From NCBI RefSeq assembly GCF_036860695.1, contig NZ_JAYKGJ010000001.1, positions 62,001-126,000 on the forward strand: 64,000 bases of DNA, read 5' to 3'. The first letter of the stretch is position 1. The number at the start of each line of letters is the position of its first letter. The stretch comes from Rosettibacter firmus. GTDB taxonomy: Bacteria; Bacteroidota; Ignavibacteria; Ignavibacteriales; Melioribacteraceae. Position numbers and translations under genes: made by a program. The notes beneath the pieces are model-generated. The model was not told the DNA's origin. It did not search any database and saw only the letters and a list, made by a program, of their open reading frames with translations. This document shows, piece by piece, positions 1-64,000 of this stretch.

Positions 1-1579
1 TGCTTCCTTTTCCTAATTGACTTTCAACCCAAATTTTTCCACCCTGCTTTTCACAAAATTCTTTACATAAAATAAGTCCAAGTCCAGTCCCTTTTTCTTC
101 TGAATTACCAATTTCTTTATTGTTAACATCTATTCTAAAAAGTTTTTTTAGATCTTCGTCGCTAAGTCCAATGCCAGTATCTTCTACAGAAACTTTCACA
201 AATCCATCTTCATCTTCTGTCCTGACAGTAACCATTCCATTTTCACCAGTAAATTTAATTGCATTGGTGAGTAAGTTACGAATAATTGTATCAAGTAAAT
301 TTTTATCTGCATAAACCATTAAAGAAGAATTTATAAATGTATTTATTTTTATGCTCTTTTTTTCTGCTTGAGATTTCACTAATTCTACATTTTCTTTTAT
401 AACATTTTTAATTGATAAAGCTTCTAAATTAATTTGAAGTCTACCAGATTGTGCTCTTGACCAGCTTAAAAGATTTTCTAATAACTTTTGTGTATTACGA
501 GCAGTATCATAAATAATTTTTATATATTCTTTCTTCTCATCATCAGATAATTCATCATAATCTTCAACTAATATTTCAGAAAAACCGAGTAAGGTAATAA
601 AAGGATTCTTAAGGTCGTGACCAATAATTGAGAACAATTTATCTTTGGCATTATTTAATTCTTCGAGTTTTTTCTCAGATTCATAAAGTTGATTATTTAA
701 TTCAACATAACGAGCTGCTTCTTGCTCAATCTGATCTCGAGAATAAGCAATATCCTGAAGTAATTTTTCTCTTTCTAATTCTGCTTCTATGCGATCTGTA
801 ATATCACGAATAATAAATAGAATTTGAATTGGCAAGTTCTCTTCATTTCTAATTACATCAATTTTGGATTCAACATAAAAGAATGAGTCATTTCCCTTTT
901 TTAATCTAAAAATATAAGAGTTACAATGCTTCCCTTTCGATAATTCATTCAGGTTTTCATTAAATTTTTCCTGATCATCATAATAAACGAAATCACATAA
1001 TTTTTTACCAAATAATTCTTCTATGTTAATATTCCCTACCATTTCTATAAATTTATCTGAAGCAAAAGAGATTGTACCATCAAGTTCTGTAGTAACTATT
1101 CCATCAGGTGATGTTGATAAGATTGATTGCGAAAGCAATTCACTTTTTAGCATTTTTTCTTCGGCAAGTTTGCTTTCAGAAATGTTTTGTGCATAAACTG
1201 ATACAGCTACAATCTCATTTAATTTATTTTTTACTGGATTGAAATAAACTCTATAGTAACCATTTTCATAATTATCAAATGAAATTTCATCTTTAAATTT
1301 TTCTCCCTTTAATGCTTTTTCCAAGCAATTCTTCCAGAAGTTAACTTCATCGTCTTTAAAAATTGCTAAAAAATCATCTCCAATATTAATTTTTTTTGAA
1401 TATCGCATAAAAATGAAGTAGTAAAAATTCTTGTTGAATGCTGTTAAGTGAAAATTGCTATCAACAAACCATATATAATCGTCGGTATTATCCATTAATG
1501 ATTCGAGCAAATTTTCGGATTCAATAATATCATATTGTTCTTTATTTTGCTTTTTGTTTGTTACTATTGAACCAATCAT
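1..1579 (-). CDS. PAS-domain sensor histidine kinase (3' end cut by window edge)
   Basis: Reading starts at ATG 1579 and stays open for 526 codons to the window edge, so the C-terminus is missing. Two PAS-like sensor domains lie at about residues 15-140 and 150-265, followed by a coiled linker. The HisKA H-box IIGHDLKNPF places the phospho-accepting His at about residue 321. The ATPase domain has an N-box (NLLTNAIKF), a DTGIGLS G1 box and a GTGLGL G2 box, so the kinase looks catalytically complete. There is no signal peptide or membrane segment, which points to a cytoplasmic sensor. No partner regulator is visible. It is transcribed divergently from the phosphosugar mutase across about 115 bp. 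Confidence 0.88.
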   Translation of the reverse strand, partial: MIGSIVTNKKQNKEQYDIIESENLLESLMDNTDDYIWFVDSNFHLTAFNKNFYYFIFMRYSKKINIGDDFLAIFKDDEVNFWKNCLEKALKGEKFKDEISFDNYENGYYRVYFNPVKNKLNEIVAVSVYAQNISESKLAEEKMLKSELLSQSILSTSPDGIVTTELDGTISFASDKFIEMVGNINIEELFGKKLCDFVYYDDQEKFNENLNELSKGKHCNSYIFRLKKGNDSFFYVESKIDVIRNEENLPIQILFIIRDITDRIEAELEREKLLQDIAYSRDQIEQEAARYVELNNQLYESEKKLEELNNAKDKLFSIIGHDLKNPFITLLGFSEILVEDYDELSDDEKKEYIKIIYDTARNTQKLLENLLSWSRAQSGRLQINLEALSIKNVIKENVELVKSQAEKKSIKINTFINSSLMVYADKNLLDTIIRNLLTNAIKFTGENGMVTVRTEDEDGFVKVSVEDTGIGLSDEDLKKLFRIDVNNKEIGNSEEKGTGLGLILCKEFCEKQGGKIWVESQLGKGS

Positions 1580-1694
1580 ACTTAGTCTTGCCTACTTTTA
1601 CATTGTATTATCGAAAAATTTTATTTTTTTTATAGCTTAATTTTACCGATTTAAAATAATTAATTAAATTTGTTAAAAAATATAAGGAGTAAGT

Positions 1695-3044
1695 ATGCCT
1701 ACACTAATGGTAAGTGTATCTGGAATTCGTGGTATTATTGGTGATGGTTTAGATCCGCAAACAATTATTAAATATACATCAGCATTTGCAGAATTTTGTG
1801 GTAAGGGAAAAATTATTCTGGGCAGTGATGGAAGAATTTCTGGAGAGATGGTAAAAAGTATAGTTATTGGTACTTTATTAGCTAAAGGATTAGATGTTAT
1901 TGATATTGGAATTTGTCCTACACCAACTGTTTTATTCAATGTAAAGAAATTAAAAGCTGCTGGTGGAATTCAAATTTCGGCAAGTCATAATCCGAATGAA
2001 TGGAATGCATTAAAATTAATCAATCGCAAAGGGGAATTTATGAGTCCCGAAGAAAATGCTGAAATGTTAAGTAAAATAGATGGTGCTCAAAAAAATTTTT
2101 CTCCCTGGAACAAATTAGGAAAAGTAATAAAGTATGATAATGGTTTAATAAATCATATTAACGCTGTGTTGAATATGAAATTCTTAAATATTCCTAAAGT
2201 AAGAAGAAGAAAATTTAGAATATTGCTTGATTGTGTAAATGGTGCTGGAGCATATTCAGTTCCTATTTTATTAAAAAAACTTGGTTGCGAAGTTATTGAA
2301 ATGAATTGTGAAAAGACAGGAATTTTCCCACGACTACCAGAACCAGTACCAGAGAATTTAAAAAAAACAATGAATGCTGTAAAAAAACATAAAGCCGATT
2401 TAGGTATAGTTGTCGATCCAGACGTTGATAGATTAGTGTTAATTACAGAAAAAGGAGAACCATTTATAGAAGAAAACACTATTACACAGGCTGTTAAATT
2501 TTATTTATCAAAAAAGAAAGGGAATGTTGTTGTAAATTTATCGACAACAAGAGCTGTAGAAGATATTGCAAAAGAATATGGATGTAAAGTATTTCGTTCC
2601 CCAGTTGGAGAAGCGAATGTTGTTAAAAAAATGAAAGAAGTCCAGGCAATAATAGGTGGCGAAGGAAGTGGAGGTGTAATTTTACCAGAAGTAAATTTTG
2701 GACGCGATGCTCTCGTTGGAATAGCAATTGTACTTCAACATTTAACAGAATTTGGTGGCAAAATGAGTGAATTAAAAAACTCATTACCACAATATTTCAT
2801 AACAAAGAAGAAAATAGAAATATCAGAAAAAAATCCAGATTATATTATCTCAACACTTGCTAAAAAATATTCAGGTTACAACATTAATCTTGAAGATGGA
2901 TTAAGAATTGATTTTGATGATCACTGGGTACACTTAAGAAAATCGAATACTGAACCAATCATAAGGTGTATAGTTGAAGCAAAAACTAAAGAAGAAGCCG
3001 AAAGATTATCAGAATTTTATTTTAAAGAAATAACAGAGTTCTAA
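1695..3044 (+). CDS. glmM: Phosphoglucosamine mutase / phosphomannomutase family protein
   Basis: This 449-residue protein is an alpha-D-phosphohexomutase, which interconverts 6-phospho and 1-phospho sugars for cell-envelope sugar nucleotides. The active-site loop SASHNP carries the phosphoserine at about S97. The metal loop DPDVDR starts at D241, the sugar loop GEGSGG is at 322-327, and the phosphate-binding loop RKSNTEPIIR is near the C-terminus. All four canonical motifs are present and the length is normal. AAGGAG lies 5 bases before the chosen ATG. The GEGSGG loop is closer to archaeal-type GlmM than to E. coli GlmM, so substrate preference (glucosamine versus mannose/glucose) cannot be settled and the symbol is tentative. 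Confidence 0.85.
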   Translation: MPTLMVSVSGIRGIIGDGLDPQTIIKYTSAFAEFCGKGKIILGSDGRISGEMVKSIVIGTLLAKGLDVIDIGICPTPTVLFNVKKLKAAGGIQISASHNPNEWNALKLINRKGEFMSPEENAEMLSKIDGAQKNFSPWNKLGKVIKYDNGLINHINAVLNMKFLNIPKVRRRKFRILLDCVNGAGAYSVPILLKKLGCEVIEMNCEKTGIFPRLPEPVPENLKKTMNAVKKHKADLGIVVDPDVDRLVLITEKGEPFIEENTITQAVKFYLSKKKGNVVVNLSTTRAVEDIAKEYGCKVFRSPVGEANVVKKMKEVQAIIGGEGSGGVILPEVNFGRDALVGIAIVLQHLTEFGGKMSELKNSLPQYFITKKKIEISEKNPDYIISTLAKKYSGYNINLEDGLRIDFDDHWVHLRKSNTEPIIRCIVEAKTKEEAERLSEFYFKEITEF

Positions 3045-3111
3045 TTATAAAATATCTCTCTAAAAAAATCGAGAATAAATTTAATTAATAACTTTGTTTA
3101 AATAACTACTC

Positions 3112-4284
3112 TTAATTACTATTTTCAAAAAACTCTTTAATTGTATTAACAACATACTTAATTTGTTCTTCAGAAAGTTCTGGATAAATTGGTAGAGCCA
3201 AAGAAGTTTCTGCTGCATTATTCGAAACTGGAAATTCATCATCTTTATAACCTAAATAACTAAAACATTCCTGTCGATGGAATGGAACAGGATAATAAAT
3301 TTCACAACCTATTTCTTTACTTTTTAAGTAGTTTATAAGCTTGTCTCTATTTTTTACTCTAATTACATATTGATTAAAAATGTGATAGTTCTTCACACCT
3401 GAATTTTTATATATAGCTTCTGGAAGTAAAACTTTATTTTTTTCATCAAAGTTAATCCTTCCTGCTTCTTCAGCAAGATTAGCTTCTATAAACAATCGAT
3501 TATATAGTTCTGCATTTTTTCTTCTTTTTTCTGACCATGAATCCAGATGAGGTAATTTCACTCTAAGAATTGCAGCTTGAATTGAATCCAATCGAAAATT
3601 TCCACCTACAAATTTATGATAATATTTAGGTTCCATTCCGTGAACTCTCATTATCTTCATTTTATGATAATATTCTTCATCATTTGTAGTAATAATTCCA
3701 CCATCACCAAAACCACCTAAATTTTTGCTCGGGAAAAAAGAAAAACAACCAGCATCACCAATTGTACCAACAAATTTTCCATCTTTATATTGAGTGCCAA
3801 TTGCTTGAGCAGCATCTTCTACTACTTTTAGATTATATTCTTTAGCTATCTTCATAATTACTTCCATATCTGCACTTTGTCCATAAAGATGAACTGGAAT
3901 AATAGCTTTTGTTTTAGAAGTGATTTTTCTTTTTAAATCTTCTGGATTGATATTAAATGTTACTGGATCGATATCAACAAATACAGGTATAGCATTTAAT
4001 CGAGCTACAACTCCTGCAGTTGCAAAAAAAGAATAAGTAGGAACTATAACTTCGTCATCTGGTTTTATATCCAATGCCATTAATGCGAGTAAGAGAGCAT
4101 CTGTTCCAGAGGATACACCTATAGCAAATTTACAATTAAGATAATTACATATTTCTTCTTCGAGTAGTGAAACATCAGGACCCATTATGAAATATTGTGA
4201 ATCAACTACTCGTTTAATTGCCTCATCAATTTCATTTTTAATTGATAGATATTGTGGTTTTAAATCCAGTAATGGAACTTTCAT
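3112..4284 (-). CDS. DegT/DnrJ/EryC1/StrS family sugar aminotransferase
   Basis: This 390-residue PLP-dependent transaminase belongs to the family that aminates keto-sugar nucleotides. The PLP-binding lysine is K187 in [15 protein letters not shown]157 in [10 protein letters not shown] would contact the pyridine nitrogen, and SSGTDAL (about 58-64) binds phosphate. It is WbpE-like in its N-terminus and length. Its ATG overlaps the stop of the upstream acetyltransferase by 4 bases, so the two are translationally coupled and probably act in succession on a UDP-3-keto sugar. The product is then expected to be a UDP-2,3-diacetamido sugar for surface glycans. Wider use, for instance by the glycosyltransferases at the other end of the window, is conjecture. 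Confidence 0.88.
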
Positions 4285-4862
4285 ATTTCAATCTCCGTAA
4301 CAATACCATTTTTAAGTTGATATTTTTTATTTGATTTTTTACAGAATGCTATACCATTATCATCAAAAATTAATCTTTCACCTGCTTCGCTCATCCAGCC
4401 AATTAATTTAGCAGGATTTCCCACTACCAGTCCATAATCTGGAACATCTTTAGTAACAACTGCACCAGCTCCCACAAAAGCAAATTTTCCAATTGTTATT
4501 CCGCATACTATAGTGCAATTAGCTCCAAGTGTTGCTCCATATTTAACAAGAGTTTTTACATAATAATCACTTCCTTTTTGAGGGTATTTACTTCTGGGAT
4601 TAATTATATTAGTAAAAACCATTGATGGACCACAAAAGACATAATCTTCTAACGTTACTCCTTCATATACAGAAACATTATTCTGAATTTTAACATAATT
4701 TCCGATCACTACATTATTTCCAATATTCACATTTTGACCAAGTACACAAAATTTACCAATTTTAGCTCCAGATTGAATATGTGTAAAATGCCAGATTTTT
4801 GTACCTTCTCCAATTTCTACATTATCATCAATGTATGCGGATTCATGCTTGAAATAATTCAT
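4281..4862 (-). CDS. Hexapeptide-repeat sugar N-acetyltransferase (WbpD/WlbB-like)
   Basis: About 193 residues, almost wholly left-handed beta-helix hexapeptide repeats ([34 protein letters not shown] and others). The family acetylates the 3-amino group of UDP-2-acetamido-3-amino sugars using acetyl-CoA. The [19 protein letters not shown] tail is typical of WbpD-type enzymes. I start at ATG 4862; a TTG three codons upstream is in frame, but neither has a convincing ribosome binding site. It is followed with a 4-base overlap by the DegT aminotransferase, the usual partner in diacetamido-sugar synthesis. The dehydrogenase and epimerase of that pathway are not in this window. Confidence 0.87.
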
Positions 4863-5026
4863 TGTTACCAAAGATTTAATTTATGGATTTATTAAACATA
4901 ATGAGCTTTTAATCTATTCGCAAATTTAATAGTTTATTTAGCAAAAATTCTTTATGATATTTTTATAAATTAATATTAATTTGCTTTTATATTGTATTTT
5001 AATTTTGATTAATCCAGAGGAATAAT

Positions 5027-6331
5027 ATGAACATAATTTCTTCATTAAAAAAAATTAAAAATAGTTTTACATCATCTTTCTGGATTGCTAATGGTATGGA
5101 ATTATTTGAAAGGTTAGCTTATTATGGACAGGCAACAATCCTGAGTATTTTTTTACGAGATCATCTAAAATTCAATGAAATTCAAGCTGGACAATTATCA
5201 TCAATCTTTGGAGGATTAATTTACTTACTCCCTATCTTTGCTGGGGCACTGGCAGATAAATTTGGTTTTAAGAAATCATTTTCTTTCGCATTTGGAGTTC
5301 TTGCAATTGGTTATTTTTTGATTGGTTCAACGGGAATGAAATATTTTTCGTCTTTATATTCAAACTTTGATCTTTACTGGATATTAACAATTATTTTAAT
5401 TTTTACTGCTATTGGTGGCTCATTCATTAAACCGAGTGTTTTAGGAACAGTTGCACTAAGTACAACACATGAAACCAAATCTTTTGGATATGCTATTTAT
5501 TACTGGCTTGTAAATACTGGTGCAGCACTTGGTCCACTTTTAGCATTTTTTGTTAGAGATATATTTGGGATTGAATTTGTTTATTTAGTCTCAGCAATAA
5601 GTTGTGCATTGATGTTTTTAACAACCAGATTTTTTTATAAAAATCCATCAGGTCAATTAGATAATAATTCACAGGAATTAAAAACTGTTGTTGTAAACTT
5701 ATTCAAAGTATTAGGGAATTTAAGATTCATAACATTCTTATTAATATTTGGGATATACTGGGTATTGTTCTGGCAATTCTTTATAATAATTCCTTTTTAT
5801 GTGATGGATTATATATCACCAGATACTCCCATTGAATTAATTTTATCAACTGGTGCATGGACAATTATATTATTTCAAATTCCAGTAAATAGACTTACAA
5901 AAAATATTTCTACACAAAAGGCAATTATCATTGGTTTTATTCTAGCAACTTCAGCCTGGCTATTGTGGTTTTTCATTCTCCCGATAACAAAAGGAATTAA
6001 TATAACTGGAACAAATATTCCTCTTTCTATTATTATGATTGTACTTGGTATTTTTATCTTTTCAATTGGAGAACAAATACAAGCACCAAGATTTTATGAA
6101 TATGTAGCTGATTTAGCTCCAAAAGGACAGGCAGCATTGTTTCAGGGATATGCATTCCTACCAATTGCTATTGCATGGGGCTTTGGTGGAACTTTTGGTG
6201 GATGGATTTATCAAACATTCTCAACATCTAAACATGAGCCTCAATATATTTTTCTTATTATTGCAGGACTGGGTTTACTGGCAACTATATTAATGCTTTT
6301 GTATAATAAGTTTATTATTAAAAGAAGTTGA
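5027..6331 (+). CDS. POT-family proton-coupled oligopeptide transporter
   Basis: A 434-residue inner-membrane MFS protein with about 12 hydrophobic segments. The first helix carries ELFERLAYYG, the ExxER proton-coupling signature of the POT/PTR2 family. A second signature resembling FYxxxNxG appears as YYWLVNTGAALGP near residue 165. The protein should import di- and tripeptides with protons. AGAGGA precedes ATG 5027 at good spacing. It is monocistronic and converges with ogt across 11 bases, so their ends overlap in any read-through transcript. Peptide import fits a heterotroph with secreted proteins; substrate range cannot be told from the sequence. Confidence 0.85.
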   Translation: MNIISSLKKIKNSFTSSFWIANGMELFERLAYYGQATILSIFLRDHLKFNEIQAGQLSSIFGGLIYLLPIFAGALADKFGFKKSFSFAFGVLAIGYFLIGSTGMKYFSSLYSNFDLYWILTIILIFTAIGGSFIKPSVLGTVALSTTHETKSFGYAIYYWLVNTGAALGPLLAFFVRDIFGIEFVYLVSAISCALMFLTTRFFYKNPSGQLDNNSQELKTVVVNLFKVLGNLRFITFLLIFGIYWVLFWQFFIIIPFYVMDYISPDTPIELILSTGAWTIILFQIPVNRLTKNISTQKAIIIGFILATSAWLLWFFILPITKGINITGTNIPLSIIMIVLGIFIFSIGEQIQAPRFYEYVADLAPKGQAALFQGYAFLPIAIAWGFGGTFGGWIYQTFSTSKHEPQYIFLIIAGLGLLATILMLLYNKFIIKRS

Positions 6332-6342
6332 TTCTATTTAAG

Positions 6343-6846
6343 CTAAAATAAACTTAGCTGACATTCATTACTTACAACTGCAGCTTCGTGATTCAATAAC
6401 CACTTTTTACGCCATAACCCCCATGTATAACCCGTAAGCGATTTATCTGAACCTATCACTCTGTGACATGGAATAATTATAGCAATTTTATTTTCACCAT
6501 TTGCACGAGCAATTGCTCTTATCGATTTTTCATTTCCCAATAACCGTGATAAATCAAGATATGACCTAGTTTTACCATACGGGATTTTTAAAATTTCATT
6601 CCATACTTTCTTTTGAAAGTCTGTCCCGGATGGATTTAATTTCAAATCAAACTCTCTTAACTCTCCTTTAAAATATAAATCTAATTGTTCAATACATTTC
6701 TCAAGAGTTTCATTCATATTGATTGGCTCTAATTCTACACCATCCATTTCAATCATGAAATGAAGAGTTGTTATTGAATCATCATCAGCAGTAATTCTTA
6801 TAGTTCCAATGGGAGATTCATAGTAGGCTAAGTATTTATTAATCAT
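6343..6846 (-). CDS. ogt: Methylated-DNA--protein-cysteine methyltransferase
   Basis: This 167-residue DNA-repair protein transfers alkyl groups from O6-alkylguanine to its own cysteine. The acceptor is C127 in the PCHRVIG motif. The Asn hinge and helix-turn-helix (RAIARANGENK) precede it, and the GYTWGLWRKKWLL tail is typical. The N-terminal RNase H-like domain is short, as in bacterial Ogt. It sits downstream of the hybrid sensor gene with a 48-base gap, so it could be the last gene of that long minus-strand block, but nothing functional links them. Confidence 0.92.
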   Translation of the reverse strand: MINKYLAYYESPIGTIRITADDDSITTLHFMIEMDGVELEPINMNETLEKCIEQLDLYFKGELREFDLKLNPSGTDFQKKVWNEILKIPYGKTRSYLDLSRLLGNEKSIRAIARANGENKIAIIIPCHRVIGSDKSLTGYTWGLWRKKWLLNHEAAVVSNECQLSLF

Positions 6847-6894
6847 TATTATTTTTATAGAATTATTCTTGTCGTAAAATAATAAAAAGAGTGA

Positions 6895-9800
6895 TTACTT
6901 ATAAATTCTTTTTAAAATTTCAACAATTTTTTCTTTAAGGAGTGGTTTTGAAATGAAATCTGTAAATCCTGCAGCAATAAAATCCTCTCTTGCTCCCGGT
7001 TGCATATATGCCGTAGATGCAATCATTGGTACATTTTTATAACCAGGAATTTTTTGAATAATTCTTAATGCATCCAGACCATTATATTCTCCCTGCAAAT
7101 TGATATCGATTACAAGAAAATCAAATCTTTTTGTTTTTAATAATGGTAGTGCAGCTTCTAAACTTGGAGCAACTTCAACAGATTTTAATTCTTTCATCTG
7201 ACTTTTAAATAAAATCTGAGAATCGATTTGATCTTCAAGGTATAAGCATGATAGTTGTGTTAGATCTAATTCTTTTTCTTTAAATTTATCAGCCTGCTCT
7301 TCTACTTGTGCTTTTTGTTGCTTTAATTCTTCTTTCTTAACTTCTTCTATTTCAATATTTAAATCCTTTTGCATAACATATTTTATTGGTATTACCAGAG
7401 CGAACTCATAATCTAAATTATCTTTCTTTATTGTTTCCTTTTTAATCGATAATAACTCAATTAATTTTTTTGTCAATCTAACAGAAAATTTTGAAAAACC
7501 ATAATTTCTTCTGCTTACACTTTCTTCTTCAGAAAATATTTCGTTTATCCCTTTTAATAATAAAGGTGAAATAGAATTTTTATTATCTCTGAAAGAAATT
7601 ATTATATTATCAGAACTTCTTTGATAAGCTGATAGATATAATGAATTTTCTTTAGTAATACTTATTACAAATTTTAATATTAATCCCAATAATGTGATAA
7701 ATTTCTGTTTATCAGTTTCAAATATTATGTTTGAATCTATTTTATCATAAATAATTTCTTTTTTAGCAATTTCTATTTCTTTGTAAATATTATTCTTAAT
7801 TTGATCCAGTATATCATCTATCTTCACATGCTCCGGTTTTAATTTTACCGATTTTTGTAATAAGGAAGCATAATCAACAGCATTATCCATTATTTGCATC
7901 AACAGTTTTTGATTTTCTTTTATAATTTCAACAGCTTCTTTTTGTTCAGAAGTAGGATTTTCAATACTTTCCCATAAATCTTGAGTAAATCCTAATATTA
8001 CATTTAATGGGGTGAGTAATTCATGAAACATGCTGGATAAAAAAGTTGAATCGATACCTGTAACTTCTTTTTTTATATCATCTAATTGTTCATGACTTAA
8101 TTTTTCTTCTTGTAATTTTAAAATCACCAGATATGATTCTATTTCACCTTGATAATTTTTTATTGGTGTTGAAATTAAAATGGCTTTTTGATAATCCCCA
8201 GTTTGTTTCTTAAGATTTACTTCTAACGTTACTTTTTTAAAAGTATTAGAATGGAAAACATTTTTATTTACCTTTGCTCTCTCTTCATCAGAAACAAGGC
8301 TGATTAAAGGACGTGCTCCCAAATCTTTCTTCGAAAATCCTAACTTTTTAGAAACATTATCATTAATATCAATAATAAAACCATCTTTATCAGTTATAAT
8401 TATCAAATCACTCGTGTTTTCATAAGCATTCTGATAGAGTTGTAATTTTACTTTTTCTTCTGCTTCCTTTGTAATATCAGTAATTATATTTAAGTGTGCT
8501 TTCTTATTTTTATATTCAATTGAAATTCTGTTTGTATTTACAATAATAAAAGAACCATCACTTCTTTTATGTCTCCATGGTCCATTTAAATTTATAAAAG
8601 ATTTGCTATCACTACTTTGAATCAGAGTTTGAATATCTTCAGGAGAAAATAAATCTGTAAGATCCATGTTAAGAAATTCATTTCTTTTATAACCATATAA
8701 CTTCAAAGCAGCATCATTAACTTCAAGGAATTTTAAATTCTCAAGGTCATATATGTATATAGCTTCTGGAATATTTTGAATAATCTGGTCATAAAAATTA
8801 TTTTGTTGATTGAGTAAAGATTCGTTCAACTCTTTCTTCATGAAAAGAATAATTGTACCTAAAAACTTACTTTGATCATATACTTTTTGTGCAGTAATCT
8901 CAAAAACAATATCTTTTGAAAGATCAAAATTGAATTTTATGGTATCTCTCTGATTTATATCAAAAGTATACTTATTGATAATTTCAACAATATTTTTAGG
9001 CAATACTTGAATTATAGACTTATTTATTACATCAGTTATATTCAATAGAGGTAGAAGTTTGTTACTATATGCTAATATGATATTCTCTGGACTTAAAAAT
9101 AAAAATGGAACAGGTAAATTTTTTAATGCAATATTATTAATTAAACTTTCACCTTCAGCTACTTTTCTTTCTTCTCTTTGAGAAAAACCTATGATTGCAA
9201 CCACTTTATTATCTAAGTCGCAAATCGGAAATTGAATTATGTTTATATTTTTTTCTAATCGACCTGCTATTGGTGTAACATTCCCTTCAACTATTACTGC
9301 ATTAGAAGTTTCTTTAATATAGTTATTGATTGTTTGATAAAGTGGTATCAAATATTTAGGAAGAAAATCTTCTTCTTTTTTATTTTCTAATTGAGATGAT
9401 GTAAATCCCAGTGCCGAAGCATAAGTCTCATTAACCAAAATAAATTTGCCAGATGGTTCTTTAATCCAGAAAAATTCATCAAGTTCATTAATTTCTTTTT
9501 GAATTTTAGCTTTTTCAATAAAGGTAAAGGGAAATGTAATTTTAATTTTATCAATAATTGAATGTATTTTTTTATTACTACTTAATTTTTCAATTTCAGA
9601 AGTAGCAATGATGAATTTTTCTACTCTCTGTTTAGACTCTGCAATTTCTACTGGTAAAATATCAATATAAAAATAAACATTATTTTCACTTCTCAATGGT
9701 GAAATAACAAATTCATAAGTTTTCTTTTCGTTTTCAAATTTTAATTCTACATAATCTCTTCCTGTTGTTTCATATTTTCTTGCATCCAGAAAAATTCTTT

Positions 9801-9984
9801 GAAGTGAAATGATTTCATCTTCATTAAAAAGTTCGAATAAATTTTTCTGTGGAGCTGCTTCAGGAATTATCTTTTTAACAGCAGGACTAATAGCTACAAT
9901 TTTTCCACTCTTATCTATTATCAGATTAAACAACTCTACCTGTGTTTTAGAATTTGTTTTACTATTTCTAATTTCTTCTGTCAT
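6895..9984 (-). CDS. Multi-PAS hybrid sensor with eroded histidine-kinase ATPase domain and intact C-terminal receiver
   Basis: 1029 residues, soluble, with no signal peptide. Four or five PAS-like domains occupy roughly residues 15-640. A HisKA helix follows with H654 in FHELLTPLN, and then a HATPase-like region at about 740-860. There the motifs are poor. The N-box Asn is lost (LILKF where NAxKF is expected), G1 reads DNKNSIS without its glycines, and the G2 box (YGFSKFSVRL) lacks GxGLGL. A Glu/Gln-rich linker leads to a receiver with D960 in VIDINLQ, acidic pair LYLED, and K1013 in ISKPL, all conserved. Inference: a pseudokinase or phosphatase whose receiver is phosphorylated by another kinase. 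The 9-base gap after the Fn3 lipoprotein suggests it belongs to the exopolysaccharide operon. Confidence 0.83.
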   Translation of the reverse strand: MTEEIRNSKTNSKTQVELFNLIIDKSGKIVAISPAVKKIIPEAAPQKNLFELFNEDEIISLQRIFLDARKYETTGRDYVELKFENEKKTYEFVISPLRSENNVYFYIDILPVEIAESKQRVEKFIIATSEIEKLSSNKKIHSIIDKIKITFPFTFIEKAKIQKEINELDEFFWIKEPSGKFILVNETYASALGFTSSQLENKKEEDFLPKYLIPLYQTINNYIKETSNAVIVEGNVTPIAGRLEKNINIIQFPICDLDNKVVAIIGFSQREERKVAEGESLINNIALKNLPVPFLFLSPENIILAYSNKLLPLLNITDVINKSIIQVLPKNIVEIINKYTFDINQRDTIKFNFDLSKDIVFEITAQKVYDQSKFLGTIILFMKKELNESLLNQQNNFYDQIIQNIPEAIYIYDLENLKFLEVNDAALKLYGYKRNEFLNMDLTDLFSPEDIQTLIQSSDSKSFINLNGPWRHKRSDGSFIIVNTNRISIEYKNKKAHLNIITDITKEAEEKVKLQLYQNAYENTSDLIIITDKDGFIIDINDNVSKKLGFSKKDLGARPLISLVSDEERAKVNKNVFHSNTFKKVTLEVNLKKQTGDYQKAILISTPIKNYQGEIESYLVILKLQEEKLSHEQLDDIKKEVTGIDSTFLSSMFHELLTPLNVILGFTQDLWESIENPTSEQKEAVEIIKENQKLLMQIMDNAVDYASLLQKSVKLKPEHVKIDDILDQIKNNIYKEIEIAKKEIIYDKIDSNIIFETDKQKFITLLGLILKFVISITKENSLYLSAYQRSSDNIIISFRDNKNSISPLLLKGINEIFSEEESVSRRNYGFSKFSVRLTKKLIELLSIKKETIKKDNLDYEFALVIPIKYVMQKDLNIEIEEVKKEELKQQKAQVEEQADKFKEKELDLTQLSCLYLEDQIDSQILFKSQMKELKSVEVAPSLEAALPLLKTKRFDFLVIDINLQGEYNGLDALRIIQKIPGYKNVPMIASTAYMQPGAREDFIAAGFTDFISKPLLKEKIVEILKRIYK

Positions 9985-9993
9985 AAGTCAAAA

Positions 9994-11256
9994 TCATGGT
10001 ATTGTAATAGATACAGTATTAGAGTAAGGTGTATAAATTCTATTAGATAATTTCTGTCTTACTCTATAATAATAAGTTTTACCCGATTCAATATTATAAT
10101 CAACAAAGCTTGTTGAATCAGATTCCACATTACCAATTTCTACAAATTTACCATAACTCCCAGCTCTTTTTTCGATAATTGTTCCCCTGGTTAATTGTAA
10201 TTTATCATTATTAGTCCATTGTAAAATTACACCCGAAGAATAATAAGCCGTAAGATTACTTGGACCATCTACATCAGTATAAAAAGTAGAAATTGAAACT
10301 TCGTTGGAATAACCACTTACTGAATTAGAAGTAAAATATGCTACTCTATATTTATAAGCTGTACTTGGTTGAACATTATTATCTTCATACTCTGTCTGAT
10401 TTGGAGATACAATATCAATTACTTCCCAGGTGTTTGTATAAGAATTCGCACGTTCAATTTTGAAGCCGAGTTCATTAACTGCAAAATCATTCCATTTTAG
10501 GATGATAAGACTTGCACCAATAGCTTCTGCTTGAAGATTCCATTGTCCACCTGGTAAATTAGAGGTACTGGCTTCATTACTAAATTCAGATTGTCCAGAA
10601 TCATTAAATGCTCTGACTTTATAAAAATAATCAATAAAAGGAGATAGTCCATCATCCGTTGTGCTTATTGTATTTACAGGAAGAGTCTTAATTTTTCTGT
10701 ACACTCCACCACCACCATCTTTTCTCCAGAGTTCAAATCCCTTTTCATTATTTGAATTATCATTCCAAAGTAGTATTGCAGAATAATCACTTGTCTTTTT
10801 AATTATTAAATTCGATGGAGCTGCAGGAGGTTTATCCTTAATAAAAATATTTTCCTGTAGTTTGCTTTCTTTTGATTTGCCTGATTTGTTATAAACTTTT
10901 ATGTAATAATTAATTGAACTGCCAAGAAGTGTAGAATCTATTTCAAGATATATATCTGGATTTGTTCCATCTTCATTCTGAGCATATCTTTTTACAAATC
11001 TATTATTAATAAATACTTCATAAAAAGATAAACCCTGTCCACCAGTTCCATCACTTGCTTTATATTCTACTCGATTTTTTCCGACCATGATTGAATCACC
11101 AGTAACTGGTTTAATAATTTCGATATTAGGAGTTGTGCTTTGCTGGGAATCAGTCAATGGTTCTACACAACTAATAAATAAAAATATTATTGATATAAGA
11201 AAATAACAGGATTTTAAATCAACAGGTGTAATAATATTATTAAAAATATTTTTCAT
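9994..11256 (-). CDS. Fibronectin type III lipoprotein
   Basis: 420 residues. A hydrophobic signal ends in a lipobox (FLFISC, C30), so it should be lipid-anchored in the envelope. An N-terminal Ig-like region (about 40-135) is followed by three Fn3-type modules at about 138-230, 235-325 and 328-420. They show typical core motifs such as SAILLWNDNSNNEKGFEL and YKVRAFNDSGQSEFSN. No enzyme motif is visible. It sits between the deacetylase-like membrane protein (35 bases) and the hybrid sensor (9 bases), so a structural or polymer-binding role in exopolysaccharide export is an inference from context. The start could be a little internal, since the stretch before the hydrophobic core is long for a lipoprotein signal. 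Confidence 0.8.
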   Translation of the reverse strand: MKNIFNNIITPVDLKSCYFLISIIFLFISCVEPLTDSQQSTTPNIEIIKPVTGDSIMVGKNRVEYKASDGTGGQGLSFYEVFINNRFVKRYAQNEDGTNPDIYLEIDSTLLGSSINYYIKVYNKSGKSKESKLQENIFIKDKPPAAPSNLIIKKTSDYSAILLWNDNSNNEKGFELWRKDGGGGVYRKIKTLPVNTISTTDDGLSPFIDYFYKVRAFNDSGQSEFSNEASTSNLPGGQWNLQAEAIGASLIILKWNDFAVNELGFKIERANSYTNTWEVIDIVSPNQTEYEDNNVQPSTAYKYRVAYFTSNSVSGYSNEVSISTFYTDVDGPSNLTAYYSSGVILQWTNNDKLQLTRGTIIEKRAGSYGKFVEIGNVESDSTSFVDYNIESGKTYYYRVRQKLSNRIYTPYSNTVSITIP

Positions 11257-11291
11257 AGCACTTTAAACTTAGCTAAAATTATCATTAATTT

Positions 11292-13190
11292 TTATTCTAC
11301 ATTTTCAAAATCGATTAACATTGAACGAGTTTCATGAGGTTCGAGTTTATCTAAATAAAAGTTAATTAACTGCTCATCTGGATTTATTTGATATTTAGGA
11401 ATTGGAGTATTTATAATATCAGATGTTATTTCAACATTTTTAAATTTTTTATTTAGATTAACCTGAATAACTAAATTTTCTGCAATTAGATCACTTGGAT
11501 TAGTAAACTCAATTGAAATTCTTCTTTTACTTCTTGCTTCATAACGAATTTCTATTTGTTGTTTTTTCTTCCACCAAGCCTGTAAATCAGTTAATGTAGT
11601 AATCCAGAAATTCTTACTTTTAGCATAACGCAGCACATCTCTGATTACAGATACATAATCAGGTTGCAATTGAAACTCTGTATGTACTTTGAAAACATAC
11701 AATCCTCCTTCAAATAAAATTCTATCTATATCTTCTTCATAAGTATATCTTTGAAAATCGATATTCGTTAGTCCATATTTTTTTACAACTTCATAATCAT
11801 CTCTCGCAGTTTTAGTAATAATCATGATCAATTTATTATTTCGCATGCGCATTTCTGGTACTGAGCGATCTGTAAGAGAATCTGTAACGAGATATTCAAT
11901 ATTTTTTGCTGCCATTACTTGAAGAGTATTGTCATTATAATAGCCATACAGAGGCATTATAGCTTTAATTTCTTTCCCTGTTAATTTTCTTAAAGTATCT
12001 ACTGCGTGACTTATATTTAAAAATTGAGTTTCTTTATTAAAAAGTTCGTTCACTGTATCTTCTGGAGATTCAATATAACCTATATCTACAATTGCACCAA
12101 TTTCTCCTAACTTTGCCAATGATTTTATTAAATTTCTATTTTTACTTGCAGTAGTAACATCAACAAAAAAAGTAGCTGGATATTGTTTAAGGTCAACAAC
12201 ATTTTTAAGAAGATTAATATTATTCACATTTGTTGTTAATGTTGGAAGTAAAATTAATGCTGCTTTATAATTAGAAGGCCATTCTTTTACAAAAGCTGTT
12301 GGTTGATACGTTAACCAGTTGATAGAATTATTAAATAATTTTTCAAAGTAGACAAAATCTTTTTGTACACCCAATACAGAATTTAATTCAAAGCCATACC
12401 AGATAAATCTACCTTTACCATAAGTACCATAAGCAATACCTGCACTTTTTTGAATTTCTTCGCGAACTAAACCAGCTTCTCGTCTGAAATCATACCAGAA
12501 ACTTACCTGTACAGTTCTTGGCTCGAGTACCTCTGCATAGATAGGTCTATCCCATGTAGCAATTTTGAGTGCATAACCTGTTGGAATTCCAGCAGTAATA
12601 GGCAGGTTACCTCTTAAAGTATGTACTTTATATGTTTCTTCTGGTTTAATTTCTTTATTGAATTTTAGTCCAAAAACTTCTGTGAAAAAATCCCACCCAC
12701 GCCATTTCCCTTCATCAGAATAAGTTGCAGGTCCACCAGTTACAAATAAACTTCCACCATTTTCAAGATATTTTTTTAATTGCACAAGTTCTTTATCGCT
12801 TAAAGATTTTGTTCCTGGCAATACAATAAGTTTATATTCGAAGTGCTCGCCTAATTCTATAGTTTGGTCTGAAATTATATCATAATTTATTTTAAAATTT
12901 CTTAGAAATCTTTTCCAAGTATCGATATTATCTTTCAACCAGGTACTTCCAGCAGGTAGCATATTTTCGGTATACTGGGAGTAGAGTATGGCTACTTTTT
13001 TTGATTTGAGGTTGCTACTAATAGATTTAATATTATCTCTGGTAGGTAAAATTTCTTTTAGATCATAATTTCCATAAATATTTTTTACTATTAGTAAAAA
13101 AACAAGAATACCTGTAATGACAAGAACAAGTCCACTCAGAAAAATAATCAAATAATTAACTCTTAAACCTCTGTTTTCAATTATCGCCAC
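11292..13190 (-). CDS. Membrane-anchored GATase-like / degenerate polysaccharide-deacetylase-like protein
   Basis: 632 residues. One N-terminal membrane helix (about 14-37) anchors a large periplasmic part. Residues about 65-290 resemble the class I glutamine amidotransferase fold found in beta-galactosidase trimerisation domains (VAILYSQYT, LIVLPGTKSLS, GGSLFVTGG). Residues about 300-545 follow the layout of a NodB-type polysaccharide deacetylase: YKAALILL strand, ATFFVD, late LTDLQAWW. However, the DD metal site and the HxxxH motif are not where expected, so catalysis is doubtful. A beta domain closes the protein. It overlaps the small membrane protein upstream by 10 bases. By position it may take the place of PgaB- or PelA-like periplasmic modules, perhaps as a binding protein. 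Family assignment is moderate. Confidence 0.62.
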   Translation of the reverse strand: MAIIENRGLRVNYLIIFLSGLVLVITGILVFLLIVKNIYGNYDLKEILPTRDNIKSISSNLKSKKVAILYSQYTENMLPAGSTWLKDNIDTWKRFLRNFKINYDIISDQTIELGEHFEYKLIVLPGTKSLSDKELVQLKKYLENGGSLFVTGGPATYSDEGKWRGWDFFTEVFGLKFNKEIKPEETYKVHTLRGNLPITAGIPTGYALKIATWDRPIYAEVLEPRTVQVSFWYDFRREAGLVREEIQKSAGIAYGTYGKGRFIWYGFELNSVLGVQKDFVYFEKLFNNSINWLTYQPTAFVKEWPSNYKAALILLPTLTTNVNNINLLKNVVDLKQYPATFFVDVTTASKNRNLIKSLAKLGEIGAIVDIGYIESPEDTVNELFNKETQFLNISHAVDTLRKLTGKEIKAIMPLYGYYNDNTLQVMAAKNIEYLVTDSLTDRSVPEMRMRNNKLIMIITKTARDDYEVVKKYGLTNIDFQRYTYEEDIDRILFEGGLYVFKVHTEFQLQPDYVSVIRDVLRYAKSKNFWITTLTDLQAWWKKKQQIEIRYEARSKRRISIEFTNPSDLIAENLVIQVNLNKKFKNVEITSDIINTPIPKYQINPDEQLINFYLDKLEPHETRSMLIDFENVE

Positions 13191-13672
13191 CTAAGGTTTT
13201 CCTCTTGTTTTTTTTCTTGCTTCACAGGTTCTTCGTAGCCTTCACCTGTATATCTAACAAATTTTCTTTTAGGTGAATATCGTTCTGCAACTGAGCCTGA
13301 AACTTGTTCATCGGTTCTACGTTGATATTCACTTCCCTGATATTGTCTTGGTGCACCACCTACAAAAGTAGGTCTCAATTCTGGACCTTTTGATTCTTCC
13401 TGTTCATAAGGAGCAGCTCGTTGATATTCATAACCATACTGTGGAGGTTGAACCACTTCAAATGTCTTTCGTTCTTGTGCTGCAACTCTTTGTTCGGCTT
13501 GTAAAGGAGCTGGTGCAATTAATTCAGCAGGAATTGCTGCAGGTTGTGGAGCTTTTTCTGCAATCCCTTTGCGTTCTCTAACTTTATATAAAATATATGC
13601 TCCAACTGCAAGAATAAAAGTCGAAATTGTTGCAACAAGTATTATTAATGATAATATTGGAATTAATTCCAT
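13181..13672 (-). CDS. Small single-pass membrane protein with Pro/Gln/Arg-rich tail
   Basis: 163 residues with one N-terminal membrane helix (about 6-29) and then a low-complexity, probably disordered, cytoplasmic tail rich in Pro, Gln, Glu, Arg and Tyr (for example PQPAAIP, EYQRR twice). GAGGT precedes the ATG. I recognise no family. It lies 15 bases downstream of the GT2 synthase and overlaps the next gene by 10 bases. Synthase-dependent systems often pair the GT2 with a small membrane subunit (PgaD in the PNAG system), so a synthase accessory role is a reasonable inference. Sequence similarity to PgaD is not apparent. Confidence 0.72.
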   Translation of the reverse strand: MELIPILSLIILVATISTFILAVGAYILYKVRERKGIAEKAPQPAAIPAELIAPAPLQAEQRVAAQERKTFEVVQPPQYGYEYQRAAPYEQEESKGPELRPTFVGGAPRQYQGSEYQRRTDEQVSGSVAERYSPKRKFVRYTGEGYEEPVKQEKKQEENLRWR

Positions 13673-13687
13673 TTCTACCTCAAATTT

Positions 13688-15106
13688 TTATTTAAACGCT
13701 TTCAATCCCTGAGTTGCCAGCATGTCTGCATTACCAATTCTTTCTAATTTACCCCAGGTCATTCTAAATCCAATAAACTCCTCAATAGTTGCCATTGCTT
13801 TTGTTACATCTATAAGTAAAATAAAAAATATTCTATAAATAATTGCATATGGAACTAAACGAAATTCTTCTCTTTCTGCAGCCACACAGTAAACTGCAGA
13901 CATTAAATCTAAAACTGCAATTCCTACCCACCATAAAAATAAAGTTATATGAATACCATATAACAAAGCTACTATTATAAAGTAAAGGTTGACAAATATA
14001 TTCATAGCAGGCCAGATAAGTGCTTCGTAAAACATTGACCACATTATAAAGCTATTACCAAAATTCAATGTGGGATTAATCAAATATCTTTTATGTTTTC
14101 TAATTGCTTGCAAAATGCCTCTTGTCCAGCGATATCTTTGTTTTAGAAGCTGGTGTATAGTAGCAGGTGCTTCTGTATATGCTATCGCATTTGGTTCATA
14201 AATAATCTTCCATCCTTTAGCTAATATTTTTAATGTAATATCAGCATCTTCTGCATAAGTATCGCTTGAATAAAATCCAGCATCTCTTAAAGTAGTTTTA
14301 CGGAATACACCAATAGGACCAGGAATGATATTTACCATTTGTAAAAATCCCTGGGCACTGCGTGCTAAATTTAAGCCTTCCAGATATTCTAAGGCTTGAA
14401 GATCAGTAATTATTTTTTTTCTATTTTGAACTTTTACATTTCCCGCAACTGCTCCAACACTTGGATCAACAAAATGTCTCATCGCAGCTTTTAATGTATC
14501 TGGTGTTAATTGAGAATCGCCATCCATACACAATACAAATTGTGCTTCGGAATATTGAATCCCAGCATTAAGTGCTTTAGCTTTACCTCCATTTGGTTTA
14601 TTAATAAGAGAAATTTTTACCATACTTGTTCTACCCTTATGATAACCCACAAGAGATTCTCCTATCTCAGCAGTGTTGTCTGTCGAACCATCATTAACTA
14701 TTATTATTTCATAATTTGGATAATCCAAATTAAGAAGAGAATCAATTGAGTTTTTCAAAATTTTCCCTTCATTATAAACAGGAACAATAATTGAAACAAA
14801 TGGATAATAACCTGGTTTGGTTTGTACAGTGTATTTGGTATTATAAAAATATGCCATAAATAAAATTCCAAAGTACCTGAATAATAAAATAAACAAAAAG
14901 ATTACTAAAGATACTATTGATGAATAAACGAATAAACCACTCCAAGTAAGAATTGTAAGCGGCATTGTAAAAATTATTGTCAAAATCAATAAAATTGATA
15001 AGAAACCAGAAATGAGAATTGTGCGTAACTTTTCTTTTGCCTCATTTCGTTTTGGTGGTTTTAATTCTCTATTATCTAATACTATTTGATATTTTAATTT
15101 ATCCAT
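13688..15106 (-). CDS. Processive membrane glycosyltransferase family 2 (polysaccharide synthase)
   Basis: 472 residues. Two N-terminal membrane helices (about 28-88), a cytosolic GT-A domain, and three or four C-terminal helices. Every motif of a processive beta-glycan synthase is present: D139 (VNDGSTDN), D195/D197 (CMDGDS), D287 with D289 (AEDAD) and Q323-R326-W327 (QRYRW), which holds the acceptor chain. It resembles PgaC and BcsA cores but has no PilZ domain, so any cyclic-di-GMP control must come from another protein. It is probably the catalytic centre of the surrounding cluster. The polymer is not identifiable from sequence alone; the nearby GH9 glucanase hints at a beta-1,4-glucan. 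Confidence 0.88.
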   Translation of the reverse strand: MDKLKYQIVLDNRELKPPKRNEAKEKLRTILISGFLSILLILTIIFTMPLTILTWSGLFVYSSIVSLVIFLFILLFRYFGILFMAYFYNTKYTVQTKPGYYPFVSIIVPVYNEGKILKNSIDSLLNLDYPNYEIIIVNDGSTDNTAEIGESLVGYHKGRTSMVKISLINKPNGGKAKALNAGIQYSEAQFVLCMDGDSQLTPDTLKAAMRHFVDPSVGAVAGNVKVQNRKKIITDLQALEYLEGLNLARSAQGFLQMVNIIPGPIGVFRKTTLRDAGFYSSDTYAEDADITLKILAKGWKIIYEPNAIAYTEAPATIHQLLKQRYRWTRGILQAIRKHKRYLINPTLNFGNSFIMWSMFYEALIWPAMNIFVNLYFIIVALLYGIHITLFLWWVGIAVLDLMSAVYCVAAEREEFRLVPYAIIYRIFFILLIDVTKAMATIEEFIGFRMTWGKLERIGNADMLATQGLKAFK

Positions 15107-15366
15107 TTACATATCTATTATTAGCTTAAGTATAAGTTCAAAATAAATGCCAGGATGAAAAATTCAATTCTGTCATTATTTTTAATAATTTCATAAAATA
15201 AAAAGTCCCATTAAAAAACAAAACCCAAATAATGACTCATATTTATACATCTGCTTAAGGAATATAAAGTATTATTTAAATTATTGCAAGATAAAGAGTT
15301 ATTAAAATAATCTAAAAGATAGGTATAAGTGAATTGTCAAAGTGATTTGTTTAATGAACATATTTT

Positions 15367-16632
15367 TTACATTTTTTTATATGCATCCATAATAGCATCA
15401 AAAAGTAATTGGGCTATTCTTTTCCCCCCAATTTGTGTAAAATGCGAAAAATCCTTTAGTGCCATTGGTGGATTTGCACTAACCCATTCAATCATAGAAT
15501 TTTCTCCTCCCATAGCTTCCCATAAATTCCAGAAAGCAACTTTAGATTTTTCAGTTATTTTCTTTTGTGCAGCAAGCAATAATGGTACATCGGGATTTGT
15601 AATAAATTTGTTTCCTACCTTCATTGTTTTATCTCCAACTCCTACCAGAATAATACCTGCATTGGGAAAAGCACGTCTTAAAAATTCGATGACATTAATC
15701 ATTTTACTTTCGTAGTAATTAAATATCTCTTTTTTAGGTGCATTAACATTTGCACCATAAGTTAAAATGATTAATGAATAATCAGAATACTTCTTGAAAT
15801 CCTGTAAAACCGATTCAGAAATTTGTAATAACGAAACTCCAGAATTTCCTGGCATTGGAAAATTATCTACATATACACCATTACCACTTTCAAGACTAAC
15901 ACCATAAATATATGGAGCTTTCCCTGAAATAAATTTCATTTCAAATGATTTTCCTGGAACATTTAAATTAATTTTCAATTCTTTTAAGGACTGTCCAGAC
16001 TCTAAATTTATATTAGTTGCATTCCCATTATTTATCTTATATTGAATTACAGAATTATTATCTGCATTGCTATAATAAATTTTTACTAAATTGAAACTGC
16101 TTGTAGATTTTAAGTTTTCTGTTGTTTCGTATTTTACCCAGCTATTAATTTTAGGTATTGCAACTGCTCCACTAATACCAAGTGGTAAATTTTCTGGATT
16201 ACGTGTAACTATAGAGACATATTTCCAATCATCTGAATATGAATGCCTGATACTGGTTTTCATTTTTATATCATTCGAAACAATTGATAAAAATCCTATT
16301 CCCTTACCTCCAAATTTTTCTTGAAAAAACTCTCTTAAATATTCTGTAATCACATCTCCCTGAATTAAAGAATCGCCATAGTGTGCTATTTTAATTATTC
16401 TATTTTTAGAATTTTTTAGTGCATTAAAAAAATTTTTTAATTGTTCTATATCGCCTGTTAATGGTACAAATTTTCCCAGTGTTTTTTGAGAAGAGACATT
16501 CGTGTTATCACTACATACAATTACATCATTTATAATTAATGGAATAGAATTGCTATTAATAACTTTTGCATAATTATTAATTGTAAACAATAATATAAGC
16601 AGTAAAAAAAACAATATATTTTTTGAATTCAT
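15367..16632 (-). CDS. Secreted SGNH/GDSL-type hydrolase
   Basis: 421 residues with an N-terminal signal peptide (about 1-22). Block I is AHYGDSLIQGD with the nucleophile at S88. A GAN motif (LTYGANVN) provides the oxyanion Asn region, and the D394-FS-H397 pair (DFSHF) completes the triad. The family deacylates carbohydrates and other esters. It lies 36 bases after the TPR/barrel gene and 260 bases before the GT2 gene. That gap shows no gene or clear hairpin and may hold a promoter. In this context it may remove or rearrange acetyl groups on the exported polymer, as SGNH proteins do in alginate and cellulose clusters; this is inferred. Confidence 0.8.
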   Translation of the reverse strand: MNSKNILFFLLLILLFTINNYAKVINSNSIPLIINDVIVCSDNTNVSSQKTLGKFVPLTGDIEQLKNFFNALKNSKNRIIKIAHYGDSLIQGDVITEYLREFFQEKFGGKGIGFLSIVSNDIKMKTSIRHSYSDDWKYVSIVTRNPENLPLGISGAVAIPKINSWVKYETTENLKSTSSFNLVKIYYSNADNNSVIQYKINNGNATNINLESGQSLKELKINLNVPGKSFEMKFISGKAPYIYGVSLESGNGVYVDNFPMPGNSGVSLLQISESVLQDFKKYSDYSLIILTYGANVNAPKKEIFNYYESKMINVIEFLRRAFPNAGIILVGVGDKTMKVGNKFITNPDVPLLLAAQKKITEKSKVAFWNLWEAMGGENSMIEWVSANPPMALKDFSHFTQIGGKRIAQLLFDAIMDAYKKM

Positions 16633-16668
16633 ATTTCCCCAGATTTTTAATTTCCAAATAGTTCCAAA

Positions 16669-19600
16669 TTAAAATATATTCCAGTACAAAGAAAAAGATA
16701 TTGAAAAAGATTGATAAACAGAATCAAACCTGTAGCTGTTTGAAAAACCAGCTCTACCATTAAGATTCAAATTTGGAACTGGTTTGTAATTTGCATCAAT
16801 AAAATATTCACTAACAAAAAAATCAATTGCAGGAACATAACCTACTTTTCCAGTAAAATTAATATTAATCCCACTTTTATTATACCATTTATATTCTCCC
16901 CAGATACTATGCGAAATAAAGTTTTGTGGAGAATAATAAAGTGAAGATACATATGCAAAATCAGAAAAATAATATTCATAACCAATAATGCCATTTTTAA
17001 AAAACTGTCTACCTACTCTAAACAGGAAATCGTTCCCTTCATTTTTATCAGAAACATTATAATAACTATAATTGATTATTAACTTCAATTGATTATTATA
17101 GAAATAACTTCCGTAAATCCTGTACAATTCTGCTTTCAATCTCGTGTTCATTAAGTAAGGTGAATAAAGAATTAATCTTGCATCATTATTTTCATAGTAT
17201 GCATTTAAAAGTAATTCATCCTGTTTTTCAAATCTTGCAGAAGCTGTTCCAATCTTTCTATTGCTTTCACCCAGAATATTTAATATTCCATAACTTCCAG
17301 ATAAAGATAATTCTTTCATAATATAAAGAGAAAGATTAGCTCTAATTGAAGTAAAATCTCTTGAGATTATTTTATTATTTATTCTTGCATTATTATAAGA
17401 AGCACCTATACCAAGATAACCAATAAACCCGCCATCTACACTTAAACCATAATTCCACAATCTAAAATTTTGATTATCACCATAAAAACTGGAATAAGGA
17501 GATATACCAATATTTGTTGGAAAAATAATACTCTTCAAAACATAAATTCCTTTTTTGAAACCATAAGGTGGAATCCAGCTTAATCTTTGTTTCAACAAAT
17601 TAATTTCATTAGTGTCTTTAGCCTGTTCAAGTAATTCATCATAAATATCTTCTGCTTTACCCCATCTATTCTGTAAAGCGTAGGCATCTGCAAGATATAA
17701 TCTTTGATTATTAATTTTTCTTTTTAATTCTTCATCTTCGGCAACTTTTAATAGTTCATTAAAAATTTTTTCTGCTCTTTCCAATTGTTTTGTTCTTACA
17801 TAAGAATTTCCCAGAGTAATTAATTTTTCGTTAAGTAGACTTAATTCTTCTGGTGTTTTTAAGCTATCTTTAATTGCATTATAAATTGAATCTGCTTTTA
17901 ATGGAAGTCCAATCATACTGAAAGCATTAGCCAAATCCATTTTTGATTCTATATCAAGTGTATCACGATTGCTTAGCTGTTCAAGTTCTTCAACTGCTTT
18001 AATACTATCTTTATTTAGATACAAAACATTTATTCTCTGAAGTGCAACCTTAAAATCAAATTCTTCTGATAAAATCTTATCATAAATTTCGAGTGCTTTA
18101 AGATAATCTTCTGCACAAGAAACTATATTGGCATATTCTATTAGTTCATCTCTTGTAGGTCCAGTTCTCTTAGAGAAATATTCTTCATATTTAGTTCGTG
18201 CATCCTGACAATTTCCTTCCATAAAAAGTTTTTCAGCTTCAGCTCGAATTTCAAAGACTTTTATTTCTTCGTATGCAGAAAGATGTAATTCATAATTACT
18301 TTCTGAACTAATTACTTCTGGATTATTAGGATCAATTTCTTTAGCAATATCTAAATATTTCTTTGCTTCTGGAAAATTCTTTTTCCAACTATACAATGAC
18401 ACTAATGATAAATATGCAGGTAATTCTCTTGGTCGATTTTTAATAACATTTAATAAATAATTTTCTGCAAGATCTAAATCAAGAACTGTCCATACAGCAA
18501 TTTGAGCTCGCAATAATTGATAATCTAAATTATCTGGATCAATTTTAAGAAGTATATTTAACTGCGAAATTGCTTTTTCCCAATCATAATTCCAGGCACA
18601 AAATTTTGCATATAAAAAGCGAACATCAAGTTCTTCATTTTCTGGTTTATCTTTAAGATATTCTTCTAAAACTTCTATTGCATTATCATAATAAAGTAAA
18701 TTGCCATAAGCTTCTGCAAGTTTAATAACAGCTTCTTTATTTGCAGGATTTTCTTTCAATATACCTGTGTAATATTCAATGGTTGAATTATAAGTGCTAT
18801 CTCTGTATGCAGTAACTTTTTGATAGAGTGTTTTAAACTCTACATCTTCTGAATATTTATTTTGTAGATACTGAAGTTGTTGATATGCTTCTTCATAACG
18901 ATTAGCATTGATTAATTCTTTTACAAGTGCAAATCTTGTTTTATCATCATCTGGATTTCTTTTTAATTGAGCATAGTATCTATCGATTGGATATACATAT
19001 TCAAAAGATCTTGGTTGATATTGTAATAAATATGCTTGATTGCGAGTTATATCCAATCCATCCTGAGCTTCTTTAAAATATGGTTTAATTTCAAGTGCTT
19101 TTTTAAAAGCATTTTCTGCAATTTTATATTTACCAAGCCACAAAGTAAAATATCCATATCTGCTCCATAATCTCCAATCATCAGGATATCGTTCAACATA
19201 AATTTTTAATATTCTTTCACCTTTAGCAATCGAACCTGTTTTAGCCAGTATTTCTGTATATCTTATAATTTCATCTGGCGAAGCATTATCATCTCTTTTC
19301 AAATATTCATCATACCATTGTTCTGCATTATTCCATTCTTCTAACCATCTATAAGATTTTCCAATTTCAAGATAGTTAAATGGATTTTTGGGATTAATTG
19401 CAATATCTCTTTTATGTCCTTCAATTTTTTGATACAGTTGTTGATGCCAAACTGAAATTACTCTATTTAAATCTTTTTTTATTTGTTCATTCGCAGGATC
19501 AAAACGAACTGCTCTTCTTAAGTCGAGTACAGCAAATTGATACTGATTTGTTTTTTCATAACACAATCCACGTAAATGGTAACCTTCAGCAAGTTGAGGA

Positions 19601-19767
19601 TGTGCAGAAATAAATTTATGAAGTTGTTCAATAGCTTCACTATACCTGCCTGCATTCATTAAAAAAAGTGCCTGTCGTTTTAAACCATCTGTCTTTGCCT
19701 GTGAATATAAAATTGATGAGAGGAATATTAAAAGTGTAAAAATTATTTTAAAACAACGACTCATCAC
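16669..19767 (-). CDS. TPR-rich protein with C-terminal outer-membrane beta-barrel (polysaccharide exporter)
   Basis: 1032 residues. A signal peptide (about 1-25) is followed by about twenty TPR-like helical repeats to about residue 740, with motifs such as AEGYHLRGLCYEK and NPFNYLEIGKSYRW. The last roughly 300 residues alternate aromatic beta-strands (GYEYYFSDFAYVSSLYY, SISFSLYWNIF) and end in Phe, typical of an outer-membrane barrel. TPR domain plus porin is the architecture of BcsC, PgaA and PelB, which guide nascent polymer across the periplasm and outer membrane. Its first codons overlap the stop of the ATPase gene by 4 bases. The export role is inferred from architecture and neighbours, and the fit is strong. 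Confidence 0.83.
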   Translation of the reverse strand: MMSRCFKIIFTLLIFLSSILYSQAKTDGLKRQALFLMNAGRYSEAIEQLHKFISAHPQLAEGYHLRGLCYEKTNQYQFAVLDLRRAVRFDPANEQIKKDLNRVISVWHQQLYQKIEGHKRDIAINPKNPFNYLEIGKSYRWLEEWNNAEQWYDEYLKRDDNASPDEIIRYTEILAKTGSIAKGERILKIYVERYPDDWRLWSRYGYFTLWLGKYKIAENAFKKALEIKPYFKEAQDGLDITRNQAYLLQYQPRSFEYVYPIDRYYAQLKRNPDDDKTRFALVKELINANRYEEAYQQLQYLQNKYSEDVEFKTLYQKVTAYRDSTYNSTIEYYTGILKENPANKEAVIKLAEAYGNLLYYDNAIEVLEEYLKDKPENEELDVRFLYAKFCAWNYDWEKAISQLNILLKIDPDNLDYQLLRAQIAVWTVLDLDLAENYLLNVIKNRPRELPAYLSLVSLYSWKKNFPEAKKYLDIAKEIDPNNPEVISSESNYELHLSAYEEIKVFEIRAEAEKLFMEGNCQDARTKYEEYFSKRTGPTRDELIEYANIVSCAEDYLKALEIYDKILSEEFDFKVALQRINVLYLNKDSIKAVEELEQLSNRDTLDIESKMDLANAFSMIGLPLKADSIYNAIKDSLKTPEELSLLNEKLITLGNSYVRTKQLERAEKIFNELLKVAEDEELKRKINNQRLYLADAYALQNRWGKAEDIYDELLEQAKDTNEINLLKQRLSWIPPYGFKKGIYVLKSIIFPTNIGISPYSSFYGDNQNFRLWNYGLSVDGGFIGYLGIGASYNNARINNKIISRDFTSIRANLSLYIMKELSLSGSYGILNILGESNRKIGTASARFEKQDELLLNAYYENNDARLILYSPYLMNTRLKAELYRIYGSYFYNNQLKLIINYSYYNVSDKNEGNDFLFRVGRQFFKNGIIGYEYYFSDFAYVSSLYYSPQNFISHSIWGEYKWYNKSGININFTGKVGYVPAIDFFVSEYFIDANYKPVPNLNLNGRAGFSNSYRFDSVYQSFSISFSLYWNIF

Positions 19768-21023
19768 CCAATAAACTTATTTAAGGGCTGATAAGCTTTT
19801 GTGGAAGAGGTTTCTGCGGATAAAACAAATTCCATCATCGATTCTGCATTTTCAATTGATTCATCTACAGTTAAATTGAATATTGATATATAATCAATTA
19901 CTGCATTTAAATAAGCAGGATCTTTGCTCGGTAAATTATTTTGTACATTGGTTATTAAATCTACAACTCCTTTTAAACTTCCTTTTACTAAAAGTACTAA
20001 AACTTTATTTTCAATTACACAAATTTTGTCTCTTTTACTGGTTGATAATCTTATTGCATTTTGTAACTGATTGATAGTTAAAAGTCCCCTTACCTGAGCA
20101 ACTGGATCTAATCTGAAGGCTACAAGATTAAATGATTGTCCTGTACTTTTATAAAGTGCTATCTGGTTATTAAGTATTAACAAAAAATCCTGATAGTTAT
20201 AAACATTAGAAAAAGCATAGGGTTCAGAAGGCATTTCTACTCTGGTAGGTGTAGTAAAATTTCTTGTTTTTGTTTTTGTAAAACTATTATCGTACTCTTC
20301 GGTTGGTAAAGGTTCTTTTATAAATTCTGTAGTTACACCTTTATTTGGAACTATTCTATATTCAGAACTGAATTCACCTTCTGTATGACCAACGTTTGGT
20401 GTAATAGTAACAATACCACCCTGTAATCGCTCTTTGCCAGTTTCTTTTTTAAGATGAATTATACCTGTAACAAATTGTGATATTCCTTCAACTATCGAAT
20501 ATGCTTTTTGTGTTGCTGGTTCACTTATAATAAAAAGACTTGTAATATCTCTCTCTTCAATTGCTTCAATTGTATGAAGGAAAGTATTTCGCAAATAATC
20601 AAGATTCCTGAAACCAACAAAAGGAGTAATTTCATCAAAAATTATTCTTGTAGGATGATATTGATTAATAACAGTTAATATATCATTAAAATATTCAACC
20701 AGATAATCATCTGGATTATACATATCATAAATTTCATTTGGAGGAGCTACACGAACAACGATTATTAAATTTTGATTCATATAATATTGAATATCGAAAT
20801 TAAGTGAGGCAGCTTGAATCATTAAATCTTTTGGACGCATAATTGTAAAATACACACACGTCTCGCCTGTTCTTGCAGACTCCAGTGCAAATTGTAAACC
20901 TATTAATGTTCTACCAGATTTTCTTGGTCCAATTAATAAGTAGCTTCCACCTCTATAGACACCACCCCAATTCTTATCTATAAATGCAAAACCAGACAAT
21001 ACCTTTTTAACAGAACCGACCAT
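19764..21023 (-). CDS. RecA/KaiC-like ATPase domain protein with degenerate GGDEF-like C-terminus
   Basis: 419 residues. The N-terminal half (about 5-230) has the KaiC/GvpD-like RecA core: IGPRKSGRT at 31-39, Walker B RIIFDE (D130, E131) and a HLKKETG arm. The P-loop lysine is replaced by R38, so normal ATP hydrolysis is uncertain. A linker (about 235-275) leads to about 278-400, whose strand and helix order resembles a GGDEF domain (FNLVAFRLD, then KRDKICVIENKVLVLLVKG), with IENK where GGDEF would be. If that reading is right it cannot make cyclic-di-GMP but might bind it. It is coupled to the TPR/barrel gene by a 4-base overlap. The GGDEF assignment is my inference from pattern only. Confidence 0.68.
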   Translation of the reverse strand: MVGSVKKVLSGFAFIDKNWGGVYRGGSYLLIGPRKSGRTLIGLQFALESARTGETCVYFTIMRPKDLMIQAASLNFDIQYYMNQNLIIVVRVAPPNEIYDMYNPDDYLVEYFNDILTVINQYHPTRIIFDEITPFVGFRNLDYLRNTFLHTIEAIEERDITSLFIISEPATQKAYSIVEGISQFVTGIIHLKKETGKERLQGGIVTITPNVGHTEGEFSSEYRIVPNKGVTTEFIKEPLPTEEYDNSFTKTKTRNFTTPTRVEMPSEPYAFSNVYNYQDFLLILNNQIALYKSTGQSFNLVAFRLDPVAQVRGLLTINQLQNAIRLSTSKRDKICVIENKVLVLLVKGSLKGVVDLITNVQNNLPSKDPAYLNAVIDYISIFNLTVDESIENAESMMEFVLSAETSSTKAYQPLNKFIG

Positions 21024-21156
21024 TTATTAATCCCAATTTTTTATATTTATGCCAATTTATATGCCAAAAAATAATTCGTTTTCATTCAATAATAAACAAC
21101 CCTGACAAAAAATATATCTAAAAATGATAACCTTGATTCATTTTAGTACATAAATT

Positions 21157-22815
21157 CTAATTCATTAAGTTACCAAAAACAAAAATTGCTGTGGCATTTG
21201 CAGAAATAGTTGGCTCGTTTGTTATATAATCCCATCTATCATCACGATAATAAATTTCATTAGTTTGAAATTGCGAATACTTATCTTCATTTTCAAATTG
21301 AATTTTAAAATCATTTAATAACTTTCGAGGTACAGGTCCAGCAGCAAAACCTCCTGGCAATTTCTTTTTAAAATATGAAATTTGATGGTGAAAATTTTGA
21401 GAATAATTTTTCCCGAATCCATATATAAAACTTATACCCCATGGATTTCTACCAAGAATAAAATCTTTCTGTAAGCAAGCCAGTGTATCATAATATGAAT
21501 CACCTGTTAATTTCTTCCATAATATATTTTGAAGAGTAATACCAAGCAAAGTATTATTACTACCCCAATTTAATACAGTACCCAAACCAAAAGTATTAGA
21601 ATTTTTATATCTATTAAATTCTTCAAGATTATTTTTAAGCAATTCCGAATAACGTTTATCATAAATCGATAGTTTATAATGTACAATTGGATTTATATCT
21701 CCCCAGCTCCACCAGAAATTATTTGAAGCAGAATCTATATAAGAAATTGCATCTTCATAATATTTTTTATTCTTAGTTGTAATAAATAATTCTATAGCAG
21801 CAAGTGCCAGTTTACCTTTGAATTCTTTATCGAGATACATACCACTTCCACTACTATCAACATCCGGCACATTGTTTCTAATTGAATAAAAATGTCTGGC
21901 AGTATTTAAGCATTTATCTGCAAACTCATAATACTGAAATTTATCACGCCATATTCTCGAAGCTAATGCAAGTGTAGCACTATAAATACCTATTAAATTT
22001 TTACCAATTCCTAAAGTTGCAGGACGATCAAAACCATATTTATCATTTTCTGGTAATCTCCATTCAGATTCGTGATCTTTTAAATCCTGAACCTGAGTAA
22101 CAAATTTTTTACCTTCATAATTACATCTTAATAACCAATCTAAACCTACTTTTGCTTCTTCTAAAATATCAGGTAAATTATTTCTGTTATTATCAAAACT
22201 GAATTTTTCTGGATTAAATTCGTAAGAAAACAAAAGCATGTATGTTGCAAATGCAGTAGTATTTAAAAATTTAATATAATCCCCTGCATCGTGCCAGCCA
22301 CCAGTTACATCTATGTTTTTATTTATTACATTCTTACCATCAATTATACTTGTAGCATCAGCTATATGACAAACATCATGTAAAAGAGGATTTGTATAAC
22401 CACATCTTTGAACCTTGAAGAACTCAAGTAAAGAAAGAGTGACATCTTTATAAATATCCTTACCAATCTTAAATGTGTAAGACTTCACCTTGTTTACTAA
22501 AATTTCATACTCTCCTTCTTGTTTCAAATCAGTAAAATCAATCAAATAATTATATTGAAAATTACCATATCCATTTGATAATGATTTAAGTGCAGTTTGA
22601 AAAACAATTTTATTTGTTTTTACATTTTTTATTAAAGCATCAATAGAATTAAGCTTAACTTTTGATATGACTAATGCAGTTTTTATATCATCAGGCAAGA
22701 AGCCAACCTGATTTAATCTTATATAAAAATCAGATTCCGCATTAATATTTTGTGAGCAATCAGGAATAAATTCCAGTAAAAAAATAATCAGGATAATTAA
22801 TTGTTTTAGATACAT
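21157..22815 (-). CDS. Secreted glycoside hydrolase family 9 (endoglucanase-type)
   Basis: 552 residues with a signal peptide (about 1-22), an N-terminal Ig-like CelD_N domain (about 30-118), and a GH9 catalytic domain. Catalytic and conserved residues are visible: D176 and D179 in GGWHDAGDYIKF, the FHH region (NFHHQI) that normally binds substrate, and the general acid E534 in NEPTISANA. GH9 enzymes cleave beta-1,4-glucans by inversion. It is the most upstream gene of the minus-strand polysaccharide block, 133 bases before the ATPase gene. A glucanase beside a polymer synthase recalls BcsZ in cellulose clusters. A role in degrading environmental cellulose is the alternative. Confidence 0.9.
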   Translation of the reverse strand: MYLKQLIILIIFLLEFIPDCSQNINAESDFYIRLNQVGFLPDDIKTALVISKVKLNSIDALIKNVKTNKIVFQTALKSLSNGYGNFQYNYLIDFTDLKQEGEYEILVNKVKSYTFKIGKDIYKDVTLSLLEFFKVQRCGYTNPLLHDVCHIADATSIIDGKNVINKNIDVTGGWHDAGDYIKFLNTTAFATYMLLFSYEFNPEKFSFDNNRNNLPDILEEAKVGLDWLLRCNYEGKKFVTQVQDLKDHESEWRLPENDKYGFDRPATLGIGKNLIGIYSATLALASRIWRDKFQYYEFADKCLNTARHFYSIRNNVPDVDSSGSGMYLDKEFKGKLALAAIELFITTKNKKYYEDAISYIDSASNNFWWSWGDINPIVHYKLSIYDKRYSELLKNNLEEFNRYKNSNTFGLGTVLNWGSNNTLLGITLQNILWKKLTGDSYYDTLACLQKDFILGRNPWGISFIYGFGKNYSQNFHHQISYFKKKLPGGFAAGPVPRKLLNDFKIQFENEDKYSQFQTNEIYYRDDRWDYITNEPTISANATAIFVFGNLMN

Positions 22816-22900
22816 TTATAATTTTATAATTGTCTTCTTTAAAATACTTTTTTTAAATGAGAAGAGCATGAATTAATGTGAAAATATCTGGGATATATAA

Positions 22901-23533
22901 TTACTTGGTAATTTTTTCGTATTTGAAATCTGTATCAAAAACATAATCCCACAAAGGTTGACTAACACCAAATCCTTTTAATGAATCTTGATAGTGATGT
23001 TTCATATGATGCTTTTTTATAGCTAACCAGAATTTATTATGAATATTAAAATGATGAACAGCATAATGAGTCATATCATATATTAAATACCCAACTAAAA
23101 AACCACTATAAAATGGTAAAATGTTTACTTCTCCAAATATCGATTTATATAGAATAAAAAATAATATTGCAAGTGGTATACTTACAGCTGGCGGCATAAC
23201 CAATCTTTTAGAATCTTTTGGATATGCATGGTGAACTCCATGAACTAAAAAATGAATTCGTTTACCAGTCTTACTTTTAGGTTCATAATGAAAAACAAAT
23301 CTATGCAATGTATATTCTGTAATTGTCCAGATTATAATACCAGAAATGAACAGGAAAATAAATTTCAAAACACTAATATGGTAGACTAAAAATGCATTAT
23401 AAATTAAATAAAAAATAACTGGCAAATAAATCCACAAAGGTACAGACCAATGAACTCTTGTAAACATTTCAAGGAAATTATTTTCGAATAATCTTACAGT
23501 TACATCTTCATTTGTAACAAAATTCTTTGCCAT
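22901..23533 (-). CDS. Fatty acid hydroxylase / sterol desaturase superfamily protein
   Basis: 210 residues with four hydrophobic segments and the clustered histidine motifs of membrane di-iron oxygenases: HRFVFH, HGVHH, HYAVHH and HHMKHHY. The pattern and size match FA2H/Scs7-like fatty-acid 2-hydroxylases, which hydroxylate acyl chains of membrane lipids. Enzymes of this class need oxygen, so the organism probably meets oxygen at least at times. It is separated from the upstream secreted-protein gene by a strong terminator at about 23603-23632, and is thus likely transcribed from its own promoter within about 70 bases upstream. Confidence 0.85.
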   Translation of the reverse strand: MAKNFVTNEDVTVRLFENNFLEMFTRVHWSVPLWIYLPVIFYLIYNAFLVYHISVLKFIFLFISGIIIWTITEYTLHRFVFHYEPKSKTGKRIHFLVHGVHHAYPKDSKRLVMPPAVSIPLAILFFILYKSIFGEVNILPFYSGFLVGYLIYDMTHYAVHHFNIHNKFWLAIKKHHMKHHYQDSLKGFGVSQPLWDYVFDTDFKYEKITK

Positions 23534-23602
23534 ATACCCTCCAGAAACTTTACACTATAAACAAACTCTATAAGTAAAAAATTCAACTAAAGTTAATTCA
23601 TA

Positions 23603-23632
23603 AAAGAAAAGGGTCACTAAATTGTGACCCTT
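23603..23632 (-). terminator. Rho-independent terminator
   Basis: A 9-bp perfect stem (23609-23617 with 23624-23632, arms AAGGGTCAC/GTGACCCTT) with a 6-base loop is followed on the minus strand by TTTTCTTTTA. It ends transcription from the secreted Fn3 protein gene upstream. Its arms resemble those of the hairpin at 26207-26233. Confidence 0.88.
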
Positions 23633-23690
23633 CATAAAGCAAGTAAAAATCAGTATTGAATAATAATCTTCTGCAACTATATTGAATCTT

Positions 23691-26186
23691 TTACTTCATC
23701 AGCATCATCTTTTTAGTAGAAGAATATTTTCCTGCTACTAATTTATAAATATAAATTCCTGTAGAAACTTTATTGCCAGTATTATCATCTCCATTCCATT
23801 GAATTCTATGAATACCAGACAATTTTTCACTGCTTACCAGTGTTTTTATTTCTCTACCAAGAATATCATAAATTTTCAAGCTAACAAACGACTTCTCAGG
23901 AATTGTATATTCAATAATTGTACTTGGATTAAATGGATTTGGATAATTTTGCTTTAATGAATAATCCACAATCTTTTCATTTTGTACATCTGTAATATTT
24001 CCTGTAACAAATTCACTTGAATAAGAATAATTAGATTTCTCACCATCAGCATTTTTGGATTGAACTCTCCAGTAATATTTTGAATTTGATTTTAATCCAT
24101 CAATTACATAACTGGTAGAATGAATATTCCTTATCACTATGGAATTTTCAAAATTATTATTGTCAGCTATTTCAAGATCATATTTTAATGGAGAAGTACT
24201 TTGTGCAGGAACAATCCAAGATAAACAAACTGAAGTTGTATTTAATGTAGAACCAATAATTGGATTAGCAGGTAATACAACTACAGGCATTGCACCAGGA
24301 GAAACTGTAAACTGAGCAACTGAAGAAAAGTTCGACATACTCGATGGATTTGATGCTAATCTTGAACGTACCTGCCAGTAGTAAGTGTTTCCAGGTGTTA
24401 AACCAGATAATGAATACTGATTAGTTACAAGCCATCCAGACTGACCACCTAATGGTGGAGAAGTATTAACCAGAACTCCAGAGCTTAATGTAGGATCAGA
24501 CGACCAGATAACCTGATATTCCAGAACACTCATCGAACTTGCAATCCATTGTAATGTTGGACTTTGTGTATATATAACAGTTGATGCTGTTGGATAAGTT
24601 GGTGTTGGAATTACAGGATAATCAGAAGAAGTAATAACTGCACTTGCATCAACATCAAATGATTGTGTATACCATGTACCTCCACCATTAATCCTTACAC
24701 GCCACCAATAAGATGTTCCAGCAGTTAATGGACTTGTTGTATATTCATATCCACTTATACCAACTACATTAATCTCAGGTGATGGAAATGTTGATCCACT
24801 ATTATCTACCTGCAAATCAAAGGTTACACCAATTAAATGGATTGGTAAAAACCAGTATAAAGTTGGAGTTAATGTATAAACTACTGTACCTGTTGTTGGA
24901 TAAGTTTGATAAATCGGAACAGTTGCTAATGATGCATAATAAATTGCAAAACTTTCCTCACTACTTGTAGTATAAGTCGTAAAAGATTGATTCTGTGAAA
25001 CATCTATTACATAATAATATGTTGTAGCTAAATTAAATCCCGATAATACAATATTGTTATTTAATGTCACAACACTTGTGTTTGGATAAGGACCTCCTGA
25101 AGTAGTACCCCATCTAATTCTACAATAATTTGGTGCATTATTAAAATTATTATTTAAAGTCCAGTAAATTGTAGGATAAACAGTATAAATAATAGTTCCA
25201 TTGGTTGGATAAAGAGGTATTGCTGTTGGAGGACCTGGAATTATAAAAGACCAGCTCGAAGATATGCTTACAAGTGTTCCATCATTAGTGTATGATTTTA
25301 TTCTCCAGTAATAAGTACCTGCTGGTAGAGAAGAAATAGTAAATTGAAAATTATAATTTGTAAGTGTGCTTGGCGTTGTTGGAAATCCAGATACTTGACT
25401 TGTAAAGTTTGGATCGTCATCAAGTTCAATTGAATATTTTAGTCCTTGATATGGAGCTTGCCATTGAAATCCAATAACATTGCCTGATATAGTTGTACCA
25501 TTAACAGGATTTTGTAATAAAGCTTTTCCCTGTGAAATCGTACTAAATCTTGCTGTACTACTTGATGAAACGGAACCTACAGTTACAGTAATTCTCCAGT
25601 AATAAATAGTTCCATTTTCAAGAGCATCGGCATCAATTAAAGTATGTGGTGAAGTTACTGCAACAGGACCATATACTACATCTGTAAATGATTGATCTTT
25701 AGCAATTTCAATTTGATAAGAAGGAGAACCAGTCCCAGACCAGCTCCATGTAAAAGTTGGTGTAATTGATATACCCGATGAATAATTTGCAGGACTATTT
25801 AAAGTAGGTCGAGCTATTGTTGTAAAAGAATAATAAAAAGGTGCACCTGATGGTTCAACTACGTTTGGACCATCAGTATCATAAATTCTCCAGTAATAAG
25901 TTGTATTATAATTTAGATTTGATTTCCCTGATAATAATTCTATTAAATCAGCAGCATTAAAAGTATAGTTTGATGTACCATTAGAAAGGTTCACATCTAA
26001 AACTAAATCTCCAGGATTAAAAGAATTTGTTGTTGAAACCTGTAAGTGGGTAGTGGGTGGAACTGCAACCGGATTAAATGTAAAATTTGGTGTAACTGAA
26101 ACATTTGTAGAAGAATTTGCTGGTGTTTCGGGTAATACATCTGTTATAAAACTAAAAATAAATATGATTAATAAAATATTTCTCAT
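23691..26186 (-). CDS. Type IX-secreted Fn3-repeat surface protein A
   Basis: 831 residues with a signal peptide (about 1-20). Seven or so Ig/Fn3-like modules follow, each with the repeated YYWRI/YYWQVRS strand, covering about 25-730. The C-terminal 85 residues are a type IX sorting domain: NYPNPFNPST, KIYDILGREIKTL, GIYIYKL, and a basic KKMMLMK end. It should be moved across the outer membrane by the Por machinery and attached or released. Good ribosome binding site (GAGGGGG). It is paralogous to the protein at 26364-28562 and lies downstream of it. No catalytic motif is visible; adhesion or polymer binding is the likely role. Confidence 0.87.
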   Translation of the reverse strand: MRNILLIIFIFSFITDVLPETPANSSTNVSVTPNFTFNPVAVPPTTHLQVSTTNSFNPGDLVLDVNLSNGTSNYTFNAADLIELLSGKSNLNYNTTYYWRIYDTDGPNVVEPSGAPFYYSFTTIARPTLNSPANYSSGISITPTFTWSWSGTGSPSYQIEIAKDQSFTDVVYGPVAVTSPHTLIDADALENGTIYYWRITVTVGSVSSSSTARFSTISQGKALLQNPVNGTTISGNVIGFQWQAPYQGLKYSIELDDDPNFTSQVSGFPTTPSTLTNYNFQFTISSLPAGTYYWRIKSYTNDGTLVSISSSWSFIIPGPPTAIPLYPTNGTIIYTVYPTIYWTLNNNFNNAPNYCRIRWGTTSGGPYPNTSVVTLNNNIVLSGFNLATTYYYVIDVSQNQSFTTYTTSSEESFAIYYASLATVPIYQTYPTTGTVVYTLTPTLYWFLPIHLIGVTFDLQVDNSGSTFPSPEINVVGISGYEYTTSPLTAGTSYWWRVRINGGGTWYTQSFDVDASAVITSSDYPVIPTPTYPTASTVIYTQSPTLQWIASSMSVLEYQVIWSSDPTLSSGVLVNTSPPLGGQSGWLVTNQYSLSGLTPGNTYYWQVRSRLASNPSSMSNFSSVAQFTVSPGAMPVVVLPANPIIGSTLNTTSVCLSWIVPAQSTSPLKYDLEIADNNNFENSIVIRNIHSTSYVIDGLKSNSKYYWRVQSKNADGEKSNYSYSSEFVTGNITDVQNEKIVDYSLKQNYPNPFNPSTIIEYTIPEKSFVSLKIYDILGREIKTLVSSEKLSGIHRIQWNGDDNTGNKVSTGIYIYKLVAGKYSSTKKMMLMK

Positions 26187-26202
26187 TATGCCCCCTCAGT
26201 TT

Positions 26203-26233
26203 ATTAAAAGGGTCATTTTTTCAATGACCCTTT
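26203..26233 (-). terminator. Rho-independent terminator after the 30-residue ORF
   Basis: An 11-bp stem (26207-26217 with 26223-26233, arms AAAGGGTCATT/AATGACCCTTT) with a 5-base loop and a short U-run on the minus strand. It stands between the small membrane ORF and the downstream secreted-protein gene, so the two secreted-protein genes are probably separate or only partly linked transcription units. Confidence 0.85.
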
Positions 26234-26245
26234 ATAATCATTTCT

Positions 26246-26338
26246 TTAAGAAAAATAAGTTACATGGCAGGCATAGAGAGCTAAACCAATTACTGCCAGG
26301 AAAAATAAAATCATTAAAGATGCTGTTAATTTTTTCAT
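26246..26338 (-). CDS. 30-residue single-pass membrane peptide
   Basis: A short reading frame, ATG 26338 to TAA 26246, encodes 30 residues: a KK start, one hydrophobic helix (LMILFFLAVIGLALYA, about 8-23) and a short CHVTYFS tail. Support for real translation is unusually good for its size. A perfect GGAGG (26344-26348, read on the minus strand) sits 5 bases before the ATG, and the frame is followed after 12 bases by a strong terminator. It lies between two paralogous secreted-protein genes, 25 bases after the upstream one. I recognise no family. It could be a small membrane regulator or a secretion helper. Confidence 0.68.
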   Translation of the reverse strand: MKKLTASLMILFFLAVIGLALYACHVTYFS

Positions 26339-26363
26339 ATTTACCTCCGCTCTCTATTCTGCC

Positions 26364-28562
26364 TTATTTAATTAACAACATTTTCTTTGTTGCTACAAAA
26401 TTATCTGCCATAATTTTATATAAATAGATTCCACTTGAAACCTTATTCCCAAAATTATCATCTCCATTCCATTCTACAGAATATGTTCCTGCTTGATGTT
26501 CTTTGCTAATCAGGGTTTTTATTTCTCTACCAAGCATATCATAAATTTTTAGATTCACATAAGAATTTTTTGGAAGTGAATATTTTATTACTGTTGCTGG
26601 ATTAAATGGATTAGGATAATTCTGATATAATGTAAATTCAGCAGGTATAGAAGTTTCTTTAACACCTACAACATTTCCTGTACTGAATACAGCAGGAGCT
26701 GAATAGTCAGAAACTTCTCCTTTATCTGTTCTTGATGCAACTTTCCAGTAGTAAGATTTATTTTTCTCCAATCCTTCAAGAACTACACTATTGGTAGTTA
26801 ACCCAGTAATCTTAACTGAATTATTGAATTCTTTATTATCAGCATATTCAAAATCATAAGTTAATTTGCTTGAACTTGGTGCCGGTATTACCCATGATAC
26901 TCTTGCTAATGTAGAATTAATTGGATATCCATTAATTGGACTTCCTGCAATTGGGACTACACTTGATGCACCAGGTGAAACTGTAAAGAATCCTAAAGAA
27001 GACCAGGCAGATGTATTAGTAGTTATTACATCTTTTGCTCTTACCTGCCAGTAATATGTAGCACCTGGTGTTAACCCTGTTAATACATATGATGTTGAAT
27101 TAACCCATGGTGTAGATGCAATAGATACAATAGGATTATCAAGAACACCTGCTGTTGTAGAAGGATTTGTTGAATAAATTACCTGAAATTGTAAAGGATT
27201 TGTATGATAATCTATCCATGATAATGTTGGATTTGTGACATAAATTACCTGACCTAATACAGGACTTGTTAAAGTTGGCACTGGTACACTTGCTGCAGTA
27301 CTTATACTGGTTGGATAAACAAAACTTGCAGGAGTAGAAGGTGTTCCAAATGTACTCATAGAAAAACCACCGCTAACACGCCAGTAATACGTTCCACCTA
27401 ATGTTGGATTCCAGGTAGAAAGATCAGAAGAAGTAATTGTATATGAAGTACCTGGTATATTATTTACAGTTAAATTTACAGAACCAAAACCCGGATCATC
27501 ATCAATCTCTAACCTGAAATATAAAACAGGAGAATAAACATTTGTATACCAGTAAAAAGTTGGTTGTGCATCAACTACAGCTCCCAGTATTGGATAACTC
27601 GGATAACAAATTAAGAATGTTAAACTACCATATACAACAAAACTTTCTTCATCTGAGTACGTGGATTCACTTGTTCCATCACTTGATGCAACTTTCCAGT
27701 AATATGTTTGTCCAGGTGTTAGAGCCACTGGTATTGTAGTAAACCAATTTGGTGTACCAGTATCAAAATATCCTTCGGTTGCATTTGTAGTTCCTAAGGA
27801 AACTGTATAACTTCCTGATGTTGTACTATACTTAACTCTAAAACTAGTTACTTTCGAATTGTAAGAAAGTAAATACCAATATAAATTTGGTGGATTATTA
27901 TAAATACTCAAACCACTTATAGGATAAGAAGCTACTGGTTTAGGTAATCCTGCAATTGAAAATTTCCAGACTTGAGAATAATTAATAATTACACCACTAG
28001 ATGTTTTAGAAGTTACTCTCCACCAATAATCTGTTCCAGTATTAAATATTGATGTATTTAATGTAACATATGCATCTGTAGTCGTGGTAGTTGCTGCAGG
28101 AACAAGATTTAGCATGTCAGATGTTGTTGATACTTCTAAGGTGTATTGTAAACCGCTAAATCCTGTAAACCAGGAAAATGTAATCTGTGGAGCTCCGGTT
28201 ACTGAATTATTTGATGGTGTTTGAAGATATGGTACTGCTGGAGATATTGTTGTAAAGCTCCATGGAGTTGGAGTTGATGGTTCCCATGTTGTGCCTCCAT
28301 CAGCACTAACCTGCCAGTAATATGTTACAGCATTTGTTAATGGGGTAGTATTTGTAAATGAATTAGCTGAAATTGTATATACTGTTGCCGAGCCCATTCC
28401 AGCATCTGTATCAAAACGAATTCTATTTGCAGTTGAGCCCCATGTCCATGAAAAATTATGGATAACACCTACGCCAACTGCACCATTAGCAGGATTTGGA
28501 CCAGATGGTTGAGCATAAATCACTATGGTTAATAATAAATAAAGTAATATTAATTTTCTCAT
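26364..28562 (-). CDS. Type IX-secreted Fn3-repeat surface protein B
   Basis: 732 residues with a signal peptide (about 1-17), six or so Fn3/Ig-like modules (YYWQVSADGG, YYWRVSGG, YYWQVRAKD) and a C-terminal type IX sorting domain (NYPNPFNPAT, KIYDMLGREIKTL, SSGIYLYKI, KKMLLIK). It is clearly paralogous to the protein at 23691-26186, with matching module order toward the C-terminus, so the pair came from a tandem duplication. GGAGG precedes the ATG. The gene is the first of its unit; the promoter should be in the 365-base divergent gap upstream. Confidence 0.87.
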   Translation of the reverse strand: MRKLILLYLLLTIVIYAQPSGPNPANGAVGVGVIHNFSWTWGSTANRIRFDTDAGMGSATVYTISANSFTNTTPLTNAVTYYWQVSADGGTTWEPSTPTPWSFTTISPAVPYLQTPSNNSVTGAPQITFSWFTGFSGLQYTLEVSTTSDMLNLVPAATTTTTDAYVTLNTSIFNTGTDYWWRVTSKTSSGVIINYSQVWKFSIAGLPKPVASYPISGLSIYNNPPNLYWYLLSYNSKVTSFRVKYSTTSGSYTVSLGTTNATEGYFDTGTPNWFTTIPVALTPGQTYYWKVASSDGTSESTYSDEESFVVYGSLTFLICYPSYPILGAVVDAQPTFYWYTNVYSPVLYFRLEIDDDPGFGSVNLTVNNIPGTSYTITSSDLSTWNPTLGGTYYWRVSGGFSMSTFGTPSTPASFVYPTSISTAASVPVPTLTSPVLGQVIYVTNPTLSWIDYHTNPLQFQVIYSTNPSTTAGVLDNPIVSIASTPWVNSTSYVLTGLTPGATYYWQVRAKDVITTNTSAWSSLGFFTVSPGASSVVPIAGSPINGYPINSTLARVSWVIPAPSSSKLTYDFEYADNKEFNNSVKITGLTTNSVVLEGLEKNKSYYWKVASRTDKGEVSDYSAPAVFSTGNVVGVKETSIPAEFTLYQNYPNPFNPATVIKYSLPKNSYVNLKIYDMLGREIKTLISKEHQAGTYSVEWNGDDNFGNKVSSGIYLYKIMADNFVATKKMLLIK

Positions 28563-28927
28563 TGCACCCTCCTTCCGGGTAATTTATTAATTGATAATTT
28601 CTATGGCTGGAGTTTTATTTTGTGTGTGATTGTTTTTATCAAATATAAAATCTTTCTAAAAGTTATTAATTATGGCTGGGACATCTTAAAGTTAACTTAT
28701 ATTTTTTACTTTGTCAATAGCTAATAAGAATAGTATGATATATTTATATCATAGTATCATAATAAATATGTTGCCTTAACATATATCAAAAAATAAAAGT
28801 TCAAAATCTTATCCAAGAAAAAATAAATTAATACCCTATTTTTATAAACCAATCATTTTTTATTAGCAAAAATTACAGGCAATTTTTAAATTGCAAAAAA
28901 TTTTACTCTAATTTTCAGGATAAGCAA
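28563..28927. other. Divergent intergenic region
   Basis: 365 bases of AT-rich sequence with no convincing coding frame. It separates the minus-strand surface-protein gene from the plus-strand NSS transporter, so it should hold both promoters. GGAGG for the minus gene is at about 28571 and AGGA for the plus gene is near 28918. I see short AT repeats around 28735-28765 (ATATTTATATCATAGTATCAT) but no clear operator or RNA structure. Confidence 0.6.
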
Positions 28928-30475
28928 ATGAATAATGAAAAACCAAGAGAACAATGGGGCAGTCGCATTGGATTAATATTAGCAGTTGCCGGTAATGCTA
29001 TTGGTTTAGGAAACTTCTTAAGATTTCCAGTTCAGGCAGCACAAAATGGTGGTGGTGCTTTTATGATTCCTTATTTTGTTTCTTTTTTATTATTAGGAAT
29101 TCCTTTAATGTGGATGGAATGGGGAATTGGAAGATATGGTGGTAAATTCAAACATGGTAGTGCCCCAGGCATGTTCGATGTTTTATGGAAAAATAAAATT
29201 GCAAAATACATTGGTGCATTAGGATTATTTCAATCAACTGTTATTTTAATTTATTATACATATATTGAATCCTGGACGCTTGGCTATAGTTTCTTTTCTA
29301 TTACAAAAAGTTATTTTGGCCTCGAAAACTTTGCTGAAATGAAATCATTTCTTTATGCATATCAAGGTAGATTATCAAACCAATATTTCACCAGTGTAGC
29401 GACTGCTTATTTCTTTATGCTAATTACTTTTTCATTAAACCTATGGGTTTTATATAAAGGGATTTCAAAAGGAATAGAAAAATTAGCAAAAATTGCTATG
29501 CCAGCTCTTTTTCTATTTGCAGTAATAATTGCAATAAGAGTTATAACACTTGGAACTCCAGATCCCTCTCATCCAGAAAATTCTGTTAGCAATGGATTTG
29601 GTTTTATATGGAATCCAGACTTTACAAAATTAGGTGATCCAAAAATCTGGTTAGCTGCTGCAGGTCAAATATTTTTTACCCTATCACTCGGTATGGGAAC
29701 AATTCAAGCTTATGCAAGCTATCTTAAACCTAAAGATGATATAGTTCTTTCTGGTTTAGCAACATCTGCCACAAATGAATTTGCAGAAGTAATACTCGGT
29801 GGTTCAATTGCAATTCCAATTGCTGTTGCATTTTTTGGTATTCCAACAACAATGGATATGGCTAAAGGTGGAGCTTTCGATTTAGGGTTTGCATCAATGC
29901 CTCTTGTATTCGAACGAATTCCATTTGGTGAAATATTTGGTTTCTTATGGTTTATTTTATTATTCTTTGCTGGTATTACTTCTTCTGTAGCAATGGGTCA
30001 ACCCATTATAGCTTTCCTTGAAGATGAATTTGGAATGGATAGAAAAAAAGCAGTTACAACTTTAGGTGTGGGAGTATTTATCTCAATTCAATTTGTAGTT
30101 TTCTTTCTTCAATTTGGATATCTTAATGAATTAGATTACTGGGCTGGTACTTTTGGTCTGGTAGTGTTTGCTTTAGCCGAATCAATTTTATTCATGTGGG
30201 TATTTGGTGCAGAAAAAGCATGGAAAGAAATGAATGAAGGTGGTGATATTCAAATTCCAAAATTATTCTTTTATGTAATGAAATATATTACTCCAACATT
30301 ATTACTTATTATTATGTTATGGTGGTTTATTAATGATGCAATACCAATTTTATTATTAAAAAATGTTGACCCATCAAATCATATATACATCTGGGGTGCA
30401 AGAATTTTTATGATATTATTATTTAGCATATTATGCTGGATGGTTAAAACAGCGTGGTCTAAAGAAAGGAAATAA
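28928..30475 (+). CDS. Sodium:neurotransmitter symporter (NSS/SNF) family transporter
   Basis: 515 residues and about 12 membrane helices. The first helix carries GNAIGLGNFLRFP, the unwound substrate and sodium binding region of LeuT-type transporters, after an N-terminal EQWGSRIG stretch typical of the family. The family imports amino acids with sodium; substrate is not predictable here. AGGA before ATG 28928 supports the start. It is monocistronic and ends in a strong terminator. With the POT protein it gives the cell two routes for amino-acid and peptide uptake. Confidence 0.9.
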   Translation: MNNEKPREQWGSRIGLILAVAGNAIGLGNFLRFPVQAAQNGGGAFMIPYFVSFLLLGIPLMWMEWGIGRYGGKFKHGSAPGMFDVLWKNKIAKYIGALGLFQSTVILIYYTYIESWTLGYSFFSITKSYFGLENFAEMKSFLYAYQGRLSNQYFTSVATAYFFMLITFSLNLWVLYKGISKGIEKLAKIAMPALFLFAVIIAIRVITLGTPDPSHPENSVSNGFGFIWNPDFTKLGDPKIWLAAAGQIFFTLSLGMGTIQAYASYLKPKDDIVLSGLATSATNEFAEVILGGSIAIPIAVAFFGIPTTMDMAKGGAFDLGFASMPLVFERIPFGEIFGFLWFILLFFAGITSSVAMGQPIIAFLEDEFGMDRKKAVTTLGVGVFISIQFVVFFLQFGYLNELDYWAGTFGLVVFALAESILFMWVFGAEKAWKEMNEGGDIQIPKLFFYVMKYITPTLLLIIMLWWFINDAIPILLLKNVDPSNHIYIWGARIFMILLFSILCWMVKTAWSKERK

Positions 30476-30485
30476 AATAATTAGA

Positions 30486-30519
30486 AGGGTTGCCAAAAAA
30501 TTGGCAACCCTGAATTTTT
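30486..30519 (+). terminator. Rho-independent terminator of the NSS transporter gene
   Basis: An 11-bp perfect stem (30486-30496 with 30501-30511, arms AGGGTTGCCAA/TTGGCAACCCT) with an AAAA loop, followed by GAATTTTTG on the plus strand. It lies 10 bases after the transporter stop and just before the end of the convergent pfkA gene. Confidence 0.9.
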
Positions 30520-30522
30520 GTA

Positions 30523-31569
30523 TCAACCAAAAAATGTTTCGGCAACTTTATAGAGTTCCATATCAACAGTTTTTAATTCACCAACTGCTTCTTCTAATTT
30601 TACTGCAACAATATCTTTACCTCTTAAAGCAGCCATGTATCCCCATTGACCTTTATGAACCAATTCAGCAGCAAATACTCCGAGTCTTGTTCCCAATACT
30701 CTATCAAATGCAGTTGGGCTACCACCTCTTTGAATGTAACCTAAAACAGTTGCTCTTGTTTCAAAACCAGTTCGTTTTTCAATTTCTTTTGCAATTACAT
30801 TACCAATGCCACCTAATTTAACATGACCGAATGCATCTACTTCTACATCACTTAAAATTAAAGAACCATCTTTATCAACAGTTTCTTCAGTTTTAATTTT
30901 TGCGCCTTCAGCAATTACTACAATGCTAAATGTTTTTCCTCTTTGATGTCTTTTTGTAATAATCTCACAAACTTCGTTTAAATCAAATGGTTTTTCTGGA
31001 ATTAAAATTACATCTGCTCCACCAGCAATGCCAGCATGAACTGCAATCCAGCCTGCATGACGACCCATTACTTCAACAACCATTACACGGTTATGTGATT
31101 CTGCTGTTGTATGCAATCTATCAATTGCTTCTGTAGCTATATTAACTGCTGTATCAAAACCAAAGGTATAATCTGTAGCATTAAGATCGTTATCAATAGT
31201 TTTAGGAACGCCAACTACTTTAACACCTGCTTTAAAAAGTTTTGATGCAACACCAAGAGTATCTTCGCCACCAATTGCAACCAAGCAATCAATACCAGCT
31301 TGTTTCATATTGTTAATTACTCTTGCTTCGCCATCTTTTTCTTTGTAAACATTTGTTCTTGATGTTCCTAAAATTGTTCCACCACGTGGTAAAATTCCCG
31401 ATATAGCATCGAGATCCAGTGGCATAAAATTATTCTGGAGAATACCACGCCAACCTTCTCTAATTCCAATTGTTTCGTGACCATTCTGAATTGATTTTCT
31501 TACAACAGCTCTAATTACAGCATTAAGTCCCGGGCAATCACCCCCGCCAGTAAGAATTCCTATTTTCAT
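30523..31569 (-). CDS. pfkA: 6-phosphofructokinase, PPi-type residues (probably pyrophosphate-dependent)
   Basis: 348 residues. It phosphorylates fructose 6-phosphate in glycolysis. The N-terminal GGGDCPGLNAVIR binds phosphoryl donor, PKTIDND holds the catalytic Asp (D126), and MGRHAGWIA and RGGSPTAFDR bind sugar phosphate. Where ATP-dependent E. coli Pfk has Gly104 and Gly124, this protein has D103 (GGEDTLG) and K123 (PKTIDND). In the family this D plus K pair marks pyrophosphate-dependent enzymes such as that of Amycolatopsis. The gene converges with the NSS transporter gene and precedes nothing obviously co-transcribed. Donor specificity is a strong inference, not shown. Confidence 0.9.
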   Translation of the reverse strand: MKIGILTGGGDCPGLNAVIRAVVRKSIQNGHETIGIREGWRGILQNNFMPLDLDAISGILPRGGTILGTSRTNVYKEKDGEARVINNMKQAGIDCLVAIGGEDTLGVASKLFKAGVKVVGVPKTIDNDLNATDYTFGFDTAVNIATEAIDRLHTTAESHNRVMVVEVMGRHAGWIAVHAGIAGGADVILIPEKPFDLNEVCEIITKRHQRGKTFSIVVIAEGAKIKTEETVDKDGSLILSDVEVDAFGHVKLGGIGNVIAKEIEKRTGFETRATVLGYIQRGGSPTAFDRVLGTRLGVFAAELVHKGQWGYMAALRGKDIVAVKLEEAVGELKTVDMELYKVAETFFG

Positions 31570-31610
31570 TTTTTACTCCACTAATTATGAATTGAAAGTA
31601 ATTTAAAATT

Positions 31611-33797
31611 TTAGATTAATTTCAGATTTGCAAATTTAGTAAGTAATTGTTTTGTACCATGTTCTTCAAATGCAATAGTAACTTTCTGCATATCACCAGT
31701 TCCATTTATAGCTAATATTTTTCCAATACCAAATACAGCATGAGAAACTCTACTTCCGACTCTCAAAGATCTTCTTTCCTGTTCGTAATAATCGTCATAA
31801 CTTCCCTGATAATATTCATCGTATTCAACATTTGCTCCTGCTTTTCTTCTTCCTGCTCTTCTACTACCAGGACCATAAAGTTCAGTGTATGTAGATTTAT
31901 CTAATTCATCAATAAATCTTGAACGACTTTGATAAGCAACTTCTCCAAAACGATAACGAGATCGTGCATAAGTTAAAAATACTTTTTGTTTAGCTCGAGT
32001 TAGAGCAACATAGAATAATCTTCTTTCTTCTTCTAATTTTGAATCGGAATCGAATTTTGGATTAAGCGGGAATATATCTTCTTCGAGACCAGTTATAAAG
32101 ACAATCGGGAATTCCAGTCCTTTTGCACTATGAACTGTCATCAAAGTTACTGCATTAGATTTTTCATCATATTGATCTACACTTGTTACAAGCGATACTT
32201 CTGCAAGGAAATCGTCTAAAGTTGCGTTGGGATGTTCTCTACAATAATCATGAATTGCAGATATTAATTCTTGAACATTTTCATAATGAGCAAGCGACTC
32301 AGGAGTATTTTCTTCTTTATAAATTTTTAAGATGCCTAATTCGTCTATTAAAGCAGATGTTAATTCTCCAAGAGAAAGTTTATTTTTTAAGTCAATATAT
32401 TTATCCAGAAATAATTTGAATTGTTTTACATTTTTCTGAATTCTTTCTTTAACCTCAATAACTTCAAAAACACGAGCCATTGTTGTAAATAATGATATGT
32501 TTAGTTTACGTGCAAAAGCTATCATCTTCGTAATCGAAGTATTACCAATTCCTCTCTGCGGGAAATTCATTATTCGCAATAAACTCTCTTCGTCATTAGG
32601 ATTAGATAAGACTCTTAGATAAGCAATAATATCTTTAATTTCTTTCCTTCTGTAGAATTCAATTCCACCAACAATTTTATATGGTATACCTTCTCTTCTG
32701 AAAATATCTTCAAAAACACGTGATTGTGAATTTAATCTGTAAAAAATAGCAATATCACTTAATGATATTTTTCTTGTTGAAACTTCTTTTTTAATTCTTT
32801 TTGCAATTTGGAATGCTTCATCTTTTTCGTCTGTTGCTCGTATTAAAGTAATTTCTTCACCGTTATCATTTTCTGTCCACAGAGTTTTTGCAATCTGTTC
32901 AGTATTATTCTTTATAATTGAATCTGCAGCTGCAAGAATAATTTTTGTGGAGCGATAATTTTGTTCAAGTCGGAATATTTTAGCATCCTTGAAATCTTTT
33001 TTAAAGTTGAGCATATTTTTAATATCTGCACCACGCCAGCTATAAATACTTTGTGCATCATCTCCAACCACACAAATTCTGTCTTTAGGTGGACTTAATA
33101 ATTTCAATAATTCATATTGAGCTTTATTGGTATCCTGATATTCATCAACCAGAATATATTTAAACATTTTTTTGTATTTCTGAAGAACTTTTGGTTCTTT
33201 TCTAAATAACTCAATAGGTTTGATCAGTAAATCATCAAAATCCATTGCGTTATTTTCAAAAAGTCGTTTATTGTATTCTTTATAAATTTCCAGGAATTTT
33301 CTATCGGTTAAAGAATTAGTCATTATCTTTTCAAAATCTTCAGGTAAAATCAACTGATTTTTAAGATGACTAATTCGATGTTGCACGCCATTTGGAGTTA
33401 AGCTTTCAAGGTTGATATTTAGATTCTGCATTACGTTTGAAACAAGAGAAACAGAATCTTCTCTATCATATATCGAATAGTTAGGTTTATAATTCAAATA
33501 TTTAGATTCAGCTCTTAAAATTTTAGCTAAAATAGAATGAAAAGTCCCCATCCACAGTTGTTCTGCCTTTTTACCAATCAAGGCTTTGATACGCTCTTTC
33601 ATTTCGCGGGCGGCTTTATTAGTAAACGTAAGAGCTAAAATTGACTCAGGTTCCATTCCTTTTTCTATTAGATAAGCAATTTTATAGGTTAGAACACGGG
33701 TTTTACCTGAGCCAGCCCCCGCTACTACCATATGTGGACCTGCATTATATTCTACAGCCTTACGCTGTTCTTCATTTAAATCATTTAGAAATTTCAT
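31611..33797 (-). CDS. pcrA: UvrD/PcrA-family superfamily 1 DNA helicase
   Basis: 728 residues with all SF1A motifs in order: AGAGSGKT (Walker A, about 27-34), LTFTNKAAREMKER (Ia), VDEYQDTN (Walker B), GDDAQSIYSWRGAD (III), LEQNYRST (IV), TVHSAKGLEFP (V) and YVALTRAKQ (VI). The C-terminal 45 residues form a Tudor-like domain (GSRVSHAVFGIGKI) typical of PcrA, which contacts RNA polymerase. It unwinds DNA 3'-5' in repair and replication restart. UvrD and PcrA cannot be firmly separated in this phylum; the C-terminal domain favours PcrA. It lies 41 bases upstream of pfkA, perhaps co-transcribed. Confidence 0.93.
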   Translation of the reverse strand: MKFLNDLNEEQRKAVEYNAGPHMVVAGAGSGKTRVLTYKIAYLIEKGMEPESILALTFTNKAAREMKERIKALIGKKAEQLWMGTFHSILAKILRAESKYLNYKPNYSIYDREDSVSLVSNVMQNLNINLESLTPNGVQHRISHLKNQLILPEDFEKIMTNSLTDRKFLEIYKEYNKRLFENNAMDFDDLLIKPIELFRKEPKVLQKYKKMFKYILVDEYQDTNKAQYELLKLLSPPKDRICVVGDDAQSIYSWRGADIKNMLNFKKDFKDAKIFRLEQNYRSTKIILAAADSIIKNNTEQIAKTLWTENDNGEEITLIRATDEKDEAFQIAKRIKKEVSTRKISLSDIAIFYRLNSQSRVFEDIFRREGIPYKIVGGIEFYRRKEIKDIIAYLRVLSNPNDEESLLRIMNFPQRGIGNTSITKMIAFARKLNISLFTTMARVFEVIEVKERIQKNVKQFKLFLDKYIDLKNKLSLGELTSALIDELGILKIYKEENTPESLAHYENVQELISAIHDYCREHPNATLDDFLAEVSLVTSVDQYDEKSNAVTLMTVHSAKGLEFPIVFITGLEEDIFPLNPKFDSDSKLEEERRLFYVALTRAKQKVFLTYARSRYRFGEVAYQSRSRFIDELDKSTYTELYGPGSRRAGRRKAGANVEYDEYYQGSYDDYYEQERRSLRVGSRVSHAVFGIGKILAINGTGDMQKVTIAFEEHGTKQLLTKFANLKLI

Positions 33798-33886
33798 AAG
33801 AAATGTAATTTTTAGTTAGTAAATTTAAATAAAACATCAGGTATTATCAATTAATTGAAGTAAAAAAGATTTGTTAGCTAAGAAAT

Positions 33887-35350
33887 TTAAAAATTTCCTT
33901 TTTTTAATTTGCCTAAACCACCACCGAAAGTAGTCACCCATAAGTCATCATTTTTGTCTATCACAATTCCTGAAACTTCTTTACCTGGGATTTGTGAATT
34001 ATACGTGTTATAAAATATTGCGTTCCCAGGATTATCATAAAATTTTGTAAGTCCATCTTTAGTACCAACCCAGATCATGTCATTTTTATCAACATAAATT
34101 GTTTCAATCAAATGCGACGATATTACATTTAGAGTAAGAACTTCCCAGAAACTTCCATTAAATTTAGTAAAACCACCTGTATACCCATTATTCTTACTTG
34201 GTGCATGAGCTACATAAACATTTCCCCTTCTATCACATTTAATTTCTTTAATTATGTTACCCACATTAATCGGTAATCCCATATTATTCATATTATAATG
34301 TGTCCAGCTGATACCATTAAATATACCAATTCCATTCGTACTTGTTCCAATCCATATTTTATTATCTTCATCTATTGCAATAGCAGTAATAAAATTTCCT
34401 GGTACTCCATTTTTGGTATTATATATTACCCAATTACTACCATTATACTTCACAAGTCCATTTTGAGTGCCAATCCATGTATTCCCATTTTTATCAAAAG
34501 CAATAGATGTTACATAATTATCTGGAAGATACGAAGTATAATCTATCCAATTAATACCATTATAAACCTGCAATCCTGTTGCAGTTGCTATCCATAATCT
34601 ATTAAACCTATCAATGGCTAAATCATTGATATTATTATTCAATAAAGGTGAATTTTCATTATTAAAATATGACCAATTTTTCCCATCGAACTTACATAAA
34701 CCTTTATCTCTTGTTCCAATCCATTTAATATTATTACTATCGACAACTATATCAGCTAAAAGATTTGAATTGATACCTGAGTTATTTGTTCGATAACTTA
34801 CCCAAACACTTGTATCTTCAAGTGATAAGTGAAAAAATGATAGGATACTTCCTTTAATAAGAATATTGTTGCTATCAGCTCTGTGTAATCTTTTTGTGTA
34901 TTTTATTTTATATAATCCAGGGAACAAATTATATACAGTAGCAGGAGTTTTTAAGTTTAATAAACTATCGTTTAGATAAATATCAGCACCTGAAGGAAAT
35001 GATGTACAATAGACTTTCCCGTAATGTCCTGGATTTAAATAGTAATTAACCAGTACAGAATCTACTTCGTCAGACTTAAGAAAAATATATAAAGTTGTAT
35101 CTTTGAACAGGTCGAGTTTTAAAGTAAATTTATTTTCGCCTTCTTCGAGCCAATTTAATTTTGCAGGTGTTTTAAGACCAGTATTCTTATTATTAACATA
35201 TATCAAAGCACCAGCAGGTTTACTGTCTATATATATACTAACATTTTTTACAGGCAATTCTTCTGGTTCACTATTATAAACTTCTCTTTCACAAGAAATA
35301 AATGATAGTAAACCAATAAATAAAATTTTTATTAAAATTCTATTGCTCAT
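33887..35350 (-). CDS. PEGA-domain and beta-propeller (Reg_prop) lipoprotein
   Basis: 487 residues with a lipoprotein signal (LLSFISC, C20). Two PEGA domains follow at about 36-105 and 108-175 (SKPAGALIYVNNKNTGLKTPAKL, SFPSGADIYLNDSLL). Six or seven two-component-propeller repeats of about 40 residues come next, with DxxNxxWIGTxxGLxKFxG signatures (about 190-480). Such propellers are usually the periplasmic sensors of hybrid kinases, but here no kinase follows, so it is a stand-alone envelope binding protein. It overlaps the DUF4249-like gene by 4 bases and is the last gene of a TonB-receptor operon. Function unknown; a surface accessory to the receptor is plausible. Confidence 0.82.
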   Translation of the reverse strand: MSNRILIKILFIGLLSFISCEREVYNSEPEELPVKNVSIYIDSKPAGALIYVNNKNTGLKTPAKLNWLEEGENKFTLKLDLFKDTTLYIFLKSDEVDSVLVNYYLNPGHYGKVYCTSFPSGADIYLNDSLLNLKTPATVYNLFPGLYKIKYTKRLHRADSNNILIKGSILSFFHLSLEDTSVWVSYRTNNSGINSNLLADIVVDSNNIKWIGTRDKGLCKFDGKNWSYFNNENSPLLNNNINDLAIDRFNRLWIATATGLQVYNGINWIDYTSYLPDNYVTSIAFDKNGNTWIGTQNGLVKYNGSNWVIYNTKNGVPGNFITAIAIDEDNKIWIGTSTNGIGIFNGISWTHYNMNNMGLPINVGNIIKEIKCDRRGNVYVAHAPSKNNGYTGGFTKFNGSFWEVLTLNVISSHLIETIYVDKNDMIWVGTKDGLTKFYDNPGNAIFYNTYNSQIPGKEVSGIVIDKNDDLWVTTFGGGLGKLKKGNF

Positions 35351-36309
35351 AATTTCAAACCTGGCTTATATCCAAACGATCGAATATAATCATGTGTAAA
35401 TCTTAACACATAATTACTCTTATTGTAAATTCCAAAAACTCCATATCCCCCTTGAATGTTTGAATAATCTGTTTCGTCTAATTTTACTGAATATAAATCT
35501 CGACCCCTTGCAGTAGAATTATAATAGTAACTCAAGTTTTCATCGAGTGAAAGAACTTCGAGAATACAACTGAGAATTTCATAATTACCTTTTTCTGGAT
35601 CACCTTTTGAAATTAGTTCCATTGTTTTATTAATAACTTCTAAGTTTACTGAAAATGCAGAAATATTAGTTGGTTCTGGATAGTCTGGAATATATTCATC
35701 ATTATAAAAGATATAACTTTGTGGGACTAAAGCTATCTTTCTAATTTTTTTACCATTTTCATATTTGAAATAATAAATTCCAAGTCTTGTAACAAATACC
35801 TGATCTTGCTGATTACCATTCCAGACAATTTTTATATAATCTCTATCCTTTGCTGGAATAATAGTATCGCACAATTCTTTTTTAAAAATAATTTTATCTG
35901 GAACAACTGAACTTGATCTTAATTTTTTGCCATCTGGTAGTATTGCTTCAATTTCAACAAAAGAATTTGGTAAAGGTTGAAAATTGTTAGTGTAATAAAC
36001 TTTATATGGATTTTTATAATTATCATATTCCGATCTTTCAATTATAGTATCTTTAAGAATAGATACAATCTCATTTCCATTCCAAAGTCTTATCAATGAA
36101 TTATCTACAGAATGGTTAGTTGAATCTGAATAAGGATCATAATTATTTGACGAATAACTTTTTGAAAGTAAAGCAACTTGAAAAGTTGTATCTGCTCCTA
36201 CTATACAATTGAGAACATACTTTTCTTTAAAATCACCAAACGGATCTAAATTTTCGTTACAGGAAATTATCAATATCAAATTTAATAGCAGGAATATTTT
36301 TAATTTCAT
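35347..36309 (-). CDS. DUF4249-like lipoprotein (TonB receptor partner)
   Basis: 320 residues with a lipobox (LILIISC, C17). The beta-rich body starts LNCIVGADTTFQVALLSKSY and contains PLPNSFVEIEAILPDGKKL, matching the layout of DUF4249 proteins that accompany TonB-dependent receptors in Bacteroidota. It overlaps the receptor gene by one base (TAATG) and the propeller lipoprotein by four, so the three are translationally coupled. By analogy with SusD-type partners it is likely surface-exposed and captures ligand for the receptor, but the ligand is unknown. Family assignment is by pattern and context. Confidence 0.7.
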   Translation of the reverse strand: MKLKIFLLLNLILIISCNENLDPFGDFKEKYVLNCIVGADTTFQVALLSKSYSSNNYDPYSDSTNHSVDNSLIRLWNGNEIVSILKDTIIERSEYDNYKNPYKVYYTNNFQPLPNSFVEIEAILPDGKKLRSSSVVPDKIIFKKELCDTIIPAKDRDYIKIVWNGNQQDQVFVTRLGIYYFKYENGKKIRKIALVPQSYIFYNDEYIPDYPEPTNISAFSVNLEVINKTMELISKGDPEKGNYEILSCILEVLSLDENLSYYYNSTARGRDLYSVKLDETDYSNIQGGYGVFGIYNKSNYVLRFTHDYIRSFGYKPGLKL

Positions 36310-38540
36310 TATAATTCAACCTTAATTGTTGCGGTTGGTAAAAATGGTAACATATTCACACGTTCGCCAGTATCTCTACTGAAATAAAAAATATTTTTCC
36401 TGTTATAAACATTAATCAAATTCACATTTAAAGTAGCTTTAAAAAATCTGATTCTAAATTTTTTTGATATCGAAAAATCAAGTCTATGATAATCAGGTAA
36501 TCTTCCTAAATTTTGTATGCCAAGAATTGTGTAAGGTTTTCTTGGATCGTATTGATACCAGGGAACAAAAATGTTATCAAGATATAATTTATCGTAGTAT
36601 CCAAGAATTTGAGTAAAAGGTAAGCCAGAATTATATAACCATGTAATGCTTGTAGACCAGTCTTTCCCCAGCTTAATTTCAAATATAAAATTTGCTGCGT
36701 GACGAATATCGTACTTGGGATAATATCTTAATCCATTTATTTCTTTATAAGCATAAGCAAATGTATATGAAGAAGAAATATTATATAAATCATTACTATA
36801 CTTCAAAAGAAATTCAATACCAGAAGATTCACCAGTGCCCGATATAAAATCGGGATCTTTGAATAAAACTTTTTTATCATTAAGTAATGGTAAATTTTCT
36901 ATACGTTTATAATAAGCTTCTATATCCAAACTAAAATTATTCATGATGAAAATTTCAAGTCCACCAATGTAATGAAAAGCATTTGGTGGAATTAAATAAG
37001 AAGGCAAAATTATCCAGGGCTCATACAAATTTATAACTTCGTTTTCGTCTGTAATTGTAATTAGTTCTTGTTGATATAAACCAATTGCACCTTTAAATGC
37101 TATAAAAGAAAATGGTTTTAAAGTAAAATTAAATCGGGGTTCAAACACTTTTAATTTTTTATTACCAGATAACGAAGCAAGATTAATTCGAGAACCAATA
37201 TCAATGCCAAGAAATTTCCATCTTAACAATTTGTATTTGCCATAAAAAATAATATTAGCTCCTGATGTAAAAAAATTATTTTCGTTGCCAGTAATGTTTT
37301 CTTTCATAAGATTAGTTTTAATCTGTTTGATATGAAATCCAATATCAAGTTCATCTTTGCTATTAAATACATAAGAAAAATCCATTTGAAGAGTTACATC
37401 CTGAATTTCATTTTTGCTTTGAAGAACACTGCTAAGTTTTGGTATTATTTCTCCTTTGAAATTACTTACAGAAATACCAAGCTCAAAAAATAAAGGGCTA
37501 TCACTAATTTGAAACCATTTAAAACCAAACAAGTTATTTGTCCAATTAAAATCTTCAAAGCGGGGATCATCATTAATTACTTTATCACCACTAAAAAATC
37601 CATTTATAGAAAATTTAGCTCCTTTAATAAATTCAGGATTGGAATAATTCATCTTAAAAGAAAAATCATAAAAATCTGCAGGGACATTTTTATTGTTAAG
37701 GAATTTTTTAAGTATGGATGTTGAATAACTCTTTCTTCCAGCGAGATAAAAAGAACCATCAGGGATTGGTCCTTCTAACATAAACTTACCTGTAAGATAA
37801 CTTGCTGATGCTTTTGCAGAAAAATTATTTTTATTCCCATCTTTTGTAATAATTTTTATAACAGAAGATAGACGATTACCAATTTCGGAATTAAAACCAC
37901 CTTTATAAAATTCAACATTATTTATTATATCAGGATCGATAGCACCAAAAATTCCAAGAGCATGAAATGGATTATACAAAGTAATTCCATCTAATAATAC
38001 TAAATTTTGATTACCTGCACTCCCTCTAACATAAAATCTTGCTGATATATCTCCAGTTGATTGAACTCCAGGTAAATATTGAATGGCTCTAAATAAATCT
38101 GACTCAACACCTTTAGGTAGAGTTTCAATATCTCTGGCAATTAATTTTTGTAGACTTATATCAAGTTCATTTTCTTTATTTATTCTTTCACCAATCTTTT
38201 CAATTGTTTTTAATTCAACGCTTGCAGGAATTAATTTAATATCAAGATGAGTAATTTTATTTTTTACCAAAAATATATTAATAACTTTTGTTCGATAACC
38301 AACATAAGATACTATGAGAGTAAAATTTTTTTCTGCAGGAATTGATGGGATAATAAAATAACCTTTGGAGTCAGTAGAAGTTCCGATTGCAAGTTCTTTT
38401 ATATAAACATTGCCGAAAGCTAAAGGTTCAGAATTTGTTGAATCAGTTACAAGTCCTCTTAAAGTACCTAATGATTGACCATTAACATTACTAACAAAAA
38501 TTAATGATAAATAACAAAGCAGGATAATTCTATATTTCAT
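36309..38540 (-). CDS. TonB-dependent receptor with carboxypeptidase-regulatory N-domain
   Basis: 743 residues. A signal peptide (about 1-21), a CarboxypepD_reg-like domain (about 25-110, with GLVTDSTNSEPL and VSYVGYRTK), a plug domain (LFRAIQYLPGVQSTGDISARFYVRG, about 150-265) and a C-terminal beta-barrel. It is an outer-membrane energised importer and first gene of the operon with the DUF4249-like and propeller lipoproteins. Substrate unknown. The upstream 366-base gap contains a long inverted repeat that would lie in its leader. No sigma/anti-sigma signalling pair is nearby. Confidence 0.88.
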   Translation of the reverse strand: MKYRIILLCYLSLIFVSNVNGQSLGTLRGLVTDSTNSEPLAFGNVYIKELAIGTSTDSKGYFIIPSIPAEKNFTLIVSYVGYRTKVINIFLVKNKITHLDIKLIPASVELKTIEKIGERINKENELDISLQKLIARDIETLPKGVESDLFRAIQYLPGVQSTGDISARFYVRGSAGNQNLVLLDGITLYNPFHALGIFGAIDPDIINNVEFYKGGFNSEIGNRLSSVIKIITKDGNKNNFSAKASASYLTGKFMLEGPIPDGSFYLAGRKSYSTSILKKFLNNKNVPADFYDFSFKMNYSNPEFIKGAKFSINGFFSGDKVINDDPRFEDFNWTNNLFGFKWFQISDSPLFFELGISVSNFKGEIIPKLSSVLQSKNEIQDVTLQMDFSYVFNSKDELDIGFHIKQIKTNLMKENITGNENNFFTSGANIIFYGKYKLLRWKFLGIDIGSRINLASLSGNKKLKVFEPRFNFTLKPFSFIAFKGAIGLYQQELITITDENEVINLYEPWIILPSYLIPPNAFHYIGGLEIFIMNNFSLDIEAYYKRIENLPLLNDKKVLFKDPDFISGTGESSGIEFLLKYSNDLYNISSSYTFAYAYKEINGLRYYPKYDIRHAANFIFEIKLGKDWSTSITWLYNSGLPFTQILGYYDKLYLDNIFVPWYQYDPRKPYTILGIQNLGRLPDYHRLDFSISKKFRIRFFKATLNVNLINVYNRKNIFYFSRDTGERVNMLPFLPTATIKVEL

Positions 38541-38906
38541 AAAATAAATAATAAAATGAGAAAAATTTATTATATCAATTGTAATTTCAAGTGAAGCAAA
38601 CTATTTAATCAACGTATGTATTTTAAAATTATTATACAGTTCAAATAGTAATGAAAAAAAATATTACCCTCGATTAAATTAAACATTCCTGTATACAATA
38701 AAAAATAAAATGTGATAGTAGTATAAATTAATTTTTGATAGAAGCTGGTAAAAATAGAAACTCCTAAATAGTTAAGCTTGATTAGCTAAGTACAAAAATT
38801 CACACTTCTATCAAATCAATTATTATAAAGAATCTTAGTACTCTTTAGAAAAGATTGAGTAATCTAAAAAGTATATTTAGAAATTAATTATTATTAAAAA
38901 TCATAA
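38541..38906. other. Intergenic region with a long inverted repeat
   Basis: 366 bases with no convincing coding frame, between the end of acs and the start of the TonB-receptor gene, both on the minus strand. A 10-bp perfect inverted repeat TTGATAGAAG (38735-38744) and CTTCTATCAA (38805-38814) encloses 60 bases. Inside is a shorter imperfect pairing around TTAAGC...AGCTAA. It could fold as an RNA leader of the receptor gene or be an operator. No known riboswitch consensus was recognised. Confidence 0.55.
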
Positions 38907-40802
38907 TTAATCTTCCATAGTTGAAATATTTCCCGGGTCATGACCAAGTACTTTTGCTTTTAATACTCTTCTCATAATTTTTCCGCTTCGTGTTTTGGGT
39001 AAAGAATCTACAAATTCAATATGTTCTGGTTTTGCAATTGGACCTACTTCGTGACTAACATGTTGCCTTAGTTCTTCAATTAATGCAGTTGATTTTTCAT
39101 AACCATTACGAAGAATTACATAAGCATAAATTGCATTTCCTTTTACTTCATGAGGTAGACCAATTGCAGCAGCTTCTGCTACTGCTGGATGACTTACCAG
39201 TGCACTTTCAATTTCTGCTGTACCTAATCGATAGCCAGACACTTTAATTACATCATCTACTCTTCCAATAATCCAGTAATATCCATCTTCATCTTTACGT
39301 GCACTATCACCTGTTAAATACATACCAGGAAATTTACTCCAATATTGTTGAACATAACGTTCAGGGTCTTTATAAACTGTTCTCAGCATTGCTGGCCATG
39401 GAGTTTTAATTACAAGATAGCCTTCTTCATTTGGTTTTACAGAATTTCCATTTTCGTCAACAACATCCATTTCAATTCCGGGAAATGGTCTTGTTCCCGA
39501 TCCAGGTTTTAATGGAACGCATGGCATTGGAGTTATCATAAACATTCCAGTTTCTGTTTGCCACCAAGTATCCATGATAGGACATTTTTCTCTACCTACT
39601 ACTTTATAATACCATTTCCATGCTTCAGGATTAATTGGTTCTCCTACTGAACCTAATAATCTAAGAGAAGATAAGTCATGACGTTTGACCCACGCTTCTC
39701 CAAATCTCATTAATCCACGAATTGCAGTTGGAGCAGTATACAAAATATTTATACCATATTTTTCAATCATTTGCCACCAGCGATTTGGATATGGATAATT
39801 TGGAGCTCCTTCATACATAAATGATGTTGCTCCATTTAATAATGGTCCATAGACTATATAACTATGACCGGTAATCCATCCTGGATCTGCAGCACACCAA
39901 TATCGATCTTCTTCGTGTATATCAAAAACATATTTTAAAGTTGTATAAACCCCCACCATATAACCACCATGTGTGTGCAAAATTGCTTTTGGTTTTCCTG
40001 TAGTACCAGATGTATACAATATAAAAAGTGGATCCTCTGAATCCATAATTTCTAATGTAGAATTCTGAGTGGCAATTGGTAAACTCATTAATTCATGATA
40101 CCACATGTCTCTTCCGTATTCCATATTAACATCTTGATTAGTTCTCTTAACAACCAATACATGTTCAACAGTACCACATCTTTGTAATGCTTCGTCTGCA
40201 ATTTGTTTTAATGGTACAATTTTCCCTCTTTGATAAGCTCCATCAGCAACAATTAGCACATTAGAATTACTGTCTTCAATTCTTTCTGCAAGAGATTCTA
40301 CTGAAAATCCTCCATAAACAACGGAATGAATAGCACCAATTCTTGCACATGCTAACATTGCAATAATAATTTCAGGAATTCTTCCCATATAAATTGTTAC
40401 TCTATCACCTCTTTGTACACCCATACTTTTCAAAACATTTGAAAACTTACATACTTCACGATGCAATGCATAATATGAAAAAGTTCGTAAATCACCATTT
40501 TCTCCTTCCCATATTAAAGCTAGCTTGTTTCTGCGGTAAGTTTTAATATGAACATCAAGACAATTATAAACAATATTTGTTTTAGCTCCGGTAAACCATT
40601 TATAAAAAGGTTTATTAGAATCATCTATTACTTTTTCCCATTTATTAAACCATTGCAATTCATCAGCCATTTTAGACCAGAATTCTTTATAATTTTTAGT
40701 AGCAAATTCATTTAATTCTTCCCAATTTTTTATATGTGCTTTATTTATTACTTCTTGATCAGGGTAAAAAACTTCCCCGGCAAATTTTTTATTATTAATC
40801 AT
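38907..40802 (-). CDS. acs: Acetate--CoA ligase (acetyl-CoA synthetase)
   Basis: 631 residues, standard length for AMP-forming acetyl-CoA synthetase. Visible motifs: P-loop-like YTSGTTGKPK, DTWWQTETG (with the acetate-pocket Trp), YLTGDSARKDEDGYYW, GRVDDVIKVSGYR, and PKTRSGKIMRR with K608, the lysine regulated by acetylation in this family. It activates acetate to acetyl-CoA through acetyl-AMP in the cytoplasm. It is monocistronic here; the ATG lies 39 bases from the divergent small membrane gene. No pat/sirtuin partner is seen. Confidence 0.95.
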   Translation of the reverse strand: MINNKKFAGEVFYPDQEVINKAHIKNWEELNEFATKNYKEFWSKMADELQWFNKWEKVIDDSNKPFYKWFTGAKTNIVYNCLDVHIKTYRRNKLALIWEGENGDLRTFSYYALHREVCKFSNVLKSMGVQRGDRVTIYMGRIPEIIIAMLACARIGAIHSVVYGGFSVESLAERIEDSNSNVLIVADGAYQRGKIVPLKQIADEALQRCGTVEHVLVVKRTNQDVNMEYGRDMWYHELMSLPIATQNSTLEIMDSEDPLFILYTSGTTGKPKAILHTHGGYMVGVYTTLKYVFDIHEEDRYWCAADPGWITGHSYIVYGPLLNGATSFMYEGAPNYPYPNRWWQMIEKYGINILYTAPTAIRGLMRFGEAWVKRHDLSSLRLLGSVGEPINPEAWKWYYKVVGREKCPIMDTWWQTETGMFMITPMPCVPLKPGSGTRPFPGIEMDVVDENGNSVKPNEEGYLVIKTPWPAMLRTVYKDPERYVQQYWSKFPGMYLTGDSARKDEDGYYWIIGRVDDVIKVSGYRLGTAEIESALVSHPAVAEAAAIGLPHEVKGNAIYAYVILRNGYEKSTALIEELRQHVSHEVGPIAKPEHIEFVDSLPKTRSGKIMRRVLKAKVLGHDPGNISTMED

Positions 40803-40841
40803 AAATCCTCCAATTTTATAATGCTTTGAAAATTAGACCAA

Positions 40842-41240
40842 ATGTCCTTAGATTTGCAATTGAAAATAAAGGATGATGTTTATATAATCAATAAAAATTT
40901 TGTGAAGGGTAAATCTAAATATAATGTAAGCTGGCTCGTATTAATTTTATACCTTTTACTTTTATTTGTAAATGTTTTCCATGTTCATCATTATAATTTC
41001 AAAATTAGCAGCCAGCAAGAACTATCAAATCAAGAATATTTTATAGATCCATATCAGGATGAATCTGGAATTTGCAGAGTTGAGCATTTCTTCAATAATA
41101 CATTTAATGCACAATTAAAATCTTCTTTTGTTTCTTACCTGTACCAGACCCTTACAATAATTAAACTTAATTTTATTTTTAATCCACTTAAAAAATTTCT
41201 TACTTCAGCAACATTACGTTCACCTCCCCATTTGTTCTAA
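40842..41240 (+). CDS. Small membrane protein with His motif and Arg-Ser-Pro-Pro tail, upstream of TonB receptor
   Basis: 132 residues with one clear membrane helix (about 30-46, WLVLILYLLLLFVNVF), directly followed by HVHHYNF. The C-terminus LRSPPHLF resembles the R-x-P-P ending of small proteins (DUF2946-like) often found before metal-related TonB receptors. The receptor starts 79 bases downstream, so co-transcription is likely. The His cluster and context suggest a role in metal handling, but this is inference. The ATG has no good ribosome binding site; no alternative start precedes the helix. The gene is divergent from acs. Confidence 0.62.
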   Translation: MSLDLQLKIKDDVYIINKNFVKGKSKYNVSWLVLILYLLLLFVNVFHVHHYNFKISSQQELSNQEYFIDPYQDESGICRVEHFFNNTFNAQLKSSFVSYLYQTLTIIKLNFIFNPLKKFLTSATLRSPPHLF

Positions 41241-41319
41241 CACCATTCTTAAAATCATTAAGAAATATTAAATAACCGATTCTCCTTTTACTTAATAAAA
41301 CTATACAGGGAGGTTTATT

Positions 41320-43542
41320 ATGAAGACTATAAATTTCTTATTATCATATATATTTCTACTTACCTCATTAATCAGTGCTCAAACATTTTCATTGATTGGT
41401 TATGTTAAAGACGAAAAAGATAATTCACCACTAATTGGTGTAAATGTCTTAATAGAAGAATTAAAAATTGGTACAACAACAGATAAAGAAGGAAAATTTG
41501 AATTTCATAATCTTAAAAGTGGAAATTATTCTTTGAAATTTTCTTATATAGGTCACAAAACAACTTTTAAAAAAATAAATGTACCAGCAGATAGCATAAT
41601 TGAAGTTAAACTTCAAGAAGGAATAATAAATTTAGAGGAAGTTATAGTTACAGGAAATCCTATTTCTATTGATCCAAAAAATTTATCACAGAGTTCTTTA
41701 TCGATAGCAAATCTGGAATTACTAATTAAAAAGAATTCTACAATAGCACAAACACTAAATTTTCAACCTGGAATTTCAATGCGATCCAATGGAATTGCTA
41801 CTTCAAGACCAGTGATTAGAGGTTTCAGCAATAATAGAGTTCTTATTTTAGAAAATGGCTTGAGGATGGGAGATTTATCAAATACATCAGATGACCATGC
41901 TGTTTCATCGGATGGAAATACACCAGAAAAAATAGAAATTCTACGTGGACCATCAAGTTTACTTTATGGAAGTAATGCAATAGGAGGAGTTATCAATATA
42001 ATAACAGAAGAAATTCCAAACTATATTTCAAATGGAATACATGGAGAAATCAATTCAGGAAGATCATCTGTAAATAAAGAATATAATATCAATAGTGATT
42101 TACATTTTGGCTTTGATAAATTTTCTTTTCATACAAATTATTTCAATCGAGGTAGTAAAAATTATTTTGATGGCAATGGTTTAGAAGTATTAAACTCAGA
42201 TCAATTTACAAGAGGATATCAATTTGGATTTGCATTCATTCCTTCATTCTTAAGAAGTGGAGTGAGTTACAAAGATTATTACAATAGTTATGGAATTCCG
42301 ATAGCTGATAATGATGATGAACCTGTAAAAATTAATATGAAGAAAAAAGAATATCGTTTATTAATCGAAAGTAATAAAATAAATTTTTTTATAAATGAAT
42401 TTAGTCTTAAAGCTGGTTATCAAAATTATGAACATCAAGAAGTGATTAGAACAACTGGAGAAATAGGAACATCATTTGGATTAAAATCCTTTGGTTTAGA
42501 TTTATCTTTCAAACACAGACCAATTATCAAAAATATTAATGGTGTAATTGGATTATGGTATCAAAAACAAAATTATAACATAACTGGCGAAGAAGCTTTT
42601 ACTCCCAATGCAGATTATCAAGGATTGGCTACTTACATTTACGAGCAAGTAAAAACTGATAAAATAAATTTTCAATTAGGAGTTAGAGTTGAAAACAATA
42701 AAATAAAAATACCAGAATCAATTATATCCAGTACTTATTTCCCTCCAGAAGAAAAAAATTATTTATCATTCAGCGGTTCACTTGGTATTTCATATAACAT
42801 AACGAATGATATTTCCTTTTTTTCAAACATTGCAAATGCTTTCAGAGCTCCTACAATCGAAGAACTTTCTTCTTATGCAATTCACGAAGCTACAGGAACA
42901 TTTGATATTGGTAATCGCAATCTAAAGAAAGAAAATAATATTGGTCTTGATTTAGGATTACGAACAAATAAATTTAATTATACAATTGAGCTCAACTCTT
43001 ATTACAATATCATTAATAATTATATTTATCGAAAGCCAACAAGTTTATTTTGGGACGTAAATTCTGGAACCATTAGTGATTCTTCTGGTTATCCAGTTTA
43101 CATTTATTCTCAAGCTAATGCTATAATTTATGGATTTGAATTTTTAACACAATATGAACTGAACAGAAATTTATCATTAATATTAATGATGGATTATACA
43201 AGAGGAAATATGAAAGATACAAAAGAAAATCTGCCAAAAATACCTCCATTTAGATTTTCAATCGAGCAAAGATACTTTACAGATAATTACTGGATTGGTT
43301 ATCAATTAAAATTAGTTGCTTCACAAAATAAAGTAGCAGCAGAAGAATTACCAACTAAAGGTTATGGTATTGTAGACATTTATGGTGGAATAAAAATTTT
43401 AAAAAATAAATTTTATCACATCTTTAGTTTAAAGATTGAAAATATTTTTAATAAGTCATATAAAGAGCATCTATCATCAATAAAAAATTTTGCTTATATG
43501 CCTGGAAGGAATATTCAATTGAGTTATAGATTTTTATTTTAA
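41320..43542 (+). CDS. TonB-dependent receptor, ZnuD-like (putative metal uptake)
   Basis: 740 residues. A signal peptide (about 1-20), CarboxypepD_reg-like domain (about 25-105), plug (about 120-235) and barrel ending in aromatic RFLF. The plug has DDHAVSSDGNTPEKIEILRG followed by PSSLLYGSNAIGGVIN. The DHA...ILRGP...LLYG layout resembles the zinc receptor ZnuD and its relatives. GGGAGG sits at good spacing before ATG 41320. With the His-motif small protein upstream, zinc or another transition metal is the best guess; a siderophore or heme substrate is the alternative. No Zur box was recognised by eye. Confidence 0.85.
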   Translation: MKTINFLLSYIFLLTSLISAQTFSLIGYVKDEKDNSPLIGVNVLIEELKIGTTTDKEGKFEFHNLKSGNYSLKFSYIGHKTTFKKINVPADSIIEVKLQEGIINLEEVIVTGNPISIDPKNLSQSSLSIANLELLIKKNSTIAQTLNFQPGISMRSNGIATSRPVIRGFSNNRVLILENGLRMGDLSNTSDDHAVSSDGNTPEKIEILRGPSSLLYGSNAIGGVINIITEEIPNYISNGIHGEINSGRSSVNKEYNINSDLHFGFDKFSFHTNYFNRGSKNYFDGNGLEVLNSDQFTRGYQFGFAFIPSFLRSGVSYKDYYNSYGIPIADNDDEPVKINMKKKEYRLLIESNKINFFINEFSLKAGYQNYEHQEVIRTTGEIGTSFGLKSFGLDLSFKHRPIIKNINGVIGLWYQKQNYNITGEEAFTPNADYQGLATYIYEQVKTDKINFQLGVRVENNKIKIPESIISSTYFPPEEKNYLSFSGSLGISYNITNDISFFSNIANAFRAPTIEELSSYAIHEATGTFDIGNRNLKKENNIGLDLGLRTNKFNYTIELNSYYNIINNYIYRKPTSLFWDVNSGTISDSSGYPVYIYSQANAIIYGFEFLTQYELNRNLSLILMMDYTRGNMKDTKENLPKIPPFRFSIEQRYFTDNYWIGYQLKLVASQNKVAAEELPTKGYGIVDIYGGIKILKNKFYHIFSLKIENIFNKSYKEHLSSIKNFAYMPGRNIQLSYRFLF

Positions 43543-43700
43543 GTAAGTGATTATTATATTGGCATTACAAGATTTTAATTTTTTCTTTACATTATGTTAT
43601 GACTTAAACAAGTTGCTGATGGTTATTTCTATAACTTTCAGCAATCCTGTAATACCATTTACTTTGTTCTTTAATTGATTTACTTAATTTTTGAAATATT

Positions 43701-43898
43701 GCTGAAGGCAGTCTCGTCATGCAAAAGCATGATGGACTAAATCGCCATTCATTTTTGTTCTTTATTTGTTTCATTTAATTTTGGAGAGGTGGCCGAGTGG
43801 CTGAAGGCAGTCTCGTCATGCAAAAGCATGACGGACTAAACCGCCATTCATTTTTGTTCTTTATTTGTTTCATTTAATTTTGGAGAGGTGGCCGAGTG
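43701..43898 (+). repeat. 99-bp direct tandem repeat leading into tRNA-Ser
   Basis: Two 99-bp units (43701-43799 and 43800-43898) are nearly identical, and the first bases of a third copy (GCTGAAGGCAG from 43899) run into the intact tRNA-Ser. Each unit contains a palindrome (8-bp arms CGTCATGC/GCATGACG with an AAAA loop; 43814-43833 in unit 2, one mismatch in unit 1), the sequence CTAAACCGCCAT from the tRNA anticodon arm, an AT-rich spacer, and the tRNA 5' end. The first unit therefore lacks a tRNA 5' end before it. Confidence 0.92.
43783..43847 (+). pseudogene. Broken tRNA-Ser copy (5' half with palindrome in anticodon arm)
   Basis: Bases 43783-43810 repeat the 5' half of the intact tRNA-Ser exactly (acceptor strand and D-arm). 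At the anticodon arm 7 bases are replaced by a 25-base palindrome (43811-43835); the sequence then resumes as CTAAACCGCCAT and stops matching. There is no variable arm, T-arm or acceptor 3' strand, so it cannot make a tRNA. Confidence 0.85.
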
Positions 43899-43972
43899 GC
43901 TGAAGGCAGCGGTTTGCTAAACCGCCATAGGGGCTTAAACCTCTATCGCGAGTTCGAATCTCGCCCTCTCCG
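43882..43972 (+). tRNA. serX: tRNA-Ser(GCU)
   Basis: 91 nt folds as a class II tRNA: acceptor GGAGAGG/CCTCTCC, anticodon stem GCGGT/ACCGC with loop TTGCTAA (anticodon GCT, reads AGC/AGU), a long variable arm (ATAGGGG/CCTCTAT), and T-arm GCGAG-TTCGAAT-CTCGC with discriminator G. CCA is not encoded. The flanks are rearranged, but this copy has every pair. The GIY-YIG gene begins 20 bases after its 3' end and is likely on the same transcript. The symbol is only a placeholder for a serine tRNA. Confidence 0.95.
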
Positions 43973-43992
43973 CAAGTTTTTATTTTTTCATT

Positions 43993-44259
43993 ATGCTTTT
44001 TTATGTCTACATCCTTTATTCCCCTTCTCATAATCGTACTTATGTTGGTCAAACTAATAATATCTCCACTCGTCTTGATTATCACAACAAAGGTAAAGTT
44101 AAATCTACTAAAGCTTTTCGTCCATGGATTTTAATTTACTTCGGATCTTTCTCTTCGAGAGCTGATGCTATGAAAAAAGAATTATGGTTTAAATCTCATT
44201 CAGGGAGAAAGAAAATCTCTGAATTTTTAAACTCATATCTACTTAACCATTTTTCTTAA
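43993..44259 (+). CDS. Small GIY-YIG endonuclease-domain protein
   Basis: 88 residues made almost wholly of a minimal GIY-YIG domain: YVYILYS (GIY strand), TYVGQTNN (YIG), R27 and H31 in RLDYHNKG, PWILIY, and the metal-binding Glu in KKELWFKS. It ends in the GRKKI stretch common to UvrC-N/YhbQ-like stand-alone proteins. Catalytic residues look intact. It starts 20 bases after tRNA-Ser with no Shine-Dalgarno sequence, so it may depend on processing of the tRNA transcript. A truncated duplicate lies just downstream beside a tRNA fragment. Members of this family often lie near tRNAs in Bacteroidota, but their substrate is not known to me. Confidence 0.85.
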   Translation: MLFYVYILYSPSHNRTYVGQTNNISTRLDYHNKGKVKSTKAFRPWILIYFGSFSSRADAMKKELWFKSHSGRKKISEFLNSYLLNHFS

Positions 44260-44267
44260 ATTTTTTC

Positions 44268-44358
44268 AAAACCTCTATCGCGAGTTCGTCCGTTCAGTCG
44301 CTTGCGACTGAACGAGATCCCGTCCTGACTTCGTCAGACGGAAATCTCGCCCTCTCCG
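44268..44358 (+). pseudogene. Duplicated tRNA-Ser 3' half split by a palindromic insert
   Basis: 44268-44288 repeats the end of the variable arm and T-arm up to TTCG, and 44343-44358 resumes with AATCTCGCCCTCTCCG, matching the intact tRNA 3' end. Between them lie 54 inserted bases (44289-44342). The 5' half of this copy is absent, so it is non-functional. The match continues downstream into the duplicate GIY-YIG gene, showing that tRNA end and gene were copied together. Confidence 0.85.
44289..44342 (+). repeat. 54-bp double-palindrome insert
   Basis: The insert begins TCCGT and ends ACGGA, which are inverted repeats of each other. Inside are an 11-bp perfect hairpin (44291-44301 with 44304-44314, arms CGTTCAGTCGC/GCGACTGAACG) and a second one (44320-44341, CCGTC...GACGG with TGA/TCA and a CTTCG loop). 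There is no T-run, so it is not a terminator. The palindrome in the 99-bp repeats also ends ACGGA, suggesting the same class of element. Confidence 0.82.
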
Positions 44359-44379
44359 CAAGTTTATATTTTTTTCATT

Positions 44380-44550
44380 ATGCTTTTTTATGTCTACATC
44401 CTTTACTCTCCTTCTCATAATCGAACTTACGTTGGTCAAACTAATAATATCTCCACTCGTCTTGATTATCACAACAAAGGTAAAGTTAAATCTACTAAAG
44501 CTTTTCGTCCATGGATTTTGATTTATCACAAATATTTTTATTCTCATTAA
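44380..44550 (+). pseudogene. Truncated GIY-YIG duplicate
   Basis: A 56-codon frame whose first 49 residues match the complete GIY-YIG protein (to PWILIY) and then switch to HKYFYSH and stop. The catalytic-Glu part is missing, so it should be inactive. DNA identity with the upstream copy is high, so the duplication is recent. Confidence 0.85.
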
Positions 44551-44720
44551 TGTTAATATCAAACTAAATTTTAATTGCCTTTAATTTTAGATGTAAAATA
44601 TTATGCATCGGATATAACAAAGCCCTCATTAATCCAAAAAATCTTTTAATTAATTCAAGGTTAATTCTCAAATTATACCTATCTTTGTTATTCTATTTTA
44701 ATGAAAAAAGAAAAAATATT

Positions 44721-46535
44721 ATGGATAATATAAAAATCAGAAATATTGCTATAATCGCTCATGTTGATCATGGTAAAACAACACTTGTCGATCAAATTCT
44801 AAAACAATGCCATGTTTTTAGAAAAAATCAGATAATCCAAGAACGATTTTTAGATTCGAATGACCTAGAACGTGAACGCGGCATAACTATTTTTTCTAAA
44901 AACATAAGCATTCCATACAATGGATATAAAATAAATGTAATTGATACACCTGGACATGCTGATTTTGGTGGTGAAGTCGAAAGAGTATTAAAAATGGCTG
45001 ATGGTGTTCTTTTGCTTGTTGATTCTTTTGAAGGACCAATGCCACAAACCAGATTTGTTCTCGAAAAAGCATTAAGTCTTCACCTTAAACCAATTGTAAT
45101 TATTAATAAAATTGATAGATCGGATAATAGACCTCAAGAAGTATTAAATGAAATTTATGATTTATTCATTGAACTAGATGCTGATGACGAACAATTAAAC
45201 TTCCCTGTTTTATATGCAAGTGGTAGAGATGGTTGGGCAGTTTTTAATTTAGATGACGAAAGAAAAGATTTATCCCCTTTATTGGATTCAATTATAGATT
45301 TTATACCTGCACCTGAAAACAATCAAGGTACTACTCAAATCCAAATTACAACACTCGATTATAATGATTATGTTGGACGAATTGGAATTGGTAGAGTTTT
45401 TAGAGGAACACTAAAAAAGAATGATAACTTATGTATTATTAAAAGAGATGGTTCAGTTCATAAAGTTCAACCAAAACAATTGTTTGTTTTTGATGGTCTT
45501 AGCAGAACAGAAGTAGATGAAGTAACATGCGGAGATATTTGTGCTATCGTTGGAATAGAAAATATTGATATTGGCGATACAATTTCTGATACAGATAATC
45601 CAGAACCATTACCATTAATATCAATTGATGAACCAACAATAAGCATGACATTTACTGTTAATAATTCTCCTTTCTATGGTAAAGAAGGTAAATTTATTAC
45701 ATCACGACAACTTAGAGATAGATTATATAAAGAATTAGAACACAATGTAGCTTTACGAGTTGAAGAAACAAATTCTCCAGATGCATTTAAAGTTTCTGGA
45801 AGGGGAATTTTACATTTATCAATTCTAATTGAAAATATGAGACGTGAAGGTTTTGAACTTCAAATTAGAGAACCAAAAGTTATTTACAAAGAAATTAATG
45901 GCAAAAAAGCTGAACCAATTGAAATACTTGTAGTTGATGTTCCTTCTGAATATGCTGGTAAAGTAATCGAACTTGTAGGTCAGAGAAGAGGTGAATTAAT
46001 AAAAATGGAAACCAAAGGTAATTATCAAAAACTTGAATTCCACATACCTTCAAGAGGATTAATGGGATTAAGGACTAAAATTCTAACAGCTACTTCTGGC
46101 GAAGCTACAATGCATCATCGTTTTTATCAATATGAATATTTCAAAGGAGCAATTAATAAATCTAAAAATGGTGTAATCATTTCTATGGATACAGGTCCAG
46201 CCACAGCATATGCGATTGATTCTTTACAGGATAGAGGAAGATTTTTTATTGAACCAGGAGAAATTGTTTATCAAGGACAAATTATAGGCGAACACAACAA
46301 AGAAAATGATATTGAAGTTAATATTCAAAGAGGGAAAAAACTGACTAATATGAGAGCATCTGGTTCAGATAAAGCAATTAAAATTGTCCCATCCATCAAA
46401 TTTACACTTGAAGAAGCACTCGAATACATTGAAGAAGATGAAATGGTTGAAGTCACACCAAAATCAATCAGATTAAGAAAAATTTACTTAGATCCTAATG
46501 AAAGAAAAAGATATGCATTAGGGAAAGCTGTTTAA
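44721..46535 (+). CDS. typA: Translational GTPase TypA/BipA
   Basis: 604 residues from ATG 44721; a TTG 12 codons upstream is in frame but the usual family start is M-x-x-x-IRNIAIIAHVDHGKT. GTPase motifs are complete: G1 AHVDHGKT, G2 RERGITI, G3 DTPGHADF, G4 NKID and G5 SGRDGWA. EF-G-like domains II, III and V and the TypA-specific C-terminal domain follow. It binds the ribosome and helps assembly and stress or cold adaptation. It is monocistronic and converges with the oxidoreductase gene, with 2 bases between the stops. Confidence 0.95.
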   Translation: MDNIKIRNIAIIAHVDHGKTTLVDQILKQCHVFRKNQIIQERFLDSNDLERERGITIFSKNISIPYNGYKINVIDTPGHADFGGEVERVLKMADGVLLLVDSFEGPMPQTRFVLEKALSLHLKPIVIINKIDRSDNRPQEVLNEIYDLFIELDADDEQLNFPVLYASGRDGWAVFNLDDERKDLSPLLDSIIDFIPAPENNQGTTQIQITTLDYNDYVGRIGIGRVFRGTLKKNDNLCIIKRDGSVHKVQPKQLFVFDGLSRTEVDEVTCGDICAIVGIENIDIGDTISDTDNPEPLPLISIDEPTISMTFTVNNSPFYGKEGKFITSRQLRDRLYKELEHNVALRVEETNSPDAFKVSGRGILHLSILIENMRREGFELQIREPKVIYKEINGKKAEPIEILVVDVPSEYAGKVIELVGQRRGELIKMETKGNYQKLEFHIPSRGLMGLRTKILTATSGEATMHHRFYQYEYFKGAINKSKNGVIISMDTGPATAYAIDSLQDRGRFFIEPGEIVYQGQIIGEHNKENDIEVNIQRGKKLTNMRASGSDKAIKIVPSIKFTLEEALEYIEEDEMVEVTPKSIRLRKIYLDPNERKRYALGKAV

Positions 46536-46537
46536 AA

Positions 46538-47527
46538 TTAATACTTAATCAAATTTCTTTTTTCAGAATTTTTTAGTGCTTTCAAAAGTACTTTTATATC
46601 ATTATAACCTTCTTCAAATGTATTGATGAATTTTTTACCATTAACGATTGCTTGATAAAAATCATTAAACTCATTAATAAAGCCACCATCAGTAATAACT
46701 TTTACAGTTTTTATTTTACCATCTTGATTAATAATTTGTATTGTGTTATTGCTTATTATTAAACTTCCTTTATCTCCAAAAACATACAATTCATTTTTAT
46801 AAAAACCTCTAACAGAAAAATAAATATTCAAAACACCATTAATTCCATTTTCGAACTCAAAATTAAAAGAGAAAGTATCATCTGAACCTATAGCAGGATT
46901 AACTGATTTTTTAATTGCGTATCCTGATTTGAATTCTCCAAATAAAAATCTTAATGCTGCAACATTATGAACTCCTCCATCGAAAATAAATCCTCCAGGA
47001 TATTTATTTTTTTGACGCCACTTTGTTTGTGCATATTTATCTTTCAATGTAAGATTATTAAAAACATTCCAGATTACCGAATAAACTTTTCCAATAATAT
47101 TTTTTTCAATTATACTTTTTATCTTTAGATATAATTCATCATACCTGTAATTTTCTGCCAGGAAACATACAACTCCAGTCTTTTTTGATACTTCAATTAA
47201 TTTTTTTGCATCATTAAGATTTGCTGCTAATGGTTTCTCTAAAAAAATATGTTTACCTGCATTTATTGAATCACGTGCAACTTTATAATTTAATTCTATT
47301 GGTAAAGTTATATCGACTGCTTCTATATCAGAATTTTTCAATAAATCTTTATAATCAATATAATAAGGTACATTACCAACTAATTTGGAAAATTCTATTG
47401 CTTTCTTTTCTGTATGATTACAAACTGCAGCAATTTCAAATTTATTAGATAATTTTTTTATTGCTGGATAATGAAGTTCTCTTGCAGCTATGCCGCAGCC
47501 AATAATTCCTAATTTTATTTTTTTCAT
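46538..47527 (-). CDS. Gfo/Idh/MocA-family NAD(P)-dependent oxidoreductase
   Basis: 329 residues. The N-terminal Rossmann fold opens with LGIIGCGIAARELHYPAI, and the family motif EKPLAAN holds the catalytic Lys. The C-terminal alpha/beta domain has FDGGVHNVAALRFLFG with the substrate-site His. It should oxidise or reduce a sugar or cyclitol; the substrate cannot be told. The start ATG lies 34 bases below a terminator, so it either has a very short promoter region or is fed by read-through. Nothing nearby fixes its pathway. Confidence 0.88.
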   Translation of the reverse strand: MKKIKLGIIGCGIAARELHYPAIKKLSNKFEIAAVCNHTEKKAIEFSKLVGNVPYYIDYKDLLKNSDIEAVDITLPIELNYKVARDSINAGKHIFLEKPLAANLNDAKKLIEVSKKTGVVCFLAENYRYDELYLKIKSIIEKNIIGKVYSVIWNVFNNLTLKDKYAQTKWRQKNKYPGGFIFDGGVHNVAALRFLFGEFKSGYAIKKSVNPAIGSDDTFSFNFEFENGINGVLNIYFSVRGFYKNELYVFGDKGSLIISNNTIQIINQDGKIKTVKVITDGGFINEFNDFYQAIVNGKKFINTFEEGYNDIKVLLKALKNSEKRNLIKY

Positions 47528-47560
47528 TATACACCTTAAATAATGATTTTATATTACTAA

Positions 47561-47590
47561 TATAAAAAAACTCCCTCTTTTGGAGGGAGT
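47561..47590 (-). terminator. Terminator after the MCP gene
   Basis: An 8-bp GC-rich stem (47570-47577 with 47583-47590, arms ACTCCCTC/GAGGGAGT) with a 5-base loop. T-runs lie on both sides (TTTTTTTATA on the minus strand, CTTTTTT on the plus). It lies 20 bases after the MCP stop and separates the chemotaxis unit from the oxidoreductase gene. Confidence 0.9.
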
Positions 47591-47609
47591 CTTTTTTATT
47601 AGGGGGTAG

Positions 47610-49718
47610 TTAGTTCGTCAGGAGTTTTTCTTTTTTGAAGTTTAGAGATTTTGTTTGACTAATATTTTTACCATCAAATTTGAAATGGCTTATTAATTCT
47701 TTAAGATTGGTTGTCATTCTATTAAGTTCATCAGCAGCTGATGCAATTTGTTGAATACCTGCAGCACTTTCATTTGTTACTTTGCTTATAGTTTCAACAT
47801 TTCTATTTATTTGTTCACTTGTAACACTTTGTTCTTCGCTTGCAGCTGCAACCTGGTTAATTACATCAAGCACGGCATCAGAAGCATAAATAATTTCTTT
47901 CAAAGATTCACCTGCTTTCTGTGCCAATGATTTACCTGATTTAACCTCTGAACTTCCTTCGCTCATCGATACAACAACATTTTCAGTTACTTCTTGAATT
48001 CTCTTTATCATATCAGAAATTTCTTTAGTTGCTTTAGTAGTTCTTTCAGCTAATTTTCTAACTTCATCTGCAACTACAGCAAAACCTCTCCCCTGTTCAC
48101 CGGCACGTGCGGCTTCAATTGCAGCATTCAAAGCAAGTAAATTAGTTTGATTAGCAATATCATCGATTACCTGAACAATTTCACCTATCTGTTCACTGTT
48201 CTTTCCGAGAACCTGAATTTTTTCTACAGCTTTTTCAACAAATTCTGCAATACGATTCATACCTTCGACAGTCTTTTCAACAACAACGCCACCTTCACGA
48301 GCAACCTGACCAGCTTTCTTGGAAGCATCGGATGCCAATGTTGCATTCTTTGATGTACTCAAAATTGTCCTTGTCATTTCTTCAACTTGCGTTACAACTT
48401 CGAGTGCCTGAGAACTTTGTTCCTGAGCTCCAGCAGCCATCTGTTCAGTAGAAGATGAAATTTGTTCGCTAATTGATGCTGTTAAATTAATCATTTCGGC
48501 AATGTTAGATAAAATATTTGTCAAAGATTCACCAAGTGAATTTATACTATTAACAATAAGTTTATGATCGCCTTTGAATTCACCTGTTACTCTTGCATTA
48601 AAATTACCTTTTGACATTTCTTCAAGAACTTCTATACCAGCTTTAATTGGCATAAATAAAGCATCAAGAGTTGAATTTACACCAATAATTATTTCCTGAT
48701 AAGCACCATAGAATTTATCAGCATCACCTCTTTTTGTAATATCACCTTCGATAATTTCATTCGTCAAGTTCTTCATTTCTGCAATTAAATTTTTAAGATT
48801 GCCAACCATAAGTTCAAAACTTTGAGAGAGTTCATCATCTTCAGATAATACTTTTATATCTACATCAAGATTTCCTTTAGATATTTCTATTGCAGCTTTA
48901 ATCTTTTCGTGTTGAGCGTGTCTTAATTGTTCAAGCTTTTCTGATAACTCACCAAATTCATCTTTAGATTCATATTGAACAGACTCTTTAAAGTTTCCAA
49001 CAGAAAACTTTTCTATTACGGTTTTAAGATATTCAATTGGTTTAATAAGTGAAGATACTAATTTTGTAAATGCATAAAGGAAGAACAGTAAACCAGCTAT
49101 CATTCCACCAAATATTACAATTCTAGAAGAAATAACAGCATCTGAAAGTTTGGTATTCAGAGATTCACCTTTAGACTGTAAATTTTGTTTTAAAGTATTA
49201 AAATTGCTTAGCATCTTTTTGCCAGTTTCTTCTCCAGAAGTAGTAGCAATTTCCGCTGCAATTTCATAATCTTTTATTGCCGCTGCGCTGATAGTTCCAT
49301 CAATTACCAAGCTTTTATACTCATTCCATGATTTTTTAACTTCATTTAAATCCCTTTCTACATCAGTTCCTTTATACTTATTTAAAAGTTCTGACAAAGA
49401 TGAATCTATTAAAGTTTTTGTTTGATTAAGAGTAGATAAATTTTTATCAAGTTGCGATTCGAAACTCGGGATTGAGAACTTTAATAATGTATTTTGAATG
49501 CCTTCAAATTCTCTAAATATCAAATCAATGTCATTAGAAGGTGATATATAATCTATATAAATTTGATTTTTGTAATTATTAATCTTATACATCTGTACAA
49601 GGTCATTTAATATAACAATTGTACAGATTGCACCAAGTATAAAATATGAAACACGCAGCTTAGCTTTGAATTTAAGATTTTTTAAAGATACCATGGCTTT
49701 TATCTTCCGTTTGTTCAT
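47610..49718 (-). CDS. Methyl-accepting chemotaxis protein
   Basis: 702 residues. Membrane helices at about 20-40 and 195-220 flank a helical periplasmic sensor domain of about 150 residues. HAMP-like segments follow (about 220-430, possibly two or three in series), and then a coiled-coil signalling domain with the hairpin tip [38 protein letters not shown] (read as two adjoining motifs). It should signal to CheA through CheW, which lies in the same region. It follows the TonB-C gene with one base between. The C-terminus has no CheR-tether pentapeptide. Ligand unknown; adjacent bacteriohemerythrin suggests an oxygen-related stimulus. Confidence 0.93.
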
Positions 49719-49719
49719 A

Positions 49720-50115
49720 CTAATTTAATTTGAATACAAATGACATCGTTAGCTTAACTTTAACTGGCTTACCTTCTTTTTGTCCAGGTTTAAATTTACT
49801 TGCTCTTAATACTTTTTCTACTTCTTCATTACATCCTCCACCAATTCCTTTAATAATTTTAACATCATCCACGCCTCCATTCTCATTTATGTATGCCATT
49901 GCAATAACTCTTCCTTCAATGCCAGCAGATCTTGCAATACTCGGATAATTTATTTTTTTCATCAGACCTGCTAAACCTTCAACCGGTTCTGGCATTACTT
50001 CTGCAATTGGCAAATAATCTTCGTCTCCAGGTAATATTATATTTTTTCCAGCAATTGTTTTTGAGGATAACATAATTACTAATATTAAAAACATTTTAAC
50101 TGATATTACTCTCAT
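49720..50115 (-). CDS. TonB C-terminal domain protein (energy-transducer-like)
   Basis: 131 residues from ATG 50115, chosen because AGGAG (50123-50127 on the minus strand) sits 7 bases upstream; an in-frame ATG 12 codons earlier overlaps the preceding gene and lacks a site. A signal-like helix (about 1-22) precedes a short linker and a TonB-C domain (about 50-131: [42 protein letters not shown]). There is no long Pro-rich spanning region and no ExbBD nearby, so it is probably a periplasmic TonB-C-like protein rather than a full TonB. It lies between bacteriohemerythrin and the MCP gene. Confidence 0.8.
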
Positions 50116-50137
50116 AATGTTACTCCTATTATAAATT

Positions 50138-50545
50138 TTAATGGACACCATTATTATTAAGAAAACTTGAATAGGCTTTGTCAGATTTTTGGATGTGATT
50201 TATTAACCATTGAGTAAGAAAATTCATTATTTCAAACGATAAGTTTGATTTCCCGCTTTTATATTCAGATATAAAATTCTCAACTTTATCAACGAATGCA
50301 TCATGTTCTTTTTTATGGTTAATTTTTTCAGGATAATTATATTTATCAAATAATTCTTCTTCTGATTTAAAATGAGTTTTGGTATAAACAGAAAGATTAA
50401 ATAAAACTTTTGATATTATTTGATTTGATTGTCCCTGTTTCATAGCATCGTGAAGTTCATTAATAGTATTTACAAGCTGCTTATGTTGATTATCTAAGCC
50501 TCTTATATTAACACTTAAATTATCATTCCAGGTTATAAGTGCCAT
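50138..50545 (-). CDS. Bacteriohemerythrin
   Basis: 135 residues, a four-helix oxygen-binding protein with a non-heme di-iron site. All ligands are present: H21, H58 and E62 (HxxxE), H77 and H81 (HxxxH), H117 and D122 (HxxxxD). It is cytoplasmic and stand-alone. It lies in a row with CheW, the TonB-C protein and the MCP, so it may deliver or sense oxygen for aerotaxis, as hemerythrin-chemotaxis pairs do elsewhere. Shared transcription is inferred from spacing of 22 to 69 bases. Confidence 0.93.
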   Translation of the reverse strand: MALITWNDNLSVNIRGLDNQHKQLVNTINELHDAMKQGQSNQIISKVLFNLSVYTKTHFKSEEELFDKYNYPEKINHKKEHDAFVDKVENFISEYKSGKSNLSFEIMNFLTQWLINHIQKSDKAYSSFLNNNGVH

Positions 50546-50614
50546 TTTTTACCTTTTATTTTTCATGTTATTATCGATAATAAAATCAAAATATTAAGTG
50601 ACTGAAATAATATT

Positions 50615-51115
50615 TTAATTATTTTCTTCTTGTTCTATTGTATTGAGTTCAGCTTTCTCATCACTTGATAATATTTTTTCTAAATCAATAAGAATTAATA
50701 ATCTATCGTCAAGTTTTCCTACAGCTTTTATAAATTCTGATCTAACACTTGTAATTATATCTGGTGGTGGTTCTGTAATTGAAGATGGGATACGCAGTAC
50801 TTCGGTAACTGCATCAACTATAAAACCTACTGTTTTACCTGAGACCTCGACTACAATTATTCTTTTATCTTTATCTATTTCTTTTCTTTTTAATCCTAAT
50901 TTGGTTCGCAGATCAATAACAGGAATTATTCTTCCACGTAAATTTATTACTCCATCTACAAAATCTGGAGCATTAGGAACTTTAGTTACCTGCATCATTC
51001 TTATAATTTCCTGAACCATCAAAATATCTACAGCATATTCTTCATCACCAATCTTAAAACCAACGAGTTGTAAAATTTCAGAAGCATCTGTCTTTACGTT
51101 TACTTTTTCTTTCAT
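50615..51115 (-). CDS. cheW: Chemotaxis coupling protein CheW
   Basis: 166 residues with the double beta-barrel CheW fold: LVGFKIGDEEYAVDI, VQEIIRM, VTKVPNAPDFVDGVINLRG, IPVIDLR, and TVGFIVDAVTEVLRI. It links receptors to CheA. CheA itself is not in the window. A sigma-28-like promoter lies 32 bases upstream and a terminator beyond that insulates it from the flagellar genes, so it is first in the chemotaxis unit followed by bacteriohemerythrin, the TonB-C protein and the MCP. Confidence 0.95.
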   Translation of the reverse strand: MKEKVNVKTDASEILQLVGFKIGDEEYAVDILMVQEIIRMMQVTKVPNAPDFVDGVINLRGRIIPVIDLRTKLGLKRKEIDKDKRIIVVEVSGKTVGFIVDAVTEVLRIPSSITEPPPDIITSVRSEFIKAVGKLDDRLLILIDLEKILSSDEKAELNTIEQEENN

Positions 51116-51146
51116 CTATCACCTCAAAAGTTATATATCATTATTA

Positions 51147-51172
51147 TTATCGGAATTATTGGTAAAGTTTTC
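51147..51172 (-). promoter_or_regulatory. Probable sigma-28 (FliA) promoter of cheW
   Basis: On the minus strand GAAAACTT (51172-51165) is followed after 10 bases by TCCGATAA (51154-51147). The -10 box matches GCCGATAA at 7 of 8 positions; the -35 box is weaker and the spacer is one base short of the usual 11. Confidence 0.6.
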
Positions 51173-51183
51173 AGTCTATTAAT

Positions 51184-51220
51184 AAAAAAGGCAGACAAAA
51201 ATTTTAATCTCTGCCTGCCT
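51184..51220 (-). terminator. Terminator after flgM
   Basis: AGGCAGA (51188-51194) pairs with TCTGCCT (51209-51215) over a 14-base loop, with an alternative pairing two bases out. On the minus strand it is followed by TTTTTTATTAAT. It ends the fliS-fliD-chaperone-flgM unit. Confidence 0.7.
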
Positions 51221-51261
51221 TTATAGGAGTATGTATGTTAACCAAATACAATTTTTACCAG

Positions 51262-51525
51262 TTACTTTTCTTTAAGTTCTTTTAAAATAGCTTCTGCTAT
51301 TTTGTTTATAACTTCTTCTGAATCATAAAATTTATTAGCAATTTTTTGCTTAATTTCTTCCAGCTTTTTGGAAGCCATTTCACTCTTTGCTAAATCTCTA
51401 GCAGCAGAGGAGATTTCAATTTTGTCTTTATCCTTTACATCTGAAGAAGATTTAACATCAGTTTTCCGAACCTGATTCGGATTTTCTGTAAAAGGACTAT
51501 TATTTGTTATACCTTTAATTTGCAC
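51262..51525 (-). CDS. flgM: Anti-sigma-28 factor FlgM
   Basis: 87 residues. The N-terminal half is flexible and polar; the C-terminal half has DKIEISSAARDLAK and IKQKIANKFYDSEEVINKIAEAIL, which match FlgM helices that bind FliA. It holds sigma-28 inactive until exported through the completed hook-basal body. Its position at the end of the late flagellar gene unit, together with a sigma-28 promoter on the flagellin gene, is consistent with the classic checkpoint. Only 4 bases separate it from the chaperone-like gene. Confidence 0.88.
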   Translation of the reverse strand: MQIKGITNNSPFTENPNQVRKTDVKSSSDVKDKDKIEISSAARDLAKSEMASKKLEEIKQKIANKFYDSEEVINKIAEAILKELKEK

Positions 51526-51529
51526 AATT

Positions 51530-51865
51530 TCACCTTAGATAATTAATAATTTTTTTCTGGCTATTTAAACTTGAAATTTCTTTTTCAAGTTTAACCAGAG
51601 TACTTTTAAAACTTTCTATTATATTATCGTATTTTCCCTCAATAAGTTTAGCCCTTTCACACAATTCTGGTACACTTTCTAATAATGTCTCTTTACCATA
51701 AGATTTAATTAAATCTTCTTTAATTTTCTGGATAACCATCATGGTTTCAAGTGCACTTTGAAATTTTTCATCAAAGTTTTCTGGATTAATTTTATCTAAT
51801 ATAGATGCAAGATTATCCAGCAGGTTAAGTAAAACTTTAGTTTTTGATTTTAAATCTGTTTCCAT
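51530..51865 (-). CDS. Putative flagellar export chaperone (FliT/FlgN-like)
   Basis: 111 residues, wholly helical and highly charged (for example LLNLLDNLASILDKI, LVKLEKEISSLNSQKKI), with no membrane segment. Sequence alone does not identify a family. Its place directly after fliD (2 bases) and before flgM is where FliT- or FlgN-type chaperones are usually found, and size and helical content agree. I therefore infer a chaperone for FliD or hook-associated proteins. Confidence 0.6.
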   Translation of the reverse strand: METDLKSKTKVLLNLLDNLASILDKINPENFDEKFQSALETMMVIQKIKEDLIKSYGKETLLESVPELCERAKLIEGKYDNIIESFKSTLVKLEKEISSLNSQKKIINYLR

Positions 51866-51867
51866 TC

Positions 51868-53649
51868 TTAATAGCTTGTGTAAGTTGATGTATTAAATAA
51901 TGAGAAATAATTCTGATAATACAATAGTTCAGAAAGTTGCATTTGCATCTTTTGATACTTTGCTCTTAATATTTCTGCACTTTTATCTATACTTTTTTGT
52001 GCAGCACTTATACTATCATTTAATGATGAAATTGTGCTATCGTAATTTGATTTTGCTTTTGCAATGTAGCCATTCGTACCAAGATAAGGATCAATTCTAT
52101 TATATAATTTAACAGCAATCCCTTCAGTACTATAAGTAAATAAATTTATTAATTGATCTAAATTATTTTCTATTGCATCTTCTAATTGTGATGAATCTGA
52201 AAGCACAAGACCAGAATCTACATTAAATGAGATTCCGATCTTAGATAATGTATTTATTTCATTTGCTGGTATACCAGTAACTGGAGAATAAGCAATAGTA
52301 CTAAGTATATTGAGTAAAGAAGAAGCAGTGGTATCACTAACAAATAAACCACGTGTTGAATCAGTAGTTTTTGATTTATCTTTTATGAACTTATATACAT
52401 CATTAAATTTTGTAATAAAATCATTAATCTTTTCTTTTACTTTAGTAACATCGTTATTAACATTTATTTCTACATCGGTGTCTGAAGCTTGCATAACAGA
52501 TTTTAATGATAGAGTTGTTCCTGTGATCAAATCAGTAATGACATTAGAATTTCTTTCAACATTAACTCCATTTAGAGTTAATTTTGCATTAAGCTGGTCA
52601 GTAGTATAAATATAACCAGGTGTATCTTCACCGGAATTTTGAACAAATGTCTGTCGGGTTGTTCCCAGATTTAATCCTACTGATGATAATGCAGAATTTG
52701 CTCCCGATTCAGAAATTTCTGTAATTCTGTAATCATAGCCAGAGGATTTTGATTTTATTGATAACTGTGAATATCCACTCACTGGAGAAAAAACAGAAGC
52801 AGTAACTAATCCCGATGCCCCTTTTTCTTTTGTAACATTTATCCCAAGCTCACTTAATAAATTGCTGGTATCATTTTTTATTGTTATATATTTCGAAGAA
52901 TCATTAACTGTTATTTTAAGTTGATAATTTGAGCCATTAACAACTTTTTCTGCTGTTAAGCCACTAATTGAATTTATCTGAGTTACAATACTATCAATCA
53001 CATCACTATAGTTTCCTGCTGAATAATTAATTACAGTTTCTGTTCCATTCAAATCAATAACAAATGAACCAGATGATGTGGTAGAGCCTGTTACAGATGA
53101 TGAAAGTACCACAGCTTTATCTGTATTTATAGCGTTCTGAATTTTTTGCATTAAAGTGCTATTAGAAATCTGCCCACTTGTAAAATCGGAATCAACAAAT
53201 GTGACTGATACTTTGCTTACAAATTCACCACCTGAACCATCAGCGGTTTTAATAGTAAATTCATGAGTGCCAGGTACTGTAATTACAGAAGAAGCAGCAG
53301 AAGAACTAAGATCTTTAGAGAGTAAAGTATCATACTTTGCAAGTTGATTTATTCTAATTGAATAAGTCCCTTCTATTGCACTTGAAGCAGCTGTAACATC
53401 TACAAAATTTGTATTGGAAGATGTTGCTGCTTTTGAATAAAAAATTGATGAAGATGAGTTTGTTTTTAATTCATTTAAAATTGATTTAAGACTTTCAAGT
53501 TTACTACTTAAAGTAGAATAGGCTGATGTAAGATTTTGATAATATGTTTTTCGAGTGTTAAGTGGATTTATGCGTTTATTTTGTTCATTAGTTTTGTATG
53601 TATCAATAAGATTATTTATGCCCGATGTTGTAAGTGCATCGTAAGCCAT
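51868..53649 (-). CDS. fliD: Flagellar filament cap protein FliD
   Basis: 593 residues. The N-terminal FliD_N region (GINNLIDTYKTNEQNKRINPLNTRKTYYQNL) and C-terminal coiled coil (IDKSAEILRAKYQKMQMQLSELLYYQNYF) match cap proteins, and the middle is a Ser/Thr-rich beta region (about 70-440). The cap sits at the filament tip and folds incoming flagellin. No signal peptide, as expected for a flagellar-exported protein. It follows fliS by 4 bases. The high Ser/Thr content of the central part leaves room for glycosylation. Confidence 0.93.
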   Translation of the reverse strand: MAYDALTTSGINNLIDTYKTNEQNKRINPLNTRKTYYQNLTSAYSTLSSKLESLKSILNELKTNSSSSIFYSKAATSSNTNFVDVTAASSAIEGTYSIRINQLAKYDTLLSKDLSSSAASSVITVPGTHEFTIKTADGSGGEFVSKVSVTFVDSDFTSGQISNSTLMQKIQNAINTDKAVVLSSSVTGSTTSSGSFVIDLNGTETVINYSAGNYSDVIDSIVTQINSISGLTAEKVVNGSNYQLKITVNDSSKYITIKNDTSNLLSELGINVTKEKGASGLVTASVFSPVSGYSQLSIKSKSSGYDYRITEISESGANSALSSVGLNLGTTRQTFVQNSGEDTPGYIYTTDQLNAKLTLNGVNVERNSNVITDLITGTTLSLKSVMQASDTDVEINVNNDVTKVKEKINDFITKFNDVYKFIKDKSKTTDSTRGLFVSDTTASSLLNILSTIAYSPVTGIPANEINTLSKIGISFNVDSGLVLSDSSQLEDAIENNLDQLINLFTYSTEGIAVKLYNRIDPYLGTNGYIAKAKSNYDSTISSLNDSISAAQKSIDKSAEILRAKYQKMQMQLSELLYYQNYFSLFNTSTYTSY

Positions 53650-53653
53650 TTTA

Positions 53654-53998
53654 TTATCTCATATTTTTTAATGCATTGACCCATGTATCTCGTAACTCAG
53701 TCAAAATTTTCAGAACAATCTGGTTATTCTTTTTTCTCATTTGTTCCTGGCAAAACTGATACAATTTTAATAACCCTACAGATATTTCTCTTGCAGCTGG
53801 ATCATCAAAATTCAGAGCATTAATTAATACCTGTATTGCATCATTTGTTTTAAATAAATCATTTTTCTGACAGTTTAGAATTGCAAAATCATAAACTTTC
53901 AAAATTAATTCTTGAGGAGTTGCATTATTTATCTGGTTAAAAATATATGGATTACTTTTATTTCTTAATGCATTTGCAGTATACATATTTCTTCCCAT
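53654..53998 (-). CDS. fliS: Flagellin export chaperone FliS
   Basis: 114 residues, helical, with NQINNATPQELILKVYDFAILNC and KKNNQIVLKILTELRDTWVNAL typical of FliS. It keeps flagellin monomers soluble and suppresses premature assembly. The family usually opens at M-Y-x-x-N-A, so the fifth residue Met (MYTANALR) may be the true start; GGAAG precedes it. It is separated from the flagellin gene by a strong terminator, so it depends on read-through or a promoter not recognised by eye. Confidence 0.92.
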   Translation of the reverse strand: MGRNMYTANALRNKSNPYIFNQINNATPQELILKVYDFAILNCQKNDLFKTNDAIQVLINALNFDDPAAREISVGLLKLYQFCQEQMRKKNNQIVLKILTELRDTWVNALKNMR

Positions 53999-54005
53999 TG
54001 TTTAT

Positions 54006-54033
54006 TAAAAAAGACCCCCCTTAATAAGGGGGG
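54006..54033 (-). terminator. Strong terminator after flagellin
   Basis: CCCCCCTT (54015-54022) pairs with AAGGGGGG (54026-54033) over a 3-base loop, and TCTTTTTTAA follows on the minus strand. It lets flagellin be made as a separate abundant transcript. Confidence 0.92.
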
Positions 54034-54052
54034 CTTAGAAACTAATTCTCAA

Positions 54053-54877
54053 TTAACGGAAGAGGCTGAGAACCTGCTGTGGAGCTGTGTTCATCTGAGC
54101 AAGCATTGCAGTTGCTATTTGTGCTCCAATTTGACCTTTAGTTGCATTTAATTGCTCCATTGCAACATCGGCATCAAAGATATTGCTTATTGTAGCTGTA
54201 TTGTTTGCGATTGCAGCAGTTAAGTATTCTTCACGTGAATCGAGTGTTTGACGTAAGTTACCAATTCTCAAGAGTGCATTACGAACATTAGTTGCTACTG
54301 TATCTGTATCATAGTCAAGCACTGTGGAATCTGTTGCACTTTGTAAATTAGATGTAGCTGTTGCTAATGCACTTACATTCAAATATGTATTATCAGCAAA
54401 ATCTACTGAAAATGAACTGCCACCAACATCAAAGACAGCTGCACTCAAAGCGGTTGATCCATCGGTGCTTGCTAACAATTGAGTACCATTAATATTTGTG
54501 CTCTTGAGTATTGAATCAATTTCGCTTGCAAGAGTTCTAATATCATCTGCAATGGCTGCGGAATCCTTTAATGGATCATCAGCGTCGACTTGTTTAGCTT
54601 TGATTTGATTCAACTTGTCTGCTATCTGCTGCAACGCTGATTCTGCTGTTGCTAAGTAGTTCTTAGCTGATGCGATGTTGTTTAATTGAGCTTTTTGAAC
54701 TAAGGTCTGTGCTTCGAGCTGTTTACCAACGTTGTATCCAGATGTGTCGTCTGCTACACTATTAATTTTCTTTAATGTTGATAAACGCAGCTGAGCTTTT
54801 TCTGTTTGAGCATTTACTTTTGCTAATGCATTATAAGCCTGTAATGCACCAACGTTTGTGTTAATTGAGAATGCCAT
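54053..54877 (-). CDS. fliC: Flagellin
   Basis: 274 residues. The N-terminal D0/D1 part (MAFSINTNVGALQAYNAL, RLSTLKKINSVADDTSGY) and the C-terminal part (TISNIFDADVAMEQLNATKGQIGAQIATAMLAQMN, ending LSLFR) are conserved and should form the filament core. The variable region between is only about 50 residues (about 140-190), rich in Ser and Thr, so D2/D3 surface domains are absent. AGGAGG precedes the ATG. It is transcribed alone from a sigma-28 promoter. Upstream on the same strand lies a glycosyltransferase operon, so O-glycosylation of the Ser/Thr-rich region is likely. Confidence 0.96.
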   Translation of the reverse strand: MAFSINTNVGALQAYNALAKVNAQTEKAQLRLSTLKKINSVADDTSGYNVGKQLEAQTLVQKAQLNNIASAKNYLATAESALQQIADKLNQIKAKQVDADDPLKDSAAIADDIRTLASEIDSILKSTNINGTQLLASTDGSTALSAAVFDVGGSSFSVDFADNTYLNVSALATATSNLQSATDSTVLDYDTDTVATNVRNALLRIGNLRQTLDSREEYLTAAIANNTATISNIFDADVAMEQLNATKGQIGAQIATAMLAQMNTAPQQVLSLFR

Positions 54878-54961
54878 AAATACCTCCTTGTATTTTGTTT
54901 TTAATTACTCCGAGCATCCTTGCTCAGATTTGTTAATTAATGAGATTTATTTCTCAATTCA

Positions 54962-54988
54962 TTATCGTAAGTGTAATTAAAAAGTTTA
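54962..54988 (-). promoter_or_regulatory. Sigma-28 (FliA) promoter of flagellin
   Basis: On the minus strand TAAACTTT (54988-54981), an exact 11-base spacer, then TACGATAA (54969-54962). The consensus is TAAAGTTT-N11-GCCGATAA, so 13 of 16 positions match at correct spacing. The expected transcript has a leader of about 78 bases with a 5-bp hairpin (54912-54925) before the ribosome binding site. Confidence 0.88.
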
Positions 54989-55091
54989 GAGATTTAGCTC
55001 TATAAATACTTGACAACAATTTTTGATACTCCAAAATTTTATTAGAAGTGAACAGAATTGTGGTGTGTTATTTAATATCTGGTGATAAGAA

Positions 55092-56624
55092 TTAATTAGA
55101 TATTTTTTTTATAACATTTTCAAGTTTTGTTCTTATAACTTTAACTTTAGGTAGCATTTCGGTGAGATAAGAAAATTTATTTTCGATCATAACAAATAAT
55201 TCATATGATTTTTGTACATCTTGAATTTTTAAATAAAATGAAGCTAAATAAAATAAAGCCGCTGGATCATCTTTGATTAATTCTCTATTACTTTCTAACA
55301 AATTAATTGCAGCTTTAGTATTATTCATATCATCGTAAAGCGTCGCAAGATTTTTTATAACCTCAACATTCCTGGGAAACTTTTCAATCAATTTCGATAA
55401 TAAATTATACTTGATTGAATTATTCTTTTGGCGACTTATCCCAAGTAAAAATAATTCAAGATTATTTTTATCTATATATTTTAAAAGAACTTGTGATATA
55501 TCCTCTGTAATTTCCCTCCCTTGAAATATACTTTCCATTAGTTTTATTAATTGAATTTTTTCTGCAACATTTTCTTCTCTTATAAGTTTATATAGTTCCG
55601 TAATAAAATATTCTATTGAGTCAGCATCATTTGATTGATAAGATAGTTTTAAGCCATGGTATGAAATAACTTTAGGATCAACATAAAAATTTTGAAAATT
55701 AGTTTTTTCGTATTTATACATATTCTTATAGCATTCCATTGCTTTTTGAGCATACAACTTTGCTTTATAATTATCATTCAAAAATTCGTATATTTTTGAA
55801 TTCATTAAATAATAAAATGTTTGTTTTGGATTTAATTCAATTGCTTTATCAATTAATTTCTGTGCATTAACAAAATCGCTTTTTAATAATTCAATTTGAC
55901 TTAAATAAAAGTAACAATCTGCTTTTAATTCTTGAGCTATGTCTTTTTGTTCAAGAGCTATATTAATGTACTTTTGACAATCATCGTACTTACCAATTAA
56001 AAAATAAGTTTGACCAAGTTTAAAGGCTGTGTAAGCTGAATGATTATAATTATACTCTTCAATTAAAATCGATAGATTACGTTCTGCCTTTGCTTTCTTT
56101 CCATCATATGAAATATTATAACCAACGTGATTTATTAATATTGATGAATGATACAATTTGTACTTATTTTCTTTTAAAGAATGTATTATTTGTTCATGAA
56201 CTTTACCTGTAAATTTTATTTCAGGACTTTTTTTAAATAATCTTATATATCTTATCGAGTGTTCAAATTTAGAATCATCATCTATACTTTTAACTGTACA
56301 ATAGTATCCTGCTCTTTCGTTAGTATTTATTATTTTTTTAATTTCACTTTTTGAGGCAGGATCGAGTCTTTCATCTGCATCAAGATATAAAATCCAATCG
56401 CCTGGTGAATATTGAAGTGCATAATTTCTTGCAGCAGAAAAGTCATTTATCCAATCGAAGTGATATATTTTAGCTTTATATTCTTTCGCTATTTCAAGTG
56501 TATTATCTGTAGAACCTGTATCTACAATAACAATATCATCAACTACACCTTTAACAGATTCAAGACATTCTTTAAGATATTTTTCTTCATTCTTAACTAT
56601 CATTGAGAGAGTTAATGTTCCCAT
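55092..56624 (-). CDS. Glycosyltransferase family 2 with C-terminal TPR repeats
   Basis: 510 residues. The GT-A domain (about 1-225) opens LTLSMIVKNEEKYL, with VDTGSTDNT and the DxD motif LYLDADERLD. From about 200 to 500 helical TPR-like repeats follow (for example YTAFKLGQTYFLIGKYDDCQKYI and ALFYLASFYLKIQDVQKSYEL). GT2-TPR fusions of this type are common partners of flagellin or surface-protein glycosylation, with the TPR part binding protein. It lies 2 bases after the giant glycosyltransferase gene. No membrane helix, so it acts in the cytoplasm, before export. Confidence 0.85.
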   Translation of the reverse strand: MGTLTLSMIVKNEEKYLKECLESVKGVVDDIVIVDTGSTDNTLEIAKEYKAKIYHFDWINDFSAARNYALQYSPGDWILYLDADERLDPASKSEIKKIINTNERAGYYCTVKSIDDDSKFEHSIRYIRLFKKSPEIKFTGKVHEQIIHSLKENKYKLYHSSILINHVGYNISYDGKKAKAERNLSILIEEYNYNHSAYTAFKLGQTYFLIGKYDDCQKYINIALEQKDIAQELKADCYFYLSQIELLKSDFVNAQKLIDKAIELNPKQTFYYLMNSKIYEFLNDNYKAKLYAQKAMECYKNMYKYEKTNFQNFYVDPKVISYHGLKLSYQSNDADSIEYFITELYKLIREENVAEKIQLIKLMESIFQGREITEDISQVLLKYIDKNNLELFLLGISRQKNNSIKYNLLSKLIEKFPRNVEVIKNLATLYDDMNNTKAAINLLESNRELIKDDPAALFYLASFYLKIQDVQKSYELFVMIENKFSYLTEMLPKVKVIRTKLENVIKKISN

Positions 56625-56626
56625 GA

Positions 56627-59600
56627 CTAACCTCCTTCGAGTGAAGAATGAGACAATTCATATCCGAGCAATTCATTCACCTTCTCAAGAGCATTTTTAG
56701 CTGCAATATTTTGAGGATTATTTTTGACTGCCCATTCAAACATTATTTTTGCTGCTTCATAATTTTGTTGAGCAAAAAATATCCGTCCTAAACCGTAACA
56801 AGCAGGGGAAGATGCTGGATTTAAGTTCAACTCTTTTTCAAAATATTCACGTGCTTTATCAATATTATTATTTGCCAAAAAAATATTTCCAGCTAAATCA
56901 AGTAAATCGTCATATTCTATATGTTGAGCATCACTTTCTTTAAAATTTTCTATTGCACTTACTATTGTATCTTGAGCTAAATATAATTCATTATCTGCTA
57001 TATGAACTTTTGTTCTCTCAAAATATTGTTTAAATAAATCTCTATTGATAGGATAATAAAACTGACGATTCTTAATTGTTTTATTTTTGAGCCATATTTC
57101 ATCCGGATCAGCACCCCATTTATCAACAAAAATCTGTCTGTTTTTTTCCAGTCTCTTACGATATGCTTCGTTACCATCTGCTTTGAAACTCTTGGAACCA
57201 TAATGATGAATAAAAACATCCTTTGCAATTACAGTTTTATAACCAGCAAGCTGAGCACGTAAACAGAAATCATCATCCTCGTAATTGCCTGGCGAAAATC
57301 TTTCATCAAGTCCACCAATTTTATCAATTACTTCTTTCTTAATTAAACTACATAAAAATGCAATTCTTGGAAACTGTAGTACCTGACCTTTATTTTTTTC
57401 TCTAACTTCAGCTGCATATCTATGCATTTCTTCGATTGAATTATATTTAGCATTGATATCAATTTGAACTCCACTTACAATATTACTTATTGGTCCTACC
57501 ATTCCAATTTTATTATCTGAGTCTGCAATTTCAATTATTCTTTCTGCCCAATGTTCGGTAAATATTATATCATTATTTGCGACAATAACAAATTCTGTAT
57601 CAGCTATCTTCATTCCCTGATTTACTGCTGCTGGAAAACCAATATTCATTGAATTTCTAATTACTTTAACATTTTTATTAGATAACTCTAACTCTCTCAG
57701 GTAACTTTCTGTTGAATCTGTGCTATTATTATCTATAATTATTAATTGTTTTAGCTGTGGAGTTGTTTTTAATAACGATTCTACGGATTGTTTCGTATAA
57801 TCAACATTGTTATAGACTGGCATTATTACAGTTAACAAGTCCTTAAATAATACATTATTATTTTTTTCTACTTCACTAACCTTTTGAGCTTCACTTAAAA
57901 TAATTTCCTTCTTAACTTTATCGAAAGAATAACCAAGTAAATTCTCATATGCATTTATAAGTGATTTAGCAAAATTAAACTCATTAAATTGCAATGATGT
58001 TCGATAACCATTTCTCAAAACTGGCTCAAGTTTTATTCTATTATTCAGCACATCTAATAAATAACTTAACATGCTTTGATAATCATTATATTTGACAATA
58101 AACGAATTATAATTGTGAATTGCATAGCTTTCTACACCCATATTATTAGTGGTAATTACAGGTGTGCCACATGCCATAGCTTCTAAAACTGGCAAAGAAA
58201 ATCCTTCGTACCAGGATGTACAAACAAGTACAGAAGAAGTTTTAATTAAATTTGCAATTTCACTTTCATTCAGTTTTATTTTAATTACTACTTTACATTT
58301 TAAATCTTTTTCCAGACCTTCTTTAAATTTTGTAGAATCAGGGATAGTATTGCCCACTACTATTCTTAATTCCAGATTTTCTATTCTATGATTAGAATTT
58401 TGAATGGTCGTTATTGCAGCTGCTAAGAAGTCAAATCCTTTCAAAGAATGAAGGGGATTACCTATAAATAAAATTGATTTTATATTGTTCGGCTTACTGG
58501 CAATACTATTTGGCTTGAAAATATTATGATTAATTGAATTTGGAATGTATTGAGATTCTCTATTCAAACTTTCTTTAAATAATTTTAATAAATGAGTTGA
58601 TACCGATATTGCTTTAACTGGTATAGTATGAAGTTCCTTAAGAAGATGTTTTTCATGAATAACATTATGATAATTTTCACCATAATGAAAACCTTCGTAG
58701 CCCTGACATAAATGAACGACCTTAGATAATGGAATGCTATTTATCAACAATGTCAAATCAAAAATGCTAAAAAATATAAATAGACTGGCAGTGTCATGAT
58801 TAATTTGTTTTATATCGTTAATCTTATAATAGTATAAATTACTATCTATCCATCCAGGTTTATCTGAAAAAGAATATATAACAACATTCGCACCCAGTTT
58901 TAATAAAGTGCTTGCATGCTTGAAAAATATTTTAACACCACCAGAAATAACAGATGCATCTTTAATAAAAAAGGCAATTGTTGGATTGGCATTTAATGGC
59001 AAATTATTTTCTTTAACTTTAGAATTATTGAATGAAATTAAATCTTCGGATAATTTGGTATCTGAGTATTGATAATGTGATTTACATTCTGGACAGATAA
59101 AATCAAAAGTTGTTGTGTTTTCTATTAACTTATACTCTTCAATTAACTTAAAATCATGTTTACAATTCTCGCATTTTATAATAAAACTATGTCTAATTGA
59201 TGTCATATTAATTGGTTCTATAAACCATTCATTTACATTTTCTATTTTCAATTTCAGATAATTATTATCACGTTGTCTTTCGAAAATTGGTTCATAAATT
59301 TTAATACTAAAATTTTTTTCATGTAATAATTTTGAAAATCGTGACAAATACTTTTCGAGAGATAAGGCTTTCTTTTGATAACCTTTATAAATAAAATCTT
59401 TTATATAACAAGAAACATTTTCAATAAAGTTGAATTCCTTAAAGTAATGTTTATCTCGGCTTAATAATTTACTTATGATTATTCTTATTTCTTCACTTGA
59501 AATATTTTTCAAATATTCTTTAACCAAAATATTCAAAAACTCATAGACTTTATTTCGGTAACTGGCTGGTAGTTTATTTATCCAATCTAATGTTTTGTCA

Positions 59601-62600
59601 ATCAATACACTGGTAAATCCACATTTATAAATAAAAGCATCTATTTTAGATGAAATGAAAATAATTTCACTTAGTGCTTGTAGTATATTATTCAGATTAT
59701 TCAGATTTAACTGAGGGAACAAATCTTCAAAAGGTCTTTCATTCAAAAACTTAATTAATGAATAAGTAGAATCATAAATACCACCTTCGGAAAATGTATT
59801 AGTTGTTTGTCCTTTATGTAAACGTGTAATACAAGTTCTCTTGTTAATAAAAAAGCTTTCATATTTAGAAGAAATTCTAAGCCACATATCAAAATCCTGT
59901 CCCTGACGCAAATTTTCATCAAATAGACCAACATTATCAAAAACTGATTTATGAATAGCTACAGAATTTCCGTGAACATAATTAGCCCAAAAAAAGTGTA
60001 AGACTTGATATTCCTTTGGTGGAATATTAAGCCATAAGCCTGGAGCAATTTTTTGTTTGGTTTTATCTTCTAAGAGATACCAATGTGAATGAAAAAATTT
60101 TATAGCTGGATTTTGTTTAATTGCATTAAAATGAATTTCAAGTTTTTTGGGTTCGAAAAGATCGTCTGAAGAAAGCCAGCAAATCCATTCACCACGTGCA
60201 TTTTTTATTCCAAGATTTAAAGCAGAAGCAACACCACCATTTTCTTTATGAAAAGCTTTAAATCTTTTATCCATTGATAAATATTTATCAATTACATCTT
60301 TTGTGTTATCGGTGCTTCCATCATTTACAATTATTGCTTCCCAGTTTGTAAATGTTTGATTTAGCAAAGAATCTAATGCTTCTCCTAAATATTCTGCTTG
60401 ATTAAAAGTCGGCACAATAACAGAAAAAAATGGAGGTCTTACTTCATCAGGTCTTAAAAATTTTTGTTCAGAATATAATCTAGCTTTTGAGATTAATTCA
60501 TTCCATTTTTCAACCATGCCATAAATCGTAAGATTTTTTTGATACATTATTTCACGTGGCGAAAATTGTTGGTTAAGTACTTTCTTTAAACCCACCTCAA
60601 AATCTTCTCCGAAATAACCAATTCTTTCTTTCTCTTCTTCAGAAAAATCTGCAAAAATTCCAGTATTCCTCATTATAATAGGCAAATTACAAAAACATGC
60701 TTCCAATGCAGAAAAACATTGAGTTTCAACTGGCGACCCAAGAATAAAAAAATTAGCACAGTTTAAAAGCTTCACTAATTTTTCCTGACTTATTCTATTA
60801 AATACTTTCACGTTTTTTCGTTCGTAAGTATTTTCATCTTTTGTAACAATAATCCAGAAAATTTCATCATGATTTTCTATCAAGCTTTTTACCTTAGACC
60901 ATCCTTTTACCTCACTAAAATCACCTACAAAAATTCCTACTGTTTGATCTGGGATATTAAATTCCTTTCTTACATTTTTTTTATCCATAGGTTTAAATAA
61001 ATCACCATCAATGCCGATCGGAATAATTTCAAAATTATATTCTGGATACGAAGCAGCTGTTATTTTAGAATTCGTTACTAAAATATCAGCATGTTTTAGA
61101 TTAGCTTCCTGCTGCAATGATTTACGACCCATAGCTCGCAGATTATCTTGTAAATACAATATATTAAATCGATCTTTATCAATAATATCCATGAATGAGG
61201 CATTTTGTATAACAATAGCACTTTCAGGATAATTTTTTTTAATAAAAAGTTTTGCTTCTTTTTCAAAATCTTTATCAACATTTAAAGAGTCTTTATCAAC
61301 ACCTACAGAATTGGGTAAATTAGAAAGTAAAAAGTTCCACATTGTTTTTTCTCCCATTCTCCCTGACAAATAATCGTTGCAAATAATTACTCTAACTTTT
61401 TCATTTACATTATTTGGTAAGGTCGAATGGGAATCCATTTCTCCACATTGAAAATGATAAACAATCGAATCATAAGAAGTAGTATGACTTATTCCCTTCT
61501 CTTTAAGTTTTTGCATCAGTACTACGTCTCCACTAATACATGGTGTTCCTTTAACTGCAATTTTTGGATTAAATATATCTGTTCCAGGAACTATATTGCC
61601 TTCAGGGTATCCACCAACACTCAAAAAATCATCTTTCCTAATGAGAAGAGGCATGAATAAGCCTCCATCTTTCAATTCGTTAACTCTAATTTCATCTGCA
61701 AATTTATTAAATGCTTCTTCATCATAGTCTTCTATATGTCTTCCAAAGTTTTTACTTATTGCATGTTCACCAGATAACAATTTTCCTGATTCAACCAAGC
61801 GGGATACAACACAATTTTTCCCATTGAGTTTATTAAACAAATTCTCAACCCAGCCATGCGAAAAAGCCATATCACTATTAATAAATAATAAATAATCACC
61901 TTTTGCTTTTTGAGCAGCAAAATTCCAGGCACGATAAACATTGTTAATATACCATTCTTTCTTCTGCTCTTCAGAATTATTCCAGATATAATGCGGGATA
62001 TAATTATTTTTTAAATATTGAAGAACAGATTCGTTAGCGTCGTTGGCAACGAAATAAAATTCTTTGTCATTTAGATTTGTGTATTTTAGAACTTGTTCAT
62101 ATACAAATTGTAACCATTCAATACTTTTATATATTAGGCATATAATTGAAATTCTTGGTTTAAATACCTCTTCTTTATAAACATCTAAACTCGAAATTGC
62201 TTGAATAAAACTTCTAGGAATTGGTTTTTCATCATCTATATATAAACCATCAGGGAATAAGTTTTTATCGACCTTTTCTAATGTTAATGTACTTTCATCT
62301 AAAAGTCTTTCTAAAGCCCAACCACTTTGACCATGTGAACGATAGGTTAAATATTTAAATGCTAAAGACCTTTCAGAAGCAAAGCCATAATGTATAACAC
62401 TTACACGATCCGTTTTTTCTATTTTCTTAATTGAATGGGGGTATTGTTGCTGGTGCAACCCAGGAGTTGTTTCTTTGAACATTAAATTAGGTGTTACTCT
62501 CCACAAACGAACAAACCATCCAAGATCGTAAGAATTATCGATTCGTTTCCATGAATAACTTCTCCATAAATTAATTTCATGAAAACTAATACCATCAATA

Positions 62601-62965
62601 TTGTTTTCGTCAGCATATTTACATAACTTTTGAAGTTCTTCTTTAGCATTAGCAGTTAAAACTTCGTCTGCATCCAACCATAAAATAAAATCTGGTTGGA
62701 GTTTAAGTGCATATTGGAGTAATATTTTTTTATGATTAATTTCATTTTTGAAATCATTTTCCCCTGCTCTAATAATAAATGTAGCTTTATCAAGCATATA
62801 CTCATAACTTCCATCTGTACTGCCATCGTCATAAACAACGAGTGCATCACAAACTGAATTAATATGTTTCCAAAATCTTTCAAGATTTTGTTTTCTGATT
62901 TCATTATAAATTTGCGTTATACAAACTATTTTGTATTTTTTTTCGCTACAATCTAATTTATTCAC
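56627..62965 (-). CDS. Giant multi-domain glycosyltransferase (six GT modules, zinc-ribbon, TPR)
   Basis: 2112 residues, no membrane segment. Modules by visible motifs: GT2-like about 1-230 (VVYDDGSTDGSYEYM, WLDADE); GT2-like about 265-500 (ISIICLIYKSIEWLQF); GT4/GT1-like about 560-840 (VGIFVGDFSEVKGW); GT2 about 842-1090 (FSVIVPTFNQAEYLGEALDSLL, VNDGSTDNTKDV); a CENC...CPEC zinc-ribbon at about 1265-1295; GT4 about 1325-1690 (GGVKIFFKH, SWYEGFSLPVLEAMACGTPV); GT2 about 1708-1960 (IMPVYNNVDYTKQSVESLL, IIDNNSTDSTE); TPR about 1990-2105. It should build an oligosaccharide on protein stepwise. It is one continuous frame. Flagellin as acceptor is inferred from neighbours. Confidence 0.88.
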   Translation of the reverse strand: MNKLDCSEKKYKIVCITQIYNEIRKQNLERFWKHINSVCDALVVYDDGSTDGSYEYMLDKATFIIRAGENDFKNEINHKKILLQYALKLQPDFILWLDADEVLTANAKEELQKLCKYADENNIDGISFHEINLWRSYSWKRIDNSYDLGWFVRLWRVTPNLMFKETTPGLHQQQYPHSIKKIEKTDRVSVIHYGFASERSLAFKYLTYRSHGQSGWALERLLDESTLTLEKVDKNLFPDGLYIDDEKPIPRSFIQAISSLDVYKEEVFKPRISIICLIYKSIEWLQFVYEQVLKYTNLNDKEFYFVANDANESVLQYLKNNYIPHYIWNNSEEQKKEWYINNVYRAWNFAAQKAKGDYLLFINSDMAFSHGWVENLFNKLNGKNCVVSRLVESGKLLSGEHAISKNFGRHIEDYDEEAFNKFADEIRVNELKDGGLFMPLLIRKDDFLSVGGYPEGNIVPGTDIFNPKIAVKGTPCISGDVVLMQKLKEKGISHTTSYDSIVYHFQCGEMDSHSTLPNNVNEKVRVIICNDYLSGRMGEKTMWNFLLSNLPNSVGVDKDSLNVDKDFEKEAKLFIKKNYPESAIVIQNASFMDIIDKDRFNILYLQDNLRAMGRKSLQQEANLKHADILVTNSKITAASYPEYNFEIIPIGIDGDLFKPMDKKNVRKEFNIPDQTVGIFVGDFSEVKGWSKVKSLIENHDEIFWIIVTKDENTYERKNVKVFNRISQEKLVKLLNCANFFILGSPVETQCFSALEACFCNLPIIMRNTGIFADFSEEEKERIGYFGEDFEVGLKKVLNQQFSPREIMYQKNLTIYGMVEKWNELISKARLYSEQKFLRPDEVRPPFFSVIVPTFNQAEYLGEALDSLLNQTFTNWEAIIVNDGSTDNTKDVIDKYLSMDKRFKAFHKENGGVASALNLGIKNARGEWICWLSSDDLFEPKKLEIHFNAIKQNPAIKFFHSHWYLLEDKTKQKIAPGLWLNIPPKEYQVLHFFWANYVHGNSVAIHKSVFDNVGLFDENLRQGQDFDMWLRISSKYESFFINKRTCITRLHKGQTTNTFSEGGIYDSTYSLIKFLNERPFEDLFPQLNLNNLNNILQALSEIIFISSKIDAFIYKCGFTSVLIDKTLDWINKLPASYRNKVYEFLNILVKEYLKNISSEEIRIIISKLLSRDKHYFKEFNFIENVSCYIKDFIYKGYQKKALSLEKYLSRFSKLLHEKNFSIKIYEPIFERQRDNNYLKLKIENVNEWFIEPINMTSIRHSFIIKCENCKHDFKLIEEYKLIENTTTFDFICPECKSHYQYSDTKLSEDLISFNNSKVKENNLPLNANPTIAFFIKDASVISGGVKIFFKHASTLLKLGANVVIYSFSDKPGWIDSNLYYYKINDIKQINHDTASLFIFFSIFDLTLLINSIPLSKVVHLCQGYEGFHYGENYHNVIHEKHLLKELHTIPVKAISVSTHLLKLFKESLNRESQYIPNSINHNIFKPNSIASKPNNIKSILFIGNPLHSLKGFDFLAAAITTIQNSNHRIENLELRIVVGNTIPDSTKFKEGLEKDLKCKVVIKIKLNESEIANLIKTSSVLVCTSWYEGFSLPVLEAMACGTPVITTNNMGVESYAIHNYNSFIVKYNDYQSMLSYLLDVLNNRIKLEPVLRNGYRTSLQFNEFNFAKSLINAYENLLGYSFDKVKKEIILSEAQKVSEVEKNNNVLFKDLLTVIMPVYNNVDYTKQSVESLLKTTPQLKQLIIIDNNSTDSTESYLRELELSNKNVKVIRNSMNIGFPAAVNQGMKIADTEFVIVANNDIIFTEHWAERIIEIADSDNKIGMVGPISNIVSGVQIDINAKYNSIEEMHRYAAEVREKNKGQVLQFPRIAFLCSLIKKEVIDKIGGLDERFSPGNYEDDDFCLRAQLAGYKTVIAKDVFIHHYGSKSFKADGNEAYRKRLEKNRQIFVDKWGADPDEIWLKNKTIKNRQFYYPINRDLFKQYFERTKVHIADNELYLAQDTIVSAIENFKESDAQHIEYDDLLDLAGNIFLANNNIDKAREYFEKELNLNPASSPACYGLGRIFFAQQNYEAAKIMFEWAVKNNPQNIAAKNALEKVNELLGYELSHSSLEGG

Positions 62966-62967
62966 TT

Positions 62968-64000
62968 TTATTCACCCATTGTTAATTTTTCATTAAGATA
63001 ATTATTATTAATCCAGATAGAATCATACTGTAGTTTACCTGGCTGAATTGGAAAACTGGTTAATTCTACAAGTGTGAAACCTTTTTGCTCTAAAAAACTA
63101 ACAACATCAGAATGTAGGTTTTGTCCTTTATAAAAAGGATATGACTCAATTTCTATATGCATAACTTTAACAGTAGATAGCAAACTGCCCATACTTTCTA
63201 AGACTTCAAATGTGGCACCTTCAGCATCCAGTTTTAAAATATCTACTTTGTTTATGTTATAAATTCTAGCTAAGGTTTCGAATCTATATGAAGGAAGTTT
63301 TAATTCTTCATCCCCATACTCGTTGACTCTGTTATAAATGTTGTGTATTCCATTTACTTCTTTTTTATAAAAGGTAATTTCTCCATCTATGTGAGATACA
63401 ACTGCATTTATTGTTTCAATATTATTCAATGGCTTCAAGTATTTTTCATAATTTTCTGGCAGAGCTTCGATGGCAATAATTCTAGCATCAGGGAAAAATT
63501 TTTTAATATACTGCAAGTCATTTGGGTCTGGAGAACCTATTTCAACAATTGTATTAATTTCTTTTTCATCATCTATCATTTGTTTAAATTTACTGACAAG
63601 AGATGGCATTGTTAAAGATTTACTTAAGTTCCTTTCAAAATAGCGACTTGTGCAGACATGATTAATTTCATCGGAATCTTCCCATGCCAACTGGGTTTTT
63701 CTTTTTCTTACTATTGTTAAACCTGGATGAACTGGAATTGTTACAAATTCAAATTCATCAAGGTGATTTTTTAATTCTTCAACTACAAGGTATGCATCAC
63801 CACAATAGCCTTTATTTGTATAATGACGATTTTTAGGGTAAGTATCATGTAATAAAATCAAACCTTGTTCTTTTACAAAAGGAAAATAATTCCAAAAATC
63901 TTTTAAAACTGATTCTTTACTATGATCAGCATCAATAAATAATAAATCTATAGGCACAGGATATTTTCTAAGTAATTCTGCAAATTCATCTGTGGACATA
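62968..64000 (-). CDS. FkbM-family methyltransferase with N-terminal methyltransferase remnant (5' end cut)
   Basis: At least 343 residues; the N-terminus runs off the window. The first about 125 residues are the C-terminal half of a class I SAM-dependent methyltransferase (DLLFIDADHSKESVLKDFWNYF, GLILLHDT). Residues about 150-335 form an FkbM domain (TIVEIGSPDPNDLQYIKKFF, IIAIEALPENY, VDILKLDAEGATFEVLESM). FkbM enzymes O-methylate sugars. It is separated by 2 bases from the giant glycosyltransferase gene, so it probably methylates the glycan made there. ATG 63999 is the first Met in view, but since the first domain is incomplete the true start is beyond the edge. Confidence 0.85.
   Translation of the reverse strand, partial: MSTDEFAELLRKYPVPIDLLFIDADHSKESVLKDFWNYFPFVKEQGLILLHDTYPKNRHYTNKGYCGDAYLVVEELKNHLDEFEFVTIPVHPGLTIVRKRKTQLAWEDSDEINHVCTSRYFERNLSKSLTMPSLVSKFKQMIDDEKEINTIVEIGSPDPNDLQYIKKFFPDARIIAIEALPENYEKYLKPLNNIETINAVVSHIDGEITFYKKEVNGIHNIYNRVNEYGDEELKLPSYRFETLARIYNINKVDILKLDAEGATFEVLESMGSLLSTVKVMHIEIESYPFYKGQNLHSDVVSFLEQKGFTLVELTSFPIQPGKLQYDSIWINNNYLNEKLTMGE

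Follow-up and report, generated by a model that had tools for sequence, protein, structure and literature searches.

Described synthase-dependent systems

The well-studied synthase-dependent exopolysaccharide systems, namely those for cellulose (Bcs), PNAG (Pga), alginate and Pel, are largely driven by c-di-GMP, and the Pel synthase PelF is a GT4 enzyme. The type II Bcs system of E. coli joins a BcsA-type synthase bearing a PilZ domain to a TPR-barrel exporter and a glucanase encoded in the operon, whereas Pga unites the GT2 synthase PgaC with a TPR-barrel exporter and a CE4-fold envelope protein. Three described regulatory and envelope components are of particular relevance here: 1) BcsE, which in the relevant parts of PMC7439463 and PMC11470070 is a series of inactive RecA, REC and GGDEF domains with a KaiC-like fold and a lost Walker A motif, and which BcsF recruits to the membrane, the tail of BcsF complementing the inactive RecA sheet. 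2) PelD, the degenerate GGDEF protein used by the Pel system (noted in PMC7439463). 3) PelA, outlined in portions of PMC12022489 as a hydrolase domain followed by ThuA/IFT52-like, CE4/CE18-like and β-rich domains, with a proposed role in handing the polymer over toward PelB.

Gene organization and phyletic distribution

The window analysed here is a 64,000-nucleotide stretch of the Rosettibacter firmus genome. All genes named in the original prediction correspond to open reading frames at positions 9994-22815, on the minus strand and mostly with short gaps. In the order GH9 hydrolase, KaiC-like protein, exporter, SGNH hydrolase, GT2 synthase, small membrane protein (SMP), scaffold and Fn3 lipoprotein, the intervals computed from the coordinates are 133, -4, 36, 260, 15, -10 and 35 bp. 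The Fn3 gene is followed, 9 bp on and on the same strand, by a hybrid histidine-kinase-like gene. As a processive membrane GT2 is encoded together with a TPR exporter, the general hallmark of synthase-dependent secretion is present, and we regard it as probable that the cluster is a synthase-dependent exopolysaccharide secretion operon of mixed make-up, with parts resembling three known machines.

The scaffold is encoded in 29 of 198 sampled genomes of the phylum, and all 29 fall within the 31 that encode a close KaiC-like protein; in G030 and G179 the close KaiC-like gene was found and the scaffold was not detected. Both genes occur in all 22 sampled genomes of the same order (families f1 and f2; the same-order family f40 entered the GGDEF search and lay outside the cluster search). 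The core lies on one contig in 21 of these 22, the exporter of L051 being weakly matched, and also in five distant genomes, whose core clusters gave no match to a homologue of the GH9, SGNH, Fn3 or kinase proteins. A scan of titled loci from the best 80 of 141 relatives, with more distant lineages outside it, recovered genes downstream of the KaiC-like gene for the TPR protein (57/59), GT2 (54/59), SMP (55/59) and scaffold (53/59), with GH9 upstream in 58 of 60, and showed the Fn3 gene to be present in 51 and the SGNH gene in 24 of the 59 loci; these presence counts apply to plus-strand open reading frames at chosen score limits. The GT2, TPR-barrel, RecA-like and GATase-like genes thus recur as a set, the test that the original prediction had proposed for itself, in sampled genomes throughout the order and in certain others from beyond the class.

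The synthase and its predicted polymer

The GT2 gene (13688-15106, minus strand; Pfam GT2, 1.8e-32) had been described as coding for a membrane protein with every processive-synthase motif. This description holds well beyond the window, as the D, DxD, ED and QRxRW motifs are invariant in all 23 aligned homologues (23 of 27 open reading frames, with L031:17829, L046, L050 and L053 left out). The sequence points to a membrane-embedded, PgaC-like processive synthase, which, sitting in the inner membrane, would polymerise a nucleotide sugar and push the chain into the periplasm. Among the references compared, its closest are deacetylase-fused GT2s (221-232 bits) and E. coli PgaC (33% identity, 153 bits), and the most distant is BcsA (24% identity, 68-70 bits). 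In a tree of 10 of the 23 cluster rows and seven other sequences, in which the reference branches are long, the cluster rows do not form one supported clade. The best-scoring solved structures are hyaluronan synthases, a match that decides nothing on the product. With the GT2 profile, 11 places were matched across the own genome; the best one outside the cluster, at C1:957 kb, was considered as a second exopolysaccharide synthase and set aside, there being no exporter, scaffold or KaiC-like gene within 15 kb.

These affinities bear on the identity of the polymer. It is a serious possibility, though one we place somewhat below even, that the cluster makes an amino-sugar polymer of the GlcNAc type in a Pga- or chitin-like manner, with an ancestral deacetylase having become the scaffold. 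The best NCBIfam match of the GT2 is PgaC_IcaA, the scaffold has a CE4 fold, and the three plasmid-borne GT2s scanned among the 25 matches listed are all fused to a polysaccharide deacetylase, one of them also to GH18. Set against this, the PgaC_IcaA score of 212 bits is half the equivalog cut-off of 422.3, the PDB matches of GH9 that carry names are glucanases, cellulases and cellobiohydrolases, and PgaD was found in none of 13 genomes, a family that was detected in only two of 14 controls and exceeded its cut-off in one. The cluster shares with Pga a PgaC-like GT2, a putative TPR-barrel exporter and a CE4-fold envelope protein, but its scaffold lacks catalytic residues and a hydrolase domain, and it has in addition GH9 and a BcsE-like regulator; by the synthase score and PgaD alike it falls outside that family of systems.

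A cellulose (β-1,4-glucan) system, that is, a divergent Bcs in which GH9 replaces the BcsZ hydrolase, is in our estimate unlikely. It would account for the consistent upstream position of GH9 and its closeness to endoglucanases, for a BcsC-like motif in the exporter (see below) and for the BcsE/BcsF-like pair. However, the synthase scores favour PgaC and the deacetylase-fused GT2s over BcsA, the five distant core clusters have no matched GH9 homologue, and neither BcsB (at E 0.01; its profile was detected in two of 14 control genomes) nor PilZ was found in any of 13 genomes, the own and 12 further ones. While a putative TPR-barrel exporter and a glucanase gene are common to the cluster and type II Bcs, no other Bcs protein was found by Pfam among the ten window genes scanned, and the non-BcsA-like GT2 and the undetected PilZ and BcsB place the cluster outside Bcs. 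The β-1,4-glucan product suggested originally is accordingly weak, resting mainly on GH9.

GH9 itself (21157-22815, minus strand; Pfam PF00759, 1.6e-77, with a CelD_N Ig-like domain) has endoglucanases as its nearest solved structures. Of 20 aligned homologues, all retain the catalytic Asp pair and 19 the acid Glu. The enzyme is probably active and periplasmic or secreted, and would trim the chain. The SGNH/GDSL hydrolase (15367-16632, minus strand) has a Pfam match of 0.0034, under the curated cut-off, with the GDS and DxxH motifs present in all eight rows aligned. Its gene occurs in 8 of 22 same-order clusters, the window included, suggesting an optional accessory, a putative esterase or acyltransferase that may edit acyl groups where present. 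The third accessory is the Fn3-repeat lipoprotein (9994-11256, minus strand; Pfam fn3, 4.3e-12), which has a lipobox-like LFISC. The identities first proposed were borne out by the Pfam matches for GH9 and the Fn3 lipoprotein, and by the kept catalytic residues for GH9 and SGNH. The motif counts for GH9, SGNH and the kinase-like protein (20, 8 and 19 rows) cover rows over chosen score and length limits.

The putative exporter and the scaffold

The putative exporter (16669-19767, minus strand) combines a signal-like N-terminus, a TPR superhelix reaching to about residue 720 and a C-terminal domain of about 300 residues. The original reading as a TPR plus outer-membrane-barrel protein stands for the TPR part (Pfam TPR, 2.8e-32; all 23 aligned homologues match TPR_19) and is indirect for the barrel. 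All 23 Pfam matches of the window protein are to TPR or other helical-repeat families and none to a barrel, and the C-terminal profile found no barrel among solved structures. The count of amphipathic strands in the C-terminal domain was reached by 2, 0 and 0 of 200 shuffles at three thresholds, compared with 0, 2 and 19 for the known barrel of E. coli BcsC, 27, 21 and 30 for that of PgaA, 135, 155 and 153 for the exporter's own TPR part and 66, 38 and 30 for the control PgaB. A YYSPQ motif is common to the exporter and E. coli BcsC, a Trp near the C-terminus is nearly invariant, and most members end in an aromatic residue or Leu; hhalign probability is 13 to BcsC and 1.6 to PgaA. On composition and one motif, the domain is a putative outer-membrane β-barrel, through which the chain would cross the outer membrane. 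The exporter alignment comprises 23 of 27 open reading frames (L033, L034, L046 and L050 left out), its barrel part 21 rows (L044 and L053 also left out), and the Pfam families of the homologues refer to the 25 commonest of 85.

The scaffold (11292-13190, minus strand) consists of a transmembrane segment, a GATase1/ThuA-like domain, an inactive CE4/NodB-like domain and a predicted C-terminal β-sandwich; the Pfam matches of its halves, 1.8e-5 to 1.3e-4, are under curated cut-offs. Its AF2 model (pLDDT 86.1, pTM 0.85) retrieves human NDST1 (9f6z) as the first Foldseek row (E 2.9e-12, 561 columns, TM-score 0.30) and PelA (9cgy) as the tenth (E 1.8e-10, 704 columns). As the TM-scores against the two are 0.24-0.30 at an rmsd of 13-17, the individual domains match better than their arrangement. 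In VIA the model matches the CE4 structure 3rxz (Z 26.2, rmsd 2.4, 238 aligned) and the GH42 structure 5xb7 (Z 21.2, rmsd 2.8, 203 aligned). The last three domains of PelA correspond in order to those of the scaffold, but the latter has an N-terminal transmembrane anchor, and neither Pfam nor the model shows a glycoside hydrolase catalytic domain in it. The resemblance to NDST1 concerns its N-deacetylase half, the scaffold having neither sulfotransferase nor catalytic residues. The CE4 metal ligands are absent in all 23 aligned scaffolds (23 of 31 open reading frames, without L044, L050, L053 and the second copies from five loci or genomes). An active deacetylase was accordingly rejected, a point on which the original reading is not supported. 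As PelA carries active deacetylase and glycoside hydrolase domains, and the Pel synthase is GT4 rather than GT2, the cluster also lies outside Pel. The model suggests a membrane-anchored periplasmic protein with a PelA/NDST-like domain order, which would probably bind the chain and pass it from the synthase to the exporter without deacetylating it.

The putative regulatory components

The KaiC-like protein (19764-21023, minus strand; Pfam KaiC, 3.9e-25) had been taken for a RecA/KaiC-like ATPase. The N-terminal domain of its AF2 model (pLDDT 82.5) matches KaiC in VIA (Z 27.5, rmsd 2.5, 217 aligned). In 27 of 29 aligned proteins (29 of 32 open reading frames, without L046, L050 and the second of the two copies in L056) the Walker lysine is replaced by Arg, and in the other two it is kept. 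A functional ATPase or timing protein, tied to the cluster by genome order alone, is an improbable reading. The KaiC fold, the two kept lysines and G030 and G179, where no scaffold was detected, speak for it; the lysine lost in 27 of 29, the presence of the gene in every scaffold genome and the 4-bp overlap of its stop with the exporter start speak against it. The protein is instead probably a pseudo-ATPase joined to a degenerate GGDEF-like domain, a design like that of the known Bcs regulator BcsE.

The C-terminal domain matches a profile of 31 intact GGDEF domains with an hhalign probability of 88.8 (E 2.5e-6), as against at most 1.3 in 20 column shuffles. Support is not unanimous: the first tests were mostly negative, E. 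coli DgcT alone giving 38.4, the set of degenerate GGDEF domains from Ignavibacteriales 0.2, PdeK 0.1 and BcsE 0.2, and only the larger profile reached the higher value. The topology predicted from the model, α-β-α-α-β-β-α-α-β, contains the cyclase core β-α-α-β-β-α-β given in the part of PMC7439463 dealing with it, and the domain is probably a degenerate GGDEF-like one. Homology to E. coli BcsE was also considered. The two share a RecA-like pseudo-ATPase and a degenerate GGDEF-like domain, but no domain of REC size lies between these in the window protein, which thus differs from the three-domain BcsE family. BcsE against the KaiC-like profile gives a probability of at most 0.5. BcsE and PelD are absent among the Foldseek and VIA matches listed for the full-length model, but as the KaiC half fills these lists the absence carries no weight. 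Since hhalign supports neither domain, we retain the likeness to BcsE as one of architecture only. Among 76 plasmid records matched by the KaiC-like gene, not one reaches 80% query coverage, and the matches listed take in the RecA half only.

The SMP (13181-13672, minus strand; no Pfam match) is a single-pass protein. In the set aligned by eye it has a near-invariant N-terminal helix, MELIPIL...YILYK(V/I)RE, and a conserved C-terminal motif, KFxRYTxEGYxEP...LRWR, with a variable and probably disordered middle. Its layout is like that of the single-pass BcsF. By analogy, the SMP would hold the KaiC-like protein at the cytosolic side of the membrane, its tail may add a β-strand to the inactive RecA sheet as that of BcsF does on BcsE, and the KaiC-like protein might gate the synthase.

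PilZ, BcsB, PgaD and EAL were not detected in the own genome; the original prediction had noted the first three as missing from the cluster, and for these the absence extends to the whole genome. No intact GGDEF was detected there either. Its sole GGDEF match has lost the motif, as have 27 full-length copies from relatives, and no host diguanylate cyclase of the kind expected for a c-di-GMP-controlled system was thus detected. With PilZ and any working c-di-GMP enzyme likewise unseen in this genome, c-di-GMP is unlikely to control the cluster here, and its input is probably a different one.

The candidate input is the adjacent PAS/receiver pseudo-kinase, the hybrid histidine-kinase-like protein (6895-9984, minus strand; Pfam PAS, HisKA and Response_reg). 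Its H-box His and REC Asp are present in 19 of 19 rows, no HATPase_c match was found by Pfam, and its N-box is unlike the canonical one; the ATP-binding half looks degenerate. Of the 22 clusters from the same order, 20 have the gene downstream, 19 of them with it adjoining the Fn3 gene; the remaining two are L043, cut off by the end of its contig, and L055, a rearranged cluster.

Taken together, these features lead us to propose, tentatively and at close to even chances, a separate Bacteroidota class of synthase-dependent polymer secretion, which kept a BcsE/BcsF-like pair after loss of c-di-GMP, uses the inactive RecA, GGDEF, CE4 and kinase ATPase folds as regulators or scaffold, and takes its signal from the PAS/receiver protein. 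If so, this would suggest that a regulatory module of the BcsE/BcsF type can work without its ligand and combine with another synthase. The proposal predicts that the SMP tail binds the inactive RecA sheet, that the scaffold does not deacetylate and that the GT2 makes polymer without c-di-GMP. It would also suggest a matrix-polymer machine for Ignavibacteriales, an order for which we found none described: no paper on the cluster was among those listed from the open-licence PMC literature, which is not proof of absence, and the main text of PMC7112194 does not mention Ignavibacter, Melioribacter, Rhodotherm, Salinibacter, Chlorobi or Bacteroidetes.

Outside the own genome the c-di-GMP repertoire varies. 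At E 0.01 no GGDEF was found in eight of nine distant genomes; the distant G183 encodes an intact GGDEF-EAL protein, and the near relative G204 has an additional short protein that carries an AGDEF motif. The RxxD is kept at the I-site position in 8 of 9 distant KaiC-like members, and nucleotide binding therefore stays possible there. In G179 the gene next after the KaiC-like one is an SMP-like open reading frame, identified by eye alone.

Organization and phyletic distribution of the cluster

The cluster is best read as a predicted operon for synthase-dependent polysaccharide secretion that combines Pga-, Bcs- and Pel-like parts and departs from each of these systems in at least one defining feature. 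No description of it was found in the open-licence literature searched. Eight ORFs on the reverse strand take up positions 9994-22815 and follow one another in the order of transcription: GH9 (21157-22815), a KaiC-like protein (19764-21023), a putative TPR-barrel exporter (16669-19767), SGNH (15367-16632), GT2 (13688-15106), a small membrane protein (SMP; 13181-13672), a GATase/deacetylase-like protein, here termed the scaffold (11292-13190), and an Fn3 lipoprotein. Two pairs of adjacent genes share 4 and 10 bases, and the widest intergenic gap, 260 bp, lies 5' of GT2. On the same strand a hybrid-kinase-like gene (6895-9984) lies 3' of the lipoprotein gene and is followed by a methylguanine methyltransferase gene (6343-6846); a fatty-acid-hydroxylase gene (22901-23533) lies directly upstream of GH9. 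Two Fn3/Ig-rich proteins upstream of the cluster (23691-26186 and 26364-28562) have C-terminal matches to type IX secretion sorting domains, and a 2112-residue ORF at 56627-62965 contains at least two GT2-like stretches.

The cluster is real and conserved. When the KaiC-like protein was searched against a 198-genome sample of the phylum, it matched 50 genomes at 1e-5, but 31 at 1e-30 or better, the 19 weaker matches looking like general KaiC-type proteins. The scaffold profile recovered 29 of the 198 genomes at 1e-10, every one within the close 31; for G030 and G179 only the KaiC-like search gave a match. Among the matches listed, both proteins occur in 22 of 22 same-order genomes, our own included, and no same-order genome is without a match, the count covering families f1 and f2 (f40, a further family of this order, was met only in the GGDEF-family search). 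The core, comprising the KaiC-like protein, exporter, GT2, SMP and scaffold, lies on one contig in 21 of these 22, with the exporter of one locus (L051) matched weakly at 37 bits; in the remaining genome, G156, the cluster genes are divided between contigs. Outside the class, G013, G034, G085, G131 and G183 carry the core on one contig in unchanged order, the SMP of G013, G034 and G131 (one genus) being a longer protein identified by its place and membrane helix rather than by search, while in G096 and G135 contig ends interrupt the locus and core linkage is not readable. The same gene order is shared by families as distant from each other as f1 and f22/f34. The recurrence of GT2, TPR-barrel, RecA-like and GATase-like proteins as a set, to which the original prediction looked for support, is borne out by this linkage within the order and in the five genomes outside the class, in counts that kinship among genomes inflates.

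Titled genome records, the best 80 of 141 relatives, bear the names Melioribacter, Stygiobacter, Ignavibacterium, Ignavibacteria and kin, Chlorobiota/Chlorobiaceae, Bacteroidetes and plain 'bacterium' bins, and one genome titled Tenericutes contributes two loci. Where at least 9.9 kb lay downstream (59 loci), TPR was present in 57, GT2 in 54, SMP in 55, the scaffold in 53, Fn3 in 51, SGNH in 24 and the kinase, often past the end of the flank, in 21; where at least 3.5 kb lay upstream (60 loci), GH9 was present in 58 and the fatty-acid hydroxylase in 30. Tandem copies of the KaiC-like gene precede the exporter gene at L056, L120, L123, L124, L127, L132 and L138, and five clusters have a second, diverged scaffold copy beside the first (L035:18881-20000, L037:19190-20000, L057:13206-14891, L058:5215-7032 and L060:5400-6980).

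Retained and degenerate domains

The aspartates, ED and QRxRW of GT2 are invariant in 23 of 23 aligned sequences; GH9 keeps its Asp pair in 20/20 and its acid Glu in 19/20 (the exception is a shorter ORF), and the optional SGNH, present in 8 of 22 same-order clusters, has GDS and DxxH in all eight. We take these residues to be the catalytic ones of their families. The RecA/KaiC-like ATPase of the original prediction is upheld in fold but probably not in activity: its N-terminal domain superposes on KaiC (VIA Z 27.5, rmsd 2.5, 217 residues), but is probably inactive, the Walker lysine being Arg in 27/29. The C-terminal domain is likely, rather than certainly, GGDEF-like: its alignment to a 31-domain GGDEF profile reaches a probability of 88.8 and E 2.5e-6 over 127 columns (maximum of 20 column shuffles 1.3; reversed alignment 1.2), but smaller targets match poorly (E. 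coli DgcT 38.4, a degenerate Ignavibacteriales set 0.2, PdeK 0.1, BcsE 0.2). The GGDEF motif itself is absent; eight of the nine distant members, and none of the 20 from the same order, retain an RxxD at the I-site position.

In the SMP the membrane helix is almost invariant and the tail is conserved, with a variable stretch between them. In G179, where the scaffold was not found, an SMP-like ORF recognised by eye lies 3' of the KaiC-like gene, as expected of a partner pair. According to two reports, BcsE combines a KaiC-like fold that has lost Walker A with degenerate REC and GGDEF domains, and BcsF recruits it to the membrane (PMC7439463); BcsF itself is a dimer that spans the membrane once, and its cytosolic tail contributes a strand to the degenerate RecA sheet of BcsE (PMC11470070). 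The KaiC-like protein and SMP recall this E. coli pair by analogy; the likeness is one of design and does not imply descent, because profile comparison of the KaiC-like protein gave no sequence support for a relation to E. coli BcsE.

In the scaffold model (pLDDT 86.1) a TM helix is joined to a GATase1/ThuA-like domain and a CE4 fold, with a series of strands at the C-terminus that the fold search barely covered. Of the Foldseek matches listed, those to PelA and human NDST1 are the longest, at low TM-scores over the whole chain (0.24-0.32). The CE4 fold lacks its metal site in 23/23. The kinase-like protein retains the H-box His and receiver Asp in 19/19; its N-box looks degenerate from the alignment, and Pfam found no HATPase_c in the window protein.

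Nature of the predicted polymer

The evidence on the product is split, with GH9 and GT2 pointing different ways. An amino-sugar polymer is a tentative reading with somewhat under an even chance: the best NCBIfam model of GT2 is PgaC_IcaA, at half its cut-off, and among its plasmid relatives (best 25 rows, four fetched and three of these scanned for domains) all three scanned are fused to a polysaccharide deacetylase, with GH18 as a further fusion partner in the one from Prevotella. The window GT2 scores 221-232 bits against the four plasmid GT2s, 153 against PgaC, 119 against its own paralogue and 68 against BcsA, and a 17-row tree splits BcsA and the paralogue from the remaining rows (98/98). 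GH9 enzymes acting on glucosaminides exist. A product that is neither an amino-sugar polymer nor a glucan is possible, if a little less probable. A glucan is unlikely: GH9 does point to the beta-1,4-glucan originally suggested, but GT2, with its PgaC_IcaA match, deacetylase-fused relatives and lowest score against BcsA, points elsewhere.

Cyclic di-GMP machinery

The lack of PilZ, BcsB and PgaD noted originally holds for the whole genome, in which family searches detected none of these and no EAL; the one GGDEF match lacks the motif, and other cyclases or receptors may escape the GGDEF, EAL and PilZ searches. PilZ was likewise found in 0 of 12 other cluster- or KaiC-bearing genomes. GGDEF was not found at E 0.01 in 8 of 9 distant genomes; the ninth, G183, encodes a single GGDEF-EAL protein that retains both motifs. 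In a 148-genome sample that may not hold all 29 scaffold genomes, GGDEF domains occur at 1e-20 in 50 genomes, with zero overlap with those 29. A GGDEF-family match is present in 28 of 29 near-set genomes, as a rule one protein of ~620-650 aa, and the motif is missing from all 28 full-length copies inspected, our own included, one having a chance GGD elsewhere. This conserved pseudo-cyclase (L171, G000:C2:36440-36901, and copies L183-L209) lies outside the cluster. One near relative encodes an additional short GGDEF-family protein on a small contig (L210, G204:C247:22231-22458); it has an AGDEF motif, may be intact and possibly sits on mobile or foreign DNA.
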